Source: Marispirochaeta aestuarii (GTDB lineage Bacteria > Spirochaetota > Spirochaetia > JC444 > Marispirochaetaceae). Taken from it: a stretch of 64,000 nt of DNA. The stretch covers positions 124,001-188,000 of the forward strand of contig NZ_MWQY01000007.1 of NCBI RefSeq assembly GCF_002087085.1. The letters run 5' to 3'. Shown in pieces: positions 1-64,000 of the stretch. Below the pieces are notes generated by a model that saw nothing but the letters and a program-made list of their open reading frames with translations, ran no database searches and was not told the origin of the DNA. The position numbers and the translations under genes were made by a program. Each line of letters begins with the position of its first letter. The stretch's first letter is position 1.

Positions 1-1
1 G

Positions 2-1060
2 CTGCTTATTGCCGGCAGGGACAATACTCACGCCCGGTACGTGCTTGCGGCCCTGGAACACGATATCGATTCCCTGGTGGAAAAACCGATGGCCGCCGGT
101 GCCGAGGACTGCCAGAAGATCATCGACGCGGAAAAGAAGAGCAAAGGCCGGGTCCAGGTCACCTTCAATTACCGCTATACCGCCATACACCGGCGCATCA
201 AGGAGATGATCCTCCAGGGCAAGGTTGGACGTATTACCTCCATCGACCTTAACTGGTACATCGACACCTACCACGGATCAAGTTACTTCCGGCGCTGGAA
301 CCGTTACCGGGAAATCTCCGGGGGTCTTTCCATCCACAAGGCTTCGCACCACTTCGACCTGGTAAACTGGTGGACCGGACAGCGCCCCGAGGAGGTCTTC
401 GCCTTCGGAGCACTGAACTACTACGGTCCCGAGGGACCAAAGAATCCTTCAATAAAGGACGGCCGTTTCTGTCAGACCTGTGACGAAAAGGACCAGTGCA
501 TCTACTACCGCCGCTGGAATCACCGCACCGGCGACGCGGAGGTAAAGGACGACCACCTGGACCTGGACGAGGCCAGGAAAGCCAATTTTACCGGCTACCG
601 TACCGACGCCTGTATCTTTGATTCGGACATACAGATCGAGGATACCTATACGGCGACCATCCGCTATGACAAGGGGGCGATGCTCTCCTATTCGGTCAAC
701 TTTTCCACCCCCTGGGAGGGTTACCGGGTGGCCATCAACGGAACGGAGGGGCGTATAGAATCCACGGAATACCATATGCCCCAGCGTATTCCCTTCCCCT
801 TCGAGGAGCACCAGACAATCGAATACTATCCCCTCTTCGGCTCCAAGGAGATCATCCACGTGGTCGAGCGTCCCGGCGGCCATCACGGCGCAGATCCTGT
901 TCTGCTGGAGGATGTCTTTCTGGGACCGGATCCTTCACGGGACTACGAGATCGCCTCGAGCTCCCTTGACGGAGCCCTTGCGGTGGCCACCGGAGAGGCT
1001 GTCTGGAAATCCGTACGGGACAGGCGCCCCTACAAGCTCCGGGAACTGCTCACGTATTAG
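2..1060 (+). CDS. Gfo/Idh/MocA family oxidoreductase, 5'-truncated by the window edge
   Basis: The frame is open to the first bases of the window, so the N-terminal part of the NAD(P)-binding Rossmann fold is missing. The visible protein begins within that fold and carries the family motif V-E-K-P, whose Lys is the catalytic or cofactor-contacting residue. Y-R-Y at about residue 60 and a substrate-binding domain follow. Unusual for the family is a Cys cluster (CQTCDEKDQC) near the middle, which might bind a metal. The family oxidises or reduces sugars, inositols and similar polyols; the substrate cannot be read from sequence. The gene ends in a hairpin shared with the converging rsgA. Confidence 0.85.
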   Translation: MLIAGRDNTHARYVLAALEHDIDSLVEKPMAAGAEDCQKIIDAEKKSKGRVQVTFNYRYTAIHRRIKEMILQGKVGRITSIDLNWYIDTYHGSSYFRRWNRYREISGGLSIHKASHHFDLVNWWTGQRPEEVFAFGALNYYGPEGPKNPSIKDGRFCQTCDEKDQCIYYRRWNHRTGDAEVKDDHLDLDEARKANFTGYRTDACIFDSDIQIEDTYTATIRYDKGAMLSYSVNFSTPWEGYRVAINGTEGRIESTEYHMPQRIPFPFEEHQTIEYYPLFGSKEIIHVVERPGGHHGADPVLLEDVFLGPDPSRDYEIASSSLDGALAVATGEAVWKSVRDRRPYKLRELLTY

Positions 1061-1074
1061 TACTTCGACAAAAC

Positions 1075-1111
1075 CGGGGCCTTCATCCATGAAAAGAATC
1101 CGAAGGCCCCG
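1075..1111. terminator. Bidirectional hairpin terminator between the oxidoreductase and rsgA
   Basis: A perfect 10-bp stem (CGGGGCCTTC / GAAGGCCCCG) encloses a 17-nt loop between two converging genes. On the reverse strand the stem is followed by GTTTTG, so it looks better as the rsgA terminator. On the forward strand the T tract is weak. Confidence 0.6.
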
Positions 1112-1131
1112 TTGTACTCCGGCAGCAGGGT

Positions 1132-2175
1132 CTAATATCCCTTCTTGCCCTTATAAAACTGCTTAACAGATTTGGAAATCTGTTTCCAGCGACGCTCCTC
1201 CTCGGCCCGGGCCTGTTCATCGCTTCTGCGGTGCAGATAATTCAACTCCTTCCGCAGTTCCAGATAGCTCTCATAGCGTTCGTGGGAAAGCTCCCCGTCC
1301 ACAAGGGCCTGCTGCACTGCACAGCCCGGTTCCCCCTGGTGGGTGCAGTCGCGAAAGCGGCAGTTCCGGGCATGGTGGTCCAGGTCATGAAAGACCTCAT
1401 CCAGGGAGGCTTCTCCGGCCCAGAGCCGGAGTTCCCGTAAGCCCGGGGTATCTATCAGGGCACCACCTCCTGGAATAAAAACCAGATTGCGACTGGTCGA
1501 GGTATGTCTGCCCCGGTGGTCGCTTTCCCTGGTCTCTCCCCTGGAAAGCCGGTCTTCCCCCAGCAGGGCATTTATGAGGGAGGATTTTCCAACCCCCGAG
1601 GGGCCCAGGACAACCCCGGTCAATCCGGGGCTCAAAACACCGGCCAGTTCCTTCATACCGTCACCGGTACGGGCACTGGTCAGGATCTGCCGGACCCCGG
1701 GAGCTGCCTCCTCCGCGGCCTGAAGGGCGCTGACAATGTCGGAACACAGATCCAGCTTGTTCAAAACCAGGACCGCTTCGGCCCCGCTCTCACGAACCAT
1801 TACCAGATAGCGCTCGATTCCCCGTCGGGTAAGATTACGGCCGCCGTCCAGGCCGGCGACGATAAAAACCAGGTCCACATTGGCGGCCAGGATCTGCCGC
1901 TCCGTGGTCCCTCCGGCACTGGCGCGGGCTATACAGGCCTCCCGCCGAAGGACTCCTTCAATCAGAGATCCTTCTCTGCGCAGGGCGACCCAGTCCCCGG
2001 TAACGGGATAATCCCCTTTTTCTCCGGCGGCATGGCGAAAACCGCCGCTTACCCGGCACAGAAGCTCGTCCTCATCGCTGAGAACCTTGTAGAGATGCTG
2101 TCCTTCCCCCACGACCCGGCCGGGAGTACAGCCCGGGAAGGCTTTTTCGCATTCGGTTTTTCTATCTTCAGCCAT
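1132..2175 (-). CDS. rsgA: Ribosome small subunit-dependent GTPase A
   Basis: Circularly permuted GTPase (YjeQ/EngC) that acts late in 30S subunit maturation. The G-motifs occur in permuted order: NKLD (G4), TSA (G5), then GPSGVGKSS (G1, about residue 190) and DTPGL (G3). The C-terminal zinc knuckle is visible as CRFRDCTHQGEPGC. An OB-fold precedes the GTPase domain and a basic tail (KQFYKGKKGY) ends it. I chose the ATG at 2175 (347 residues) because it has an AGAGGG upstream and overlaps the stop of the RNHCP gene by 8 nt; an in-frame start 15 codons upstream would lie deep inside that gene. Probably translationally coupled to it. Confidence 0.93.
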   Translation of the reverse strand: MAEDRKTECEKAFPGCTPGRVVGEGQHLYKVLSDEDELLCRVSGGFRHAAGEKGDYPVTGDWVALRREGSLIEGVLRREACIARASAGGTTERQILAANVDLVFIVAGLDGGRNLTRRGIERYLVMVRESGAEAVLVLNKLDLCSDIVSALQAAEEAAPGVRQILTSARTGDGMKELAGVLSPGLTGVVLGPSGVGKSSLINALLGEDRLSRGETRESDHRGRHTSTSRNLVFIPGGGALIDTPGLRELRLWAGEASLDEVFHDLDHHARNCRFRDCTHQGEPGCAVQQALVDGELSHERYESYLELRKELNYLHRRSDEQARAEEERRWKQISKSVKQFYKGKKGY

Positions 2176-2572
2176 GGAGCACACCCTCTGTAGTATGAAA
2201 TTCCGCCATCCTGTCCGCAATAGCGGATACAGGAAAGGGGAGCAGGGACACAGGCCTCAGGGCCAGGCTAAGCAGCGCGCCTTCGTTGTCGTTCCCGGCA
2301 ATCCTGTTATGCTTCAGCATACCGCATTTTGTGCAGCGGTGAATCAATGACCACTCTCCGTCGGGCATAACCCAGATACCGACGGGTTCCATTTTGTTCC
2401 GGCAGCCTGAGCGCCGGTCTCCGGTGCGTACATCCACGTGCAGACTCCACAGGCAGTGGCAGCAGTGGTTTCTGTGCTGCGTACCGGACAGAGAAGGGGG
2501 GACTATCCGGCCGCAGTGACGGCAGATAAAGGCGGTGTTTTCCCGGGTATGATGTATTTTGTTTCTGGACAT
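2168..2572 (-). CDS. RNHCP domain protein
   Basis: A 134-residue protein with several Cys pairs (CRHC; RNHCCHCLWS; CTKC) and the signature R-N-H-C-x2-C followed by S-x-H-V-D and a G-D-R turn. This matches the RNHCP family of small putative zinc-ribbon proteins, often encoded beside the rsgA/YjeQ GTPase. That pairing is seen here: its TGA overlaps the rsgA ATG. The molecular role is unknown; a link to ribosome maturation is inference from neighbourhood. The ATG at 2572 is preceded by GGAG about 9 nt away; a longer version starting 19 codons upstream is less likely. Confidence 0.85.
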   Translation of the reverse strand: MSRNKIHHTRENTAFICRHCGRIVPPSLSGTQHRNHCCHCLWSLHVDVRTGDRRSGCRNKMEPVGIWVMPDGEWSLIHRCTKCGMLKHNRIAGNDNEGALLSLALRPVSLLPFPVSAIADRMAEFHTTEGVLHG

Positions 2573-2872
2573 AAAAGTCTCCGTTCCCCTGTGAAATGAA
2601 CACACGGGGATCACACGTTCCTGCAGCAATGATGTGCAGATCCGAAGTCTTTGAGAAGAATGAACCGGAAACTCTTCCGCTGTGAAAAATTATTAAAAGA
2701 CGGGTTCCTGAAGAGATACGTTTTTAGATGGCCTACAGGTCAAAACAGCGTATCAGGAATCAAGCGACCCGCTCGCGGAGGCTTCCGCACAATCCAACAC
2801 TCATCAACACTACCTCCTGTAAAATGAGCATGCTTCTTTTTAATCCTTTTTACAGGTATCGTCAACTGTCCC
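2573..2872. other. Intergenic region with two inverted repeats, no gene seen
   Basis: No convincing coding frame. Two stem-loops are visible: GCGGA-GGCT-TCCGC near 2774, and CCTGTAAAA (2816-2824) pairing with TTTTACAGG (2848-2856) across a 23-nt loop containing GCATGC. The second lies just downstream of the thioesterase stop and may terminate or stabilise that transcript. The promoter of the RNHCP-rsgA pair must be here, but I see only a poor TTGACC candidate. Confidence 0.4.
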
Positions 2873-3616
2873 TTACGATACCTCACGATAGAGCAGCATG
2901 GCGGCAAAGCTCTCGCTGCCGTCATCCAGATAGCCCCGTACAATGGTCGAGCCGGGTCCATCACAGCGTTTCAATGTCACGGTGTCATTCCAGCCGGCGG
3001 CCCGGGAGTAGTTGATATCAAAACCGGTCAGATCGAGACGGTCGAATTCCTGGGGAGAAAAACAGTCCAGGAACCAGCGAACATAGCGGGTGTTGTTGAC
3101 ATGATCGTTCTGGTCGAGGTCCGAGTACCTGGCGGTAACCCTGACCTGACTCCCCTCCCCGTCGCAGCCCGGGACCTTGGGAGCGGATCCCTGGACAGCC
3201 TCCCCCACGCCGGAGAAATCAAAATCCTTGAATACCTGCTGCGGTCGCACCGGACGCATGCCGGCCGTATCCAGGAGCATCCAGCCGCTGGTGGCCCGGG
3301 CACAGAGTTCTCCGTCGGCACCGAAGATGCGGAAATCGCGCCGCGCCAGGGGGCCCTGGGGTTCCTTCGGCCAGGTCTCCACCCGTATTGTTTCACGATG
3401 GACCGGGGACCTGTCAAACTCCACCCGCAGCCGGGACAGGACCCACATCCGCCCCTCCGCCGCGCAGTAGGACTCGCCAAAACCGAGTTTCTCCGCCTGG
3501 AGCAGGGCCGCCTCCTGAAAGATGGCGGAAAAAGAGGGAAGCGCCAGGCGCCCCCTGGTGTCTATCTCGCTGTAGATAATGGTATGGGAAAAGCTGTAGT
3601 GCATATCTGTCGCCAT
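2873..3616 (-). CDS. Acyl-ACP thioesterase (FatA/FatB-type, double hotdog)
   Basis: A 247-residue protein with two hotdog halves. The N-terminal half has YSEIDTRGRLALPSFSAIFQEAA. The C-terminal half has the strongly conserved D-L-D-Q-N-D-H-V-N-N-T-R-Y block, whose N and H belong to the catalytic site of the acyl-ACP thioesterase family (PF01643). It would release free fatty acids from acyl carrier protein in the cytosol and so influence membrane lipid chain length. The ATG has GGAG 5 nt upstream. It stands alone, downstream of the terminator of the oad operon, with its own promoter candidate. Chain-length specificity cannot be read. Confidence 0.88.
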   Translation of the reverse strand: MATDMHYSFSHTIIYSEIDTRGRLALPSFSAIFQEAALLQAEKLGFGESYCAAEGRMWVLSRLRVEFDRSPVHRETIRVETWPKEPQGPLARRDFRIFGADGELCARATSGWMLLDTAGMRPVRPQQVFKDFDFSGVGEAVQGSAPKVPGCDGEGSQVRVTARYSDLDQNDHVNNTRYVRWFLDCFSPQEFDRLDLTGFDINYSRAAGWNDTVTLKRCDGPGSTIVRGYLDDGSESFAAMLLYREVS

Positions 3617-3643
3617 GGTTTCTCCGGTTCACAGGATTCAATC

Positions 3644-3672
3644 ATCCTAAAAAAAGAGGGAAGCAATGGCAA
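3644..3672 (-). promoter_or_regulatory. Candidate sigma-70 promoter of the thioesterase gene
   Basis: On the reverse strand TTGCCA, 17 nt, TAGGAT, placed 28 nt upstream of the ATG at 3616 and downstream of the oad operon terminator. Found by eye only. Confidence 0.4.
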
Positions 3673-3696
3673 TAGTACCGGGGCATCTCTAAACAC

Positions 3697-3727
3697 TAAA
3701 AGCCCCCCGGCTGTACCGGAGGGCTTT
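3697..3727 (-). terminator. Intrinsic terminator of the oadGAB operon
   Basis: Reverse-strand stem AAAGCCCTCCGG / CCGGGGGGCTTT around a 5-nt loop, followed by TTAG. It starts 28 nt after the oadB stop. A-rich and T-rich flanks on both sides could make it work in both directions. Confidence 0.7.
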
Positions 3728-3754
3728 GAGAGAGTGTCGTGAGAAAAGGCTGTA

Positions 3755-4978
3755 TCAGCCGCCTGCAAGCTTGGGAATAACACCCAGCAGCACACCGGCA
3801 GCGACGGCCGATCCGATAACGCCGGCCACATTGGGTCCCATGGCATGCATCAGAAGGAAGTTCTGAGAGTTGGCCTCTTTACCGACTTTGTTCACTACCC
3901 GGGCCGCCATGGGCACCGCGGAAACACCCGCCGCACCGATCAGGGGATTGATGGGTTTCTTGGAAACCAGGTTCATGCCCTTGGCCAGAAGCAGACCGGT
4001 GGCAGTACCGATGGCAAAAGCGATCAGACCCAGCAGCAGGATTCCCAGGGTATTCATGTTCAGGAAGGATTCGGCCTGCATCTTGGAGCCTACGGCCAGA
4101 CCCAGCATGATGGTAACAATGTTCATCAGGGCGTTCTGCATGGTGTCGGAGAGTCTTTCCACAACACCGCACTCCCGGGCAAGGTTACCGAACATCAGCG
4201 CACCGATCAGAGGGGTAGCTGAGGGCAGCAGGATTATACAGGTGATAAGTACAACCAGGGGAAAAAGAATCTTCTCCCGTTTGCTTACATGGCGCAGCTG
4301 CTCCATCTTTATCTGCCGCTCCTCTTTGGTGGTGAGCAGACGCATGATGGGAGGCTGAATAATCGGCACCAGGGCCATGTAGGAGTAGGCCGCGACGGCT
4401 ATTGCGCCCAGGAGCTCCGGCTTGAGCCGGGAGGCGACATAGATCGCCGTCGGTCCGTCCGCCCCGCCAATGATTCCGATGGAACCGGCGGCAAAGAGGT
4501 CGAAGTTGATTCCCGGAACATATTTTCCCAGGAACAGAGCGCCGAGAACCGCCACAAAGATACCAAACTGTGCTGCGGCACCGAGCAGGAAGGTCTTGGG
4601 GTCCGCCAGCAAGGGTCCGAAGTCGGTCATGGCACCTACGCCCATGAAGATCAGCAGCGGAAAGAGGCCCGAACCGATACCGAAGTCGTAAAAGAGCCCG
4701 ATAAATCCGCCGGAAATCTCCCTGACCGCCAGGGCGGTCTCGCTGATATTTCCGGTTATTACCGTGTGGGCGGCGATTTCCGCGAAGGGGATATTCGACA
4801 GAATCGCCCCAAGCCCGATGGGTACCAGCAGCAGGGGCTCAAAGCCTTTCTTGATGGCCAGGTAAAGAAGCAGGAAGCCGACAAGAATCATGAGAACGCT
4901 CTGCCATCCGCCCTCCTGCATAAAGCCGTAAAGACCTGTTGTGGTCCATAAATCGTAAAATGCGCTTCCAAAGTTCAT
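3755..4978 (-). CDS. oadB: Sodium ion-translocating decarboxylase, beta subunit
   Basis: A 407-residue, very hydrophobic protein of the OadB/GcdB/MmdB family. This is the membrane subunit that decarboxylates carboxybiotin and couples it to Na+ export. Typical features are the [24 protein letters not shown] segment near residue 100, the re-entrant [10 protein letters not shown] stretch near residue 170, and the C-terminal [17 protein letters not shown] and [19 protein letters not shown] blocks, where family members hold essential Asp, Ser and Asn residues. It is third in oadG-oadA-oadB, 12 nt after oadA. Such pumps turn oxaloacetate or a related acid into sodium-motive force during fermentation. 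Confidence 0.95.
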
Positions 4979-4990
4979 ATCCGGCCCCCC

Positions 4991-6790
4991 TTACTGGATT
5001 TCTACCAGAGTGTCGCCGGCTGCTACCTGATCTCCCTGCTTTACAGGAATGTTCGCGATTACTCCGGAGGCGGGAGAATGGATCTCGTTCTCCATTTTCA
5101 TGGATTCCATCACCATGATTACCTCGCCCTCGCTGACGCTGTCGCCCTCGCCCTTGCTGAGGCGCAGGATGAGACCGGGAAGAGGTGCGGAAACCTTGAC
5201 GCCTTCTCCGGTGCCGCCGGAGGCAGCTGCAGCGCCACCCTCATCGATCCCGGGGGTCACGTTCACAGAGTAGCTCTTGCCGTTGACGACAGCCTTGTCG
5301 CCTTCCAGTTTGACCTTGAAGGTCTTGCCTTCAAGCTTGACGGTGTAACCGCCGGCAGCAGCTTCGCCGCCCTCGGCGGGTTTGCTTCTGTCGATCTTGC
5401 GAACGCCGGACTTGGCCTCTCCCTTCAGGTAGGTAATGCCCTTCTCCTTACAGGTGGCGGCGATGAATAGGTTCTCTTCCGTCTCTTCGATACCGGCTTC
5501 CTGGAGCATCTTCCTGGCAGCGGGAATACCCTTTTTGGGGTCCGCATCGTTGATTTCCAGGACCTTCTTCTCCGTGGGTTCCAGACCGAGCTGCTCGGAA
5601 GCAAGCTTAACGATTTCAGGATCCGCGGGGACCGGGGTCTTGCCGAAGTATCCCAGGACCATCTTGCCGTAGCCCTCGGCGATCTTTTCCCAGGGGCCGA
5701 TCAGGGTGTTGTTGAAGGCCTGCTGGAAGTAGAACTGGCTCACGGGGGTAACGGAGGTTCCGAAACCGCCGCGACGGACGACCTCGCCCATGTTGGCGGA
5801 GATCTCGACGTACTTGTCCATCAGGTTGTTGTCCCGCAGCATCTGGGTATTTGCGGTCAGGGCCCCGCCGGGCATGGGGCTGAAGGGGATCAGAGGCTCG
5901 ACGGTGGTAGCCTCGGGGGGCATGAAGTAGTCCTTCATGCAATCCTTGAAAACCTCTTCGGCCTTTTCAATCTTCTTGATGTCAACTCCAAGGTCAAAAT
6001 CGGTTCCCCGCAGGGCATGCCACATGGTCATGACGTCGGTCTGACAGGTACCGCCCGAACAGGGCGCCAGGGAAAGGTCGATCTGGTTGGCTCCGCCTTC
6101 CAGGGCGGCCATGTACTGGGCTACACCGATACCGGCGGTCTCGTGACTGTGGAACACCAGCTGTACATCATCGCCGAGCATCTTCCTTGCCTGCTTGATG
6201 GTCTCAAACACCTTGCTGGGAACCGAGGTTCCGGAGGCGTCCTTGAAACAGACTGAATCGAAGGGGATTCCCGCGTCCAGAATGTCCTTCAGGGACTGGA
6301 TATAGAATTCGGGGGTGTGGGAGCCTTCGCATCCGGGAGGAAGCTCCATCATGGTCACGACGACCTCGTGCTTCAGTCCGGCGTCAACGATGCACTGACC
6401 GGAATAGATCAGGTTGTTCACATCGTTCAGGGCATCGAAGTTACGGATCGTGGTTATGCCGTGCTTCTTGAACATCCTGGCATGGAGATCGATAACATCA
6501 CTGGACTGGGAGTCGAGCCCTACGACGTTTACACCCCTGGCAAGGGTCTGCAGGTTCACGTCCGGACCGGCGGCCTGGCGGAAAGAATCCATCATATCGA
6601 AGGCATTCTCGTTGCAGTAAAAGAAAAGGGACTGGAAACGGGCGCCGCCGCCTGCTTCAAAGTGGTTGATTCCTGCTTCAACCGCCGCTTCAACGGCGGG
6701 CAGAAAGTCCTTGGTAAAAACACGGGCTCCGTAGGCGGACTGAAATCCGTCCCGGAAGGCTGTAACCATGAAATCTACGCGCTTTTTCAT
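4991..6790 (-). CDS. oadA: Biotin-dependent decarboxylase alpha subunit (carboxyltransferase + biotin carrier)
   Basis: A 599-residue protein: an HMGL-like TIM-barrel carboxyltransferase (residues about 1-300), a conserved carboxylase region, an Ala/Gly-rich linker, and a C-terminal biotinyl domain with M-E-S-M-K-M, where Lys near 565 would carry biotin. Metal and catalytic positions are visible as FHSHETAG and VCFKDASG. The N-terminal signature is R-D-G-F-Q-S instead of the usual R-D-A-H-Q-S, and G-G-G-A-R-F-Q replaces G-G-A-T-F-D, so it belongs to a divergent branch. Oxaloacetate is the default substrate; another 2-oxo or acyl-CoA acid is possible. It lies between oadG and oadB. Confidence 0.88.
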   Translation of the reverse strand: MKKRVDFMVTAFRDGFQSAYGARVFTKDFLPAVEAAVEAGINHFEAGGGARFQSLFFYCNENAFDMMDSFRQAAGPDVNLQTLARGVNVVGLDSQSSDVIDLHARMFKKHGITTIRNFDALNDVNNLIYSGQCIVDAGLKHEVVVTMMELPPGCEGSHTPEFYIQSLKDILDAGIPFDSVCFKDASGTSVPSKVFETIKQARKMLGDDVQLVFHSHETAGIGVAQYMAALEGGANQIDLSLAPCSGGTCQTDVMTMWHALRGTDFDLGVDIKKIEKAEEVFKDCMKDYFMPPEATTVEPLIPFSPMPGGALTANTQMLRDNNLMDKYVEISANMGEVVRRGGFGTSVTPVSQFYFQQAFNNTLIGPWEKIAEGYGKMVLGYFGKTPVPADPEIVKLASEQLGLEPTEKKVLEINDADPKKGIPAARKMLQEAGIEETEENLFIAATCKEKGITYLKGEAKSGVRKIDRSKPAEGGEAAAGGYTVKLEGKTFKVKLEGDKAVVNGKSYSVNVTPGIDEGGAAAASGGTGEGVKVSAPLPGLILRLSKGEGDSVSEGEVIMVMESMKMENEIHSPASGVIANIPVKQGDQVAAGDTLVEIQ

Positions 6791-6807
6791 GACGAATAAT
6801 TCCTTTC

Positions 6808-7014
6808 TTATGAGATATAAGCTTTTACCGCGGCAATAACCGCAGCAATCTCTGCGTCCTTCGAACCTGAAGACTCAGCTACTTCCACCACCGGTTCGGG
6901 GAAGTAGCGGATGACAACCGCCGAGAGAACGTTCATGAGAATGACGAGGAGTGTTAAAAACAGAAACACCACCGTCATGCCGACAACTGTTAATACTAAC
7001 CCTTGCGCAATCAC
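6808..7014 (-). CDS. oadG: Decarboxylase gamma subunit, short OadG
   Basis: A 68-residue membrane protein: one N-terminal transmembrane helix with the family pattern QGLVLTVVGMTVVFLFL, then a short polar tail ending in an Ala/Ile-rich helix. OadG anchors the alpha subunit to the beta subunit. I place the start at GTG 7014, because AGGAG lies 6 nt upstream and family members begin almost directly with the helix; the frame stays open about 50 codons further upstream, but without family resemblance. First gene of the operon, 17 nt before oadA. Too short for many gene callers. Confidence 0.8.
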   Translation of the reverse strand: MIAQGLVLTVVGMTVVFLFLTLLVILMNVLSAVVIRYFPEPVVEVAESSGSKDAEIAAVIAAVKAYIS

Positions 7015-7076
7015 GACATACTCCTGTTCTGAAAGTGATAGCGGATCCAAGACAAAGATCCATCCGTTCGGGCATG

Positions 7077-7106
7077 ATAATAGTCCGTCCAGAAGGCGAA
7101 TTTCAA
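7077..7106 (-). promoter_or_regulatory. Candidate sigma-70 promoter of oadGAB
   Basis: Reverse strand TTGAAA, 18 nt, TATTAT. It would give a leader of about 56 nt before the GTG of oadG. Found by eye. Confidence 0.5.
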
Positions 7107-7162
7107 GAGGCGAAAAGGTCGTTATCCGACAGATTAGCCGAAGAACACGGTTTAAATTGGAG

Positions 7163-7198
7163 AAAACCGGCATCCCGGACTGGAAATCCGGACGCCGG
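7163..7198 (-). terminator. Intrinsic terminator after the hsp20-small protein pair
   Basis: Reverse-strand hairpin with CCGGC/GCCGG closing pairs and a TCCGGA/TCCCGGA inner stem (one bulge, one mismatch), followed by TTTTCT. It lies 15 nt after the stop of the small membrane protein. Confidence 0.55.
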
Positions 7199-7213
7199 CC
7201 GCCTTATATGGCC

Positions 7214-7339
7214 CTATTTTTCCGGATCATCCCCATTCTGCCTGTTCTGCAGAGAATGAAGGATCCTGCCGACGAATATCTCGAGCTGGGGCTTGAAAAT
7301 GTAACCCAGAGCGACACCAATGATCAGCCAGAACAGCAT
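7214..7339 (-). CDS. Small membrane protein, 41 residues
   Basis: An ATG frame one base after the hsp20 stop (TGA-C-ATG), so almost certainly co-translated with it. The protein has one N-terminal hydrophobic helix (MLFWLIIGVALGYIFKPQLE), then an amphipathic stretch and a charged end. A G-x3-G-Y-x2-K/R-P pattern after the helix is typical of tiny inner-membrane proteins of unknown function. A terminator follows directly. No function is assigned; its position suggests a membrane-linked role near the small heat-shock protein. Confidence 0.65.
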   Translation of the reverse strand: MLFWLIIGVALGYIFKPQLEIFVGRILHSLQNRQNGDDPEK

Positions 7340-7340
7340 G

Positions 7341-7850
7341 TCAGTCTTCCTCTTTCACTATTTCGATTTTGATCTCTTTGTGACTCTCAGCCTGCTCCCG
7401 GGCGGGAAGGCTTACTGTCAGAATTCCGTTGCGGTAGATCGCTTTGACCGCATTCCTGTCGAATTTATCCTCCGGCGCGTAATACTTCTGATCCGCAATC
7501 TCCTTGAATTTCAGCCTGCGTTTCAGAAACTTGATTTCATCGTCTCCCCTGCGCTCTTCCGGCAGTCCGGCATTGAGAACCATGTAATCGCCCTTGAACT
7601 CAAGGGAGATCTCTTTTTCATTGAAACCCGCCAGGGCGAACTCGAATACCAGGCTCTTGTCGGCCGTAAAATAGATGTTCGCCGGCGGATAGGAATAGGC
7701 GGGATAGTAATCCACGCTGTCGTCCCATTTAAAAACCGGGCTGCCCGGATGGGAGCGAAATCCTTCCTTGAAGGCACCTCCGAAATTCTGGGTCGCATCG
7801 AACAGATCATCCATGATCTGTCCAAGATCGATAATAATCTTGTCTTTCAT
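7341..7850 (-). CDS. Hsp20/alpha-crystallin family small heat-shock protein
   Basis: A 169-residue protein with an alpha-crystallin domain at about residues 60-165: Y-P-P-A-N-I-Y at its start, F-A-L-A-G-F and the closing N-G-I-L-T-V-S-L-P signature, an I-x-I pair in the tail (IKIEIV), and a variable N-terminal arm. Such proteins form oligomers that hold unfolded proteins for refolding by DnaK. The ATG at 7850 has GAGGTGGA upstream; the longer frame to 7985 would cover the promoter. No CIRCE element was found, so heat control, if any, is by another route. Confidence 0.9.
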   Translation of the reverse strand: MKDKIIIDLGQIMDDLFDATQNFGGAFKEGFRSHPGSPVFKWDDSVDYYPAYSYPPANIYFTADKSLVFEFALAGFNEKEISLEFKGDYMVLNAGLPEERRGDDEIKFLKRRLKFKEIADQKYYAPEDKFDRNAVKAIYRNGILTVSLPAREQAESHKEIKIEIVKEED

Positions 7851-7943
7851 ACTCCACCTCTTTATCTTCTCGCAGGGCGAGGAGTCTGTACACCCTTTCC
7901 CGTAGTCCGGGCAAAAGGCGGGCCTGCAGTGCACGGCCTGATT

Positions 7944-7972
7944 ATAATATAGCCAAAAACGGACCTGAGCAA
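7944..7972 (-). promoter_or_regulatory. Candidate sigma-70 promoter of the hsp20 gene
   Basis: Reverse strand TTGCTC, 17 nt, TATTAT; an overlapping TATAAT lies 3 nt further downstream. Leader of about 90 nt. Confidence 0.4.
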
Positions 7973-8059
7973 AAGACCCCTTCACCCGAAAGAGGAATAT
8001 CGTGTATTCTTAGCTCCCGTCCGGGGATACCCAATATTCGGGGAACGAAAGGAAACATT

Positions 8060-8878
8060 TTGTCTGTACGAATTTTCTGCATGGGAGAGATCGTCGGCAA
8101 GGCCGGCGTTTTTTGTGTAAAATCACTGTTAAAGGATTTCCGGAAAGAGAAGAAGATCGATCTCGTGGTCGCTAACGGCGAAGGAACCACCGGGGGTTTC
8201 GGTCTCGGAAAGAATCACTCCATCTACCTTCACAAGCTGGGAATCGATGTGATTACCGGCGGCGAATGTATCTATTACAAGCGGGACATGGTTTCCCACA
8301 TCCGCCAGGCTCCCTACATACTGCGGCCGGCCAATTATCCCCCGGGAAATCCGGGCCGGGGCTGGTGGGTATACCAGGTGGGAGAATACAAGGTGGGTGT
8401 TATATCCCTGCTGGGTCAGTCGGGATTCCGACGGGTGCATTTGAGCAACCCCTTCAGTTTTCTTCCCGCCATCGTGGACAAGATCCGCAGGGAAACGCCG
8501 ATCATTCTGCTGGATTTCCATGCCGCCACCACGGCGGAAAAATATACCATGTTTCATCACGCCGACGGTCAGGTATCCGCCATCGCCGGAACCCACAACA
8601 AGGCGCTCAGTGCCGATGAGTGCATTCTGCCCAGGGGGACCGGCATGATCTGCGATACCGGGCGTACCGGAAGCATTGATTCCGTGGGCGGACTGGATAT
8701 CGAGACGGAAATTGGGCAATTTATAACCCAGATCCCGGAACGCTCGAAGGAGGCCTGGGACGGACTTGAGATGCAGGGAGTGATCTTCGAAATCAACGCC
8801 GAGGGACGAACCACCGCGGTTGAGCGGGTCAGGATTCCCTGCAGGGAGGTTCCCGATGAACGAAAGAGTGAAAGTTAA
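8060..8878 (+). CDS. YmdB/TIGR00282-like metallophosphoesterase with altered ligands
   Basis: A 272-residue protein that follows the YmdB/DR1281 fold from end to end: a start like M-x-I-x-x-x-G-(D)-I-V-G, A-N-G-E, F-H-A near residue 155, A-G-T-H, and I-L-P-R-G-T then D-S-V-G-G. Characterised members are di-metal cyclic-nucleotide phosphodiesterases. Several expected ligands differ here: D to E in G-E-I-V-G, N to G after A-N-G-E, the G-N-H motif reads G-E-C, and the second His of H-T-H is Lys. It may be inactive or use a changed site. The start is TTG with GGAAA upstream. It overlaps the next gene by 23 nt. Confidence 0.75.
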   Translation: MSVRIFCMGEIVGKAGVFCVKSLLKDFRKEKKIDLVVANGEGTTGGFGLGKNHSIYLHKLGIDVITGGECIYYKRDMVSHIRQAPYILRPANYPPGNPGRGWWVYQVGEYKVGVISLLGQSGFRRVHLSNPFSFLPAIVDKIRRETPIILLDFHAATTAEKYTMFHHADGQVSAIAGTHNKALSADECILPRGTGMICDTGRTGSIDSVGGLDIETEIGQFITQIPERSKEAWDGLEMQGVIFEINAEGRTTAVERVRIPCREVPDERKSES

Positions 8879-9269
8879 GTCGATTGCCGGCGACAGGCTT
8901 ATATGCAGCTGCACGACATCGGCCTGCAAATCCTGCAGCGGCAACAGCTTCTGCAATATAAAAATACGGGAGATAGAGGCTCTGAAGCCCGGGAATGTCC
9001 CGGTGGAGGTCGGGGATACCGTGGAGATACATCTTCCCCCGGGAAAGACCATCTTCGCGGGCTTCATGGTAATGATACTGCCCCTGATCCTCTTCGGAGT
9101 CTTTTTCTTCCTGGCAGGACTGGCCCTTCCGGAATCCGGTGAGGGCCTGCGCGTCCTTGCGGGGGTTCTTGGACTTGTTTCCGGCTTTGGGGCAAGCTGG
9201 CTCTATTCAAAGGCCACCAACAGCCGCAACCTGCCCGAAGTGGTCCGGGTCCTGGGAAAGACGGATTAG
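8856..9269 (+). CDS. RseC/MucC-like redox membrane protein
   Basis: A 137-residue protein of the RseC/MucC (SoxR-reducing system) family. A soluble N-terminal part has a Cys-rich motif (CSCTTSACKSCSGNSFC) like the family's C-x5-C-x2-C-x5-C, then two transmembrane helices (about residues 65-85 and 92-112). In other bacteria RseC goes with the Rnf-related SoxR reduction system or with sigma-E control; neither partner is in this window. The ATG at 8856 has GGAGG 7 nt upstream. It ends 2 nt before the converging cheB stop. Confidence 0.8.
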   Translation: MNERVKVKSIAGDRLICSCTTSACKSCSGNSFCNIKIREIEALKPGNVPVEVGDTVEIHLPPGKTIFAGFMVMILPLILFGVFFFLAGLALPESGEGLRVLAGVLGLVSGFGASWLYSKATNSRNLPEVVRVLGKTD

Positions 9270-9270
9270 A

Positions 9271-10437
9271 TCAGCCCCCGTAGGAGGGGCTTCGCACAAG
9301 TCGTCCGATGGTATCCGCCATATCCTGCAGTTTTACGATGTGATCGATATATCCGTGATCGACCGCAACCTTGGGCATCCCGTAGACAATGCATGACTCC
9401 TCATCCTGGGCCAGGGTCACTCCACCCATACGATGAATGGTCCCGATCTCCCGGGCACCGTCCCGTCCCATGCCGGTCATGATAACCGCCAGGGCGCGGT
9501 TGCCGTATTCGGCGGCCACGGATTTGAACAGAACATCCGCGGAAGGCCGGTGTCCGTTGACCGGCTCGTCGTCGCTCAGGTGGACAATGCCGGAAAGTCG
9601 GCGTTTTTCCACCCGGATATGTTTGTTGCCCGGGGTAATCAGCACGCGTCCCGGACTCAGAAGGTCTCCCTCCTCCGCCTCCTTGACCTCGAGGCCGGAG
9701 ATCCTGTCCAGACTGCGGGCGAACTCCTGGGTAAAACCCGCGGGCATGTGCTGTACAACGACAACCGGAACCGGAAGCTCCCGGTCCATGGCGGCGAAAA
9801 CCTTGCGCAGGGCGTTGGGACCGCCGGTGGATATGCCGATGGCCAGAAGGTCGATCCCCGCGGGAAGCTGCCGTTCATGCCGCGGCCGGGGCGCCGGAAA
9901 ATCGTCTATCCGCTTTTCCCGGATCTCCCGCAGCAGAGTCGGCGCAGGTGCGGCAGGCCGGGGCATAACCGACGCGGAAACGGGACTGTCCGGCACCAGG
10001 GGTACGTTCCCGGTCTGCCGGCGATACTGAGATCCGTAGGCCCGCACGGTCTCCACGATCTGATCGCCCACCACGTGGATGTCCTCGGAAATGGATCCCG
10101 AAGGTTTCATGATAAAATCCGAAGCCCCCAGGTTCAGGGCTTCCATGGTAATCTGGGCTCCCCGGCGGGCCAGGGACGAGAGGATTACCACCGGGACCTT
10201 TATTCCCTGCCTGCGGCGCTCCTTGAGAAACTCGATGCCGTTCATCTCGGGCATCTCGATATCCAGCAGAATCAGGTCGGGCTTCAGAAGGGGTATCTTC
10301 TGGAGGGCGAACTTTCCGTTCATCGCCTTGCCCACCACCGTCAGCCCTTCTGCTCCATCGACAATACGGGAAATCAGATTGCGCATCAGCGCAGAGTCGT
10401 CACAAACCAGAACCCCAAGGGGAAGATTCTCCGTCAC
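9271..10437 (-). CDS. cheB: Chemotaxis response regulator protein-glutamate methylesterase
   Basis: A 388-residue protein with an N-terminal receiver domain (DDSALMR; phospho-acceptor Asp in LILLDIEMPEMNG), a linker of about 50 residues, and a C-terminal methylesterase whose triad is seen in G-I-S-T-G-G (Ser), V-Q-H-M-P (His) and T-G-M-G-R-D-G (Asp). It removes methyl groups, or deamidates, on chemoreceptors, and phosphorylation by CheA raises activity. It lies 14 nt after cheR on the same strand. Other che genes are not in the window. Confidence 0.96.
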   Translation of the reverse strand: MTENLPLGVLVCDDSALMRNLISRIVDGAEGLTVVGKAMNGKFALQKIPLLKPDLILLDIEMPEMNGIEFLKERRRQGIKVPVVILSSLARRGAQITMEALNLGASDFIMKPSGSISEDIHVVGDQIVETVRAYGSQYRRQTGNVPLVPDSPVSASVMPRPAAPAPTLLREIREKRIDDFPAPRPRHERQLPAGIDLLAIGISTGGPNALRKVFAAMDRELPVPVVVVQHMPAGFTQEFARSLDRISGLEVKEAEEGDLLSPGRVLITPGNKHIRVEKRRLSGIVHLSDDEPVNGHRPSADVLFKSVAAEYGNRALAVIMTGMGRDGAREIGTIHRMGGVTLAQDEESCIVYGMPKVAVDHGYIDHIVKLQDMADTIGRLVRSPSYGG

Positions 10438-10451
10438 CCTTACCTCCCTGA

Positions 10452-11270
10452 TCAGGTGAATTTACGATAAATGCAGGCCCAGTCGGTCTTGAGAAACTCA
10501 AAACCCGTCTTCATGCCGAAAAGGGATTCGGAATGGCCGATGAACAGATAGGAATGGCCGTTCATGGCCTGCCAGAACTTCTGTATGACCGCCTCCTGGG
10601 CGGGCTCGTCGAAATAGATAATCACATTGCGGCAGAAAACAAGATCGAGATTCCGCTGCCCCGAATCGAACTTCAGGTTGTGATAATCAAATTTGATGAG
10701 TCTCTTTATCTCCTCGTTGACGCGAAAACCGTCGCCCTCGGGACTGAAAAAGCGTTTTACATACTTGTCCGGAACCCCGTTCAGCCGCGGTTCGGGGTAC
10801 AGGCCCTCCTTCGCGGTCATCAGGGATTTGAGACTCAGGTCCGAGGCAACGATTTCGACGGTGAACCCTGCCGGGAGCAGGTCCTTGCAGACCATGGCCA
10901 GGGAATAGGGTTCCTCCCCGGTGGAACACCCGGCGCTCCAGATGCGCAGGGTTTTATTCCCGCTGTCCTGCTTGTGGCGGATCAGATCGGGAATTACGTA
11001 GTATTCCAGAGTCTGAAAATGAGCAGTATTTCTGAAAAAACGGGTCAGATTGGTGGTCACCGAGTCAAGCAGCACCTTCATCTCGTCACCATTCTCCCGT
11101 ATCCGTTTCAGATAGAGGGCCGGGGTCTCGACCTTGGTAAGGCGGAGACGTTCCTTGAGCCGGCTCTCCAGAATAGAGCGATTGGAGGCGGAAAAGTGGA
11201 TCCCGCTCTCATTATATATCAGTTCCCGGTACTGATCGAACTCCTGATCGTTTAAAAAGCTTGTTCCCAT
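10452..11270 (-). CDS. cheR: Chemotaxis protein methyltransferase
   Basis: SAM-dependent glutamate methyltransferase for chemoreceptors: an N-terminal all-helical CheR domain with S-R-L-K-E-R, then T-R-F-F-R-N, the SAM-binding loop W-S-A-G-C-S-T-G-E-E-P-Y and C-R-N-V-I-I-Y-F. It is about 272 residues from the ATG at 11270. A TTG five codons upstream is also possible, and neither has a clear ribosome-binding site. It forms an adaptation pair with cheB. Confidence 0.95.
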   Translation of the reverse strand: MGTSFLNDQEFDQYRELIYNESGIHFSASNRSILESRLKERLRLTKVETPALYLKRIRENGDEMKVLLDSVTTNLTRFFRNTAHFQTLEYYVIPDLIRHKQDSGNKTLRIWSAGCSTGEEPYSLAMVCKDLLPAGFTVEIVASDLSLKSLMTAKEGLYPEPRLNGVPDKYVKRFFSPEGDGFRVNEEIKRLIKFDYHNLKFDSGQRNLDLVFCRNVIIYFDEPAQEAVIQKFWQAMNGHSYLFIGHSESLFGMKTGFEFLKTDWACIYRKFT

Positions 11271-11370
11271 AGTAATCACTATCAAGTGTATGGACTGGCC
11301 GCGGGGGTGTCAACGTGGGTAACAAAAAAACAGGAAAATGCTGAGTAAAGTGATATACTCTGGAATTGAA

Positions 11371-11850
11371 ATGAAGCATACCATTACAGTCGCGGAAGTG
11401 CAGGGAATTGCTCTTGACCGGGAATCCCAGTTGCCAATCGTCCTGCTTAAAACCAGCCATCCCGGCCGGATTATTCCCATCCCCGTGGGACCCTCCGAGG
11501 CCAGCGCAATTATTGTGGAGGTTGAGAAGGTTCACCCTCCCCGGCCCCTGACCCACGACCTGATTGCGGAACTTTTTCATCGCCACAATTTTTCCCTGCT
11601 GTACAGCGAAATCCGCGACCGTATCGAGGATACCTACACCGCCTTTATTCATTATCGCCGGCATTTCCGGAAACACAGTATGGAGGTACGTCCCAGCGAC
11701 GCCATAGCCCTCGCCCTGCGCATGGAAGCGCCCATCCATATAAACCCCCTGCTCCTGGCTGAGGCGGAACACTCCCTGGATGTCTTCCGTCATTTACACG
11801 GCGACGACATCCTGCTCCTGGAACCTGACTATAGAGACCACGCCGTTTAA
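11371..11850 (+). CDS. Bifunctional nuclease (BFN/DUF151) domain protein
   Basis: A 159-residue protein with the BFN pattern: I-x-x-A-L-D near the start, L-P-I-V-L-L-K, I-P-I-P-V-G-P-S-E-A, T-H-D-L, and R-P-S-D-A-I-A-L-A-L-R. Some plant and bacterial members show nuclease activity; for most the role is unknown. I prefer the ATG at 11371 because the family usually starts a few residues before the first beta strand; an ATG at 11338 with AGGA close by is possible. It lies 40 nt before pyrG. Confidence 0.85.
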   Translation: MKHTITVAEVQGIALDRESQLPIVLLKTSHPGRIIPIPVGPSEASAIIVEVEKVHPPRPLTHDLIAELFHRHNFSLLYSEIRDRIEDTYTAFIHYRRHFRKHSMEVRPSDAIALALRMEAPIHINPLLLAEAEHSLDVFRHLHGDDILLLEPDYRDHAV

Positions 11851-11890
11851 GGTTGACCACGCCCCCCCGATTCCGGGATAATCGGAGTAC

Positions 11891-13501
11891 ATGAAGAAAT
11901 ACATATTCGTTACCGGCGGGGTCTGTTCAAGCCTCGGAAAGGGTATCGCCGCGTCTTCTCTGGGAAGCCTTCTGGAGTGTCGCGGTCTGCGCATTCGAAT
12001 GATCAAGATAGATCCCTACATCAACGTCGATGCAGGGACCATGAGCCCCTATCAGCACGGCGAGGTCTACGTTACAGATGACGGCGCTGAAACAGACCTG
12101 GACCTGGGAAACTACGCCCGGTTCACCAACTCCCCCTTGAGCAGGGAACACTCCATAACTACCGGCCAGGTCTATCAGTCGGTAATTACCAAGGAGCGGG
12201 AGGGCCGCTACCTTGGCCGCACCGTCCAGGTCATTCCCCACATAACCGACGAAATCAAGCAGCGTATTTTCCGCATCGGGGAGGCCCAGGATGCGGACGT
12301 AACCCTCATCGAGGTGGGCGGAACCGTCGGCGACATCGAGAGCATCCCCTTTCTGGAGGCCGCCCGGCAGTTCAGCCACGACGTGGGCAAAAAGAACGTG
12401 GTTTTTATCCACCTCACCCTGGTACCCGAGGTAACCGGAGGGGAAATGAAGACCAAACCCACCCAGCATTCGGTCAAGCAGCTCCTTGAAATCGGAATCG
12501 TGCCGGACATCCTGCTCTGCCGCTCCACCAAGCCTCTTGAAGAGAGCATGCGCTCCAAGATCGCCCTCTTTACCAACGTGGACGACGAAGCGGTTATCTC
12601 CGCCCACGACGCGGGTTCCACCATCTACGAGGTTCCCCTGAACTACCACGCCGAAGGCCTGGACGACATCGCCGTGGCGAAGCTGGGAATCGAGACCCGG
12701 CCCATTGATCTTTCGGAATGGGAAAAGGTGGTGAACACGATTATCGGGGCCCGGCATACTGAGCGGATCGCCCTGGTGGGCAAGTATATCGACCTTCACG
12801 ACACCTATAAATCGGTCCACGAGGCCCTCTACCACGGTGGAATCGCCAACACGGTCAAGGTGGATATCATCAAGATCGATGCGGAAGAGCTGGAAAAGAC
12901 CGAGGACCTGGACTCCCTGATGGAAGGCATCCACGGCATCCTCATCCCCGGCGGATTCGGTCAGCGGGGAATAACCGGCATGGTAAAGGCCGCCCGGTAC
13001 GCCCGGCAGAACGCCCTGCCCTGCTTCGGAATATGCCTGGGACTGCAGGTAATGGTCATCGAGTACTCACGGAACGTTCTGGAGATAGAGGACGCCGATT
13101 CATCGGAGTTTTCCCCGGACGGCAAGAACTCCGTGGTCAGCCTCCTGGAGGAACAGGTGGACGTGACCCACTACGGCGGAACCATGCGCCTGGGACGCAG
13201 CGAAACCAGGCTGAAGGCCGGAACCATGATCCGCGACATTTACGGGGAGGAGACCATCTTCGAACGCCACCGGCACCGTTACGAGGTATCGAACCGTTTC
13301 CGTCCCCTCCTCGAGGAAAAGGGATTAATCATAAGCGGGGTAACCCCGGACGAAGCCCTGGTGGAATCCATCCAGTGGCCGGACCATCCCTGGGGAATCG
13401 GGGTTCAGTACCACCCGGAATTCCAGTCAAAACCGATCAAAGCTCACCCCCTCTTTACCAGTTTTATTGCCGCCGCCGACGAGGTCCGGGGCAGAGGATG
13501 A
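11891..13501 (+). CDS. pyrG: CTP synthase
   Basis: A 536-residue enzyme that makes CTP from UTP, ATP and glutamine. The N-terminal synthetase domain begins KYIFVTGGVCSSLGKGI and holds the ATP/UTP sites (E-V-G-G-T-V-G-D-I-E-S). The C-terminal class I glutamine amidotransferase has the nucleophile elbow F-G-I-C-L-G and H-P-E-F near the end. It is of normal length with all key motifs present. Its TGA overlaps the next ATG (ATGA), tying it to the lpt genes. Confidence 0.97.
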   Translation: MKKYIFVTGGVCSSLGKGIAASSLGSLLECRGLRIRMIKIDPYINVDAGTMSPYQHGEVYVTDDGAETDLDLGNYARFTNSPLSREHSITTGQVYQSVITKEREGRYLGRTVQVIPHITDEIKQRIFRIGEAQDADVTLIEVGGTVGDIESIPFLEAARQFSHDVGKKNVVFIHLTLVPEVTGGEMKTKPTQHSVKQLLEIGIVPDILLCRSTKPLEESMRSKIALFTNVDDEAVISAHDAGSTIYEVPLNYHAEGLDDIAVAKLGIETRPIDLSEWEKVVNTIIGARHTERIALVGKYIDLHDTYKSVHEALYHGGIANTVKVDIIKIDAEELEKTEDLDSLMEGIHGILIPGGFGQRGITGMVKAARYARQNALPCFGICLGLQVMVIEYSRNVLEIEDADSSEFSPDGKNSVVSLLEEQVDVTHYGGTMRLGRSETRLKAGTMIRDIYGEETIFERHRHRYEVSNRFRPLLEEKGLIISGVTPDEALVESIQWPDHPWGIGVQYHPEFQSKPIKAHPLFTSFIAAADEVRGRG

Positions 13502-14073
13502 CCCTGCGCCGCCTCCTCCATATCGCCGCCGCCGCCGCGGCCCTTGGAACAGGGTGCAGCCTGGAGTATCAGGAACTGGCGGAGAGCCTGGACGACGAGA
13601 CCCCTGCCCTGCGAATGAGCAGCGTCACAGTGGTCACCGTGGAGGAGGGACAGGAAAAGTTCCGCGTGCAGGCAGATTCCCTGGAGGATTACGAGAACAC
13701 CTTCCGTCGGATCCTTCGGGGGGCCGAATTCATCGAGTATGACCGGGAAGGCGAAGTCAGTACCCGGGGCAGGGCCGATCTGGTTGAGTTCGACACCCGC
13801 ACCGATAATGCCCTTCTCGAGGGCAATATCAGTTTTACCTCAGAGAAGGACAGCGCCACAGTGTCGGCTGATTACCTGGAGTGGATCGACGGGGAACGGC
13901 GCCTCGCCGGGCGCCCCGAGGGCGAGGTATACCTGGAACGAAAGAACGGCACCGGCATCAGGGGCTTCGGCTTCAGCGCGGACTTCCCGTCCCGGATTTT
14001 CCGCTTCAGCCGCGGAGTCTCCGGCCGCTACGTCTTTGATTCCGATGACGGCGGAGAGGGCAGCGAACCGTGA
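13498..14073 (+). CDS. lptC: LptC-like LPS export lipoprotein
   Basis: A 191-residue protein with an Ala-rich signal segment and a lipobox-like L-G-T-G-C-S, so probably an inner-membrane-anchored lipoprotein, followed by a beta-rich LptC/OstA-like domain (LEDYENTFRRILRGAEFIEY and later beta strands). LptC hands LPS from the LptBFG transporter to LptA. The family is poorly conserved; the assignment rests on the fold pattern plus its place before lptA and lptB. It starts in an ATGA overlap with pyrG. The same frame stays open back to 13033 only by overlapping pyrG out of frame. Confidence 0.72.
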   Translation: MTLRRLLHIAAAAAALGTGCSLEYQELAESLDDETPALRMSSVTVVTVEEGQEKFRVQADSLEDYENTFRRILRGAEFIEYDREGEVSTRGRADLVEFDTRTDNALLEGNISFTSEKDSATVSADYLEWIDGERRLAGRPEGEVYLERKNGTGIRGFGFSADFPSRIFRFSRGVSGRYVFDSDDGGEGSEP

Positions 14074-14747
14074 GATCCCCCTGCCATGTCAGCTGTCTTG
14101 TTCTCCTGCTGATCACCTCATTGCCCCTGGCGGCTGAAGAGAGTCTCTACTTTTCTGCGGATTCCACCGTCGCCCGCTTCGCCGAAGGCAGGGAACAGAC
14201 GGAACTTTCCGGCAACGCCCTGGTGGAAACAGAAGACCTGCTGATACAGGCAGACCGGATCGAGCTGTTCGGAGAGAATTTCCGCTACCTTCGCTGCAGC
14301 GGCGATATAAAGCTGGAGAACAGAAAGCAGGATTTCCTGATCCGCTCCTCCGTTATTTTTGTAGACCGGGAGCGGGAGATCTCCCGCATAGAAGGCTACG
14401 CGGAAATGGAGGACGGGGCCAACGGTCTTCTGATCCGGGGCGGGTTCTTTGAGGACCGGGGAGACGACGAGGGAGTAACCCTCATCCAGATGGGCGTCAG
14501 AATCATCAAGATTTCCGACGGCGAGGTGATGATCTGCAGGTCCGAGTTCGCCCGCTATTTCCGGGAAGAGAAGGTCCTGGAGCTGTCGGGTCTACCCCGG
14601 GTTGACTGGAAGGGAGATGTCTACCAGGCCTCCCGTATCCTGGTCGACCTGGAGACGGACGAAATCAGGCTTGAAGGACAGGTTACCGGTACCGTGGAAA
14701 CACAGGTCAAAGAAGAAGAGAATCTCCCGGCGGAGGCGGCGCCATGA
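14070..14747 (+). CDS. lptA: LptA/OstA-like periplasmic LPS-binding protein
   Basis: A 225-residue protein with a cleavable signal (CLVLLLITSLPLAA-E) and repeated beta-strand units typical of the OstA/LptA domain (ELSGNALVETEDLLIQADRIELFG, then a second run near residue 165). It would bridge the periplasm carrying LPS. The start is GTG at 14070, inside the end of lptC (GTGA). The C-terminus is acidic and extended compared with E. coli LptA. Confidence 0.78.
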   Translation: MRSPCHVSCLVLLLITSLPLAAEESLYFSADSTVARFAEGREQTELSGNALVETEDLLIQADRIELFGENFRYLRCSGDIKLENRKQDFLIRSSVIFVDREREISRIEGYAEMEDGANGLLIRGGFFEDRGDDEGVTLIQMGVRIIKISDGEVMICRSEFARYFREEKVLELSGLPRVDWKGDVYQASRILVDLETDEIRLEGQVTGTVETQVKEEENLPAEAAP

Positions 14748-15469
14748 GCAAACTGATTGTGGAGGGGCTCGCGAAATCCTTCGGCAGGAAGCTTGCCGTA
14801 AAGGACGTCAGCTTCGCCATGCAGAACGGAGAGATTGTCGGTCTCCTTGGTCCCAACGGCGCGGGAAAAACCACCGTCTTTTACATGATCGTGGGATTCA
14901 TAAAATCCGGGGGAGGAACGATTCTTCTGGATGAAGAAGAGATCACCCATCTTCCCATGTTCAAGCGGGCCCGGCTGGGCATATCCTATCTGCCCCAGGA
15001 GCCCTCGGTATTCAGGAAAATGAGCGCGGAAGACAACATCCGGGCCATTCTGGAAACCCGCCGGGACCTGGATAACCAGGCCCGATCGGCGAGGCTGGAG
15101 GAACTCCTGGAAGAACTGGGGATAGCCCACGTACGCCGGCAGAAGGGCTACACCCTCTCCGGGGGGGAACGACGACGCACGGAGATCGCCAGATCCCTGG
15201 CGGCGGAGCCCCGCTTTCTTCTGCTGGATGAACCCTTTGCAGGAATCGATCCCATAGCGGTGCATGAAATCAAGCGGATAATCCGCTCCCTGGCATCCAA
15301 GGGAATCGGTATTCTGATTACCGACCACAATGTGCGGGATACCCTGGAGATTACCGACCGCTCCTATATCATCAACATGGGAGAGATCCTGGTAAGCGGC
15401 GGCAGAACGGAAATTCTTGAAAGCGAAACCGCCAGGGAGATCTATCTGGGAGCGGAATTCCGGATGTAA
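14744..15469 (+). CDS. lptB: LPS export ABC transporter ATP-binding protein
   Basis: A 241-residue ABC ATPase: Walker A GPNGAGKTT, Q-loop Y-L-P-Q-E-P-S-V-F-R-K-M, signature L-S-G-G-E-R-R-R, Walker B LLLDEPFAGIDPIA and switch His in T-D-H-N-V-R. The Q-loop and the F-A-G-I-D-P-I form are typical of LptB. It starts in an ATGA overlap with lptA. The permease partners LptF/LptG are not in the window. Confidence 0.95.
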   Translation: MSKLIVEGLAKSFGRKLAVKDVSFAMQNGEIVGLLGPNGAGKTTVFYMIVGFIKSGGGTILLDEEEITHLPMFKRARLGISYLPQEPSVFRKMSAEDNIRAILETRRDLDNQARSARLEELLEELGIAHVRRQKGYTLSGGERRRTEIARSLAAEPRFLLLDEPFAGIDPIAVHEIKRIIRSLASKGIGILITDHNVRDTLEITDRSYIINMGEILVSGGRTEILESETAREIYLGAEFRM

Positions 15470-15495
15470 GCCGGCGGGATAACAAAAAGCTTCAA

Positions 15496-15524
15496 TTGAC
15501 AAATCACAAATGCAACTCTAGAAT
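15496..15524 (+). promoter_or_regulatory. Strong sigma-70 promoter in front of rpoN
   Basis: TTGACA, exactly 17 nt, TAGAAT: near-consensus. The start point would be near 15531, giving a leader of about 19 nt with GGAGG 5 nt before the GTG of rpoN. It gives rpoN and the genes after it expression independent of the lpt genes. Confidence 0.75.
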
Positions 15525-15549
15525 TCAGAGAACTCCCCCGGAGGGTATA

Positions 15550-16920
15550 GTGCAGTATCAGAGACCAGTACTTGTTCAGCAGCAGAAACTCAAGATGAGT
15601 CCCCAGCTTTACCAGTCCATCCAGATGATGGCCCTGCCCATCCAGGAACTGCGTCAGAAGATCCGGGAGGAACTGGAACGGAATCCCGCCCTGGAGATTG
15701 TCTCGGAAAAGCAGGCCCTTTCCATCGACGAGAACAGGCCGAACACCGAGGACTTCGATGCCTTCGAGAACTCCTCGGATCCCGGATACAACCAGAGCCG
15801 AGACCGGGAAGCGGGGGACCGGAAGCAGAAATTCCTGGAGGGAGCCCTGTCCCGGAGCGAATCCCTCCATGACCACCTGCTATGGCAGTGGCAGCTGCAG
15901 CCCGTCGACCGGGATCTCTACGAAACCGGGGAGCTGTTGATTCAGAACCTGGACCATAACGGATTCCATATCGAGGAACCCTCCACGTTTCTTTCTCCCC
16001 GCCAGATGGAACGCTTCCAGGAGGCGGCGGAACGTATCCGGCAGCTTGAACCGGCCGGCACCTGTACAGCCAACTTCAAAGAGAGCCTCATCGTGCAGGC
16101 CAGGCTCTCTCCGGCCGCCCCGGACAGAATCGAGGAGGTCATCGAAAAGCACATGGAACTCCTGGAACGAGGGCGTTATCAGGATGTGGCCCGGAAAATG
16201 CATATAGACCTTGAGGATGTGGACGAGATTCTCGAGTTTTTACGGACCCTGAACCCCTTTCCCGGACGCCTGTACTCCTCCGATGAAGTCTGCTTTGTCG
16301 TTCCCGACGTGATGGTGGTGATGCTCGACGGTGAATACCAGCCGATCCTGAATGATGAAGAGGTTCCGGTCCTGGGCATCAACGATTTTTACACCCAGCT
16401 CCTCAGGGAGAACAAAGCCCGGGACCAGAAAGAGGTCCGCAGCTTTGTCCGGGACCATGTAAAGGACGCTCAGTGGTTTATCCGTTCCGTTACACAGCGC
16501 AACCAGACCCTTCTGCGCATATCCAAGGCGGTTGTCGAATTTCAGCGGGACTTTTTTCGCCGGGGGCCAAAATACCTGAAGCCCCTTACACTGAAGGATA
16601 TTGCCCAGGCGGTGGATGTTCACGAAACAACTGTTTCCCGTATCGCAAATTCTAAGTATATTCAGACTGAATGGGGTATATTCGAACTGAAGTACTTCTT
16701 TACAAATTCCATATCCGGCGCCGGTTCAACGGGGTCGCAATTTTCGAAAGAGGGGGTAAAACACCGAATACGTGAGATTATCGAAGAGCACAGCAGCAGC
16801 AAACGGCTCTCGGACCAGAAAATCGCTGATATCCTCGCAGAGCGGGGAATCAAGATCGCCAGGAGGACGGTTGCCAAGTATCGTCAGGAGCTTGATATCC
16901 TCTCTTCCTACGATCGATAA
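15550..16920 (+). CDS. rpoN: RNA polymerase sigma-54 factor
   Basis: A 456-residue sigma-54. The N-terminal activator-interacting region is Gln/Leu-rich (QQQKLKMSPQLYQSIQMM). It is followed by the core-binding domain, the HTH, and the RpoN box in the form A-R-R-T-V-A-K-Y-R near the C-terminus. I chose GTG at 15550 because GGAGG lies 5 nt upstream; a TTG further up coincides with the -35 box. It directs transcription that depends on enhancer-binding ATPases such as the NtrX-like regulator encoded 4 kb downstream. Confidence 0.95.
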   Translation: MQYQRPVLVQQQKLKMSPQLYQSIQMMALPIQELRQKIREELERNPALEIVSEKQALSIDENRPNTEDFDAFENSSDPGYNQSRDREAGDRKQKFLEGALSRSESLHDHLLWQWQLQPVDRDLYETGELLIQNLDHNGFHIEEPSTFLSPRQMERFQEAAERIRQLEPAGTCTANFKESLIVQARLSPAAPDRIEEVIEKHMELLERGRYQDVARKMHIDLEDVDEILEFLRTLNPFPGRLYSSDEVCFVVPDVMVVMLDGEYQPILNDEEVPVLGINDFYTQLLRENKARDQKEVRSFVRDHVKDAQWFIRSVTQRNQTLLRISKAVVEFQRDFFRRGPKYLKPLTLKDIAQAVDVHETTVSRIANSKYIQTEWGIFELKYFFTNSISGAGSTGSQFSKEGVKHRIREIIEEHSSSKRLSDQKIADILAERGIKIARRTVAKYRQELDILSSYDR

Positions 16921-16941
16921 AACACTTTTGAGGGGGACTTC

Positions 16942-17235
16942 ATGCACTTTGAACTTAAAGGCGTCCACTATCATGTAAGCGAAAACACCACTGATTACAT
17001 TGAGAAGAAGATGCTTCGCCTGGAATCGGTAAAGGAGAATCTGGAAACGCTCCATATTACCATCACCAAAGAGAAGAACCTGTTCAAAGTAGAGGTGAAT
17101 TTTCACTTCAGCTGGGGAGCACCCTCCCATATCCGGGTGGACGGTCATGAACTCTGGCCTGCCATTGATGTGCTGTTCGATAAGCTTATTGTCAAGATAA
17201 AAAAAGAGAAGGAGAAGATTAACTCGCACCACTAG
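16942..17235 (+). CDS. hpf: Ribosome hibernation-promoting factor, short form
   Basis: A 97-residue protein of the HPF/RaiA (sigma-54 modulation) family: a beta-alpha-beta-beta-beta-alpha pattern, with the conserved G-H-E-L-W-P-A-I-D-V-L-F-D-K-L at the start of the second helix and a Lys-rich end. It binds the 30S decoding channel in starved cells. The short form lacks the dimerisation tail of long HPF. It sits 21 nt after rpoN, the usual place. Confidence 0.9.
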   Translation: MHFELKGVHYHVSENTTDYIEKKMLRLESVKENLETLHITITKEKNLFKVEVNFHFSWGAPSHIRVDGHELWPAIDVLFDKLIVKIKKEKEKINSHH

Positions 17236-17259
17236 GTACGGGATTCCATAATCACGCCA

Positions 17260-18243
17260 ATGGACAAGTTTACTGTACTGGATCTGCTTGATCTGGAATT
17301 AAAGGAACAGAACGATCTCCGCCTCAGCTGCATCGGCGGACGGCCCGGCCTTGAACGGGAAATTGTCGTCCCGGACATCAACAGGCCGGGTCTCGCCCTG
17401 AGCGGTTTTTTCGACAATTTCGGAGGACAGCGGGTCCAGCTTCTTGGCCGGGGAGAGTACGCCTACCTGCAGAAACTGGAAGGCGAAAACAACTACGATA
17501 CAATCCGGGAGTTCTTCACCTATTCGATTCCCTGCTGTATCTTCTCCCATTCCCTCCAGCCCCATCCGCGTTTCATGGAGCTCGCCGAAGAAGCGGAATG
17601 TCCCGTCCTGCAGACCGACCTCAACTCCTCAGAATTCGCCACCAGGCTTAACCGGGCCCTGGGGAATATCTTTGCCCCCACCAGAATCATTCACGGAGTT
17701 CTGGTGGAGGTTTTCGGAATCGGCGTGCTGATTACCGGCAACTCCGGTGTGGGCAAGAGCGAAACCGCCCTGGAACTGATCGAGCGGGGTCACCGGCTGA
17801 TAACCGATGATTCAGTGGAGATGAAGTGTGTGAGCGGCAGCATTATCATCGGCTCCGCCGCCAACGCCGTAACAGGGCATCACATGGAAATACGGGGTCT
17901 GGGGATAATTAATATTTCCCACCTCTTCGGGGTCGGGGCCATCAGGGATCAGAAGCAGGTGCAGCTCATCGTCGATCTTGAGGAGTGGGACTCAAGCAAG
18001 GTGTATGACCGCCTGGGAACCGGGGACAACATTACCGAAATCCTGGGTGTCGGTATTCCGACGGTCACCCTCCCGGTTAAACCGGGACGCAACGTACCGA
18101 TTATCATAGAAACCGCCGCCATGAATGAGCGGTTGAAAAAAATGGGCTACTATTCCGCCAGGGAGTTCAACCAGAACATCCTCAAGTGGCTGGAAAGTGA
18201 GAACGCCCGGGCCCTCTATTTTCAGAAAAAAGATATCTTTTAG
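17260..18243 (+). CDS. hprK: HPr kinase/phosphorylase
   Basis: A 327-residue protein. The N-terminal half is the MurF-like domain; the C-terminal half has Walker A GNSGVGKSE (about residue 165), the D-D-S-V-E loop and the family signature region E-I-R-G-L-G-I-I-N. It phosphorylates and dephosphorylates a Ser of HPr in response to metabolites. It is encoded directly before HPr. No enzyme I or EII gene is in the window, so the pair may act mainly as a regulatory switch. Confidence 0.95.
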   Translation: MDKFTVLDLLDLELKEQNDLRLSCIGGRPGLEREIVVPDINRPGLALSGFFDNFGGQRVQLLGRGEYAYLQKLEGENNYDTIREFFTYSIPCCIFSHSLQPHPRFMELAEEAECPVLQTDLNSSEFATRLNRALGNIFAPTRIIHGVLVEVFGIGVLITGNSGVGKSETALELIERGHRLITDDSVEMKCVSGSIIIGSAANAVTGHHMEIRGLGIINISHLFGVGAIRDQKQVQLIVDLEEWDSSKVYDRLGTGDNITEILGVGIPTVTLPVKPGRNVPIIIETAAMNERLKKMGYYSAREFNQNILKWLESENARALYFQKKDIF

Positions 18244-18252
18244 GAAGTAGGC

Positions 18253-18519
18253 ATGGTTTCCAAAGAGGTTGTAATCAAGAACCGGGCGGGGATTCACGCC
18301 CGTCCGGCGGCGATGATTGTAAAGACGGCTAATGAATTTGACTCTCAGGTTTATCTGGAAAAGGACAGTACCCGGATAAACAGTAAATCCATAATGGGCA
18401 TAATAACCCTGGGGGCCTCCTTCAACACAAAGCTGCGGGTCGTTGCCGAAGGTGATGATGAAGAGGCAGCGGTGGAAGCCATTGTCCATCTGTTCGAAAG
18501 TCGTTTTGAAGAAGAGTAA
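18253..18519 (+). CDS. ptsH: Phosphocarrier protein HPr
   Basis: An 88-residue HPr with the active His in G-I-H-A-R-P-A (residue 17 here) and the regulatory Ser in N-S-K-S-I-M-G, the HprK target. It lies 9 nt after hprK. The order rpoN-hpf-hprK-ptsH parallels the proteobacterial rpoN-hpf-ptsN-npr order, with HPr kinase in place of the nitrogen PTS. Confidence 0.95.
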   Translation: MVSKEVVIKNRAGIHARPAAMIVKTANEFDSQVYLEKDSTRINSKSIMGIITLGASFNTKLRVVAEGDDEEAAVEAIVHLFESRFEEE

Positions 18520-19066
18520 GCGATCGGTTCTGGTTCTCCTTGCATTGACTGCTGGAATCTTCCTTTATTCCCAGGAGGTCAGCGTCGATTCGGTACGCAG
18601 ACACGGGGAGATCTTTCTTCTGGACTGCCGGATTCTTCTCGAGGATACCCGGCGGCTGCTCTCATCCCTGAATGAGGGAAACACCGTCATGATAGGCATC
18701 CGCCTGCGGGAGGGCTCATCGGAAAGCTCCATGTTCAATCCCCGGGCCGGGTACTATGAATATCAGCGCAGGGTAAGCTGGGACTCCGTGGAACGACTCT
18801 ACGTGATCGAGGACCCCGAGGGTGAACGCCGCTTTTTTTCCCACAAGGATGCCCTGCTTGATGCGGTGCTGTCCTTCCGGGAACTGCCGATACAGGTGCC
18901 CTCCGGCAAACACAGCTTCCGCCTGAGGGGAGAAATACAGTGGAAGATGCTGCTTCCTCCCCTGAATATTCTCAGTCCCTTCCTGACAAAGCTGCGTTCC
19001 GCGGGGGAATGGAAGATGATAGACCTGTACAGACAAAAAAGTTCGGCGGGGATAAACGCAGAATGA
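18506..19066 (+). CDS. DUF4390-like secreted protein
   Basis: About 186 residues from a TTG at 18506 that overlaps the end of ptsH by 14 nt: K-K-S-K-R, then a hydrophobic signal (VLVLLALTAGIFLYSQ) and a beta-rich domain with L-N-E-G-N-T-V-M-I, R-R-V-S-W-D, Y-V-I-E-D and a closing L-F-type strand. The pattern resembles DUF4390, which in other phyla also precedes NtrY-type kinases. The start codon is uncertain, with no good Shine-Dalgarno. It is probably periplasmic; a role in signal input to the kinase is inference. Confidence 0.65.
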   Translation: MKKSKRSVLVLLALTAGIFLYSQEVSVDSVRRHGEIFLLDCRILLEDTRRLLSSLNEGNTVMIGIRLREGSSESSMFNPRAGYYEYQRRVSWDSVERLYVIEDPEGERRFFSHKDALLDAVLSFRELPIQVPSGKHSFRLRGEIQWKMLLPPLNILSPFLTKLRSAGEWKMIDLYRQKSSAGINAE

Positions 19067-20823
19067 GAAGAGGAAAACACCAGCCCCTGGGACCTATCAG
19101 CAGCATCCTCACCGTCACCCTGCTCTACATCATTCTGATTATCCTGGTCCTTGTTCTCGCCCGGCAGATCCTTATCGATATTTCCGCCGGCGAGCAGCTG
19201 GACAATATTTATATTATTCCCCTGGGAATCGTGCTGCCGGTCTTTCTTTTCGGAACCGTGGGATTACAGATAATCAAACTGATACGGGATCGCAGGGAAA
19301 ACCGGCCGGGAACACGGTTCAAGACCAAACTGATGGTCTTTTTTTTCGCCATCAGCCTCCTCGCATCCCTCCCGCAGGCGATACTTTCTCTGGCCTTCAT
19401 CGATACGGCCCTCCACTCCTGGTATTCCACGGATCTGGGCGAAGCCCTGGACGGCGGAGTAGAGATTGCCCTGGCCTATAACAGCGAGCGGGTGGACAAT
19501 CTGGTCAATCTTGCCGAGAGCTCCCTCTTTTACCGTCTGCTGAATGAGTCGGATTACAGTTCCCTGTGGGAATCCCTGCAGGAAGCGAACAGTGCCGTTG
19601 ACAGCCTGCAGATTTTCAGAGGTTTCGAGTCGGTCCATTTCTCCGGAGATCCGGTATTGATGCTCGATGAACCGCCGGAGACAATCGCCGAGAATGGTAT
19701 TGTCCCGAAGGAGTACCTGGGTCCCGTTACGGTCCAGCGGGTAGCCAGGGAGTTCCGCGTAGGGGACGGCGATATAGTAAATATTGTATTCAGCAGCCGT
19801 TTCCCCGATGATTTCGGAGCTTCTGCGGAGAAACTGACCCAGAGCCGTCAGTCCTACCGCCAGATTCAGGAGTACAAGAACATATTCAGGATCATCCTGC
19901 TGATCTTTTTCTCCTATTTTTCCTTACCGGTATTTCTGCTCGCCATCCTGGTCAGTTTTCTTCTCAGCGACGAACTGATCCGGCCCATAGTCTCCCTGGA
20001 GGAGGCAACCCGCAGGGCCTCGGAGGGGGACTTCTCCTACCGGATTCTCGGACGCTCTCGGGACGAGCTTTCCATCCTGACCGCCTCCTTCAACCGGATG
20101 ATGTCGGAACTGGAAAACAGCCGCCGCACCACCCTGCAGACCGAAAAGGTGACCGCCTGGCAGGAGATAGCCCAACGCCTGGCCCACGAAATCCGGAACC
20201 CCCTGACTCCCATCAAGCTCTCGGCCCAGCGAATACTCAGACGCTACGAAAAGGACCCGGGAAGGATCGGAGAAATCCTGGAAGGAGCAGTAAGTTCCAT
20301 TATACGGGAGGTGGAAAACCTGGATCTGCTGCTTCAGGAGTTTCGGGATTTCGCCAGACTGCCCCGTCCTTCAAGGTATCCCATCAAACTGGCGAATCTC
20401 CTTGACGAGATAGGTTCCCAGTACCGTTCGGGATACCCCGATATATCCTTCGATTTCTCCGCCGTGGACCGGGATATCGAGCTGCCCCTGGACAGGGAAC
20501 AGATCAGCCGGGTATTCACCAATCTTTTCAAGAACGCCGTGGAAGCCATGGGCAGCGAAGGAAGAATAATAGTCAGGACCGACCTTGTCCGAAAGGGAAA
20601 TACCCGCTATTGTAGAGTGCAGGTTGAAGATTCCGGTAGCGGAATTGCGACGGAAAACCAGGGAGAAGTTTTTCATCCCTATTTTACCACCAAATCCCAC
20701 GGCACCGGTCTCGGACTCCCCATTGTTGAACGTATTGTATTTGATCATCACGGTCAGATCTGGTTTGAATCCGCCATCGGGGTCGGCACGACCTTTTTTA
20801 TCGATCTACCCCTGGAGCTTTAA
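19063..20823 (+). CDS. NtrY-like membrane sensor histidine kinase
   Basis: About 586 residues from an ATG in ATGA overlap with the previous gene. Three N-terminal membrane segments are followed by an extracytoplasmic region (about residues 115-260), a further membrane helix, and HAMP (P-I-V-S-L-E-E-A). The H-box is A-H-E-I-R-N-P-L-T-P-I-K-L-S-A, the N-box N-L-F-K-N-A-V-E-A-M and G-boxes D-S-G-S-G-I / G-T-G-L-G-L. H-E-I-R-N-P-L-T-P-I is the NtrY/NtrB-type H-box. An in-frame start 54 nt upstream is possible. It should phosphorylate the NtrX-like protein next to it. Confidence 0.9.
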   Translation: MRRGKHQPLGPISSILTVTLLYIILIILVLVLARQILIDISAGEQLDNIYIIPLGIVLPVFLFGTVGLQIIKLIRDRRENRPGTRFKTKLMVFFFAISLLASLPQAILSLAFIDTALHSWYSTDLGEALDGGVEIALAYNSERVDNLVNLAESSLFYRLLNESDYSSLWESLQEANSAVDSLQIFRGFESVHFSGDPVLMLDEPPETIAENGIVPKEYLGPVTVQRVAREFRVGDGDIVNIVFSSRFPDDFGASAEKLTQSRQSYRQIQEYKNIFRIILLIFFSYFSLPVFLLAILVSFLLSDELIRPIVSLEEATRRASEGDFSYRILGRSRDELSILTASFNRMMSELENSRRTTLQTEKVTAWQEIAQRLAHEIRNPLTPIKLSAQRILRRYEKDPGRIGEILEGAVSSIIREVENLDLLLQEFRDFARLPRPSRYPIKLANLLDEIGSQYRSGYPDISFDFSAVDRDIELPLDREQISRVFTNLFKNAVEAMGSEGRIIVRTDLVRKGNTRYCRVQVEDSGSGIATENQGEVFHPYFTTKSHGTGLGLPIVERIVFDHHGQIWFESAIGVGTTFFIDLPLEL

Positions 20824-20825
20824 GC

Positions 20826-22193
20826 ATGAGTTTGGTACTGGTTATCGACGATGAACCCGGCATTCGCAGCGTTCTCCATGATATTCTCACCGATGAAGGT
20901 TACTCGGTCATCAGCGCCGAAGACGGTATCGAAGGTCTCGCCCTGCTCAGGGAGAATCCCGTCGATCTGGTAATCCTCGATGTATGGCTCCCCAACATGG
21001 GGGGAATCGATGTGCTGAAGCAGATCAAGGAGGAGTATCCCGATCTTGAGGTCATCGTGATTTCAGGACACGCGAACATCGACATGGCTGTTAAGGCGGT
21101 AAAACTGGGAGCCTTCGACTTCATTGAAAAACCCCTCTCCCTGGACAGACTTCTCACCATCTGCCGTAACGCCTTTCAGCTGGAAGAACTGCGCAGGGAA
21201 AACACCAACCTGAAAAGGTCCCTCTTCATCGAGGATGAGATTATCGGAGAGAGTCCGGGGATCAATAAGGTCAGGGAACGGATCCGTCAGAGCGCCGCCT
21301 CCGACGCCAAGGTCCTGATCCTGGGGGATAACGGTACGGGAAAAGAGCTGGTTGCCCGGGAGATCCACCGCCAGAGCGGCAGGGCCGCCGGGCCTTTTGT
21401 GGAGGTAAACTGCGCCGCCATTCCCGATACCCTGATCGAAAGCGAACTCTTCGGCCACGAAAAAGGGGCTTTTACCGGGGCAGTTTCCCGGAGAAAGGGC
21501 AAATTTGAGTCCGCCGACGGCGGTACCCTCTTTCTTGACGAGATAGCCGATATGTCCCTGAACGCCCAGGCCAAGGTTCTGCGGGTGATTCAGGAGCAGC
21601 TCTTTCAGCGTGTCGGCGGTGAGGTACAGATCAGCGTGAATGTACGCCTGCTGGCGGCAACGAACAAGGACATTCAGGCGGAGATCCGGGCCGGCCGCTT
21701 TCGGGAGGACCTGTTTTTCCGGCTCAACGTGGTACCTGTTCATGTTCCCTCTCTGCGGGATCGGCTGGAGGACCTGCCCCTGCTGGTGGAGTATTTTATG
21801 CGGAGATACGCCTCCGATGACCCCGCGGGGACAGTCAGGCATTTCTCCAATGAAGCAATGCAGGTTTTACAGAATTATTTATGGCCCGGAAACATAAGGG
21901 AATTGAAAAATTTCATAGAACGGATTAATATAATGAGCGACGAAGAGAGTATTTCAGCCGAGACCGCGTTATATTATCTTGGTGAACAGCAGGTCAGCCC
22001 TGCGCATACCGATCTTCGGGACTACCTCGATTTGAGACTGAACGAAGCAAAAGAGCTCTTTGAGAAACGGTTTCTTGAAACCAAGTTGCAGGAATGCGGA
22101 TACAACATATCGCAGACCGCGGGGAATCTGGGTATCTATCCCAGTAACCTGCACAGTAAGATTAAGAAATACAGTATCGAGATCAAGAAATGA
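20826..22193 (+). CDS. NtrX-like sigma-54 response regulator
   Basis: A 455-residue protein with a receiver domain (phospho-acceptor in V-I-L-D-V-W-L-P-N-M-G-G), an AAA+ domain with Walker A GDNGTGKE, the sigma-54 contact loop G-A-F-T-G-A, Walker B G-G-T-L-F-L-D-E and R-finger region, and a C-terminal Fis-type helix-turn-helix. It activates sigma-54 promoters and works with the kinase encoded 2 nt upstream and RpoN encoded nearby. The signal may be nitrogen, redox or envelope state, as in NtrX homologues. Confidence 0.93.
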   Translation: MSLVLVIDDEPGIRSVLHDILTDEGYSVISAEDGIEGLALLRENPVDLVILDVWLPNMGGIDVLKQIKEEYPDLEVIVISGHANIDMAVKAVKLGAFDFIEKPLSLDRLLTICRNAFQLEELRRENTNLKRSLFIEDEIIGESPGINKVRERIRQSAASDAKVLILGDNGTGKELVAREIHRQSGRAAGPFVEVNCAAIPDTLIESELFGHEKGAFTGAVSRRKGKFESADGGTLFLDEIADMSLNAQAKVLRVIQEQLFQRVGGEVQISVNVRLLAATNKDIQAEIRAGRFREDLFFRLNVVPVHVPSLRDRLEDLPLLVEYFMRRYASDDPAGTVRHFSNEAMQVLQNYLWPGNIRELKNFIERINIMSDEESISAETALYYLGEQQVSPAHTDLRDYLDLRLNEAKELFEKRFLETKLQECGYNISQTAGNLGIYPSNLHSKIKKYSIEIKK

Positions 22194-22798
22194 AGAAACT
22201 GACCAGTCGACAGAACGAAGTCCTCAGTTTTATTAAAGAGTATCTATCAGACCACCGGTATCCTCCAACGATCCGTGAGATTGCTTCCAATTTCTCCATC
22301 TCGGTTAAAGGAGCCTACGACCACGTTAAGGCCCTGGAAAAGAAGGGACACCTGCGTTCGGGCTCCAGTAAAAGCCGCGCCCTCGAGATCATCTCCCAGG
22401 ATGGCTCCTCCGGTGACGAAATACTGGATATCCCGGTCCTTGGAAACGTAGCAGCGGGTATTCCGCTCTTTGCGGAGGAAAACTTCGACGGACAGGTCAG
22501 GGTTCCCGCTTCCCAGCTTTCCCGGGGTGAACATTTTGCCCTGAAGGTAAAGGGAGACAGCATGCAGAACGCAGGAATACTGGATGGAGACACAGCCGTC
22601 TTCCTGAAAACCGAGAGCGCCTATAACGGGGACATCATCGTTGCCCGCATAAACGACGAAGCGGTTACCCTGAAACGTTTCTACCGGGAAAAAAACCGGG
22701 TCAAACTGAAATCCGAGAATCCCGTCTACCCGCCTATCTACACCCAGAATGTCCGCGTTCTTGGAAAACTTCAGTATCTGATCCGCTGTTATGAGTAA
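22190..22798 (+). CDS. lexA: LexA repressor
   Basis: A 202-residue SOS repressor: an N-terminal winged HTH (LTSRQNEVLSFI, P-P-T-I-R-E-I-A), the A-G cleavage site in N-V-A-A-G-I-P, catalytic Ser in K-G-D-S-M and Lys in A-V-T-L-K-R. It is complete. It starts in an ATGA overlap with the sigma-54 regulator and overlaps holA by 8 nt, so it is read as part of the long operon rather than from a free-standing autoregulated promoter; I see no LexA box directly in front. Confidence 0.95.
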   Translation: MKKLTSRQNEVLSFIKEYLSDHRYPPTIREIASNFSISVKGAYDHVKALEKKGHLRSGSSKSRALEIISQDGSSGDEILDIPVLGNVAAGIPLFAEENFDGQVRVPASQLSRGEHFALKVKGDSMQNAGILDGDTAVFLKTESAYNGDIIVARINDEAVTLKRFYREKNRVKLKSENPVYPPIYTQNVRVLGKLQYLIRCYE

Positions 22799-23795
22799 AT
22801 CCATCTTTCTTCTCCTGGGCCCCGAAAACGGGGAAAAGGAACGTTTTATCGCCCGTCTCCGCAGTGATCTGGAAAAGAAGGCCGGAGGGTCCCTGGAAAC
22901 ATCGAGCTTCTATCCCTACGACACCTCCATGGCGGATGTTGTTTCGGATATGCGAAACGGCTCACTCTTCGCTTCCAGCAAACTGGTAAAAATCAGCCGC
23001 ATCGAGGATCTGAAAAAAGAGGGAGTAGATTCCCTGATCGAATATATCGCCTCCCCTGCCCCGGGAGTGACCCTGCTTCTCCTTTCAGATGAAATCGGGA
23101 GTGACCCGAAAAGCCCTCCGGGAAAACTGAAAAAGCCTCTTCCAAAGGAGAATGTTAAGATCTTCTGGGAGCTCTTTGAGAACCAGAAACAGGGCTGGAT
23201 TCTCTCCTACTTCCGGGAAAAAAAGATGGGGATCCATCAGGAGGCCCTGGAACTTCTTCTGGACCTGGTGGACAACAACACCCTGGACCTGAAGGAGGCC
23301 TGCGGACGCCTTGCCCTTTACTATGGAGAAGGACGCCAGCTGAGTGTGGAGGATGTGGAAAGCCAGATACTCCACAGCAAGGAAGAGAACGTCTTCAGCC
23401 TCTTTGCCAAGATTGCCGAGGGGGATCTGGCCGGCAGCCTGGATATCTGCATCAAGATTCTGGAATCCGGAGCAGGTCAGGCGGTGCAGATCCTGGGAGG
23501 GATAATCTGGCAGTTCCGCAGGCTCCACGCCCTGCGTCTGCTTTTGGACAGCAACTTCAGCGAACAGGAAGCCCTCAACCGGGTCAACATCCGGGGCAAA
23601 CGGAACGGGCAGATCAGCCTGCAGGGAGCAGCCAACTACAGCTCCGAGGATCTGGGCCGTATTCTCGCCCTCCAGGCCCGCTACGACGGGCTCCTGCGAA
23701 GCACTCCCGCCGAAGCCCATTCCCATGTATTGAGCATGTTTTTCTACTACGCCGTCGCCCGCAAGGGTCTGGAAGAAGAGCCGGTTCTGCCTTAA
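22791..23795 (+). CDS. holA: DNA polymerase III subunit delta
   Basis: A 334-residue clamp-loader subunit of the HolA family: the N-terminal region begins SKSIFLLLGPENGEKE (a degenerate P-loop, as usual for delta), then S-L-F-A-S-S-K-L-V-K-I, a lid region, and the C-terminal collar helices (I-L-G-G-I-I-W-Q-F-R-R-L, then S-S-E-D-L-G-R-I-L). It opens the beta clamp. It starts inside lexA. Its TAA shares two bases with the TAA of the converging uvrC. Confidence 0.88.
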   Translation: MSKSIFLLLGPENGEKERFIARLRSDLEKKAGGSLETSSFYPYDTSMADVVSDMRNGSLFASSKLVKISRIEDLKKEGVDSLIEYIASPAPGVTLLLLSDEIGSDPKSPPGKLKKPLPKENVKIFWELFENQKQGWILSYFREKKMGIHQEALELLLDLVDNNTLDLKEACGRLALYYGEGRQLSVEDVESQILHSKEENVFSLFAKIAEGDLAGSLDICIKILESGAGQAVQILGGIIWQFRRLHALRLLLDSNFSEQEALNRVNIRGKRNGQISLQGAANYSSEDLGRILALQARYDGLLRSTPAEAHSHVLSMFFYYAVARKGLEEEPVLP

Positions 23796-25615
23796 TTTCC
23801 GGAATCCGGTTTCTTCGCCGAGAATTCCGCCACCACCCGTTCCGCCACCGCTTCCGGAAGCCGTCCACGGTTCCGCAGATCCTCGTAACTGGCCGCGGAC
23901 AGCCCGTCGATACCTCCGAACTCCTGAATCAGCGCGGCAGCCCGGCGCTCTCCGATTCCGGGAATACCCGTCAAGCGGCCCAGATGCAGATCAGAGCTCC
24001 TCTGACGGCGGCTCAGGGAGGTGGCGAAACGGTGGGACTCGTCCCGCACCGCCTGCAGGACCTTCAGGGCCTCCGCGGTCTCCGGCAGACTCACCGGATC
24101 ACTCCGGCCGGGAAGAAAGATCTCCTCATTCTTTTTCGCAAGACCGATTACCGCGACCTCCTCAAGACCCAGCCCCCGGATGATTTCCAGTGCCGCATTG
24201 AGCTGACCCTTACCGCCGTCGATGACTACCAGGTCCGGACGGGGAAGACCTTCATTCAGCACCCGGGTATAACGCCGGGCCATGGCCTCCCGCATGGCCT
24301 GAAAATCGTCGATTTCACCTTTTAAACTGCGTATATTGAAGGAGCGGTAGTTCTTCTTGTCAGGGTTCCCGTTGTAGAAGGAGACCAGAGAAGCCACGGT
24401 ATGCTTTCCCGCCAGGTGGGCGATATCAAAGCCCTCGATACGCCGGGGCAGACTCCCGAGTCCCAGTACTATACGAAGTTCCTCCAGGGCAGGCAGATTG
24501 GCCGAGGCCTTCTGTCTCTTCTGGACATCCATGGAGGCGTTCTCCAAGGCCATGTGCACGATGGATCGATGCCGCCCTTCCTCCGGGACCTCCACGGAGC
24601 ATTCAGTCCATCCCTGGGAGCTGAAAAATTCCCCCAGAAGAGCCTTGTTGACCCGGTGGGAGAGATAGATGATCTCCGGTGGCCGGTGGTCCGGGGTATA
24701 ATACTGCAGGAGAAAATCGAAGAGGAGCTCTTCCTCGTCCTGGGGACTCACATTGCCGTAGAGCTCACGGCCCACCAGCTTGCCTCCCCGCATCTGCATT
24801 ACCGCGAAGGATGCAAAGCGTCCCGCCGTTGCCACCGCAAGGTAGTCCCGGGATTCCTCCTGGAAATCCTGGACCTGCTGTCCCTCCTCGACGCTCACCA
24901 CCGCGGCGATGGAATCCCGCAGGGAGGCGGCCTTTTCGAACTTGAGGTCCGCAGCAGCCTCTTCCATCTCCGCCTTCAGATCGGAGATCAGCTCCTCCGT
25001 TGCCCCGGAGAGGAGTTTCCTCACCCGGTCCACCTCTCTGGCGTAATCCTCCCGGCTGATTTTTCCGACGCAGGGGGCCCTGCAGCGGCCGATGTGATAG
25101 TAGAGGCAGGGAGTATCCCGTTTTTTCAGCTTTCCTTTGCACTTTCTCAAGGGAAAGAGCCGCTCGATGAGTTCGAGATAGCGGTCGACACTGCGGGCAT
25201 CCGGATAGGGACCGAAGTATTCCGAACCGTCCCGCACAATCCGGCGGGTACGGAAAACCCGGGGAAACTCATCCGCGGTAATCCGTATTACCGGGTAGCT
25301 CTTCCCGTCCTTGAGGTTCACATTGTAGCGGGGTGTCCACTGCTTGATCAGGTTGTTTTCAAGGACCAGGGCCTCGTACTCGTTGGCAGTTACGATGTAT
25401 TCGATGGAGGCGATACGCTGAACCAGGAAGCGGGTCTTGATGTCCTTTTCCCCGATAAAATAGGAACCCGCCCGCTTGCGCAGGTCCACCGCCTTGCCCA
25501 CGTAGATGACCCGGGAGGAGGAATCCTTCATTATGTAGACCCCCGGGCTGTGGGGGAACTCCGCAACCTGTTCCTTGAGATCGATCAGCCGTTCATCGTC
25601 GCCGCGTTCCTTCAT
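23792..25615 (-). CDS. uvrC: Excinuclease ABC subunit C
   Basis: 607 residues from the ATG at 25615. A GIY-YIG nuclease domain (P-G-V-Y-I-M-K-D then V-I-Y-V-G-K-A) makes the 3' cut. The Cys-rich segment C-L-Y-Y-H-I-G-R-C-x3-C and a UVR motif follow. The RNase H-like domain (I-E-G-F-D-I-A-H, V-V-I-D-G-G-K-G-Q) makes the 5' cut, and a C-terminal (HhH)2 domain ends it. No good ribosome-binding site is seen; 50 further in-frame codons upstream cross the mmsA terminator and are rejected. Not obviously LexA-controlled. Confidence 0.95.
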   Translation of the reverse strand: MKERGDDERLIDLKEQVAEFPHSPGVYIMKDSSSRVIYVGKAVDLRKRAGSYFIGEKDIKTRFLVQRIASIEYIVTANEYEALVLENNLIKQWTPRYNVNLKDGKSYPVIRITADEFPRVFRTRRIVRDGSEYFGPYPDARSVDRYLELIERLFPLRKCKGKLKKRDTPCLYYHIGRCRAPCVGKISREDYAREVDRVRKLLSGATEELISDLKAEMEEAAADLKFEKAASLRDSIAAVVSVEEGQQVQDFQEESRDYLAVATAGRFASFAVMQMRGGKLVGRELYGNVSPQDEEELLFDFLLQYYTPDHRPPEIIYLSHRVNKALLGEFFSSQGWTECSVEVPEEGRHRSIVHMALENASMDVQKRQKASANLPALEELRIVLGLGSLPRRIEGFDIAHLAGKHTVASLVSFYNGNPDKKNYRSFNIRSLKGEIDDFQAMREAMARRYTRVLNEGLPRPDLVVIDGGKGQLNAALEIIRGLGLEEVAVIGLAKKNEEIFLPGRSDPVSLPETAEALKVLQAVRDESHRFATSLSRRQRSSDLHLGRLTGIPGIGERRAAALIQEFGGIDGLSAASYEDLRNRGRLPEAVAERVVAEFSAKKPDSGN

Positions 25616-25649
25616 AAATCGGGATAAAAATACTCCATTTTCAGGGAAG

Positions 25650-25682
25650 AAAAAAGCCGTCCGAAGAAGATCTCCGGACGGC
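25650..25682 (-). terminator. Intrinsic terminator after mmsA
   Basis: Reverse-strand hairpin GCCGTCCG / CGGACGGC with an 11-nt loop, followed directly by TTTTTTC. It lies 21 nt after the mmsA stop and about 35 nt before the uvrC start. Confidence 0.85.
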
Positions 25683-25703
25683 GGTGATTCAGTTCGGGCA
25701 ATG

Positions 25704-27188
25704 TCAGCCCTCTTCTGACCAGAAGCGTTCGGTAATGATCTTGTCCTCGGTATAAAAATTGACAATCGCCTTGCCCTGGGCCTTGATGTCGGCGAACTGG
25801 GAGTTCTTCATACCGCCGAAGGGAAGGTAGGCCACCGGAGCGGGAATCCCGACGTTCACGCCGATCATGCCGGCCTTGACCTCGATCTTGAACTTCCGGG
25901 CGAACCAGCCGTTCTGGGTGTAGATGGAGGCGCCGTTGCCGTACTGGTGATCGTTGATGATGCCGATTGCCTCGTCCAGGCTGTCGGCCTTCAGAATGAC
26001 CACCACGGGTCCGAAGATCTCGGTCTGGTGGATCTGCATTCCCGGTTTGACCCCGCCGAAAACCGTGGGACCGATATAGTAGCCCTTCTCGTATCCCGCG
26101 ACCTTGATATCCCGGCCGTCCAGGAGCAGTTCGGCCCCCTCCTTGACCCCCGTGTCGATCATCCCCAGGATAAACTCCTTCGCTTTGGCGGAGATTACCG
26201 GTCCCATTACCATGCTCTCGTCGGCCACCGCCGGATCGAGGGGATTGGTGGTGATTACATCCCTGGCTGCCCTGACGAACTCTTCGGTCACCCTGGCGTA
26301 GGTATCGTCCCCGACGCAGACAATGGCGGAGGCAGCCATGCAGCGCTGTCCTGCACAACCGAAACAGGAGGTGATCATGTTCCGGATAACCTCGTTGAGA
26401 CGGGCGTCCGGCATGACCACCAGGTGATTCTTGGCGCCCCCCATGGCCTGGAAGCGTTTGCCGTTCTCAGCGCACTTTCTGGCCATCAGCCTGCAGGTGG
26501 GAGTGGACCCCACCAGGGAGACTCCCTGCACCAGGGGATGTTCCATGAAGGCATCCGCCACAGTCCGGTCACCGTTGATGAGGGTATAGACTCCCGCCGG
26601 AAGTCCCGTCTGATGGATCAGCTCGGTAATGAAGTTCATCGTGTTCGGCACCTGTTTAGAAGCCTTGACGACGAAGCTGTTTCCCGTGGCTATCGCATAG
26701 GGCAGAAACCAGAAGGGGACCATGGCGGGAAAGTTAAAGGGAGCAATCATACCAAAAACCCCCATGGGAAGACGGATCACCTCTCCGTCGATCTCGAAGG
26801 AGGCCCCGATCAGCTTGTCGCCCTGCTGCATCACCGGCATGCCGCAGGCCACCTCGACGTTTTCGAAAACCCGCTTCATCTCCGCCCTGGCGTCAGGCAA
26901 AGACTTGCCCATCTCCTCCACCAGAATGCGGCTGATCTTCTCCTCGTTCTCCTCCAGTAAATCCCGCAGCTTGAAGAGGTAGCTCACCCGCCTGGAGACG
27001 GGAACATCCTTCCAGGAAAGATAGGCCTCGTAGGCTGCTTCAATCGCCCTGTCGGTCTCCTGCCGCGGGGTCAGGGGGACCTGGGAGATCACCTCTCCGG
27101 TGCTCGGGTTTTCAACATCCAGGTAGGACGCGCCGGCGGGATCCACCCACGCGCCGTTTACATAGTTCTTGAGTTTACGGACTGCCAT
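25704..27188 (-). CDS. mmsA: CoA-acylating methylmalonate-semialdehyde dehydrogenase family
   Basis: A 494-residue aldehyde dehydrogenase close to MmsA/IolA, which turns (methyl)malonate semialdehyde into propionyl- or acetyl-CoA with NAD+. It has F-N-F-P-A-M-V-P, G-G-A-K-N-H-L-V-V-M-P-D (the Asn-rich form typical of MmsA) and the catalytic Cys in F-G-C-A-G-Q-R-C-M-A. AGGAGA lies 5 nt before the ATG. It is only 9 nt downstream of the transaldolase-like gene but is GC-rich, while everything upstream in the operon is A+T-rich. The true aldehyde is unknown; other acylating substrates are possible. Confidence 0.85.
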   Translation of the reverse strand: MAVRKLKNYVNGAWVDPAGASYLDVENPSTGEVISQVPLTPRQETDRAIEAAYEAYLSWKDVPVSRRVSYLFKLRDLLEENEEKISRILVEEMGKSLPDARAEMKRVFENVEVACGMPVMQQGDKLIGASFEIDGEVIRLPMGVFGMIAPFNFPAMVPFWFLPYAIATGNSFVVKASKQVPNTMNFITELIHQTGLPAGVYTLINGDRTVADAFMEHPLVQGVSLVGSTPTCRLMARKCAENGKRFQAMGGAKNHLVVMPDARLNEVIRNMITSCFGCAGQRCMAASAIVCVGDDTYARVTEEFVRAARDVITTNPLDPAVADESMVMGPVISAKAKEFILGMIDTGVKEGAELLLDGRDIKVAGYEKGYYIGPTVFGGVKPGMQIHQTEIFGPVVVILKADSLDEAIGIINDHQYGNGASIYTQNGWFARKFKIEVKAGMIGVNVGIPAPVAYLPFGGMKNSQFADIKAQGKAIVNFYTEDKIITERFWSEEG

Positions 27189-27197
27189 TATTTTCTC

Positions 27198-28292
27198 CTA
27201 CTCTCCTTGAATATCTGGATCAGACAACATAAGATCCCGTATCATCTGCAACAGTTTATCATAACCTTCAATAAAAGATCTCAAAGTTCTTCTAGTCGCT
27301 CCAAAAGATTCAAATTCCTCTAGAGTTAATCCCTCTTCATCATAAGCTTTTTGGAAATCCGGGAATTTTCTGTACAGTTCATCGATGATTCTATCATCAA
27401 CAGGATCATCTATTCTGTCCTTAACCGTTATATCAGAAGAATTAAATTTTTTCTGCCATCCATATGGAATAGTCATGGATAATTCTCCACCGATAAATTG
27501 TGACCAATGCATATGGTTTCGATAAGCTGCCGCCAATAAACGGGAAGAATAACCACGTTCTTTAAAAATTTTATAAGCCTTTTTTAGAGTTGCCACCCCT
27601 GCCCATTCAAAATAACCAGGATCGGTAATAATCCCTTTGCGATCAGCAACGATTTTTAACCAATCATCAAGGCGTCCTACCATGATTGTGCAAATAGGAC
27701 TCATTGTCGAGCTATCTATCCCTTCCTTTGCTCTGCGTGAGATTCCTCTTTCCACAGCTTCTGCAACCGCAATACTCTGGGGTACGGTAAAACACACCGT
27801 AGCGTTTATGCTTACACCTTTATACGTAAGTTCTTCTATAGTCTCGATACCGGCCTTTGTAACCGGAATCTTTATGTTATTATTTGGATAGAGAGAAGCA
27901 AAATGAATTGCTTGGTCGACCATAACCTCTGAGTTTCGAAAAAATCTTGGGTTGGTTTGAATTGATAATCTCCCTTTTTTTCCATTACTCTTTTCAAAAA
28001 TAGGATGCAGCAGGATTGCTGCCTTCATAGTCATTTCTTCTATGATTCGCCACGCTAATGTTTCCTCATCGGAATCAGATGATTCATCAATCAATGCTTT
28101 TAACCTGGGTTTCCATTCTTCAAACTCCGCTTTAAGCACATTCCCAACGATAACAGGATTGCTAGTTCCACCTACTGCTCCATTTTCAATGGCATAGCTC
28201 ATTTCATTAACCGAGCATGAGTCGTTCCAAAAATCCGTACATGTTGTCTCTGCCATTTCATGGAGCGGTCCATACAATTTAGCATCTTTCAT
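27198..28292 (-). CDS. Transaldolase-family protein
   Basis: A 364-residue TIM-barrel protein of the transaldolase/fructose-6-phosphate aldolase superfamily. The Schiff-base Lys is in N-I-K-I-P-V-T-K-A-G, followed by G-V-S-I-N-A-T-V-C-F-T. T-S-N-P near residue 45 and an H-W-S-Q-F-I-G-G-E segment near 275 are also seen. It is longer than short transaldolases and nearer the TalB/TalA size class. GAGAGG lies 5 nt before the ATG. It follows the exporter gene after 240 nt and lies 9 nt before mmsA. The substrate may be a sugar phosphate or, by neighbourhood, a sulfonated analogue. Confidence 0.82.
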   Translation of the reverse strand: MKDAKLYGPLHEMAETTCTDFWNDSCSVNEMSYAIENGAVGGTSNPVIVGNVLKAEFEEWKPRLKALIDESSDSDEETLAWRIIEEMTMKAAILLHPIFEKSNGKKGRLSIQTNPRFFRNSEVMVDQAIHFASLYPNNNIKIPVTKAGIETIEELTYKGVSINATVCFTVPQSIAVAEAVERGISRRAKEGIDSSTMSPICTIMVGRLDDWLKIVADRKGIITDPGYFEWAGVATLKKAYKIFKERGYSSRLLAAAYRNHMHWSQFIGGELSMTIPYGWQKKFNSSDITVKDRIDDPVDDRIIDELYRKFPDFQKAYDEEGLTLEEFESFGATRRTLRSFIEGYDKLLQMIRDLMLSDPDIQGE

Positions 28293-28355
28293 AATTACCT
28301 CTCTTTATTTTATAGCCCTATAAACTGCTTATAAGGCAATTTCTGGTACAAATTA

Positions 28356-28481
28356 TTATGTGTCGTTGTTTTTATATAATCCAGAGGCAATTATACCCTC
28401 TAAGGTTTCCATGGCCTGAGCAACTGTAGTTCTTTTTTGGATTTTTCTGTTACTTTTATTATTGTCTGATAATTTATACAT
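28356..28481 (-). CDS. Possible small ORF or gene remnant, 41 residues
   Basis: An ATG frame in the 240-nt gap between the exporter and transaldolase genes. The predicted peptide is hydrophilic and ends in a clean amphipathic helix (AQAMETLEGIIASGLYKN), which looks like the C-terminal end of a larger protein. No ribosome-binding site is seen. It could be a small protein or the leftover tail of a lost gene. The rest of the gap (28,293-28,533) is A+T-rich with nothing else recognised. Confidence 0.25.
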   Translation of the reverse strand: MYKLSDNNKSNRKIQKRTTVAQAMETLEGIIASGLYKNNDT

Positions 28482-28533
28482 ATCGCAATTATAATCATCA
28501 TTATTGACATAAATTCATCTTCCCCAAGGAAAA

Positions 28534-29301
28534 TCACGACACAAGCATTATTATTCCGGTCATACCGAGGACAGCCGATATTATAGGTTTGACATTAAAC
28601 TTACTAAAATAATTGTGAGCCGCATCGCCAATCCATATGCCAAGAAAAAGAAATGGTATCAAAATTGCTGTATCTCGAAAATTTTGCACAGTAAAAGAGC
28701 TTGATATAAAGTAGTTGAGTATTAGAATGGTATTGAAGGTTATCCATAATAAGCTAAGAGTAGATCGAAAGGAACCAAAATCCTTTATAGCTGAGGCAGT
28801 GTATAAAACAATCAGAGGTCCTCCTGAGGCAAAAGCTCCGTGTATTACTCCACCAAGTATTAGCAAGGCATACAAACTCCATCTTTTAACTACACTGAAA
28901 TTATTGATTAGAATCTTGGTTCTATGGGAATTTTTAAATTTTATTATTTTGACTTCAATTAGATTTTTGATAGAGATTATTATAATAAAAATCGCAAGTG
29001 CTTTCTGGAGGAAAGAAGCCTGGAATATCCTGAATATAATTATCCCAAATGGCAATCCAATGGAAACGAAGGCAAGAATAATTAAATATTGCCGGAAAAC
29101 AATCCTTCTCCAATGTAGACATACAATATAAAGAGAGAGAATCCAAGATAAAATCGCTAACGTCGGTATTGCCGCTTTCAGACTAATGATCTGAGATAGA
29201 AAAGGTAAAGCCAGAACTGTCGAACCAAATCCTGTAACAGTTTGAACCAGATGTGTAATTAACACAATAGAACCAGAAGCCAAGATCTGAATAACAGTCA
29301 T
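28534..29301 (-). CDS. TauE/SafE (TSUP) family anion exporter
   Basis: A 255-residue membrane protein with about eight helices and the TSUP repeat signs: T-H-L-V-Q-T-V-T-G-F-G near the start and G-G-V-I-H-G-A-F-A-S-G-G-P-L in the second half. The family moves sulfite, sulfonates, thiosulfate or other organic anions across the inner membrane; TauE and SafE were found in sulfonate catabolism. It overlaps the alcohol dehydrogenase gene by 4 nt, so the exported compound is probably a product of this operon. Confidence 0.85.
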   Translation of the reverse strand: MTVIQILASGSIVLITHLVQTVTGFGSTVLALPFLSQIISLKAAIPTLAILSWILSLYIVCLHWRRIVFRQYLIILAFVSIGLPFGIIIFRIFQASFLQKALAIFIIIISIKNLIEVKIIKFKNSHRTKILINNFSVVKRWSLYALLILGGVIHGAFASGGPLIVLYTASAIKDFGSFRSTLSLLWITFNTILILNYFISSSFTVQNFRDTAILIPFLFLGIWIGDAAHNYFSKFNVKPIISAVLGMTGIIMLVS

Positions 29302-30509
29302 ATTACCTTTCTCTTGATAATTGAACGTATAAGCTCAAGATCTATTGGAATAATATTATTATTCATTTTGGGATCATCGAGACAAGCATCAAACGCGGCA
29401 AAAGAATCTCCTCTACCATTCGGATGGAACTGGCTTACCATTGCGTTTTCAAGACTGTCAAAATCAGAACCCAAACCCAAATCCGAACGAAGCCTTTTAA
29501 TCGCAACTCCTAGCTTTTTTACTGCGTTATTTATATTACTGCCATCCGCAATGCTCAGCTCCCTTGCAATACGAAAGAGTTTATTAGCAACATACTCATT
29601 TTTCGAGTTAATATCATACACAGCGTCAGTAAAGAAAGCACATGCATAACCATGGGGTACATGCCACATTTCAGATAGAACAAATGAAAGTGCATGAATA
29701 GCAGCTGTTCCAGTCTTATCAAATGCTATCCCAGCTAAGTTTGCTCCACACAATAGCGAATATCGCTCGTTTGCTCCAGGATATCGTTCTTTTTCACTAT
29801 CAGCGGCTTCTTTCCAAGCTTTTCGGATACTGTTATATATCCTTATAAACGCTTGTTCTGCGATACTATCAGAAACTGCTGAAGCATTCTTATTCCACAG
29901 AGCCTCTAAAGCATGGGTTAAAGCATCAAAACCAGTGATCGCTACCAAGAAAGCTGGCAAAGAAGAAACAAGCTCTTCGCACAATATGGCTGCATTTGGA
30001 CGCAGGAGATCAGAAGCTAACGTATGTTTTCTACCACATCCTGATGTGTATACACCGAACCTTGTAACCTCTGACCCTGTTCCTGTGGTTGTGGGAACAA
30101 GTACAAGAGGAATCCCATTTTTTAATACTTTTCGTATCGCATCCCTTCCAAGATACTCATCAAGTTTTCCTTGATTGATTAGAAGCATGGCGACAGCCTT
30201 TGCTGAGTCAAGAGTCGAACCGCCACCGATGCCAATAATCAGATTTGGTTTTAATTTCTTTGCAGACTCAACCATTATGTCTATATCTCGGCATTCAGGA
30301 TTAGGTACAATTCTATCTAAAACAGTTATCTCCTTTTCTATTGAAAGTTTATCCAATACTGTTTCTATAACAGGGTCGCTTCTCGGATCTTTGATAATTA
30401 AGATCGGTCCATCATTAGCGTCCAAATATAATAAAACCCGATTAATAACATCCAAAGAAAAAGTCTTTGTTTCGACAATTTGTACTTGACTTGCCAGGAA
30501 TTCGATCAT
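29298..30509 (-). CDS. Iron-containing (group III) alcohol dehydrogenase
   Basis: A 403-residue enzyme with the NAD(P)-binding G-I-G-G-G-S-T-L-D-S-A-K, P-T-T-T-G-T-G-S-E and metal ligands in G-F-D-A-L-T-H-A-L-E-A, A-I-H-A-L and V-P-H-G. The family usually reduces aldehydes to alcohols in fermenting bacteria. It lies 9 nt after the RpiB-like gene. In this operon the likely role is disposal of an aldehyde from transketolase or transaldolase cleavage, with the reduced product exported by the TSUP protein (inference). Confidence 0.88.
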   Translation of the reverse strand: MIEFLASQVQIVETKTFSLDVINRVLLYLDANDGPILIIKDPRSDPVIETVLDKLSIEKEITVLDRIVPNPECRDIDIMVESAKKLKPNLIIGIGGGSTLDSAKAVAMLLINQGKLDEYLGRDAIRKVLKNGIPLVLVPTTTGTGSEVTRFGVYTSGCGRKHTLASDLLRPNAAILCEELVSSLPAFLVAITGFDALTHALEALWNKNASAVSDSIAEQAFIRIYNSIRKAWKEAADSEKERYPGANERYSLLCGANLAGIAFDKTGTAAIHALSFVLSEMWHVPHGYACAFFTDAVYDINSKNEYVANKLFRIARELSIADGSNINNAVKKLGVAIKRLRSDLGLGSDFDSLENAMVSQFHPNGRGDSFAAFDACLDDPKMNNNIIPIDLELIRSIIKRKVI

Positions 30510-30518
30510 TAAAGAACC

Positions 30519-31004
30519 CTATCTCATAGTCCTGGTCTCAAGTTCAACAACTTGATTAAAAGCATTAGTAAGGAAATCTTTCTTGAACTCCATTTTCTGA
30601 GTGAAGGATACCGAAAGCCATGCTTCTACTATCTGTGTTGCAAGAAAAGGGGCTGTTATCCACCCTCCCATAGTGATAATATTAGCATTATTAATAATCT
30701 TAGATCGCTCTGCAGCAAAGACCCCATCCACAACACAGGCATAAATCCCTTTATGCTTGTTGGCTACAATTGCCATTCCCTGACCAGTACCGCATATCAG
30801 AATACCTTTATCCGCCTTTCCCTCTTGGATACATTCTGCTACCTTTGGGGCTTGGATGAAATATGGCTGAGGGTGTTCTTCATCCTCTATTCCAAAATCA
30901 ATAATATTAAGGTCATCTTTTTCTTTCAGATAATCCACAACTGCATTCTTAAGAGGAAAGCCGGATAAATCTGACGCAATAGCGATTGTATTTTCCTTTT
31001 TCAC
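30519..31004 (-). CDS. RpiB/LacAB-fold sugar isomerase with lost active-site histidines
   Basis: A 161-residue protein of the ribose-5-phosphate isomerase B family. The catalytic loop I-C-G-T-G-Q-G-M is intact (Cys and Thr), followed by A-N-K. The usual D-H-(A/G)-G reads D-L-S-G, the usual H-N-x-A-N reads I-N-N-A-N, and the Arg-rich phosphate end reads E-F-K-K-D. In characterised enzymes the first His contacts phosphate and the second helps open the sugar ring, so the substrate is probably not a ring-forming sugar phosphate. GTG start in GTGA overlap with the transketolase gene; AGGAG 6 nt upstream. Confidence 0.85.
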   Translation of the reverse strand: MKKENTIAIASDLSGFPLKNAVVDYLKEKDDLNIIDFGIEDEEHPQPYFIQAPKVAECIQEGKADKGILICGTGQGMAIVANKHKGIYACVVDGVFAAERSKIINNANIITMGGWITAPFLATQIVEAWLSVSFTQKMEFKKDFLTNAFNQVVELETRTMR

Positions 31005-31936
31005 ATAGCACTCCTATGTAGTACCGCCTGTATAATTGATTCATGACTCAAGCCATAATTCATCTTCAACCATTCTTCTGTTCCAACCTGCCCAAATAAA
31101 TCATCAACTCCAATTCTGACTAATGGTACAGATAGTCCATTTTCTGCTATCAACTCTGCAACTGCACTACCTAGTCCATTTTTTTTCTGATGATTCTCGC
31201 AGGTTAGTACAATTTTAGATTCTTTAATCTCTTTAAGTAACAAATCCTCATCAAGAGGTTTTAATGAAAGAACGTCGATCACAGAAACGTGAACCCCTCG
31301 TTCTTCGAGTTCATTGGCAGCCAAAAGAGCCTCGTTCAGCATAATACCACCCAAAGCCAATAAAAGGACTCCTCCTTCTCCACCATTCTTTACTATTTTT
31401 GCTTTACCAATTTCAAAGGTTTCATCTTCTTTATACAGAACAGGTAATTCCTTCCTGTATAGACGAAAATAGACAGGCCCTGGATAATCTATCACAGATC
31501 TCAATAACCCAATGCATGAAACAGGATCTGAAGGTTCAATAACAGGGAGCCCTGGAATTATTCTCATTAATCCCAAATCCTCGAAGGGCATATGGGTTCC
31601 GCCATTAAAGGCCGCAGCCACACCAGGATCTGTGCCAACAAGCTTAACTCCAAGTTTCGCGTAGGCTGCCGATATAAAGAATTGATCAAATACACGTCTT
31701 GATGCAAAGCAGCCAAAGGTATGCGCAAAAGGTATTTTGCCTACAGAAGCAAGGCCTGCAGCAATACCTATCATGTTTGATTCAGCAACTCCGGCATTTA
31801 TTTTTCTATCTGGATAACTATCAGCAAAAGACGCGGTTGCTCCTGCTTTTCCGAGATCAGCATCTAAGAAAACAATGCGTTTATCTTTCTCAGCTGTTTT
31901 AAGAAGTTCATCCATGAAAACAGTTCGCATATCCAT
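31001..31936 (-). CDS. Transketolase, C-terminal subunit (split enzyme)
   Basis: A 311-residue protein: the pyrimidine-binding domain with catalytic Glu in I-N-A-G-V-A-E-S-N-M-I-G, and the C-terminal domain (V-S-V-I-D-V-L-S-L-K-P-L-D, then T-C-E-N-H). With the next protein it makes one full thiamine-diphosphate transketolase. Split transketolases are common in archaea and in special sugar pathways of Firmicutes and spirochaetes. The ATG has AGGAG 10 nt upstream; a second ATG lies two codons on. Confidence 0.92.
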   Translation of the reverse strand: MDMRTVFMDELLKTAEKDKRIVFLDADLGKAGATASFADSYPDRKINAGVAESNMIGIAAGLASVGKIPFAHTFGCFASRRVFDQFFISAAYAKLGVKLVGTDPGVAAAFNGGTHMPFEDLGLMRIIPGLPVIEPSDPVSCIGLLRSVIDYPGPVYFRLYRKELPVLYKEDETFEIGKAKIVKNGGEGGVLLLALGGIMLNEALLAANELEERGVHVSVIDVLSLKPLDEDLLLKEIKESKIVLTCENHQKKNGLGSAVAELIAENGLSVPLVRIGVDDLFGQVGTEEWLKMNYGLSHESIIQAVLHRSAM

Positions 31937-31960
31937 AGCTTCTACACTCCTATTCCTCGC

Positions 31961-32791
31961 CTATCTTAGTTCTCTATCTAATGCTTCTAAGGCGTCTTTT
32001 AACTGAGCTGGACTTACTGACATATTATGACTATTAAGATCACCCTCAGCAAATGAGCATCCTTTTCCTTTAATTGTATCAAGGATTATCATAGTAGGCT
32101 TTTCCTTGCTATTTCGTGCAGAGCATATAGCCGAATCAATGAGTTCATGATCATGTCCATCAGCCCTTAGAACATTCCACCCAAAGCTTTGCCATTTTCC
32201 TTCAATATCACCTAGATCCATAACCTCTTGAGTAGGTCCATCAATCTGCATTTTATTGTAATCTGTAAATGCGATAAGTCGTTTGAGCCTGTATTGTGAA
32301 GCAAACATAGCAGCTTCCCAAATTTGTCCTTCGTCAGTCTCACCATCTCCAATAATGCAGTATATCCATCCATTTATCCCATCTATTTTATATCCAAGAG
32401 CCATCCCACAAGCTGCTGACAACCCTTGACCAAGTGAACCTGTAGTCATATCTATTCCAGGGGTTAAATTCCGATCGCAATGGCTGGGCAGCCGAGTTCC
32501 CCCACAATTAAGAGTTAGCAACCACTCCTGCGGGAAAAAACCAACCAGAGAAAGCGTTGCATAAAGAGCCGGTCCAGCGTGTCCCTTCGAAAGTACCAGC
32601 CGGTCACGATCTATTTTTGATGGATTTTGTGGGTCGCAATTTATCCAACGTCCATACAAGACTGCAAGAGCATCAATAATGGACATGGTACCTCCGACAT
32701 GCCCTACCCCAAGATTTCCTATTCCCTGTAAAGCCAACTTCCGTATTTCTGTAGCAAATCTTACAGATTCGCCGATCTCAGTGGCAGTCAC
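31961..32791 (-). CDS. Transketolase, N-terminal subunit (split enzyme)
   Basis: A 276-residue thiamine-diphosphate-binding half: S-K-G-H-A-G-P-A-L-Y, G-S-L-G-Q-G-L-S, and the cofactor motif G-D-G-E-T-D-E-G-Q-I-W-E-A with its distal N in D-Y-N-K. G-H-V-G-G-T near residue 30 replaces the common G-H-x-G-G-S/P. GTG start at 32791 with AGGAG upstream. It is followed after 24 nt by the C-terminal half. Confidence 0.92.
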   Translation of the reverse strand: MTATEIGESVRFATEIRKLALQGIGNLGVGHVGGTMSIIDALAVLYGRWINCDPQNPSKIDRDRLVLSKGHAGPALYATLSLVGFFPQEWLLTLNCGGTRLPSHCDRNLTPGIDMTTGSLGQGLSAACGMALGYKIDGINGWIYCIIGDGETDEGQIWEAAMFASQYRLKRLIAFTDYNKMQIDGPTQEVMDLGDIEGKWQSFGWNVLRADGHDHELIDSAICSARNSKEKPTMIILDTIKGKGCSFAEGDLNSHNMSVSPAQLKDALEALDRELR

Positions 32792-32846
32792 CTCAACAAC
32801 TCCTATTTTTATAAGATTCTCATCACTGTAAAGAAACGCTTTCTTT

Positions 32847-33692
32847 TTATTTTATAGCTCCCATCGTCATCCCTCGTATTACATATTTTTGCAGGAAAAT
32901 GAACGCGATGATAATCGGGAGACTAGCAAGGGCTGAAAAAGACATCATTGTGGTCCAATCTGTAACAAATTCAGAAAGTAAACTGTAAATAGCAATAGTT
33001 AAAACCCTGTTGCTCCATGATTCAACAACAATCATCGCAAAAAGGAATTCATTCCAAGCCAAAAGGAATGTATATAAACCTGTACCGACCATTGCAGGGA
33101 AACTAATTCGAATCGTTACGCGCCATAACGCCCCAAGTCGTGTACATCCGTCAACCATTGCCGCTTCCTCAAGCTCGATGGGCAGTTCCTGAAAATAATT
33201 CCTGAGCATTAAAATGGAAAAAGGCAGGCAAAAACTAAGATACACTAGAATAAGAGATAGGAGATTGTCATAAAGACCCAGTTTTACAACGACCTGGAAA
33301 TATGGCAATGACAGCAATACTAACGGGAAGGTCTGAGTAGCAAGGAGAAAAAGGATTAAAGCTCTTTTCCCGCGGAAATTAAATCGTGCAAGACCATATC
33401 CCGATAAACTTCCAAAAAAAAGAGCAAGTAAGGTAACAGTTAAAGAGACAAAATAACTGTTCCAAAAGCATCGTAAATATCTCAAGTTAGTTAAAACTTT
33501 TTTATATGAATCAAATGTGAATTTTTCGGGAATCCATGTCGGTGGAATCTTCAATACTTCAACATTCGGTCGGAAGGAAACAGTGACCATCCATGCAACT
33601 GGAAGTAGAAGGACTATACCAAAAGAGAGGAGTACAGCATAAAGAGTAAGACGGGAGATTTTCCGTTGAACCCTGTAAGATGACTTAATCAT
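32847..33692 (-). CDS. Sugar ABC transporter permease, MalG type
   Basis: A 281-residue permease with six helices and the EAA loop E-L-P-I-E-L-E-E-A-A-M-V-D-G-C-T-R-L-G-A before the last two helices. It pairs with the permease encoded just upstream, overlapping it by 8 nt. No ATPase gene is present in the operon; the transporter probably uses a shared MsiK/UgpC-type ATPase from elsewhere. Confidence 0.93.
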   Translation of the reverse strand: MIKSSYRVQRKISRLTLYAVLLSFGIVLLLPVAWMVTVSFRPNVEVLKIPPTWIPEKFTFDSYKKVLTNLRYLRCFWNSYFVSLTVTLLALFFGSLSGYGLARFNFRGKRALILFLLATQTFPLVLLSLPYFQVVVKLGLYDNLLSLILVYLSFCLPFSILMLRNYFQELPIELEEAAMVDGCTRLGALWRVTIRISFPAMVGTGLYTFLLAWNEFLFAMIVVESWSNRVLTIAIYSLLSEFVTDWTTMMSFSALASLPIIIAFIFLQKYVIRGMTMGAIK

Positions 33693-34605
33693 TCCCAGTC
33701 TCTCCTTTTTTTAAATTACGTATATAGAAAGTACTAAATATCAACATTACCAGGAACATTATAACGGCCTCAGCGGCAGCATATCCCCATTTGAGAGATC
33801 GGAAAGCAAGGTTATATATATGAGTAGTCATGACCTCTGAACTATTCATAGGACCGCCGCCTGTCATGGCAAATATGATATCAAAATGTCTAAAAGTCCA
33901 AATTATATCCAATAATCCTACAGTAAACATTGTCCCTTTCAGTGCAGGGATTGTGATGTAAAAGAAACTTTTAATTGGAGATGCCCCATCAATTCTGGCA
34001 GCTTCATACAGCTCATCAGGGATCCCTTGTAATGCAGCCAGTAACATTACCATCGTAAAAGGATAACCTCTCCAGATATTTACTACTGTAACGGATAATA
34101 ACGAAAGATTTGGATTCCCAATCCAGTTGATGCTCTGGCCGCGTCCACTTAGGAGATTAAATGACGTCAGTAAACCATTCAACATTCCGAAAGGGTTATA
34201 TATGAGTATCCAGATCATTGCGGCAACTGTGGGTGCCAAAAGCCAAGGGATTATCAAAAAACCTCTGAACAAACTACGAATATTAGAATTGATATGTTGA
34301 TTTAGGATCAAAGCCAGGCTCAGTCCGATAAGGAAATGAAATATCACACTGTTTATGGTAAAGTAACTTGTCTGTAATAAAGCTTTCCAGAAAACAGGAT
34401 CAGAAAAAAGTTGAATATAATTTGATAATCCGATAAACTCTCTTTCCAGAAGATTCCCTTGAAAAAAACTCAGAACCATTACTTGAATTAGTGGATACAC
34501 TAAAAGTACAAGTAAAATAATAATGCCGGGTAGAACAAAAAAATATGCCTGCATTTTCTTAAGAGTAAAAAATTTATTGCTACGCAAAATGCCTGTTTCG
34601 ACCAT
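33685..34605 (-). CDS. Sugar ABC transporter permease, MalF/UgpA type
   Basis: A 306-residue permease with six helices and the EAA loop I-P-D-E-L-Y-E-A-A-R-I-D-G-A-S. It is encoded between the binding-protein gene, from which a stem-loop separates it, and the second permease. Carbohydrate uptake transporter-1 family. Confidence 0.93.
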   Translation of the reverse strand: MVETGILRSNKFFTLKKMQAYFFVLPGIIILLVLLVYPLIQVMVLSFFQGNLLEREFIGLSNYIQLFSDPVFWKALLQTSYFTINSVIFHFLIGLSLALILNQHINSNIRSLFRGFLIIPWLLAPTVAAMIWILIYNPFGMLNGLLTSFNLLSGRGQSINWIGNPNLSLLSVTVVNIWRGYPFTMVMLLAALQGIPDELYEAARIDGASPIKSFFYITIPALKGTMFTVGLLDIIWTFRHFDIIFAMTGGGPMNSSEVMTTHIYNLAFRSLKWGYAAAEAVIMFLVMLIFSTFYIRNLKKGETGND

Positions 34606-34624
34606 AAATCTACCTTCTAATTTA

Positions 34625-34662
34625 CAATATGCGGGACCATAGTCTTACAGCCCCGCATATTG
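34625..34662 (-). other. Intercistronic stem-loop after the sugar-binding protein gene
   Basis: A perfect 11-bp stem (CAATATGCGGG / CCCGCATATTG) with a 16-nt loop and no T tract. Such loops after binding-protein genes stabilise the upstream message, so more binding protein than permease is made. A similar element follows dctP at 54,828. Confidence 0.6.
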
Positions 34663-34671
34663 GCGATCAAT

Positions 34672-35961
34672 TTACTTAGAAATTAGTTCTTCCCATTTTA
34701 TAGCTGCATCATCAAGTGCTTGTTTTGCGCTCTTTTTTCCATCAACAAAGTTCTGCACTTCTATAGTCATGATTCGATTAAGTTCAACCTGGTATGGAAG
34801 ATGAGGAATTGCCATAGCATTCGGAAGTCCCATCTGTTCGATAAAAACTTTCATATATTTATTTTCTTTTACAAAAGGTTTATCGGCTACAATCTTGTTT
34901 CCTGGCAAATCACCTGTTGCTCGACACCAGATTTCTCCGCCTATCGGACCGGAGATAAACTTAACAAGTTCCCAGGCTCCCTCTAATTTCTTTTCATCCT
35001 TTGCCGTACTCGAGGGTATGGCAAACAATGATCCTCGTACTATGGTTCCGTTTGTCTCTCCCCAAGGAAGAGTAGTAATTCCGAAATCCTTATCAGGATT
35101 CAGGTTTTTTTGTATTGCTACTCCCCAAGGGCCTTCAAACATCATAGCTATATTCCCAGCGGCAAAATTCCCACGTTTTTCCTTTTCACCATTCTGAAGA
35201 ATACCCGGAACAGAAGTTTCGCTCTCAACCATCAGTTCCTTATAAAACTCAAGAGCTTTTACACCAGCGTCACTATTAAATACTGGCTTATTGTTTTCAT
35301 CGACGATCTTTGCCCCAGCTTGAAACATGAGAGGGTAGATATCATACGTCATATTCGTAGGAGGTTCTGTTGCAAGAGTTCCGGTGAACGCATACTGGTT
35401 CTTTTCTGGTTTTGTAACCTTTTTAGCTATTTCCGTCAGTTCAGCCCAACTTTTCGGGGGCTGACTGATCCCCTCCCGTGCAAAAATATCCGTATTATAG
35501 TATAGGGCTACACAACCTGCATGCAGAGGTAGAGAATATCGTTTACCCTCAACCTGCATCTTAAACGCATCATAATACTGATCAAGAAAATTGGCCGGTT
35601 CTTCAGCGACAAGAGGGTCTAGAGTAGTTATGATCTTGGACTGTGCAAATTCTCCAACCCAGTCTACCTGAACAAGGATAACTTCCGGTAACTGTTGCGC
35701 CTGCGCTAATGTAACAACCTTGTCATGAAAACCATTAAAAGGATGATCGACAAGGGTCAGAGTGAAGTCTGGATTGGCTTTCTCAAATTCTGCTTTAAGC
35801 TCATCCATAACCTCTTGACCAACTTCTGTTGTTTTCCACTGCATCCATCTGATCTCTGTCTTTCCATCCGCAGTAGCTTCCTGTCCCCCGCCAGCCCAGA
35901 CGTTCCCAATGGCAATCGTAATAATTATTATTACAGCCACAGTTCTGAGTTTTTTCCTCAT
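34672..35961 (-). CDS. Sugar ABC transporter extracellular binding protein
   Basis: A 429-residue family 1 extracellular solute-binding protein. The signal peptide ends A-G-G-G-Q-E, a spirochaete-like style without a lipobox Cys. The mature part has W-M-Q-W-K-T, the F-E-G-P-W-G segment and the usual two-lobe pattern. The ATG at 35961 is chosen because GGAGG lies 5 nt upstream; 17 more codons are open. First gene of the A+T-rich operon. The substrate is unknown, probably a mono- or glycosylated sugar. Confidence 0.92.
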   Translation of the reverse strand: MRKKLRTVAVIIIITIAIGNVWAGGGQEATADGKTEIRWMQWKTTEVGQEVMDELKAEFEKANPDFTLTLVDHPFNGFHDKVVTLAQAQQLPEVILVQVDWVGEFAQSKIITTLDPLVAEEPANFLDQYYDAFKMQVEGKRYSLPLHAGCVALYYNTDIFAREGISQPPKSWAELTEIAKKVTKPEKNQYAFTGTLATEPPTNMTYDIYPLMFQAGAKIVDENNKPVFNSDAGVKALEFYKELMVESETSVPGILQNGEKEKRGNFAAGNIAMMFEGPWGVAIQKNLNPDKDFGITTLPWGETNGTIVRGSLFAIPSSTAKDEKKLEGAWELVKFISGPIGGEIWCRATGDLPGNKIVADKPFVKENKYMKVFIEQMGLPNAMAIPHLPYQVELNRIMTIEVQNFVDGKKSAKQALDDAAIKWEELISK

Positions 35962-36019
35962 GTATGCCTCCCGAACAATTTTTTTTACAATTCTCATAGT
36001 TAAGAACTGCACTGTTAGA

Positions 36020-36048
36020 AGAATAAACCCAAAATTCTGGATTCACAA
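36020..36048 (-). promoter_or_regulatory. Candidate sigma-70 promoter of the sugar operon
   Basis: Reverse strand TTGTGA, 17 nt, TATTCT, about 59 nt before the binding-protein ATG. The -35 box touches one of the repeated operator-like sites, which fits activation by the divergent response regulator. Confidence 0.5.
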
Positions 36049-36096
36049 TTGTACCAAAGTACGCAATTGGTACTAATCCATAGAGTACTTAAGTAC
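36046..36096. promoter_or_regulatory. Operator-like repeats between the sugar operon and the two-component genes
   Basis: Three GTAC-centred elements lie in 50 nt: CAATTGTAC (36046-36054), CAATTGGTAC (36064-36073) and the perfect palindrome GTACTTAAGTAC (36085-36096). GTACC and GGTAC at 36051 and 36069 also face each other. Spacing and position upstream of the -35 box make them good candidates for binding of the NarL-type regulator encoded at 37,391. Confidence 0.5.
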
Positions 36097-36121
36097 CTAC
36101 GCAAGAAAATAAGTTACTTTT

Positions 36122-37354
36122 ATGTTGTTCCGTGTTATAAATATTGATGTGAAGAGTGCTTTTTCAGCGGAAAAAGTCATTTGTCTAACCGCGTTATTAG
36201 GCTATTCCGTAGCTGCTTTACTTTTTCTATTCAGTCCACGAATAATACTATTACCAAAATACTGGGTTCAACAGGTACTAGTATTACTCATCATCGATTG
36301 CGGTTTGTCTATGATTCTATACCGGACAAAAAACTCAGTCGGCATAATCTGTATACTCTTATTGGAATACGCAATACTTTTGCTCATTAGTTACCCTGAA
36401 AGTGACGACCTACAGATTGCGACTGTGTTAATGTTCGTTCTTATTAGTGAGTCAAATTTCAAACTAAAAGGCTTTTCAGGATTCTTTCTTTCTGTAATCT
36501 TTATAGGAGTATTCGTAATAAGCCGACCTTCCGAACCTATCTGGTCATCAAACTTTTTTACGCCATCAGCAACGGATTTGATTGCCTTTTGTTTCTTTAG
36601 TCTTTTTACCTCCTCTTTAACAACTCTTCTCCACATGTATCAATCGATAGCAGTGCGAGAAATGCAGACGATTAAACAACTGGAAAATAACATCCATAAA
36701 TTGACAAATGTAAATATCGATTTTCAAGATTATGCAGCGGCAATCGGTTTTCAATCCATTGAAAATGAACGAAAAAGAATCTCACGGGAAATCCATGATA
36801 CAATTGGATATTCCCTTACAAATATAATAATGATGATGGAAGCAGCTTCAGATATTACTCCACAAGATTCTGAAAAGCTCTCATCTCTTATAGAAATCAC
36901 AAGAACCCAGGCTCAGATGAGTCTGCAGGAAACTCGGCGTGCTCTTCGTGAGCTTCGAATAAATGAGCAAGAACAAATTTCTGGACAAAAGGCGATTAAT
37001 AAACTTATTACAATCTTTGAGAAAGTAACAGGTGTTGAGGTTTCAATCGAATATGGAAATATACCATTAGTACTACCAGACGAGGTAAATAGTTTTTTGT
37101 ATAGAATGATTCAGGAAGGGCTAACAAATGCATTTAAGCATGGTAAGGCAACCAGAATCTCAATTTATTTTTGGATGACCGAACAAAAGATTTTATATAT
37201 CCATGTCCGCGATAATGGAATAGGAGACACAGGGGAGATAATTGAAGGAATTGGCATTGCAGGAATGAAGGAACGAGCAGAGAAATTACACGGTAAGGTA
37301 GAAGCGCGGTACGTATTCGATGGTTTCCAGTTATTTGCAGAAATTCCGCTTTAA
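36122..37354 (+). CDS. NarL-type membrane sensor histidine kinase
   Basis: A 410-residue kinase. About six hydrophobic segments fill residues 15-180, a coiled coil follows, then the HisKA_3 dimerisation box with phospho-acceptor in R-I-S-R-E-I-H-D-T-I-G-Y, and a HATPase domain (E-G-L-T-N-A-F-K-H, D-N-G-I-G, G-I-A-G-M-K-E-R). There is no large periplasmic sensor domain, so the signal may be sensed in the membrane. It is divergent from the sugar operon and followed by its regulator. Confidence 0.9.
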   Translation: MLFRVINIDVKSAFSAEKVICLTALLGYSVAALLFLFSPRIILLPKYWVQQVLVLLIIDCGLSMILYRTKNSVGIICILLLEYAILLLISYPESDDLQIATVLMFVLISESNFKLKGFSGFFLSVIFIGVFVISRPSEPIWSSNFFTPSATDLIAFCFFSLFTSSLTTLLHMYQSIAVREMQTIKQLENNIHKLTNVNIDFQDYAAAIGFQSIENERKRISREIHDTIGYSLTNIIMMMEAASDITPQDSEKLSSLIEITRTQAQMSLQETRRALRELRINEQEQISGQKAINKLITIFEKVTGVEVSIEYGNIPLVLPDEVNSFLYRMIQEGLTNAFKHGKATRISIYFWMTEQKILYIHVRDNGIGDTGEIIEGIGIAGMKERAEKLHGKVEARYVFDGFQLFAEIPL

Positions 37355-37390
37355 TTAAATTGTTAATCAAACTATTAGGGGTGCAATATC

Positions 37391-38086
37391 GTGATGGATT
37401 CTATTCGGGTATTGATGGTCGACGATCAGTTACTTTTTGTTGAGAGTCTGAAGGCAGTAATTGAAACGAGAGCAGATGATATATCCATAGTTGGAATAGC
37501 TAGTGACGGAAATGAAGCAATAACCATGGCCGAGCATTTTCGACCTGATGTTATTCTCATGGATGTGCGTATGCCTTCGTTGGACGGGGTAAAAGCAACC
37601 AGGATTATACATGAAAGATTTCCGGATATCCAGGTAATGATGTTAACAACTTTCGATGATGATGAATATGTTTGCGAAGCTCTTTCCTGTGGGGCAGTCG
37701 GCTATCTTTTGAAAGATATTCCGCCAAGTGAGGTAATTGCATCAATTCGAGCAGTTAAAGAAGGGTCGGTCTTAATTTCTGCTTCAGTAGCATCTAAAAT
37801 CATTCGGATAATTTCTTCTAGTCATATTAAAGAAGAACATGAAAAGAATAGCGAAAAATTACCCGATGAACTAAAAGACCTCAGCCACAGAGAAAGGGAA
37901 GTACTTGTTCTCTTATCAAAAGGTTTGAACAATAAAGAAATTGCTGACCGTCTGTTTTTAGCGGAGCAAAGTGTTAAGAACCTTGTGAGTGTAATTTATT
38001 CAAAAATTGGTACTCATAGCAGGCTTGAAGCTATGCGCATCGTAATGAAGACAAATCTTTTTGATTCCGACCCCGATAACGATTAA
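37391..38086 (+). CDS. NarL/LuxR-type response regulator
   Basis: A 231-residue protein with a receiver domain (V-D-D-Q, phospho-acceptor in V-I-L-M-D-V-R-M-P) and a C-terminal LuxR HTH (L-S-H-R-E-R-E-V-L, N-N-K-E-I-A-D-R-L). Start is GTG at 37391 or the ATG right after it; AGGGG lies 9 nt before the GTG. It probably controls the divergent sugar operon through the GTAC repeats. A+T-rich like the rest of this island; it ends 14 nt before the converging restriction gene. Confidence 0.92.
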   Translation: MMDSIRVLMVDDQLLFVESLKAVIETRADDISIVGIASDGNEAITMAEHFRPDVILMDVRMPSLDGVKATRIIHERFPDIQVMMLTTFDDDEYVCEALSCGAVGYLLKDIPPSEVIASIRAVKEGSVLISASVASKIIRIISSSHIKEEHEKNSEKLPDELKDLSHREREVLVLLSKGLNNKEIADRLFLAEQSVKNLVSVIYSKIGTHSRLEAMRIVMKTNLFDSDPDND

Positions 38087-38100
38087 CTTAATCCTGGGAA

Positions 38101-41100
38101 TCAGGATTTCAAAGCTTTGCTCAGTAATAGAATAGTGTCCATCCAATGTTGGAGTTCGGCGACTGCTTTTTCCAAGTCCGACAGCTCTTCGTCCTGGTGA
38201 GCAATATAATGGTTCCTAAAATCATTAACCCGGCTCACTGCCTGGAGCATATGCTTAGCACCGTTGAAGTCGAACACCTTTCTCACAGCCGAAAAGACTC
38301 CTCCGATCTCCAACGTATCTTCCAAGGCAAACTGCAGACAGTTCCGAAGTAATCCCGTCGGGGAGAGGCCGTTCCCGAAGACAATAGTCCGTTTGAGGTT
38401 GTATCCAAGCTGTTCGATCCGTTTCTGTTCTCCGTGTTCAAGGTCCGGAGGTAGCTTCGGAGTAAACCACCGCTTTTGATCCTCCACGGATCGTGGCAGG
38501 AGAGGCTCCAGCTGTTTCTGTACCACTCGGGTGCATACGTCGTCTATGGGGCCAAGAAGAGCGGTGAACGCCGGAGCGTAGCTCTTCGATTTCTTGTTGG
38601 CGAGGAACTCGGCCAGTTGTCCTGCCTGGACGACGGCATCCTTGTACCGGTCAGGAAGATACTGGAGGGTTTCTTCGGCGACCCACTTCAGGGTTTCCTC
38701 CTCTTCCTCGTCGTAGGGTTGCGCCTGTGCGAAAAGCGGCAAGTCGGGCATCCGTTCTTCGTCCAGGAGGGACTGGAGGCTCGGTTCGCACGCACGTGCA
38801 AGGGCTGATATCTCTGTAGCCGTTGAGCGTTTGTAGACCCCCTCCTGTATGTAGAGGTACTGCCATTTGGTACCAATCTGAGAAGCGGACTCGCACCAGG
38901 CTACCGCAGCTCGGGCTTTGCGGGGTACATCCCGGTCTTCCCTGCCTTTGGTCTCAACGAGAAAGTACGTTCCAACCTTGGTGCGGACGATGAAGTCCGG
39001 AGTGTAGAAGGCCAGCATCCCGGATCCCGCAATGTAGTCGATCCGGAGGCACTGGGGACCGGCATTCTTGGCGAAAGCGGCGACATCCGTTGCCTGGGTA
39101 TCCGTAAACTGAGCAAAGCCGAGCTCGAGGCTGCGGTTGCAGGGAACGAGGTTGAATGGCGTGCGGTCCGCCTGGATTGTCGGATGCTTCTCACTGTGAG
39201 TGACCTGATAGGGCTTCCACTCCGAGAGCTTCATGGCATCCGGCAGATGCGACCGTTCCTGCCGCTTCGTGATCCGGGATCGGATAAGAGGTACGAACAC
39301 AGCCCTGACATGCTCGGCAACGTCGGAATCGCCGATCCGGTTGGCGAGCTCCTGATCAAAGATGCTTGTCGGATTGTCGAACAGCACTGATTCGAAAAAG
39401 TGCTGAAGCAGGGGTGCCAGTTGCTTGTGCAAGCCCCGGACCCGGCAGACTTCTTCGAGCTCACGGGTGTAGTAGGAAATTGCTCCGGCACCATTGCTTA
39501 GGAGCGGGAGGTGAAGCTTCATCCGTTCGACGACTTCATTGGTAAGGAGTTGTCGTCCCTCGTACTCCAACTCCGTTGACGTAACACTTCCAAGGGGTAG
39601 CTTCGTGTACTTCGACTTCAACCACTCCTGCTCGATATCCTTCTTGGACAGACCGGAGACGTCGGCAACGGTCCGATAGCCGGGTGCCAGGCTTGGAACC
39701 TCGAGTTCCAACTCATCCAGGTCCTTATCCGGGTTATCGACATCCGGAAAGATCGAAACGGTGGTGCGAGGAACCTTCTCGGCGTCGACCTCGTCGATGA
39801 ACAGCCCTTCCTGCTGAAGCTCCTGCCGATAGAGGGAGGTGAACTTGGGATGATCGACGATCGTCAGCATCTCGTGTGCGCCGGAGCTTCCCGGAGGCGT
39901 CATTCGACGCAGACCGCGCCCCATTGTCTGTTCAGGAAGGATGTTGGCCTTGGAACTGTACGGCCTCAACGGAACGATCGTGGTAACGTTTCTGACGTCC
40001 CATCCTTCACGAAGCATCAGGACAGACACGATGCAGCGATAGGGGCTTGAGTTCTGATCGAGCTCTCGGCTGAGTTTGCGAAGCTCATTGAGATCGTCGT
40101 CACTGATGTCCTTCTCGGATTCCTCAAAGACGTAGTAGGCGCTGTCTCCACGCCCCTTCTTCTTCAGCTTGCCCTTGAGGTTTGTGTGAAGGTTGATCGT
40201 ACGACCGTTGAGCTCTTCAAAGGTGGGGTCGGTGTTGAGCCGTTGCGCGATCTGGTCGGCTTCCGTCGTATCGGAACACATCACGAAGAGCAATGGCTTC
40301 TTACCGCTTTGCTCCCATTCTTCTTTGCTCTTCTGCCATCGACCGTAGCCGAGGCGTAGATGAGTGTCGTATCGGTAGGCTGCATTGTCTGATGCGCCTT
40401 CATTGAGTGCCTGGCTGGTCCGTCCAATGATCGGCGTCTTGACGATACCGGAATCAACGGCTTCTCCCAGGGGCGTGTCACAGATGATGTGCTTGAAGAG
40501 CTGGCCCTTGTTGTCTTTGGGCGTGGCGCTCAGATCGATCTGTGCAAAGATACCGGTGCCACCGGATTGCTCGATGGAAGTGTGAAGGTAGGCGATTGCC
40601 TCGCTCCAGGCCGAACCGGGGTCCCAGACGTGGTGAGCCTCGTCGTTGAGGACCATAATCGTACGCTTACCAGCAATACGCTCCCGGAGCTCTGCACCGG
40701 AGTTAAATACCTTCGCCTTCTGAACCGTAGGACCCATGAAGGAGTGGAACTCTGCCTGCTTCTTGCCCTTCTTCTTGCTGTTGTCGTAGAGGCGATGAAT
40801 ATTCGTCAGGTAGATCGTCCCGCCGATACTGTCCGGAGCAGCTTCGTCCTGGAGCACAACGCTCATGTTCCAGTCGCCCTTCCATTCCGGGGGAATGAGA
40901 GGGTCGGTCTCGAAGATCTTGCCGTCACCGAAATCTTCCCGCAGACGCTCGTACACGGTGAGGTTTGGAGCGATGATCACGAAATGCTTCGCGGCGTTCG
41001 AGTAGGATTCTCGGAGGTTGTGAAAATAGCTCCACACAACCGCCAGGCTCATAATCTTGGTCTTTCCGGCACCGGTAGCGATCTTCTCCGCGTACCGTGG

Positions 41101-41547
41101 CCACAGATCCTCGTCAGGGGCAATACCGTAAGCGGCTTCCTTCTGCTGATCTGTTCCAAACTTCTCATAAAGTCCGCTCAATGTCGGGCTGTTGTGGATC
41201 TCGGCCAAATAGACGAGGGTCTCGATGGCTTCCCGCTGGCAGAAGTAGTAGCGGAAATCATACTCTTCCCCAGCAGGCGTGGTCTGCCGGTGGGCGCGCT
41301 GAAACCAGTACCCGAAGAGCTGGCGGGTCGTATCACTGGCTCCAGGGTAGTAGTTCTCCCGCCATTCGCTCACCTCACGTCGTAGACTCTGAACGATGGA
41401 GATCGAAGACCTGCGACGACCTGTCTTGATTTCAGATTGCCCAGCCTGCTTCCTTGCCGCTACACGATGAGAGTTGGGCTCTTCCCACGGCTCATAGAGT
41501 GGTTCGATGGCTCCAAGATTGATCCCGGCATTCGTTGATTCAGCCAC
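38101..41547 (-). CDS. Type III restriction enzyme, Res subunit (helicase-nuclease)
   Basis: A 1148-residue protein. The superfamily 2 helicase core has Walker A A-T-G-A-G-K-T (about residue 160), D-E-A-H-H (about 300), L-S-A-T-P and Q-T-M-G-R-G-L-R-R. A C-terminal PD-(D/E)xK nuclease reads T-P-D-F-I-V then V-E-T-K-G near residue 900. A further alpha-helical region of about 200 residues follows, ending F-R-N-H-Y-I-A-H (HEPN/Swt1-like look). All motifs are intact. It works with the Mod subunit encoded 11 nt upstream, which supplies the recognition site. Confidence 0.9.
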   Translation of the reverse strand: MAESTNAGINLGAIEPLYEPWEEPNSHRVAARKQAGQSEIKTGRRRSSISIVQSLRREVSEWRENYYPGASDTTRQLFGYWFQRAHRQTTPAGEEYDFRYYFCQREAIETLVYLAEIHNSPTLSGLYEKFGTDQQKEAAYGIAPDEDLWPRYAEKIATGAGKTKIMSLAVVWSYFHNLRESYSNAAKHFVIIAPNLTVYERLREDFGDGKIFETDPLIPPEWKGDWNMSVVLQDEAAPDSIGGTIYLTNIHRLYDNSKKKGKKQAEFHSFMGPTVQKAKVFNSGAELRERIAGKRTIMVLNDEAHHVWDPGSAWSEAIAYLHTSIEQSGGTGIFAQIDLSATPKDNKGQLFKHIICDTPLGEAVDSGIVKTPIIGRTSQALNEGASDNAAYRYDTHLRLGYGRWQKSKEEWEQSGKKPLLFVMCSDTTEADQIAQRLNTDPTFEELNGRTINLHTNLKGKLKKKGRGDSAYYVFEESEKDISDDDLNELRKLSRELDQNSSPYRCIVSVLMLREGWDVRNVTTIVPLRPYSSKANILPEQTMGRGLRRMTPPGSSGAHEMLTIVDHPKFTSLYRQELQQEGLFIDEVDAEKVPRTTVSIFPDVDNPDKDLDELELEVPSLAPGYRTVADVSGLSKKDIEQEWLKSKYTKLPLGSVTSTELEYEGRQLLTNEVVERMKLHLPLLSNGAGAISYYTRELEEVCRVRGLHKQLAPLLQHFFESVLFDNPTSIFDQELANRIGDSDVAEHVRAVFVPLIRSRITKRQERSHLPDAMKLSEWKPYQVTHSEKHPTIQADRTPFNLVPCNRSLELGFAQFTDTQATDVAAFAKNAGPQCLRIDYIAGSGMLAFYTPDFIVRTKVGTYFLVETKGREDRDVPRKARAAVAWCESASQIGTKWQYLYIQEGVYKRSTATEISALARACEPSLQSLLDEERMPDLPLFAQAQPYDEEEEETLKWVAEETLQYLPDRYKDAVVQAGQLAEFLANKKSKSYAPAFTALLGPIDDVCTRVVQKQLEPLLPRSVEDQKRWFTPKLPPDLEHGEQKRIEQLGYNLKRTIVFGNGLSPTGLLRNCLQFALEDTLEIGGVFSAVRKVFDFNGAKHMLQAVSRVNDFRNHYIAHQDEELSDLEKAVAELQHWMDTILLLSKALKS

Positions 41548-41558
41548 TTCTCACACCC

Positions 41559-43634
41559 TCATACCGCAACGTCGACAGTGATACTGGTATCACATCCAAA
41601 GGTGTCCACAACCTTCACGCAGATCGTGTACGTTCCCGGCTTCTCGTATTGATGCTCTGCCTTACTGACCGTACTCAGCGACCTGTCCTTCCGGGTCCGG
41701 TAGTCCTGCCAGTGATGGTTGAAGGGACGGCTCGGATCCCAGTCGAAGTCGACAGCCCAGAAGTCGATGAAGTCGAACCCGCTTTTCACCGCGCGCTCCC
41801 TGATGGCCTCAAGCTCCTTGGTCGGAACCTCAGCCAGGGACGGCATGAAGTTGGTAAGTTTCACGTCCACCGTAGTTCCGGAAGCACTCTGCTTCACCAC
41901 GGGCTCTGCCTCCAGGACGGCGACCTCCAACCACGGCGGCGGGGCAGTACGATTCCGTTCCATGATCTCCCTTGGGATTTGGATGAGTTTTAGCCGGACT
42001 CCATGCTTCTTCTCCAGGGCATTGACCGTGAGTCTGAGATCCATCTCAAACTCCCAGGAGAGGCAGTAACACTCGGAAGCCCCAGCTTGTGCGGTAGCGA
42101 CGGCAACCTGTTCGGCTTCGTCGCGAGTGAAGATCGAGTCGATTTGATCCACGTGGCATAGGGCAGTACCTTTCCGTCCATGGATCAGCGGTGACGGCCG
42201 GTTCCTAGAGCCAAGGATCTCGGCCCGGAAGAATTCCAGCACGATCTTCCGGTGCTCTTCGTCGGCTCCCTCCAGATACTCCGCCTGCCACCACTGTCGT
42301 TCATAACGTCCGAGGTTGTAGACATCGAAAGCTCGGTACGGCTTCTGCTGATCTGCAAGCTCCCGTTGCACGTCGATCATGCGCTTGCGGGAGGTATGGA
42401 TGGCATACCGTCCCAAGTCGGCCATTATCCAGCGGCGACCGAGCTTCTCTGCAACGGCTCCGGTGGTACCGCTCCCGCAGAAGAAATCAGCGACGAGGGC
42501 TCCTTCATTGCTACTTGCAGTCACTATTCTCTCAAGTAGTTGCTCTGGTTTTTGCGTAGCGAATCCCAATCGCTCATCTGACTGAGGAGGCACGATGCCG
42601 ATGTCATCCCAAAGATTCTGAACCGCTTCTCCTTCGTTCTCGTCCAGGAAACGTCTGCGCTGGATTCTGCCACTCTTGTTTGCAGGGAATTGAAGACGAC
42701 CTTCCTTATCCCACTCCTCCATCTTTGTTCGCGAAATCGCCCAGCCCTTCTCCGGCGGTTGGTACCCTTTGTATTCATACTTGAGGTTTGGCCGATAGCT
42801 CGGACTCGACAAATCTGCTATCCGATAACGTCGCCCATTCTCATCCGTGAATCGATAGAACTTGTCAACGTAGGACTGTTTCAATGGTTTCAGCGGAGTT
42901 ATGAATGTGTTGGTGCTCGATTTCGTGAAAAAGAGTATGGAATCGGTCTGAGTTCCAAACTCGGTGGGTACCTTGTTTGTCTGGCCGCGGCCCGTCTTTC
43001 TCTTCCAGATAATCTCGTTCCTAAACGAAGCCCTTCCGAAGACCTCTTCGAGAATAGGCCTGATATACCCAACTGCCTGCCATCCAAGGTGGACGTAGAT
43101 GCTACCGCTATCACAGAGGAGTTCACGTGCAAGAGTGAGCCGCTCATACATCATCTGAACGTAGCTATCCGTTCCCTTTCCCCAAGTGTCTCGATACGCA
43201 ACCATCTCCAAGGTCGATTGGTCCTTGCCCAATGTTTCTTTCCCGTCTCCGATCGGCACGTTCATCGTGAAGTCCGCCCCTACATCAAACGGCGGATCGA
43301 TGTAGATTAGGTCAATGCGTCCCCGAAACTCCTTCAGCAGACTCGCCATGACGAGCTTGTTGTCACCCCAAATCAGCCGGCTCCGAAAGTCGTCATTACG
43401 GCTTGTGGTCTTCTCGAAGTCCAGGAGAAACTCGCCGCCCTTAGAAGCCGCTTCACTCCGGGGCTGGTCGATCGTCTCGATCTTCTGCATCGGCATGGAG
43501 CTGCCGGCAACGTCAACCTCCCGGCGGTTGCCGAACTCGTCGTACTTGCCTTCCCAGACCAGCTCGGTCTTCATCGTCGAGAGCGGGTGCGGATTGTCTG
43601 GTCCCCAGGGACGGGTCGAATTTGATTTGGGCAC
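41559..43634 (-). CDS. Type III modification methyltransferase, Mod subunit
   Basis: A 691-residue beta-class N6-adenine/N4-cytosine DNA methyltransferase: the catalytic motif D-P-P-F comes first (about residue 110), and the SAM motif F-C-G-S-G-T-T comes later (about 395). D-P-P-F replaces the common D-P-P-Y. The middle part is the probable target recognition region. The last 45 residues (H[19 protein letters not shown]) look like a PKD/immunoglobulin-type beta fold. The first gene of the pair; Res follows after 11 nt. Confidence 0.9.
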
Positions 43635-43746
43635 TTTTGCAGGTACTCCCTTAACTCTATTCTATCTCACAGTACAAATTAGAATTATATTAATTAGTGT
43701 ACCATAATCTCTGGCAGTCGTCGATTCGTATCTGCTGGAATATACT

Positions 43747-43836
43747 TCCTGCTCATCCTTCTCATTTTTGTTTCACAGTCCCTCAATGTTCATCAGTGGC
43801 CTTCCCTATCCTGTCCATCCTCCCCATCTTTGTTTC
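43747..43836. repeat. Dispersed C/T-rich repeat, copies 1 (degenerate) and 2
   Basis: Positions 43,747-43,777 hold a degenerate copy and 43,799-43,836 a clean 38-nt copy of a C/T-rich motif containing CCTATCCTGTCCATCC. The clean copy recurs exactly at 44,538-44,575. The remainder of the gap 43,635-43,928 shows nothing recognisable. Confidence 0.75.
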
Positions 43837-43928
43837 AGATTCCCATCCGGTACTCCATGTCGACTTGTATCTGACACTGGACGACATTAATTCCGGGTGA
43901 AATACTATGCGATAAAGGAGATAGAAAA

Positions 43929-44366
43929 ATGAAAAAGATAGGAATCATAATTTGTCATAGATACCATACCTGTGCAGGGGGAAAATGCCTCCGGGCCATG
44001 CGCAACCGGGAAGGCGGCTTCTCTCTTTACAAGAATGATGAAATTGAACTTGTGGGAATCACAACCTGCGGAGGGTGTCCCGGGGGTAACGTTGAATATG
44101 CTCCGGCTGAGATGAAAAAGAATGGTGCTGAAGTCATCCATCTGGCCACCGGACTCGTAGTGGGGTATCCCCCCTGTCCGCGTATCGAATCGTTTTGCAA
44201 TTTCATCCCTGCGAAATACGGATTAGAGGTGGTAATCGGTACACATCCGATTCCTCAGAACTATTTTACCACCCATGAAAAACTGGGGACCTGGAAAGGC
44301 AATGCATGGAAGGAACGTATCAAGCACGTACTTGCGGACGAGCCCCTTCGACTGGCCTATGATTGA
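43929..44366 (+). CDS. CGGC domain protein
   Basis: A 145-residue protein with C-H-R-Y-H-T-C-A-G-G-K-C near the start, T-T-C-G-G-C-P-G-G-N (the CGGC motif that names PF08821), and P-P-C-P-R near residue 80. The many Cys and His suggest metal or redox chemistry; the biochemical role is not known. It stands alone between two copies of a 38-nt direct repeat, next to the restriction genes, so it may belong to a mobile cassette. Confidence 0.85.
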   Translation: MKKIGIIICHRYHTCAGGKCLRAMRNREGGFSLYKNDEIELVGITTCGGCPGGNVEYAPAEMKKNGAEVIHLATGLVVGYPPCPRIESFCNFIPAKYGLEVVIGTHPIPQNYFTTHEKLGTWKGNAWKERIKHVLADEPLRLAYD

Positions 44367-44588
44367 GGCAGATAGCAAGGGATGATCGGCAAGATTCGCC
44401 ACGGAGGCACGGAGATTTTTTGGAACACAGATAGACAGGACGGGAAGGATAGGATCTTAGGAAAGGAATGGAACTACGGAGACTCAGAGAACACAGAGAT
44501 TATTCTATAATTCCTCTGCATCCCCGGTGCCTCGGTTGCCTTCCCTATCCTGTCCATCCTCCCCATCTTTGTTTCTGTTTTGTCTGTG
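44367..44588. repeat. Dispersed repeat region, copy 3 with an inverted degenerate partner
   Basis: Positions 44,538-44,575 repeat the 38-nt motif of 43,799-43,836 exactly. At about 44,430-44,460 lies an inverted, degenerate form (GACAGGACGGGAAGGATAGG). Phrases such as CACGGAGGCACGGAG and CTCAGAGAACACAGAG belong to a type of intergenic repeat often met in environmental bacterial genomes. No gene is seen. Confidence 0.65.
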
Positions 44589-45920
44589 CTACACTTCCGG
44601 CAGGCTTTCGGCTTCGTCCACCACGTGCTGTTCTTCATCAACCTGGTTCAGTGAAGGGGGCAGGATCAGGTTCAGAACAATTCCCACAAAGGTAGCCAGA
44701 GCAACATCGGCGAGTTCAAAATTGAGTCCTTCGGTGATGGGGAAGAAGATCTTTCCGCCGCCGATGCCGATTACCAGGATTACCGAGGTAATGGTCAGGT
44801 TCCGTTTGCAGGTATAGTCAACGCCGCTCTCAACGACGGTGCGGATACCTGCAGAGGCGATAATCCCGAAAAGCATCATACTGATTCCTCCCATAACGGG
44901 GGTCGGAATAGTCTGAATAAGGGCACCCACCTTCTGAATAAAGGAAAGCAGAACCGCGATCACCGCAGCACCGCCGATGACCCATACCGAATAAACCCGG
45001 CTGATTGCCATGGCGCCGATATTCTCACCGTAGGTTGTATTCGGCGGTCCCCCGAAAAGGGATGCCAGGGCAGTTGCCGCTCCGTCGCCGGCCAGCGTCC
45101 GGTGGATCCCCGGATTCTTGTAGAAATCCCTGCCCACAACCTTGCTCAGCACCATGGTATCTCCCAGGTGTTCGGCTATGGTGGCCATGGAGACCAGCAG
45201 GAAGGTCACGATGGGAACAATGCTGAACTTTGGAAGAACGAGTTTCGCAAAACCGAACCAGGAGGCTTCTGCCACGGGGGTAAAATCTATCAGACTGAAG
45301 GCCGGCAGAAAACTCCCCATGATCAGCGTAAACAGATAGCCCCCGGCGATTCCGATCAGGATCGGGATTACCGTGAAAAACCCTTTGAGCACGATCATGG
45401 AGACAATCGCTATACCCAGGGTCACAGCCGCGATAAGCGCGAAGCCGCCGTTGTATCCCTGGGAGGGGTCTGCAAAGGGGTACATGGCCATGTTCATGGC
45501 GGTGGGTGCCAGCTTGAGTCCGATTACGATGATGACACTGCCGATAACCACGGGAGGAAGCATCCTGTCCAGCCAGCCAGTCCCCGCCTGACGGATGATG
45601 AAGGCCACCAGCAGGTAGAAGAGTCCGACGCAGAATCCAGCGCCCAGGGCATACTCGACCCCGTAGGAAGCGCTGACGGCAATCAGGGGCGCGATATAGG
45701 CGAAAGAAGACCCCAGATACGTTGGGACCTTGCCGCGGGTTATTACAATGTACAGCAGGGTTCCGATACCCGAGGTGAACAGGGCCACAGCCGGATTCAA
45801 TCCGGTAAGCAGGGGTACCAGCACCGTTGCACTGAACATGGCAAAGACGTGCTGGAAACTCAGGGGAATCCAGCGGCTTAAGGGCGGACGCTGTTCAACA
45901 TCGTAAACAGGTTTGGACAT
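44589..45920 (-). CDS. uraA: Uracil permease (uracil-xanthine permease family)
   Basis: A 443-residue NCS2 transporter with about 14 helices: H-V-F-A-M-F-S-A-T-V-L-V-P near the start, T-Y-L-G-S-S-F-A-Y near residue 70, A-E-H-L-G-D near 240 (the family's conserved Glu/His) and G-G-P-P-N-T-T-Y-G-E-N near 285, all typical of UraA/PyrP. AAGGAG lies 5 nt before the ATG at 45920. The gene is preceded by a long leader with an intrinsic terminator, so expression is probably controlled by attenuation. Xanthine is a less likely substrate. Confidence 0.9.
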   Translation of the reverse strand: MSKPVYDVEQRPPLSRWIPLSFQHVFAMFSATVLVPLLTGLNPAVALFTSGIGTLLYIVITRGKVPTYLGSSFAYIAPLIAVSASYGVEYALGAGFCVGLFYLLVAFIIRQAGTGWLDRMLPPVVIGSVIIVIGLKLAPTAMNMAMYPFADPSQGYNGGFALIAAVTLGIAIVSMIVLKGFFTVIPILIGIAGGYLFTLIMGSFLPAFSLIDFTPVAEASWFGFAKLVLPKFSIVPIVTFLLVSMATIAEHLGDTMVLSKVVGRDFYKNPGIHRTLAGDGAATALASLFGGPPNTTYGENIGAMAISRVYSVWVIGGAAVIAVLLSFIQKVGALIQTIPTPVMGGISMMLFGIIASAGIRTVVESGVDYTCKRNLTITSVILVIGIGGGKIFFPITEGLNFELADVALATFVGIVLNLILPPSLNQVDEEQHVVDEAESLPEV

Positions 45921-45985
45921 GACGACTCCTTGGAATAATGGTTTTTTCTGGACCGATTCATGGAAACACTTCTTGAGGTGTGGGC

Positions 45986-46048
45986 AAAAAAAAAGCTTTC
46001 CCGCCGTTCGTGACAAACGACAGGAAAGCTATCTCCGAGGACCCTCGG
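45986..46048 (-). promoter_or_regulatory. Attenuator-type leader terminator upstream of uraA
   Basis: Between promoter and gene lies a textbook intrinsic terminator on the reverse strand: GCTTTCC pairs with GGGAAAGC, an inner GTCGTT/AACGGC stem extends it, and nine Ts follow (45,986-45,994). Just before it is the self-complementary CCGAGG-GT-CCTCGG (46,035-46,048), and a GAAAC/GTTTC stem lies further upstream. A GGAAGC near the 5' end could pair with the terminator's left arm as an antiterminator. No known riboswitch core and no clear PyrR loop was recognised. Confidence 0.65.
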
Positions 46049-46105
46049 CCCAAAAGTCCGGAAACTTATGTAGATGTTTCTTCCGTGCTTCCATAATTGA
46101 AAGCG

Positions 46106-46135
46106 TTTATACCCGGAAAAGAACTCCCGCGTCAA
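46106..46135 (-). promoter_or_regulatory. Sigma-70 promoter of uraA
   Basis: Reverse strand TTGACG, 18 nt, TATAAA. The start point would be near 46,099, giving a leader of about 180 nt that holds the attenuator. Confidence 0.6.
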
Positions 46136-46157
46136 GGGGCGGACCCCGGATATAGAT

Positions 46158-46871
46158 CTAGAGCCTGTCGATCCCCAGCATTTCCAGCTGATGGGTTATG
46201 CTGTAGCGTCCCGCAACCCGTTCAGCTCCGGCCTCGATGAAGGCCGCCGCATCCTCCAGGGTCCAGACACCCCCCGAGGCTTTAACCTTGATCCGGCCCT
46301 TTGCGCGCTGATGGAGCAGAGAAATATCGTGGACGGTTGCTTTGCCTTCGGCAAAACCGGTACAGGTCTTTACAAAATCGGCTCCCGCATTGCATATGAC
46401 TTCCACCGCTTCAATCTTGTCGATATCCGAGAGAAATCCTGTTTCTATAATAACCTTTACCGTTACATCCGCGGATTTCGCTACATCCACAACGGCCCGG
46501 ATATCCTCTTCCGCCTTCTTGTATTCGCCGTCCACCAGAAAACCGATGTTGATTACCATGTCGATCTCCCCGGCTCCGTCGACGATTCCCTGCTCAGCCT
46601 CCTTTACCTTGACGCTGGTCCTGGCTCCACCGGAGGGAAAGCCCACCACCACCTGGGGAGCGATCCCGGTTCCCTTCAGCTCCTCCGCCACCATGGGGAT
46701 GTAGGCGGGGAAAACGGGAACCGCAGCGTACTTCATCCGTTGTGCTTCTTCGCAGGCTTTGCGGACCATCCCGGCGGTGGCATTCGGCACCAGGGCCCCG
46801 GAATAGTCCAGAATCGAGCAGATTTTTCGTATGGTTTGCAGATCTTCAGCAGAATTGGTCAGTAATTTCAT
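46158..46871 (-). CDS. deoC: Deoxyribose-phosphate aldolase
   Basis: A 237-residue class I aldolase that splits 2-deoxyribose 5-phosphate into glyceraldehyde 3-phosphate and acetaldehyde. The Schiff-base Lys is in F-V-K-T-C-T-G-F and the second Lys in I-K-V-K-A-S-G-G-V; E-I-D-M-V-I-N supplies the conserved Asp. AGGAG lies 9 nt before the ATG. It stands between the P-type ATPase and the uracil permease on the same strand, making a small nucleoside/pyrimidine salvage neighbourhood. Confidence 0.95.
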   Translation of the reverse strand: MKLLTNSAEDLQTIRKICSILDYSGALVPNATAGMVRKACEEAQRMKYAAVPVFPAYIPMVAEELKGTGIAPQVVVGFPSGGARTSVKVKEAEQGIVDGAGEIDMVINIGFLVDGEYKKAEEDIRAVVDVAKSADVTVKVIIETGFLSDIDKIEAVEVICNAGADFVKTCTGFAEGKATVHDISLLHQRAKGRIKVKASGGVWTLEDAAAFIEAGAERVAGRYSITHQLEMLGIDRL

Positions 46872-46931
46872 GGTATCAGGCTCCTGTCCTGGAGATATAG
46901 GCTGTACTCCCTATTATCGAGGTTCGGAATC

Positions 46932-48944
46932 TTATCCGTCAACCAGTTTTTCCTTCGGTACACTGAGCAGTTTTGCGTTGATCGCCACAATTACCGTAGA
47001 CAGGGACATCAGAATAGCCCCCACCTCCGGAGACATGATAATCCCCAGGGGAAAAAGGACACCCCCGGCAAGGGGTATCGCCACAACATTGTACCCCGTG
47101 GCCCATATGAGATTCTGAACCATCTTTCTGTGGGTTGCCCTGCCAAAGAGGATCAGGGCCGAAACATCCAGGGGATTTGAATTGACCAGGATTATATCCG
47201 CCGTGGCCGCCGCCACATCGGTACCCGATCCGACTGCAATCCCTATCTGGGCCTGGGCCAGGGCGGGAGAATCGTTGACACCGTCGCCGGTCATGGCCAC
47301 ATACTCCCCCTCTTCCTGAAGCTCCCGTATCTTCTCCTGCTTCTGGTCCGGCAGAACCTGGGCAAAGTATCCGTCAACTCCCAGTTCATCCGCCACTGCG
47401 GCGGCTGTCTGCTCATTGTCCCCTGTCAGTATCCAGCACTTGATCCCCCGGGACTGAAGCTGTTGTACAGCCTTGTAGGACTCCGGACGGATGGTATCCG
47501 CAAGGGCAATGGAACCGGTCAGTACCTTGTCTACAAGCAGAAATACCCTGGTTTCCGCCCCCTTGTCAGTTCCTCCCGGGACTTCAATATCCATTTCCGA
47601 CAGGGCACCCGGGCTGAGGAGCATCACATTTTTCCCTTCAAGGCTTCCCCGTACCCCTTTTCCCTTGATGGCTTCAAAATCTTCAACCTCGGGTATTTTC
47701 AGTTTACGCCTTTCGGCCTCATGGACGATCCCCTTTCCAATGGGATGTTCCGAGTGCCCCTCAAGGCCCGCAGCCATGGAAACGACACGATCTTCGTCAT
47801 ACCCATCGGCAAAGGTGCTCACCTCACTGACCTCGAAATTTCCTTTTGTCAGGGTCCCGGTTTTATCAAAAACAACAGTGGTAATCCTGCGGGCATTTTC
47901 AAAAGCGGTCCGGTTCCGGATCAGCAGTCCGTTCTGTGCCGACTTCGAAGTGGAGACCGCCACTACAAGAGGTATGGCCAGGCCCAGGGCGTGGGGACAG
48001 GTAATAACCATCACGGTAGCCATCCGCGCAATGGAAAACTGGAGATCCCGGCCCGCAATGAGCCAGGCACTGAGGGTGATAATCCCGGCACTGATCGCGA
48101 TAAGGGTCAACCAGAAGGCCGCTTTGTCCGAAAGGGCCTGCGTTCTGGATTTGTCGGCCTGGGCTTTCCGGACCATGTCGATTACCTGGTTCAGATAGTT
48201 ATCTTCACCGGAACTCTCGACCCTGATCTCCAGAGAACCGTCTCCGTTGACGGAACCGCCGATAACCTCATCGCCTTCCCCCTTATCAACGGGTTTTGAC
48301 TCACCCGTCAGCATGGATTCATCAAGATAGCTCTTTCCGCTGGAGACGATCCCGTCGGAAGGAATCTTCTCTCCCGGTTTAATCAGCAGGATATCTCCCT
48401 TTTCGACCTCTTCCAGAGGAATGTCCTCAACATTATTTCCATTTTTCCTGTGAGCCTCGGAGGGCATCAGCTGGGCCAGTTCCTCCAGGGCCGAAGATGC
48501 ACTCAGCACCGATGACATCTCGATCCAGTGTCCGGCCAGCATGATGGCGATCAGGGTGGCAAGCTCCCAGTAGAAGGGTGTCCCTTCCAGACCAAAGCTC
48601 ACTGCGGCGCTGTACAGATATGCAACCGATATGGCCAGGCCGATGAGGGTCATCATGCCGGGATTCCTGTTCCCGAGCTCATCTGCAAGGCCTTTCAGGA
48701 AGGGCCATCCGCCATACAGAAATATGGCCGTGGAAAGCAGAAAGACAAGGTAATCCGCACCGGGAAAGCTGAAACTGAATCCCAGCCAGCCCTGAATGAG
48801 CTCTGAAAGCCCGAGGACCGGGACCGACAGTACAAGAGTCCAGTAAAAACGTCGCCGGAAATCCCGTATCATCATTCTGTGGTGATCAGTGTGGGAATGA
48901 TTCTTTTTCGTTCCGTGGTTTTTCGGGTTTGCTTCTGACTTCAT
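46932..48944 (-). CDS. Heavy-metal P1B-type ATPase, CopB-like
   Basis: A 670-residue metal-exporting ATPase. The short N-terminus is His-rich (KKNHSHTDHH) instead of carrying a Cys-x2-Cys domain. The membrane metal site is C-P-H, the CopB-type signature (P1B-3; Cu+/Cu2+ or Ag+). Phosphorylation motif D-K-T-G-T-L-T, A-domain T-G-E-S, N-domain S-E-H-P and hinge T-G-D-G-V-N-D-S-P-A are all present. It probably removes copper from the cytosol. No copper-responsive regulator gene is adjacent. Confidence 0.93.
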   Translation of the reverse strand: MKSEANPKNHGTKKNHSHTDHHRMMIRDFRRRFYWTLVLSVPVLGLSELIQGWLGFSFSFPGADYLVFLLSTAIFLYGGWPFLKGLADELGNRNPGMMTLIGLAISVAYLYSAAVSFGLEGTPFYWELATLIAIMLAGHWIEMSSVLSASSALEELAQLMPSEAHRKNGNNVEDIPLEEVEKGDILLIKPGEKIPSDGIVSSGKSYLDESMLTGESKPVDKGEGDEVIGGSVNGDGSLEIRVESSGEDNYLNQVIDMVRKAQADKSRTQALSDKAAFWLTLIAISAGIITLSAWLIAGRDLQFSIARMATVMVITCPHALGLAIPLVVAVSTSKSAQNGLLIRNRTAFENARRITTVVFDKTGTLTKGNFEVSEVSTFADGYDEDRVVSMAAGLEGHSEHPIGKGIVHEAERRKLKIPEVEDFEAIKGKGVRGSLEGKNVMLLSPGALSEMDIEVPGGTDKGAETRVFLLVDKVLTGSIALADTIRPESYKAVQQLQSRGIKCWILTGDNEQTAAAVADELGVDGYFAQVLPDQKQEKIRELQEEGEYVAMTGDGVNDSPALAQAQIGIAVGSGTDVAAATADIILVNSNPLDVSALILFGRATHRKMVQNLIWATGYNVVAIPLAGGVLFPLGIIMSPEVGAILMSLSTVIVAINAKLLSVPKEKLVDG

Positions 48945-49101
48945 CTTTAAAAGGTACTAGACAGGAGCAGAGAGTCAAATTTTGTCCTCCGGGGAATATG
49001 CATCGGTGCCTGTCCCCATATTTTTATACATATTTTTTCAGTAGATTATCCTTATGCGCTCCTATATACTGAAATCAGCTGAATTACACGGAGACAGGAC
49101 T

Positions 49102-50673
49102 ATGCTGACAACTCAGGAAGAGGCTCTTACGCAACTCGTTCGGACCAGCATGCTGATGTCCGAGGAGTTCCAGTTCCGCCCCCTGATATCGCGCCTGGTG
49201 GAGCAGGCCCAGGACGTTACCCAGTCCGACCTGTCTGCCTTTTATGTCTACGAGAATCCCGCAAACGCAAAAAGCAGACTGCGTCTCGGATACAAACGGG
49301 GCCGCTACGAAATTCCCAAATCCCTGAATGCCGGCAACGAGATCGTCGATTTCATAGGAGACTGCGGTGAGGCGGTGGTTCTGCTGGAACGTAAACCGAG
49401 TCCATTCCTCGGGGTCCTTCTCCATGACGAAATGAAAAGCGGAATGGCGATTCCCATAAAGACGGCCAGGGAAAAAATCGGGATACTCTTTATCAACTCC
49501 CGCAGCACCGGCTTTTACAGCCGGATACGCTTTGCCTTCGTAGAGTCCTTTACCCGGCTCGCCGGAGGCATGCTGCATAACGCCCGGCTGCTTCAGGAGA
49601 CCCGGGAATACCTGCAGCGAATCGAGGAGATGGAACGCTACCAGGAGAATATCTTCTCTTCCATGACGAACCTTCTGATTACCACGGATGAATCCGGAGC
49701 TATCCATTATTTCAACCAGGCCGCGGCGGAGCGTATGAATCTTTCCCGGGAAGACATTGGACGCCGTATCAGCGATTTCTTTCACAAACGGATAGGGAAA
49801 AAGGTCATCAATGCCCTGGAAAAAACCCAGGAAAGCGGAAACGAGGTCCTTGGAATCGAAGGTATTTTCAAGGGAAATGAGAAAGAGATAGATTTCTCCC
49901 TGAACCTGTCACCCCTGAAGGGCAAGCGGGGACGACACGAAGGGCTTACCCTGCTGTTCACCGACCAGAGCCGGGAACGGGAACTGAAGGAGAACATGGA
50001 AGTCGCCAAGGAAGAGCGGCGGGTAATCAAGGACATGTTCGCCCGCTACATGTCCAACGATCTGGTGCAGCAGCTGATGGATACCCCGGACCTTATCAAA
50101 CCCGGGGGAGACCAGAAGCGGGCGACCCTTTTCTTTGCCGACATCGTGGGCTACACTGCCTTTTCCGAAGGCAAGGAACCTGCTTATATTATCGAACTGC
50201 TGAACGGATTCTTCTCCGAGGCCGTCGAGGTTGTTCTGAAAAACCGGGGCTATATCGACAAGTTTATCGGCGACTGCATTATGGCGGCCTGGGGCGTTCC
50301 CCTCTTTTCAGAGGAACAGGATGCGGTTAACGCTGTTTCCACCGCGGTGGAGCTCCAGCATATGGTTAAAGACAAAAAGCGGCGGTTCTTTACCGGTGAG
50401 GCAAAGGACCTGCGTCTCGCCATCGGCATGAACACAGGCCCTCTGGTGGCGGGGAACCTCGGCAGCAGCCAGCGAATGGACTACACGGTTATCGGAGACA
50501 CGGTGAACCTGGCGGCCCGCCTGGAGGGAGTCGCCGGGGCAGACGAGATTATAATTACCCAGGAAACCCTTGAGCTGATCGATGGAAAATTCAAAGTCGA
50601 AAAGCGGGAGCCCGTCCGGGTCAAGGGTAAAGTGAAACCTATTCAGATATACAATGTGACCGATTTCCGTTGA
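49102..50673 (+). CDS. GAF-PAS adenylate cyclase (class III)
   Basis: About 523 residues: a GAF domain (about 20-165), a PAS domain (about 185-290), a short coiled coil, and a class III nucleotide cyclase at the end. The catalytic domain is complete: metal Asp in F-F-A-D-I-V-G-Y-T and in K-F-I-G-D, the adenine-specifying Lys and Asp in D-K-F-I-G-D and M-D-Y-T-V-I-G-D, and the N/R pair in N-L-A-A-R-L-E. It should make cAMP. The ATG at 49102 has GGAGACAGGA upstream; one at 49054 is possible. Followed by a HEAT-repeat gene. Confidence 0.92.
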   Translation: MLTTQEEALTQLVRTSMLMSEEFQFRPLISRLVEQAQDVTQSDLSAFYVYENPANAKSRLRLGYKRGRYEIPKSLNAGNEIVDFIGDCGEAVVLLERKPSPFLGVLLHDEMKSGMAIPIKTAREKIGILFINSRSTGFYSRIRFAFVESFTRLAGGMLHNARLLQETREYLQRIEEMERYQENIFSSMTNLLITTDESGAIHYFNQAAAERMNLSREDIGRRISDFFHKRIGKKVINALEKTQESGNEVLGIEGIFKGNEKEIDFSLNLSPLKGKRGRHEGLTLLFTDQSRERELKENMEVAKEERRVIKDMFARYMSNDLVQQLMDTPDLIKPGGDQKRATLFFADIVGYTAFSEGKEPAYIIELLNGFFSEAVEVVLKNRGYIDKFIGDCIMAAWGVPLFSEEQDAVNAVSTAVELQHMVKDKKRRFFTGEAKDLRLAIGMNTGPLVAGNLGSSQRMDYTVIGDTVNLAARLEGVAGADEIIITQETLELIDGKFKVEKREPVRVKGKVKPIQIYNVTDFR

Positions 50674-50716
50674 GACCGATGCGTCGGGATCATCGTTTTA
50701 TACTAGGGGGATATGC

Positions 50717-53305
50717 ATGAATATACCAGGACTCCTTGGCTCACTGCCGCTATGGATCTATATCGTCGATGCGCTTCTTGTTGCAGGAATAATTGCGGCT
50801 TTGATCTGGAGCTTTATCAGTCGTTCCATCTTCAAAAGAAGGCTGGAAAAGGCAGCCGTTGATGAAGAGGCTGCCCGGCACCTGGTGCTGGAAAAATACG
50901 ATACCGGGGCTCTCATCCGGCGTTCCCGGATGATCGAAGCCGGAGCGGATAAGTACGGGGACGGACTGCTGAAAAACCTTGGGATTAGCAGGATCTGGGT
51001 AGAGCTTGTTCGGCGCCGCAAGCGGGTATCGGACATCCGGCGGGTGCTCAAATTTATCCCTGAAGAGGGGCTCTTTTACGTGTTTCTGGCAGTTCTCGAC
51101 AAACCACGGAAAACCAGATATCTGACGGACTGGCTCAAGGAGAGCGGGGATCTGCTGGCCATGCGCCGTATAGCCCTTTCCGGAAAAGGTGAGGATTTCG
51201 ACGGCCGCAAGGCGCTGGAGATCTTCGGGGAATACATCTCCCACATCCGTGAGATGACCGGGGATCCCGAGTGGGCCTCCCGTTATTTCGCGGTCAAGAT
51301 CCTTCTGCATCACGATGACGAGCGTTCACAGCGGGCGGTCTGGGACTGTCTGCATGATACCCATGCCCTGGTACGGCGTACGGTGGCCACCGAGCTGAAG
51401 ACCGACAGGGAGGATAAATTCTTCGAAGCCCTGAAAAGCCTTTTCACCGGAGATCCGGTATTCGAGGTCCGCCGGGCTGCGAAGGAGAGAATCAACCTGG
51501 ACTTTGCGGATCGGGAAGTGCTGGACGTAAAAAAACTCAGCGAAGTCCAGGCCTTTCATGTCCTCGACCTGATGAATCCGGAATTCGCCCAGGACGAAAA
51601 CACCGCCCTCTCCTTTCTGGACAATGACAACAAAGAACTTCGCCTGAGTGCAGCGTTCTTTCTGAGCCGCCTGGGTACACTGGACCGCCTCTTCCAGCAG
51701 GTTGATCTGGGAGACCGGGAGCTGCTGGACCGAAATTTCAAACTTCTTACCAAGGCAGCGGAAGTCGGTATTACCGGATTCATGAAGGCTGTATCTTCGA
51801 ACAGCAACCCGGCGACCCTGCTGATCGCCGCACGGCTGCTTCAGAAAACAGGATCCAGAGAACTGATCAACAGTCTCGCCAGGGCAGTGTTTTCCTTCAG
51901 CGATGAGGAAAAAACTCATTCCGATAAAAAAAGACTTTACGAAGAAACCTTGAAAGCAATCAAACTGCGGGGAACCTGCGATGCAGTTCAGCTGATATGC
52001 GAGGAACTGGAGAGGCAGTCCCACAAGACCGCCTTTCTGAATCGAATCCTCCCCTCCCTCCCGGAAAGCGGAGACTTTCTTGTTGCCCCGCTCCTTGTCA
52101 GAATGCTGAAGGATCCCGATGTACCGGAGCGGGATCTTGTACGGGAAACCCTGCTGCGATTTGACGAGTGCTTTTACCAGGGGGAGATAATCGCCATTCT
52201 CAAAGCGGAACGGGAGGAATATCCCCATCAGGTGCGTATCGATGCCCTTAAGCTCCTGGCCCAGCTGAAGAAACCATACTGTCTCCAGCACGTTCTGGAA
52301 AACCTCGCAATTCTGCCCCTTGATGAAGCACGTTATTTTACCACCATCCTCGCCGATTTCAGCGGAGACCTTTTCAACAAGCGGGTTGAAGGCATCCTGG
52401 AAAGCGATGACGCCCATGTCCGGGCCTCCCTTATTGCCGCCCTGCCGGCCACCGGCATCAAGGAGTTTGTAGCCCCCATCCGTAAGGCCCTCAAGGATGC
52501 GGACCCTGAGGTTCGCATCGCTGCTGTCTGGGCACTCCACGATTACCAGGAACAGCGAGCCCTGAACAGTACCGTGGAGATGCTCCGGGATCCGGTGGAA
52601 CGGGTCAGGGTACAGGTCGCCAGGGCCCTCGGCTCCCACGGTACTGAAACTGTTCTGGACCGCCTCAAGGAACTCCTCTTCGACGAAAACGAGGTATCCA
52701 CCGTCAAGAAAGCCGCCATCGCAGGGCTCAGTTTCTCGGAGACCCGGGGCAGCGTTGATGTTCTGGTGGAAAAGCTGAGGGACATGACCGGAGAACTGAA
52801 GGATGAGGTCATTCGGGCCCTGGCGGAAAAACACGACGCCCGCAGTCTTACCCGCATGATCGAGGTTTTCAAGGACGCGGAACCTAAAATCAGGGAAGCC
52901 ATGAGCGAAGCCTTTAAACGGATGCGCAGCAGGGGGGAGGAATCCCTGGTAAGCCTGCTGGATGAGGACATTCCCTCTCTTCTGCCCCTTATTTACAACA
53001 TCCTTGAGGAAACCGGCTGGGTGGAAAGCATAATCCGGCGACTGGCCAAACGGGACCCGAAGGAACGACGGGAAGCGGCCGCCCTTCTGGCCCGTATCGG
53101 GACCAGAGCAGCCTTCAGAGGTATCGTCCTCGCCGCCCGGGACCCCGACGAGGACGTCCGGGTTGAGGTTACCAAAGCCCTCGAGTATCTGAACACCCCT
53201 GAAGGAGCCGAGATACTCTCCGACCTGGAGAATGATCCCGACAAGCGGGTGCGCAAATATACCCTGTGGGCCCTGGAGCGGATAAAAGCCAGGAACCTGG
53301 ACTAA
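50717..53305 (+). CDS. Membrane-anchored HEAT-repeat protein
   Basis: An 862-residue protein with one N-terminal transmembrane helix (residues about 11-33) followed by an almost unbroken solenoid of HEAT/PBS-lyase-type repeats. The clearest are in the last 300 residues (A-D-P-E-V-R-I-A-A-V-W-A-L, D-P-V-E-R-V-R-V-Q-V-A-R-A-L-G and D-P-D-E-D-V-R-V-E-V). It is a scaffold without a catalytic motif, probably facing the cytoplasm. GGGGG lies 6 nt before the ATG. It sits 43 nt after the cyclase gene and may be its partner (inference). Its stop overlaps that of the converging dsrE-like gene. Confidence 0.85.
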   Translation: MNIPGLLGSLPLWIYIVDALLVAGIIAALIWSFISRSIFKRRLEKAAVDEEAARHLVLEKYDTGALIRRSRMIEAGADKYGDGLLKNLGISRIWVELVRRRKRVSDIRRVLKFIPEEGLFYVFLAVLDKPRKTRYLTDWLKESGDLLAMRRIALSGKGEDFDGRKALEIFGEYISHIREMTGDPEWASRYFAVKILLHHDDERSQRAVWDCLHDTHALVRRTVATELKTDREDKFFEALKSLFTGDPVFEVRRAAKERINLDFADREVLDVKKLSEVQAFHVLDLMNPEFAQDENTALSFLDNDNKELRLSAAFFLSRLGTLDRLFQQVDLGDRELLDRNFKLLTKAAEVGITGFMKAVSSNSNPATLLIAARLLQKTGSRELINSLARAVFSFSDEEKTHSDKKRLYEETLKAIKLRGTCDAVQLICEELERQSHKTAFLNRILPSLPESGDFLVAPLLVRMLKDPDVPERDLVRETLLRFDECFYQGEIIAILKAEREEYPHQVRIDALKLLAQLKKPYCLQHVLENLAILPLDEARYFTTILADFSGDLFNKRVEGILESDDAHVRASLIAALPATGIKEFVAPIRKALKDADPEVRIAAVWALHDYQEQRALNSTVEMLRDPVERVRVQVARALGSHGTETVLDRLKELLFDENEVSTVKKAAIAGLSFSETRGSVDVLVEKLRDMTGELKDEVIRALAEKHDARSLTRMIEVFKDAEPKIREAMSEAFKRMRSRGEESLVSLLDEDIPSLLPLIYNILEETGWVESIIRRLAKRDPKERREAAALLARIGTRAAFRGIVLAARDPDEDVRVEVTKALEYLNTPEGAEILSDLENDPDKRVRKYTLWALERIKARNLD

Positions 53306-53646
53306 AAGGTAATAAGCGTATACCCCTGGTCAATATAGGCGCTCATGGAGGGATGCCCCTTCATGTCGCCTCCCAGGGGCAGTCCCTGGGCCTCCACTTC
53401 AGCGCTTACCCCCAGCTTGGCCGAACAGGCCCTGCAGACCACATCGATCATTCCGGAACCCTTCAGATTTTCCCACAAGGGTGCAAAGGCCGCCCCCGGT
53501 TCCGCCATGGCCTTAGGGATTGTGACGGCGCTGCCTTCCAGAACTACTTTTACCTCATGCCCCTTTTCACGCATATCAAAAGCGTTGAGCATTACATGAA
53601 CAAAACAGATCGGGTCCCCGTTAAAGGCAAACAATACATATTTCAT
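53302..53646 (-). CDS. DsrE/DsrF-like small protein
   Basis: A 114-residue single-domain protein of DsrE fold (YVLFAFNGDPICFVHVMLNAFDM, V-K-V-V-L-E-G, then a C-R-A-C-S-A-K-L-G segment). The Cys pair (C-x2-C) in the region where active DsrE proteins hold their sulfur-carrying Cys suggests sulfur transfer or redox work, not proven. A monocistronic gene whose TAG shares two bases with the stop of the HEAT-repeat gene. Confidence 0.8.
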   Translation of the reverse strand: MKYVLFAFNGDPICFVHVMLNAFDMREKGHEVKVVLEGSAVTIPKAMAEPGAAFAPLWENLKGSGMIDVVCRACSAKLGVSAEVEAQGLPLGGDMKGHPSMSAYIDQGYTLITF

Positions 53647-53763
53647 GGTCCGTTTCTCCTACTGAAATGCAGAAATCGTCCTGTCTCATGATAAAGAAAG
53701 AACTAAAAGAAATAAACCATGGATATGTACAATTTATTTACGGCCCCTCCCCGGCGTGAGAGC

Positions 53764-53778
53764 ATTGATTCAATCAAT
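53764..53778. promoter_or_regulatory. Perfect palindrome just upstream of dctP
   Basis: ATTGATT-C-AATCAAT, a 15-nt perfect palindrome, ends 2 nt before the AAGGAGG of dctP. It is a candidate operator for the CitB-like regulator or a repressor. Its place in the leader would suit repression or mRNA-level control better than activation. Confidence 0.45.
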
Positions 53779-53792
53779 CCAAGGAGGCTTGT

Positions 53793-54809
53793 ATGAAAAT
53801 CTTTGCACGACTAAGTATCACTGCTCTTCTTCTGTTGGGACTCGTTTTTACATTGACAGCGGAAGGAAATCAGGAATCCGGCAGTGCTTCGGGAGAAATA
53901 ACCGAAGAAATCGTAATCAAACTGGGGCACATCGCCGATCCTTCCCATCCCTATGCCAAGGGGGCTGAGGAGTTTGCCAGACTTGCTTCAGAGAAATCCG
54001 GAGGGATGATCCAGGTCAAGGTATTTCCCTCCTCACAGCTTGGGGGTCAAAAAGAGCTGATAGAAGGAATAACCTACGGCTCCATCGATATGGCCCTTGT
54101 GGGAACCGCCGTCCTGGGTCAGTTCCAGCCTCAGATTTCTCTCTTTGACCTGCCCTTCCTCTTCAGGGACCGGGACCATGCATACGAATCCCTCGATACC
54201 GTCGGAATGGAACTGGGTGAGGAGCTTGAGAAAAACGGAATCAAGCTTCTGGGATACATGGAAAACGGCATCCGCCACCTGACTAATGACCGTCGGGAGG
54301 TCACCTCCCCCGCCGATATGAAAGGACTCAAGATCCGGGTCATGACCAACAAGATCTACATTGCCATGATGAAATCTCTCGGAGCGTCCCCGACTCCCAT
54401 GGCCTTCGGCGAACTCTATTCCGCCATGCAGCAGGGCGTTGTTGACGGCCAGGAAAACCCGAGCGCCCACATCTGGACGAGCCGTTTCTTTGAGGTACAA
54501 CAGTATGCCTCAAAAACTGCCCACGCCTATGCTCCGGAGCCCGTTCTGATTTCCATGGTTACCTGGAAGAAACTTCCTGCTCAGGCCCGGGATATCATTC
54601 TTGAATCCGCCAAAGAAGCCATTTCCTGGCAGCGCCAGCTTTCCACCGACCAGGACAACGAATTCTGGGACAAAATTATCGCCACCGGCAAAATGAAGGT
54701 AACCGAAGTTGACCGTCAACCCTTCGTTGAAGCCACGAATCCGGTTTATGCCGAGTTTGCAGAAATGGTGGGACAGGCAAATATCGATGCCGTCCAGGCA
54801 ATCAAATAA
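53793..54809 (+). CDS. dctP: TRAP transporter substrate-binding protein, DctP family
   Basis: A 338-residue periplasmic binding protein. The signal peptide ends T-L-T-A-E and is followed by G-N-Q-E-S, a spirochaete-like style. Key family features are D-M-K-G-L-K-I-R-V, with the Arg that holds the ligand carboxylate, and A-M-Q-Q-G-V-V-D-G-Q-E-N-P. It delivers a carboxylic acid, probably malate or another C4-dicarboxylate given the malic enzyme downstream, to DctQM. First gene of the operon, with AAGGAGG 5 nt upstream of the ATG. Confidence 0.93.
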   Translation: MKIFARLSITALLLLGLVFTLTAEGNQESGSASGEITEEIVIKLGHIADPSHPYAKGAEEFARLASEKSGGMIQVKVFPSSQLGGQKELIEGITYGSIDMALVGTAVLGQFQPQISLFDLPFLFRDRDHAYESLDTVGMELGEELEKNGIKLLGYMENGIRHLTNDRREVTSPADMKGLKIRVMTNKIYIAMMKSLGASPTPMAFGELYSAMQQGVVDGQENPSAHIWTSRFFEVQQYASKTAHAYAPEPVLISMVTWKKLPAQARDIILESAKEAISWQRQLSTDQDNEFWDKIIATGKMKVTEVDRQPFVEATNPVYAEFAEMVGQANIDAVQAIK

Positions 54810-54827
54810 GCATACCACTCCACTCCT

Positions 54828-54853
54828 CCCGGGACCCTTTGCCGGGTCCCGGG
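54828..54853 (+). other. Intercistronic stem-loop between dctP and dctQ
   Basis: A perfect 10-bp stem CCCGGGACCC / GGGTCCCGGG with a 6-nt loop, then CTCTTT. It probably protects the dctP message or partly terminates, so the binding protein is made in excess of the permease. Confidence 0.65.
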
Positions 54854-54872
54854 ACTCTTTACAGGAAATACA

Positions 54873-55364
54873 ATGGAAAGATTATTCTTCGCCCTGAGAA
54901 AAATTTTATATTTCATCTCCATAGCCGCCATTGCCCTGATGCTGGTAATCATTTTTTTCCAGGTCATATCCCGCTACATCTTCGGCTACACCTTTGACTG
55001 GTCTGAAGAACTGTCGAGGTTTCTCTTTGTCTGGGTTGTCTTTATCGGTTCCGCCCTGATTATCGGGGACAAGGGACACATGGCGGTTCAGCTTCTTCCG
55101 GACATGCTTTCCGGAAAACGGACCGGCTTTTATCTGCAAATCTTCATAAAACTCGCGAGTCTCGTATTCATTCTTCTGCTCATCGGGCAGGGATCAAAGA
55201 TGACCAGGACCATGATGTTCCAGACCGCACCGGCACTCAACCTGCCCATGGGAATCGTCTATGCAATTATTCCTGTCAGCGGGGTGCTGATGCTGCTCTA
55301 TCTGACAAGGGATTCCCTGGTCCTGTTTGCAGAAAACAGGAAAACCCGCGGAAAGGAGGCCTGA
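54873..55364 (+). CDS. dctQ: TRAP transporter small permease, DctQ family
   Basis: A 163-residue protein with four helices and the DctQ features Q-V-I-S-R-Y-I-F-G-Y-T-F-D-W-S-E-E-L-S-R and W-V-V-F-I-G-S-A. It forms the membrane complex with DctM. Its TGA overlaps the first possible start of dctM. Confidence 0.93.
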   Translation: MERLFFALRKILYFISIAAIALMLVIIFFQVISRYIFGYTFDWSEELSRFLFVWVVFIGSALIIGDKGHMAVQLLPDMLSGKRTGFYLQIFIKLASLVFILLLIGQGSKMTRTMMFQTAPALNLPMGIVYAIIPVSGVLMLLYLTRDSLVLFAENRKTRGKEA

Positions 55365-55366
55365 TG

Positions 55367-56647
55367 ATGGAAATTCTATTACTCGGATCGTTTCTCGTGC
55401 TGACCTTTCTGGGGGTACCCGTCGCCTTCTCCCTGGCCCTTTCGGCGGCGATAGTCCTGGTCGGCTTTCTTGACCTTCCCCTGGTACTGATTCCGCAGCA
55501 GATGTACGGGGGAATCGACTCCTTCTCCTTTATGGCGGTGCCCTTTTTCATGCTCGCCGGGGCATTCATGTCCGCCGGAGGGGTAACAAAACGGCTGGTA
55601 AACTTTGCCTCAGCCCTGGTTGGATGGCTTACCGGAGGACTGGCACAGGTCGTAGCCGTGGCGGGCATGTTCTTCGCCGCCATATCCGGCTCTTCCGCGG
55701 CCACCACCGCCGCCATCGGGTCCACCATGGTGGATGAGATGGAAAAGAAGGGCTACGACCGCGAATGGGCAACCGGCGTCGTCGCTTCAGGCGGTACCGT
55801 CGGCATCGTCATCCCCCCCTCCATCACCCTGGTTGTATACGGGGTAATTGCGGGAACCTCCATCGGCGATCTCTTTGTCGGAGGATTTGCCCCGGGAATC
55901 CTGATGGGCATAAGCATGTGTCTGATCAGTTTCTTCCTGGCAAAAAAGAAGGGACTGCAGCCGGAGGGAAAATTCTCTCCGAAACAGGTGATCGTTTCCT
56001 TTAAAGACTCCTTCTTTGCCCTTATGACGCCGGTCATCATCATCGGCGGAATTTACGGCGGAATCTTCACTCCCACCGAAGCCGCCGCGGTTGCCGCGGT
56101 TTACGGAATTGTCGTCGGCATGTTCATCTACAAGGAACTCAAGCTGAAGGATTTTCCCGGGATCCTGTTCGACGCGGTGATAAGCACCACCCTTATCATG
56201 TTCATCGTGGGGGCGGCCAAGATGTTCGGCTGGCTGCTCACCAACATGGAGATTCCCCACCGCCTGGGCCATTTTATCGTCTCCGTCACGGAATCACCGG
56301 TGATATTTCTGATGGCCATGAACGTTCTTCTGCTGGTCATCGGGACCCTGGTCAACGCCTCTGCGGCTGTCATCATCCTTACCCCTATCTTCCTGCCTGT
56401 AGCACTGCAACTCGGTATCGATCCCCTCTTCTTCGGGGTTCTGATGGTAGTCAACCTGGCGATCGGCTGTATTACCCCTCCCGTGGGACTGGACCTCTTT
56501 GTAGCCAGCGCCATCACCAAGGTTCCCCTGGAGCGGGTCATGCGCGCAGTATTTCCCTATCTGGCGGGACTTCTTGTGTGCCTGATCATCCTTACCATGG
56601 TGCCTGATATCATCACCTTCCTGCCTGATTTATTAACCAGCTTATAA
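55367..56647 (+). CDS. dctM: TRAP transporter large permease, DctM family
   Basis: About 426 residues with around 12-13 helices. Family segments: G-V-P-V-A-F-S-L-A-L-S, G-S-S-A-A-T-T-A-A-I-G-S-T-M, G-I-V-I-P-P-S-I, F-T-P-T-E-A-A-A-V-A-A-V-Y and T-P-P-V-G-L-D-L-F. It is the Na+-coupled transport channel. AGGAGG is 7 nt before the second of two adjacent ATGs (55364 and 55367), so I prefer 55367. Confidence 0.94.
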   Translation: MEILLLGSFLVLTFLGVPVAFSLALSAAIVLVGFLDLPLVLIPQQMYGGIDSFSFMAVPFFMLAGAFMSAGGVTKRLVNFASALVGWLTGGLAQVVAVAGMFFAAISGSSAATTAAIGSTMVDEMEKKGYDREWATGVVASGGTVGIVIPPSITLVVYGVIAGTSIGDLFVGGFAPGILMGISMCLISFFLAKKKGLQPEGKFSPKQVIVSFKDSFFALMTPVIIIGGIYGGIFTPTEAAAVAAVYGIVVGMFIYKELKLKDFPGILFDAVISTTLIMFIVGAAKMFGWLLTNMEIPHRLGHFIVSVTESPVIFLMAMNVLLLVIGTLVNASAAVIILTPIFLPVALQLGIDPLFFGVLMVVNLAIGCITPPVGLDLFVASAITKVPLERVMRAVFPYLAGLLVCLIILTMVPDIITFLPDLLTSL

Positions 56648-56659
56648 AAGGACATACAG

Positions 56660-58114
56660 ATGAAAGAGATTTCTTTAAGCCTTGATAATCTTGATGAACT
56701 TTTTTCCGAAACCCTGGACCAGGCGCAAACCGCGGCTGCCAAGACCCTCTTCCTCAAAAAACTGGCGGAGTCTTCCCACCGCTTTTACGGGGGGAAAATG
56801 CAGACTCTGCCCAAGGCGGGGGTCTTCGGCTTCAACTGGTTCAACGTCTGGTACACCCCCGGGGTGTCGCAGATCTCAACCACCATCCGGGACAACAATC
56901 AATCCTCCTGGGAACTCTCCAACCGCGGCAACCTGGTGGCGGTAGTCAGTGACTCGACCCGGGTCCTGGGGGACGGTAACTGTACACCCCCGGGAGGTTT
57001 GGGGGTCATGGAAGGCAAGGCCTTTCTGATGAAGTATCTCGGCGGAATCGACGCCACCGCGGTCTGCATGGACAGCCGTAACGAGCAGGGTGAACACGAT
57101 CCTGACGCCATAATCGAGTTTGTAAAACGTCTGCAACCCTCCTTCGGTGCCGTCAACCTGGAAGACATCTCCCAGCCCAACTGCTACAAGGTGCTGGACA
57201 CCCTCAGGGAGGAGTGTGAGATACCTGTCTGGCACGACGACGCCCAGGGAACAGCCTGCGTCACCCTGGCGGGACTTATCAATGCCCTGAAGGTGGCGGA
57301 AAAAAAGATGGAAGAGGTCAGGATCGTGATGCTGGGCGCAGGGGCCTCCAACGCCACCATTGCCCGCATCATAATCAAAGCCGGAGGGAACCCGGAGAAT
57401 ATGATCATCTTCGATTCCAAGGGCTCCCTCCACGCCGGACGGGAGGACATCCGGGCTGATTCCCGTTTCTACCGAAAATGGGACCTCTGCCTCAAAACCA
57501 ACCCCAAAAAAATCCCCACAGTAGAAGAAGCAATCAAGGGAGCGGATGTACTTATCGCTCTTTCAAAGCCCGGTCCTGATACGGTCAAGCCCGAATGGAT
57601 CAGTTCCATGGCCCCGAAATCGATCGTGTTCGCCTGTGCAAACCCTGTGCCGGAGATTTATCCCTACGCAGCCAAAGAAGCGGGAGCCTTTATCGTCGCC
57701 ACCGGCAGGGGAGATTTTCCCAACCAGGTAAACAATTCCGTCGGTTTCCCGGGGATACTGAAAGGGGCTCTCCTTGTACGGGCCGGAAAGATCTCCGACG
57801 GCATGACCATCGCGGCAGCCGAATCCCTGGCAAGCTTCGCCGAGAAACGGGGAATCGGCCCGGACAATATAATCGCCACCATGGACGAGACCGGGGTGTT
57901 TCCCTACGAGGCCGCGGATGTCGCCCTCCAGGCAATGAAAGAAGGACTCGCTCGTCTGAGCCTGACCCGGGAGGAGATCTACGCGGCGGCTGAAAGGGAC
58001 ATCAAGGAAGCCCGGGAGCTGACCAGAATGATGATCGACGGCGGATATATTCAGCAGCCGCCCCAGGAAATGCTTCAGGAGGCCTTCGAATGGGCCCTGG
58101 CAAGACTGGAATGA
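56660..58114 (+). CDS. Malic enzyme family protein
   Basis: A 484-residue oxidative decarboxylase, malate to pyruvate plus CO2. Seen are Y-T-P-G-V near residue 75, V-M-E-G-K-A, the metal ligands E-D-I then H-D-D-A-Q-G-T-A, a Rossmann G-A-G-A-S-N-A and C-A-N-P-V-P-E. Instead of T-D-G-T-A-V-L-G-L-G it has S-D-S-T-R-V-L-G-D-G-N-C-T-P-P, marking a less studied branch. It lies 12 nt after dctM in one operon, so imported malate probably feeds straight into pyruvate. NAD or NADP preference cannot be told. Confidence 0.9.
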   Translation: MKEISLSLDNLDELFSETLDQAQTAAAKTLFLKKLAESSHRFYGGKMQTLPKAGVFGFNWFNVWYTPGVSQISTTIRDNNQSSWELSNRGNLVAVVSDSTRVLGDGNCTPPGGLGVMEGKAFLMKYLGGIDATAVCMDSRNEQGEHDPDAIIEFVKRLQPSFGAVNLEDISQPNCYKVLDTLREECEIPVWHDDAQGTACVTLAGLINALKVAEKKMEEVRIVMLGAGASNATIARIIIKAGGNPENMIIFDSKGSLHAGREDIRADSRFYRKWDLCLKTNPKKIPTVEEAIKGADVLIALSKPGPDTVKPEWISSMAPKSIVFACANPVPEIYPYAAKEAGAFIVATGRGDFPNQVNNSVGFPGILKGALLVRAGKISDGMTIAAAESLASFAEKRGIGPDNIIATMDETGVFPYEAADVALQAMKEGLARLSLTREEIYAAAERDIKEARELTRMMIDGGYIQQPPQEMLQEAFEWALARLE

Positions 58115-58124
58115 AACTGTGAAG

Positions 58125-58805
58125 CTATCTCTGACTTGAATACACCACCAGAGGACGGCCGACCTTCCGGTATTCGAAATCCTTGGAAACCAGGCCTCTT
58201 TCGTGGAGGTATTCAAGATACCTCCGGACGGTGATCTTCGAAAGGGAGACCCGGCTTATTACATCCTCGATGGTAAAGGATGTATGTAACGAATCAAGGG
58301 CCTCAATTATTCTGTCCAGGGTATATCGCGTTATACCCTTGGGCAGTTTTTCCATGGAATCGGGATGCTGATTATAGGCAACAAATTCATTGATTTTTTC
58401 CTGGTTGTAATGCCTGTTCTCATTCAGGGAATCCTTGTAGTCCCGGTATTGTTCAAGGGCGTCCCTGAAGCGGGTAAAGGCAAAGGGTTTTACGATATAA
58501 TCGAAGATGCCGTATCGCATGGAGCATTCAACTGTTTCCGCATCATGGGCTGCAGTAATAAGAATGATGTCCGCGGCGTATTCATGTTTTCGAACCATCT
58601 TCAGGAGTTCGGTCCCATGCATATCGGGAAGATAAATATCGAGAATAATCAGATCTATCGGATTGTTTTCCAGATAGGTCAGCGCCTCTGCGGCATCTTT
58701 GGCAATCTTCTCAACACTGAAGCCGCTAACCTCTTCAGCAAATTCTTTGTTGATCTCGGCAACTTTAAAATCATCCTCTACTATCATCGTTCTGATGCTT
58801 TTCAT
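58125..58805 (-). CDS. CitB/DcuR-like response regulator
   Basis: A 226-residue protein with a receiver domain (V-E-D-D, phospho-acceptor in L-I-I-L-D-I-Y-L-P-D-M-H-G, Lys in V-K-P-F-A-F) and a C-terminal winged HTH (T-I-E-D-V-I-S-R-V-S-L-S-K-I-T-V-R-R-Y-L-E-Y-L). This is the layout of CitB, DcuR and MalR regulators of di- and tricarboxylate use. It converges on the malic enzyme gene and is divergent from its kinase, which is less common than the usual tandem order. Confidence 0.92.
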   Translation of the reverse strand: MKSIRTMIVEDDFKVAEINKEFAEEVSGFSVEKIAKDAAEALTYLENNPIDLIILDIYLPDMHGTELLKMVRKHEYAADIILITAAHDAETVECSMRYGIFDYIVKPFAFTRFRDALEQYRDYKDSLNENRHYNQEKINEFVAYNQHPDSMEKLPKGITRYTLDRIIEALDSLHTSFTIEDVISRVSLSKITVRRYLEYLHERGLVSKDFEYRKVGRPLVVYSSQR

Positions 58806-58897
58806 ATGCGCCCCCGCACATCATCCCTGACAGTGATACAATACCTCCGTTACCGATATCCGTTCTCTGTCGCTGCAAGACATGATAGGAGAGAAAA

Positions 58898-58911
58898 CTT
58901 GACCAGTCAAG
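58898..58911. promoter_or_regulatory. Inverted repeat between the divergent two-component genes
   Basis: CTTGAC-CA-GTCAAG, a 14-nt near-palindrome in the 182-nt gap. It is a candidate binding site for the CitB-like regulator (autoregulation). It shares TTGA/TCAA half-sites with the palindrome in front of dctP. Confidence 0.4.
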
Positions 58912-58987
58912 AAAGAAAAACCGCGGTCTCGTCACCGTTCCATGGCACTCGGGAGAAAACCGTGATAGGCTGTGGAGGTTTTTCAGC

Positions 58988-60559
58988 ATGAAACAGGTAT
59001 TTTCCCTGCAGGCCAGAATCTTTCTGTTCATCGCCGTGCTGCTCCTCTTTGCCCTGGGCATCGAAATAATCACCTTTAACAAGCAGATTGAGCAGCATAT
59101 AATCAACGAAGGAAAGAGGCAGACCCTCACCATCGCGGATACAGTCTCCCGGGACCCCAGGATTATCGAAGCTTTTTCTGAGGCGGACCCTTCATCCACA
59201 ATCCAGCCTGTAACAAAAAACCTGCAGGAGATGACGGGTGTGAGTTTTATCGTCGTCATGAACATGGAGTCCATCCGTTATTCCCATCCGGAACCCGACA
59301 GAATCGGCAAGCATTTTGTGGGCGGTGATGAACAGGAAGCCATCCGGGGAAAACGGTATACCTCCACAGCAAAGGGCACTCTGGGGATTTCCCTCAGGAG
59401 CTTTGTACCCATCCTCTCGGAAGACGGGCAGATTGGGGTGGTCTCCGTGGGCAAGCTGCTGACGGATATAAAAAACCAGCAGCGAAAATATACGGCGGTA
59501 CTGAACCTGCTGACCCTCGGAACCCTTGTTATAGGACTGATCGGTGCAATCCTGTTGTCCAGGAATATCAAGAAAACCATCTTCGGACTGGAACCCTACG
59601 AGATTGCCGCCCTTATGGAGGAAAGGGATATTCTTCTTTCCAGCATAAACGAGGGAATCATCGCCATTGACAGAGAGCGCACTATAATCGAGTTGAATGA
59701 AAACGCAAAACGACTGTTATCCCTGGACGGCGATTGTATCGGAAAACCGCTGCAGGAACTGTTCCCGGAGACACGGCTTCCGGAGATTATGAAATCCGGA
59801 ATCCCCCTCATCGATCAGGAGGAGACCATAAACGGTCGAATCGTCCTCTGCAGCCGTAAACCGATGATATCCAGGGGAGAAACAATAGGGGCTGTCGCCT
59901 CCTACCGCGATATGAGCGAAATCAGGAAACTGGCCGAGGAACTTACAGAAGTAAAAAGTTACATAAACGCCCTGCGGGCCCAGCACCACGAACACCTGAA
60001 CAAGCTCCATGTAATATCCGGCCTGATTCAGCTGCACCGTTTTAAGGAAGCCGCCAGTTACATTACCGCCACCATGACAAAGCAGCAGGAACTCTTCGAC
60101 TTCCTGAGGAACAGGATCGGATCGCCGGCTATCTCCGGACTGCTGCTGGCGAAAATAAAAGAGGCGGGGGAGAACCACATTGAATGCACAATTGATCCAG
60201 AAAGCTCTTTTCCCAGGATACATACGGAAAATGTGGATTCCTTTGTAATAATCATAGGAAACCTCATTCAAAACGCCATAGACGCCCTTAAAACGGATAA
60301 AGCCTCAGTGAAGAAAATCACGGTTCTCCTGAAGCACGGGACAGATTCTATACTGATCGGGGTTCGGGATACCGGACCGGGAATCCCGAAGAAGTACCAT
60401 GACCTGATCTTCACCAAAGGCTATACCACCAAGGAGGAATCGGGAAAACGAGGCTACGGACTCTTTCTGCTGAAGCAGCACGTATCCAGACTGGATGGGT
60501 CCATAGAGATAGAAACCTCAGGAGGAACCTGCTTTGTGGTAAAAATACCGAGGCATTAG
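58988..60559 (+). CDS. CitA/DcuS-like sensor histidine kinase
   Basis: A 523-residue kinase: helix (about 8-28), an extracytoplasmic PDC/CitA-type PAS domain (about 30-165; D-P-R-I-I-E-A-F, H-P-E-P-D-R-I-G, G-T-L-G-I-S-L-R-S-F-V-P), a second helix, a cytoplasmic PAS (about 215-310), the SpoOB-like H-box (Q-H-H-E-H-L-N-K-L-H-V-I-S-G-L) and HATPase with G-P-G-I-P-K. It senses external carboxylates, most likely the substrate of the TRAP system. GGAGG lies 9 nt before the ATG. Confidence 0.93.
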   Translation: MKQVFSLQARIFLFIAVLLLFALGIEIITFNKQIEQHIINEGKRQTLTIADTVSRDPRIIEAFSEADPSSTIQPVTKNLQEMTGVSFIVVMNMESIRYSHPEPDRIGKHFVGGDEQEAIRGKRYTSTAKGTLGISLRSFVPILSEDGQIGVVSVGKLLTDIKNQQRKYTAVLNLLTLGTLVIGLIGAILLSRNIKKTIFGLEPYEIAALMEERDILLSSINEGIIAIDRERTIIELNENAKRLLSLDGDCIGKPLQELFPETRLPEIMKSGIPLIDQEETINGRIVLCSRKPMISRGETIGAVASYRDMSEIRKLAEELTEVKSYINALRAQHHEHLNKLHVISGLIQLHRFKEAASYITATMTKQQELFDFLRNRIGSPAISGLLLAKIKEAGENHIECTIDPESSFPRIHTENVDSFVIIIGNLIQNAIDALKTDKASVKKITVLLKHGTDSILIGVRDTGPGIPKKYHDLIFTKGYTTKEESGKRGYGLFLLKQHVSRLDGSIEIETSGGTCFVVKIPRH

Positions 60560-60596
60560 TTGCATTTTTACACTTATACTGTATAATTAGTGTAAA
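60560..60596 (+). promoter_or_regulatory. Promoter with overlapping operator of the tetR gene
   Basis: TTGCAT, 16 nt, TATAAT forms a sigma-70 promoter. The inverted repeat TTTACACT (60567-60574) / AGTGTAAA (60589-60596) straddles the -10 box, as expected for a self-repressing TetR regulator. The predicted start point is only about 5 nt before the ATG at 60599. Confidence 0.65.
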
Positions 60597-60598
60597 TT

Positions 60599-61231
60599 AT
60601 GTCCCAGGGTATGAAAAACAGGATCATCCAGGGAGCCGCCGAGCTCTTTACCCGTTTCGGTTACGCCAAGGTCAGAATGGAAGAGATTTCTGAGCGTCTT
60701 GGAATCAGCAAGAAAACTATTTATAACCATTTCGCCAGCAAAGAGACTCTTTTCAACTCGATGATCGAGACCATGGTAGAACGTATCAGCTCCGAGATGG
60801 AGCGGATTACCGACGACCTTTCCATTCCTTTTCCGGAAAAGCTCAACCGTATTCTGGAACACGCTTATCATGAGATCGGCATGAAGGATTCCGCTTTCTT
60901 CAAGGACCTGAACCGATACCACGAGGGCCTTGATTCCCGTCCCATCGTACTTCTCAGAGAGTCCACCCTGGACGTCATTACCAAGCTTATCCAGCAGGCG
61001 GAAGAGGAGGGGATTATAGCCGTTTCGATTCCCCGACAGCGCCTTGCTCAGGTTTTTCAGAATATTGTGGAAGGAGTTACCTCGCAAAAACACCGGGAAG
61101 AGAGCGCTGTATCCCGGGTCCAGGTACTCAAGGACAGTGTAAAGATAACCCTGGAAGGAATACTGACCCCCAAAGGCAGGGATCTTCTCACGGATTCAGT
61201 CCTGAAACCGGTCATCCCGCTGGAAGGGTAA
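60599..61231 (+). CDS. TetR family transcriptional regulator
   Basis: A 210-residue repressor with the N-terminal TetR HTH: I-I-Q-G-A-A-E-L-F-T-R-F-G-Y, then M-E-E-I-S-E-R-L-G-I-S-K-K-T-I-Y-N-H-F, followed by a helical ligand and dimerisation domain. It lies 6 nt before the MMPL exporter, which it likely controls together with itself. No ribosome-binding site is seen at the ATG; the message may be almost leaderless. A second ATG four codons on is possible. Confidence 0.93.
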   Translation: MSQGMKNRIIQGAAELFTRFGYAKVRMEEISERLGISKKTIYNHFASKETLFNSMIETMVERISSEMERITDDLSIPFPEKLNRILEHAYHEIGMKDSAFFKDLNRYHEGLDSRPIVLLRESTLDVITKLIQQAEEEGIIAVSIPRQRLAQVFQNIVEGVTSQKHREESAVSRVQVLKDSVKITLEGILTPKGRDLLTDSVLKPVIPLEG

Positions 61232-61237
61232 ACCTTT

Positions 61238-63898
61238 ATGAAACTGCTTTATCGCTACCCCATGATCAACATACTGCTGTTTCTCGGAATAACCCTGTTC
61301 TTTAGCCTGCAGCTTCCGGATCTGAGATTCGATAACGAGGTACTGAACTTTCTGCCCGAGGACAACCCCGCCAGGCTCGCGGTGAAGGAACAGCAGGAGC
61401 TCTTCGGCGGAGTCATGCTGATCGATGTGGCTATGGAAGCCCCGGAGGACAGCATCCTGCAGCCCGAAGCCCTTGGAATCCTGCGGGATATAACCCGCCG
61501 TATGGAAGAAATTCCCGGCGTGGAGGAGGTGAAGTCCCTCTTCTCCACTGACTACATTCGAGGAACCCGGGGAGGAATGGTCGTTGAAGCCCTGATCCCC
61601 GGGGAGGGGCCCTATACCCCGGAGGACGCGGCGGCCCTCAAAGAGAAGCTGATCTCCTGGAAGATCTATCATGGTCTCCTGATCTCCCGGGATTACAGCG
61701 CAACCCAGATCGGGGTCCGCTATTCAACTGAGCTCAGTCCGGAGGAACAGGAGACCATCTATCGGGAAATCCTGAATATAACCGATACGTACGCCGAGAC
61801 CCCCTATCGTTTCCATGTTGCCGGAACACCAGCCCTCACCGTCCTTGTCAGCAATAATATGCGCAGTGACCTGAAAACCCTGGTTCCCTTCGTGCTGATT
61901 GTGCTTCTGCTTGTCCTGAGTCTTACCTTCCGCCGCCTCCTGGGGGTTCTGCTCCCGATGATTACCGTGAGCATCAGCACTGTCTGGATTATCGGTGTCA
62001 TGGCGCTGCTGCATATCCCCCTGTCGATACTCGGCACGGTCATCCCGGTACTGATGCTGGCTGTGGGATCGGCCTACGGAATTCACCTGATGAGCCGCTA
62101 TTTCGACGAAGCCGATCCGAAGGAGGAGCAGAGGGAGATAGTCTTCAGAACGTTGCGCCACGTGGGGCAGCCTGTCGCCCTCGCAGGAATAACCACAATC
62201 ATCGGCTTCGGTTCCCTGGGAGTCAGTCAAATTGTTCCCATGCGCAGCTTCGGCATTTTTACCGCCCTGGGGGTCGTAATCGCCCTGATTACCGCCCTGC
62301 TCTTTCTGCCGTCTGTCCTGCTCCTGAGGCGGCGACCATATCAGAAGAGGCGTCCGGGCACAGGCAGCGGAGGGGTCTTCATGAGAACCCTTCTGGAGAA
62401 GCTGCTCGCTAATACCACGAAGGGGAAAACCGCCGTACTCGTTATTGCTCTCCTCGTAAGCCTCGGTGCCGCCTGGGGCGCCGCACAGCTGATTGTGGAT
62501 AACGCCCTGGTGGAATACTTCAAGGATTCCACCCACATAAGGATTTCCGACCGTTTTATCCGGGAAAAGTTCGTGGGGACCAAAAGCTTCGACATCATCA
62601 TCTCAGGGGAAAAGCCCGGCGACATGGCGGAGCCCCGGATACTCGCCGCCATGGATAAACTCGCCGCCTGGCTGGAAAAGAACTATTCACAGGTTGCGAA
62701 GGTCGTCTCCTTCTCCGATTTCATTCGGCGAATGAACCAGGTCATGCACGTTGACGAACCGGGGAAACTGGGCTCCGAAAACATTCCGGCTGCAGACAGC
62801 AGCTGGAGTGAAAGCGAGGAATGGTCGGAATCCGCCTTCTCACGGAACGATCCGAAAAGCGGCACGGAGCATGACCCCTGGGCGGAAGCCGCCGCCTGGA
62901 GTACCGGTCCGGAGATCCAGGAAACGAAACAGGCCAACACCGCTGCAGCGGACCCATATACCGCGGCGGCGGAACTTCTGTTCCAGGCCTGCGCCGGGGC
63001 CGATACCATGGAGATTGGAACCTCCGAACTGATCCGCCTTACCGGAGTCCTTACCAACCGCGACGGCCTTGCCTGGGACGAGATCCCCGCCGATCCGCTG
63101 CGTTACGGACTGGAAAGCCCTGAGGATCTCAGGAATCTGATAAGCCAGTACCTGCTGCTCTACTCCGGGAGCCTGGACTCCTTCGCCGACGACGGCCTGG
63201 AACCCCGGACCGCCCGCATGGCCGTCAGCCTCTCAACACCGGGAAATATCTTTACAAAGGAACTACTGCAGGCAATCGAAACCTTTGTGTCAAAGAACTT
63301 CCCCCCCGGGTACTCCGTCGGGTATGCCGGAATCGCCCTTGCAGAGAAGGCGGTGAGTGATCTTGTTACCGGGGCTGCGATTCAGAGTATCCTGCTATCC
63401 CTGGCAGCTGTTTTCATTATCGTTTCACTGAACCACCGTTCCCTGGCGGTCGGACTTATCGGCGCAGTCCCCCTGGGACTGACCGTGCTGATAAACTTTG
63501 GAGTGATGGGGATAAGCGGTATAAAACTGGACATCGCGACCTCCATGGTGGGAAGCGTTGCCATCGGGATCGGTATTGACTACACCATCCATTTTCTGTC
63601 CGCCTACCGCCAGGCCCGCCTGGTAACGGAGGATGTATCCCAGGTTACCGCATCGGCTCTCCGGACCAGCGGAAAAGCCATCATCTATAATGCCCTGTCT
63701 GTAGCGGCGGGCTTCCTGGTACTGGGTTTCTCCCGTTTCAATCCCCTCATGTACCTGGGGATTCTGATTTCCCTTACCATGATTACATCCGCCGTTGCCT
63801 CACTGACCGTGGTTCCCGGACTCCTCAATACCTTCAAGCCTGCAGGCATGGCAAGGAGTCCAGGACCTCACCTGACCAATCAAAAGGAGGATACGTAA
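61238..63898 (+). CDS. MMPL/RND family exporter
   Basis: An 886-residue transporter with two repeats of one helix, a large outer loop and five helices (about 12 helices). Seen are the N-terminal F-D-N-E-V-L-N-F-L-P porter-domain start, G-S-A-Y-G-I-H-L-M-S-R-Y in helix 4 and G-I-G-I-D-Y-T-I-H-F-L-S-A-Y in helix 10; these hold the proton-relay region. The second loop has a Trp/Ser/Glu-rich, low-complexity insertion (about residues 505-575). Related exporters next to lipoprotein-sorting-like proteins move lipids or hopanoids. Its TAA overlaps the next ATG. Confidence 0.92.
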   Translation: MKLLYRYPMINILLFLGITLFFSLQLPDLRFDNEVLNFLPEDNPARLAVKEQQELFGGVMLIDVAMEAPEDSILQPEALGILRDITRRMEEIPGVEEVKSLFSTDYIRGTRGGMVVEALIPGEGPYTPEDAAALKEKLISWKIYHGLLISRDYSATQIGVRYSTELSPEEQETIYREILNITDTYAETPYRFHVAGTPALTVLVSNNMRSDLKTLVPFVLIVLLLVLSLTFRRLLGVLLPMITVSISTVWIIGVMALLHIPLSILGTVIPVLMLAVGSAYGIHLMSRYFDEADPKEEQREIVFRTLRHVGQPVALAGITTIIGFGSLGVSQIVPMRSFGIFTALGVVIALITALLFLPSVLLLRRRPYQKRRPGTGSGGVFMRTLLEKLLANTTKGKTAVLVIALLVSLGAAWGAAQLIVDNALVEYFKDSTHIRISDRFIREKFVGTKSFDIIISGEKPGDMAEPRILAAMDKLAAWLEKNYSQVAKVVSFSDFIRRMNQVMHVDEPGKLGSENIPAADSSWSESEEWSESAFSRNDPKSGTEHDPWAEAAAWSTGPEIQETKQANTAAADPYTAAAELLFQACAGADTMEIGTSELIRLTGVLTNRDGLAWDEIPADPLRYGLESPEDLRNLISQYLLLYSGSLDSFADDGLEPRTARMAVSLSTPGNIFTKELLQAIETFVSKNFPPGYSVGYAGIALAEKAVSDLVTGAAIQSILLSLAAVFIIVSLNHRSLAVGLIGAVPLGLTVLINFGVMGISGIKLDIATSMVGSVAIGIGIDYTIHFLSAYRQARLVTEDVSQVTASALRTSGKAIIYNALSVAAGFLVLGFSRFNPLMYLGILISLTMITSAVASLTVVPGLLNTFKPAGMARSPGPHLTNQKEDT

Positions 63899-64000
63899 TG
63901 AGCAGGAAAATCTTTTTTCTGGCGAGTATTCTGTTCCTCTCTGCTGCCGCTGCAAACGCCCAGACCGGGCGTGAGATAATGGAATGGCTGGACGCTGCAA
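63898..64000 (+). CDS. Probable outer-membrane lipoprotein-sorting (LolA-like) protein, 3'-truncated
   Basis: Only the first 34 residues are in the window: a signal peptide (RKIFFLASILFLSAAAANA, cleaved before Q) and T-G-R-E-I-M-E-W-L-D-A-A, the usual mature start of the LolA-like protein that follows MMPL exporters. It starts in a TAATG overlap with AAGGAGG 7 nt upstream. The assignment rests on a short stretch and on context. Confidence 0.55.
   Translation, partial: MSRKIFFLASILFLSAAAANAQTGREIMEWLDAA

Follow-up and report, generated by a model that had tools for sequence, protein, structure and literature searches.

A predicted 4-deoxy-4-sulfoerythrose isomerase, SqwI, in a sulfo-transketolase operon of Marispirochaeta aestuarii

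The sqw operon and its gene context

The window, i.e. the whole 64,000-nucleotide stretch of the Marispirochaeta aestuarii genome under analysis, carries at 30519-31004 of its reverse strand a gene whose product is most likely SqwI. This isomerase belongs to a known bacterial pathway for the breakdown of sulfoquinovose, the sugar of the plant sulfolipid. The gene and its neighbours are as follows:

28534..29301 (-): TauE/SafE-family sulfonate exporter, sqwE candidate
29298..30509 (-): Fe-type alcohol dehydrogenase (sulfoacetaldehyde reductase), sqwF candidate
30519..31004 (-): sqwI, RpiB-fold isomerase, predicted 4-deoxy-4-sulfoerythrose isomerase (from domain, operon, conservation and AlphaFold model)
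31001..31936 (-): sqwH, C-terminal (Pyr/C) chain of a split transketolase, with a RAFDR-type change in the phosphate site
31961..32791 (-): sqwG, N-terminal (PP) chain of the split transketolase
32847..33692 (-): ABC sugar permease (MalG type), likely importer, with homologous permeases in related loci
33685..34605 (-): ABC sugar permease (MalF/UgpA type)
34672..36012 (-): extracellular sugar-binding protein of the ABC importer
36122..38086 (+): histidine kinase and response regulator (the latter judged by sequence), a divergent two-component pair

The start of sqwI overlaps the stop of sqwH by four bases, while the Fe-type alcohol dehydrogenase (Fe-ADH) gene begins nine bases after sqwI and overlaps the TauE-family gene by four bases. 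Upstream of sqwI lie the N-chain of the transketolase (31961-32791) and the ABC sugar importer (32847-36012), and sqwG-H-I-F-E together with the importer form one tightly packed unit. A gap of ~240 bases separates this operon from the next downstream genes (25704-28292, reverse strand), which encode a transaldolase-family protein (364 aa), scoring far under all transaldolase equivalog cut-offs, and then an aldehyde dehydrogenase resembling methylmalonate-semialdehyde dehydrogenase. Both were considered as pathway genes and rejected, the transaldolase having no homologue and the dehydrogenase one weak match in the related loci. On the other side, the histidine kinase and response regulator have no homologues in the related loci, which carry a ROK repressor in their place beside the ABC binding protein; it is possible that the two-component pair regulates the sqw operon instead of the repressor. 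By sequence, a gene pair at 38101-43634 (-) looks like the Res (1148 aa) and Mod (691 aa) of a type III restriction-modification system.

The sqwI ORF has a GTG start and encodes 161 aa. Its product matches Pfam LacAB_rpiB (PF02502; E 2.8e-39) and falls short of the NCBIfam equivalog cut-offs for RpiB, LacA, LacB and DerI, exceeding only that of the broad subfamily model TIGR00689. The AlphaFold model, built with 43 homologues, has a mean pLDDT of 89.5 (53.5 for the single-sequence version) and its best PDB match is the C. thermocellum RpiB 3he8 (TM 0.84/0.91); the protein was modelled as a monomer, and the RpiB-type pocket forms between two subunits.

The 108 loci gathered all have an RpiB homologue, and 98 and 95 of them the two transketolase chains. 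Sulfoquinovose genes were frequent as well, namely those for an SqvD-like isomerase (48 loci), a YihQ-like glycosidase (42) and SqvB/DUF4867 (38), and the loci had in addition either SqwD/SqwK/SqwL (42-43) or Fe-ADH and TauE of SqwF/E-like type (34-36). The order of Fe-ADH and TauE downstream of the window sqwI matches that in its relatives; the sqwF candidate, which matches the SarD model below cut-off, adjoins sqwI in 34 loci. The sqwG-H-I-F-E context is that of the published sulfo-transketolase (sulfo-TK) cluster for sulfoquinovose, whose SqwI has been proposed to be the 4-deoxy-4-sulfoerythrose isomerase (PMC9594981). Spirochaetes are among the listed carriers of this pathway (PMC12890257), and a Sphaerochaetaceae spirochaete showed high sqwGHI transcription while rumen microcosms converted sulfoquinovose to isethionate (PMC13219744).

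The partner transketolase has Asp for the His and Ala for the Ser of the phosphate site of phosphate transketolases, and the change of His to Asp recurs in 85/85 close relatives. RAFDR is known to replace RSFHR in sulfofructose transketolases (PMC11659671), and by its motif the SqwGH of the window matches this published type.

In the genome, which is 97% complete, close relatives of SqvD, YihQ, SqvB and YihS were looked for and none was found. The sole candidate for making sulfofructose is distant, a FucI-like protein encoded at 2124-3674 of contig C20 that shares ~23-25% identity with SqvD proteins. Its cluster (L056, 269-8658) holds genes for an HpaI aldolase, an odd transaldolase, the FucI-like isomerase, an SDR, a creatininase, an Ldh2-type dehydrogenase, an SMP30 lactonase and a LacI regulator, and it is possibly the source of sulfofructose or else an unrelated sugar-acid pathway; the transaldolase beside the FucI-like isomerase is 27% identical to that of the window. 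Sulfoquinovosidases are also missing from Caproiciproducens sulfo-TK genomes (PMC13219744). Lack of a sulfoquinovosidase is not unusual; lack of an isomerase is, if its gene is not in the 3% left unassembled. Such entry genes do not belong to SqwI itself.

Conservation of a modified RpiB active site

Residues of the window protein are given below with their E. coli RpiB equivalents, and the latter numbering is used in comparisons across sequences. The codons of five of these residues lie at:

30660..30662 (-): Trp115, in the place of Arg110, a phosphate contact (Arg113 in MtRpiB; PMC3755991); Trp in 92/92 SqwI of groups A and B
30693..30695 (-): Ile104, in the place of His99, the ring-opening acid/base of RpiB (PMC3755991)
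30705..30707 (-): Arg100, in the place of E. coli Leu95, proposed new anion-binding residue
30792..30794 (-): Cys71, equivalent to E. coli RpiB Cys66, the catalytic base, retained
30966..30968 (-): Leu13, in the place of His10, a phosphate contact of RpiB (PMC4783025)

In RpiB, His99 opens the furanose, and the phosphate is bound by His10, Arg113 of MtRpiB (= Arg110), Arg133 and Arg137 (PMC3755991, PMC4783025). The original prediction of an RpiB fold with the C-G-T-G-x-G loop agrees with the domain match. The C66-G-T-G of E. coli RpiB is retained in the form C71-G-T-G-Q-G. The catalytic Cys66/Thr68, Asp9 (D12) and Asn100 are all present, together with Gly67, Tyr43 and Asn103. In contrast, H10 is replaced by L13, H99 by I104, R110 by W115, R133 by M138 and H134 by E139, while in the region of R137 the window protein reads F140-K141-K142-D143 with an insertion of about six residues, which leaves the exact partner of R137 uncertain. 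The three motifs previously singled out (D-L-S-G, I-N-N-A-N and E-F-K-K-D) are literally in the translation, and the histidines and phosphate arginines are replaced as had been noted; the exchange of R110 for Trp and the Arg gained at position 95 (R100) are additions of the present comparison.

In 393 genomes from the same phylum, 22 SqwI orthologues were found at 53-76% identity, the next matches being at <=47%, and a scan of GTDB contigs added at least 80 loci, mostly from Spirochaetes, with some from Anaerolineae and Verrucomicrobia. L10, V/I99, W110, M133 and E134, as well as C66, T68, D9 and N100, are constant in 88/88 distinct close homologues, a few of which are perhaps the same gene with an alternative start call. 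Canonical RpiB sequences (15 of 16 from the same phylum) have H10, H99 and H134 in 16/16. Since they are constant in the 88 homologues against His in all canonical sequences, the pocket replacements are not due to chance, and the odd active site is, judging from the alignments, a trait of the whole SqwI family examined and not a local oddity. The exchanges of R110 for Trp and of R133-H134 for M-E extend to 92/92 SqwI of groups A and B. The features specific to SqwI are Trp110, Met133-Glu134, Gln70, Pro42, Gln46 and the C-terminal insertion; W110 on its own does not identify an SqwI, because one RpiB homologue (L032) has it along with both histidines.

In a tree calculated without six diagnostic columns, the SqwI side is split from all other sequences with support of 100/99, and it adjoins EryI/DerI-type sequences with weak support (77/13); the tree, joining the two groups weakly, fits one shared loss of His99 as well as two separate ones. 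A distant set (L061-L064), whose RpiB is 39-41% identical, shares this gene order, including SqvD and YihQ, and is devoid of both histidines. In its isomerase Asp9 is replaced by Thr and His10 by Arg, and its transketolase has Ala at the phosphate site, where Asp or His is found elsewhere; the pocket problem is solved here in a second way.

Plasmid records contained no SqwI homologue above 60% identity. A homologue in a Proteus mirabilis record (L147, 5998-6474; 38% identical), with Pro10, Ile99, Leu110 and a C-terminal insertion, was rejected as an SqwI, as it sits among complex-I-like genes with no sulfo cluster. On a Streptomyces clavuligerus plasmid (L155, 4983-5462), an RpiB homologue with Arg10 and CHTG replacing CGTG adjoins an aminotransferase, a B12 radical SAM protein and a nucleoside phosphorylase, and is probably the isomerase of a biosynthetic cluster.

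Substrate and proposed mechanism

At position 95, Arg occurs in 92/92 SqwI (groups A and B) and in 11/11 EryI/DerI-type isomerases, Lys or Arg in 5/5 of the distant SqwI set, and neither in the 16 canonical RpiB, which have Leu, Met, Phe or Ala there. Arg or Lys at this position pairs with a residue other than His (Ile, Val or Ser) at 99 in SqwI groups A, B and C and in the EryI/DerI-type, the latter having Ser at both 99 and 134 (11/11). This pairing tells more than the loss of the ring-opening His. Ser99 and the loss of His10 are found in the ery operon (L149), in the oiaX operon (L151) and in eight similar unnamed sequences. The combined loss of His99 and His10, which EryI/DerI-type isomerases acting on C4 phosphates share, would point to a C4 substrate and is no indicator of a sulfonate. 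SqwI is set apart from EryI/DerI by the exchange of R110 for Trp, that of R133-H134 for M-E, and the C-terminal insertion.

These comparisons bear on the reasoning by which a sulfonated substrate had been put forward. The loss of the ring-opening His does fit a C4 substrate, as had been argued, and gives no pointer to a sulfonate. In the alignment with RpiB both histidines and the phosphate arginines are lost, as expected, but against EryI/DerI the histidine losses are common to both, and the circumstance named beforehand as a refutation is thus in part real: enzymes of erythrose or erythrulose phosphate have lost H99 and H10. The step from lost phosphate contacts to a non-phosphate anion is weak, for the RpiB of Coccidioides immitis, with one basic contact left, bound phosphate in the crystal (PMC3212906). 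In that protein, which lacks the ring-opening His, phosphate is held by Ser109 (position 99), Ser145 and Lys148; its authors suspected that the substrate is shorter and proposed that Arg105 (position 95) relays charge to the phosphate (PMC3212906). The residues had also been ranked as more specific evidence than gene order, an order which is to be reversed. Among the direct observations, i.e. family, operon, conserved replacements and transketolase motif, it is gene order and the transketolase motif which carry the identification, and gene context is stronger than the residues as evidence for the substrate. The substrate originally proposed, 4-deoxy-4-sulfoerythrose, is nonetheless very probably right, because the gene is the sqwI of a sulfo-transketolase operon (PMC9594981).

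Taken as a whole, the data are best explained by sqwI of a spirochaete sulfo-transketolase operon, with the pathway steps and the sulfonate site at Arg100 described here, a reading in which we have high confidence. What speaks against it is the lack of close SqvD, YihQ, SqvB and YihS relatives in the genome. SqwGH would take a two-carbon unit off 6-deoxy-6-sulfofructose, yielding 4-deoxy-4-sulfoerythrose, which SqwI would convert into 4-deoxy-4-sulfoerythrulose through the usual Cys/Thr ene-diolate chemistry of RpiB. A second two-carbon unit would then be removed by SqwGH, leaving sulfoacetaldehyde, to be reduced by SqwF to isethionate, which SqwE would carry out of the cell. The SqwI substrate would have no free 4-OH and be open-chain, and therefore the ring-opening His would not be needed, its place being now taken by Ile or Val. 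Compared with the phosphate in ribose 5-phosphate, its sulfonate would be nearer to the catalytic Cys by one carbon. The outer phosphate site (H10, R110, R133, H134) would accordingly have been dismantled and filled by Leu, Trp, Met and Glu, and Trp110, Met133-Glu134, Gln70, Pro42, Gln46 and the C-terminal insertion would close it. Arg100, perhaps with Lys141/142, is proposed to help in holding the anion in this nearer position. The activity of the window protein and its sulfonate site are what we infer from these data; the pathway and the proposed role of SqwI come from the literature, in which no SqwI activity has been directly measured, 4-deoxy-4-sulfoerythrose isomerising spontaneously in vitro (PMC9594981).

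This spontaneous isomerisation, seen in assays (PMC9594981), is the basis of a very unlikely alternative, according to which the step proceeds unaided in the cell and SqwI, being strictly conserved all the same, does something else, e.g. acts on another sulfosugar or blocks a side reaction. The Cys, Thr, Asp and Asn of an aldose-ketose isomerase, constant in 88/88, argue against it, as does the presence of an enzyme family for every other step of the pathway. A C4 sugar-phosphate isomerase of EryI/DerI-type, making erythrose 4-phosphate or erythrulose 4-phosphate for the adjoining transketolase, would account for the shared losses of His99 and His10, the gain of Arg95 and the neighbouring position in the tree, weak as it is (77/13). 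It is very unlikely given that the EryI/DerI-type has Ser99 and Ser134 in 11/11, lacks the C-terminal insertion and is mostly basic or polar at 110, that the operon combines a sulfonate exporter and a reductase with no sugar kinase, and that the phosphate site of the transketolase is altered.

Finally, the retained fold and catalytic residues would suit an ordinary housekeeping RpiB, i.e. a ribose 5-phosphate isomerase tolerating the changes. This is highly improbable, as ring-opening His mutants of proven RpiB lose 10-26-fold in kcat or their activity altogether (PMC3755991, PMC4783025), the replaced pocket is conserved throughout the clade, and the genome has another RpiB (G000:C11) with all canonical residues. 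A second RpiB with Pro10, Ser99 and Arg95 was observed on contig C2 (L059, 6223-14132), beside another split transketolase, a transaldolase-family protein, an FGGY kinase, an SDR and TRAP transporters; this locus looks like a C4 or apiose-type sugar pathway.

With the SqwI reading retained, the pairing at positions 95 and 99 suggests for C4-type enzymes an anion bound from position 95, its distance from the Cys being shorter by one carbon. A wider scheme, which we advance tentatively and rate at slightly under even, would divide RpiB-fold isomerases into a class with His99 and Leu/Met/Phe95, acting on furanose-forming C5/C6 phosphates, and a class with non-His99 and Arg/Lys95, acting on open-chain C4 substrates; SqwI would stem from the latter, with its outer phosphate site dismantled and one invariant Arg holding the sulfonate. 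The enzyme family itself is known, and what is new is the family-wide signature and the pairing of Arg95 with non-His99, for which no published description was found in the literature covered, the original 2021 sulfo-TK paper lying outside it. Among the steps of the sulfo-transketolase pathway, that of SqwI is the least characterised; it was assigned by gene order, and measurement of its activity was prevented by the spontaneous isomerisation of the substrate. The signature thus offers a structural hypothesis, with Arg100 as sulfonate anchor, Ile104 for the ring-opening His and Trp115 for the phosphate Arg, and the two-residue rule would sort C4-type from C5/C6-type isomerases, now lumped in databases as 'ribose-5-phosphate isomerase B'.

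Comparison with known isomerases

RpiB shares with SqwI the fold (TM 0.84-0.91 to 3he8), the CGTGxG loop, Asp9 and Asn100, and differs in His10, His99, Arg110, Arg133 and His134, all absent from SqwI. The galactose-6-phosphate isomerase LacAB has the same fold, but is a heteromer keeping His96 (LacA) and three phosphate arginines, while the window SqwI is encoded by a single gene, with neither a two-subunit arrangement nor His96 and Arg130/Arg134 of LacA. The 4-deoxy-L-threo-5-hexosulose-uronate ketol-isomerase (PDB 4u8f) is an RpiB-like fold acting on an unphosphorylated acid; it is only 17-18% identical to SqwI, is about 210 aa long and has another substrate.

The C. immitis RpiB (3qd5/3sdw) resembles SqwI in that the ring-opening His and most phosphate residues are gone, and is unlike it in having Ser at 99 and Lys148 and Ser145 at the phosphate. 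EryI/DerI, the D-erythrose-4-phosphate and D-erythrulose-4-phosphate isomerases of the RpiB family, likewise act on C4 substrates unable to form a furanose, have lost His99 and His10, and have Arg95 and the catalytic Cys/Thr; they differ from SqwI by Ser instead of Ile/Val at 99, by Ser134, by the lack of the C-terminal insertion and, in the ery and oiaX operon examples, by the retention of R110 where SqwI has Trp. The window protein has their Arg95, but neither Ser99 nor an operon with an erythritol or C4-acid kinase.

SqwI of the sulfo-TK pathway has been reported, besides Clostridium sp. MSTE9, in Spirochaetes, Faecalicatena and Caproiciproducens. Unlike the Clostridium cluster, the window operon has no sulfoquinovose isomerase, sulfoquinovosidase or SqvB beside sqwI. 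Compared by family and gene order, the SqwI of Clostridium sp. MSTE9 is like the window gene, a PF02502 protein adjoining sqwGH, an SqwF-type Fe-ADH and an SqwE-type exporter.
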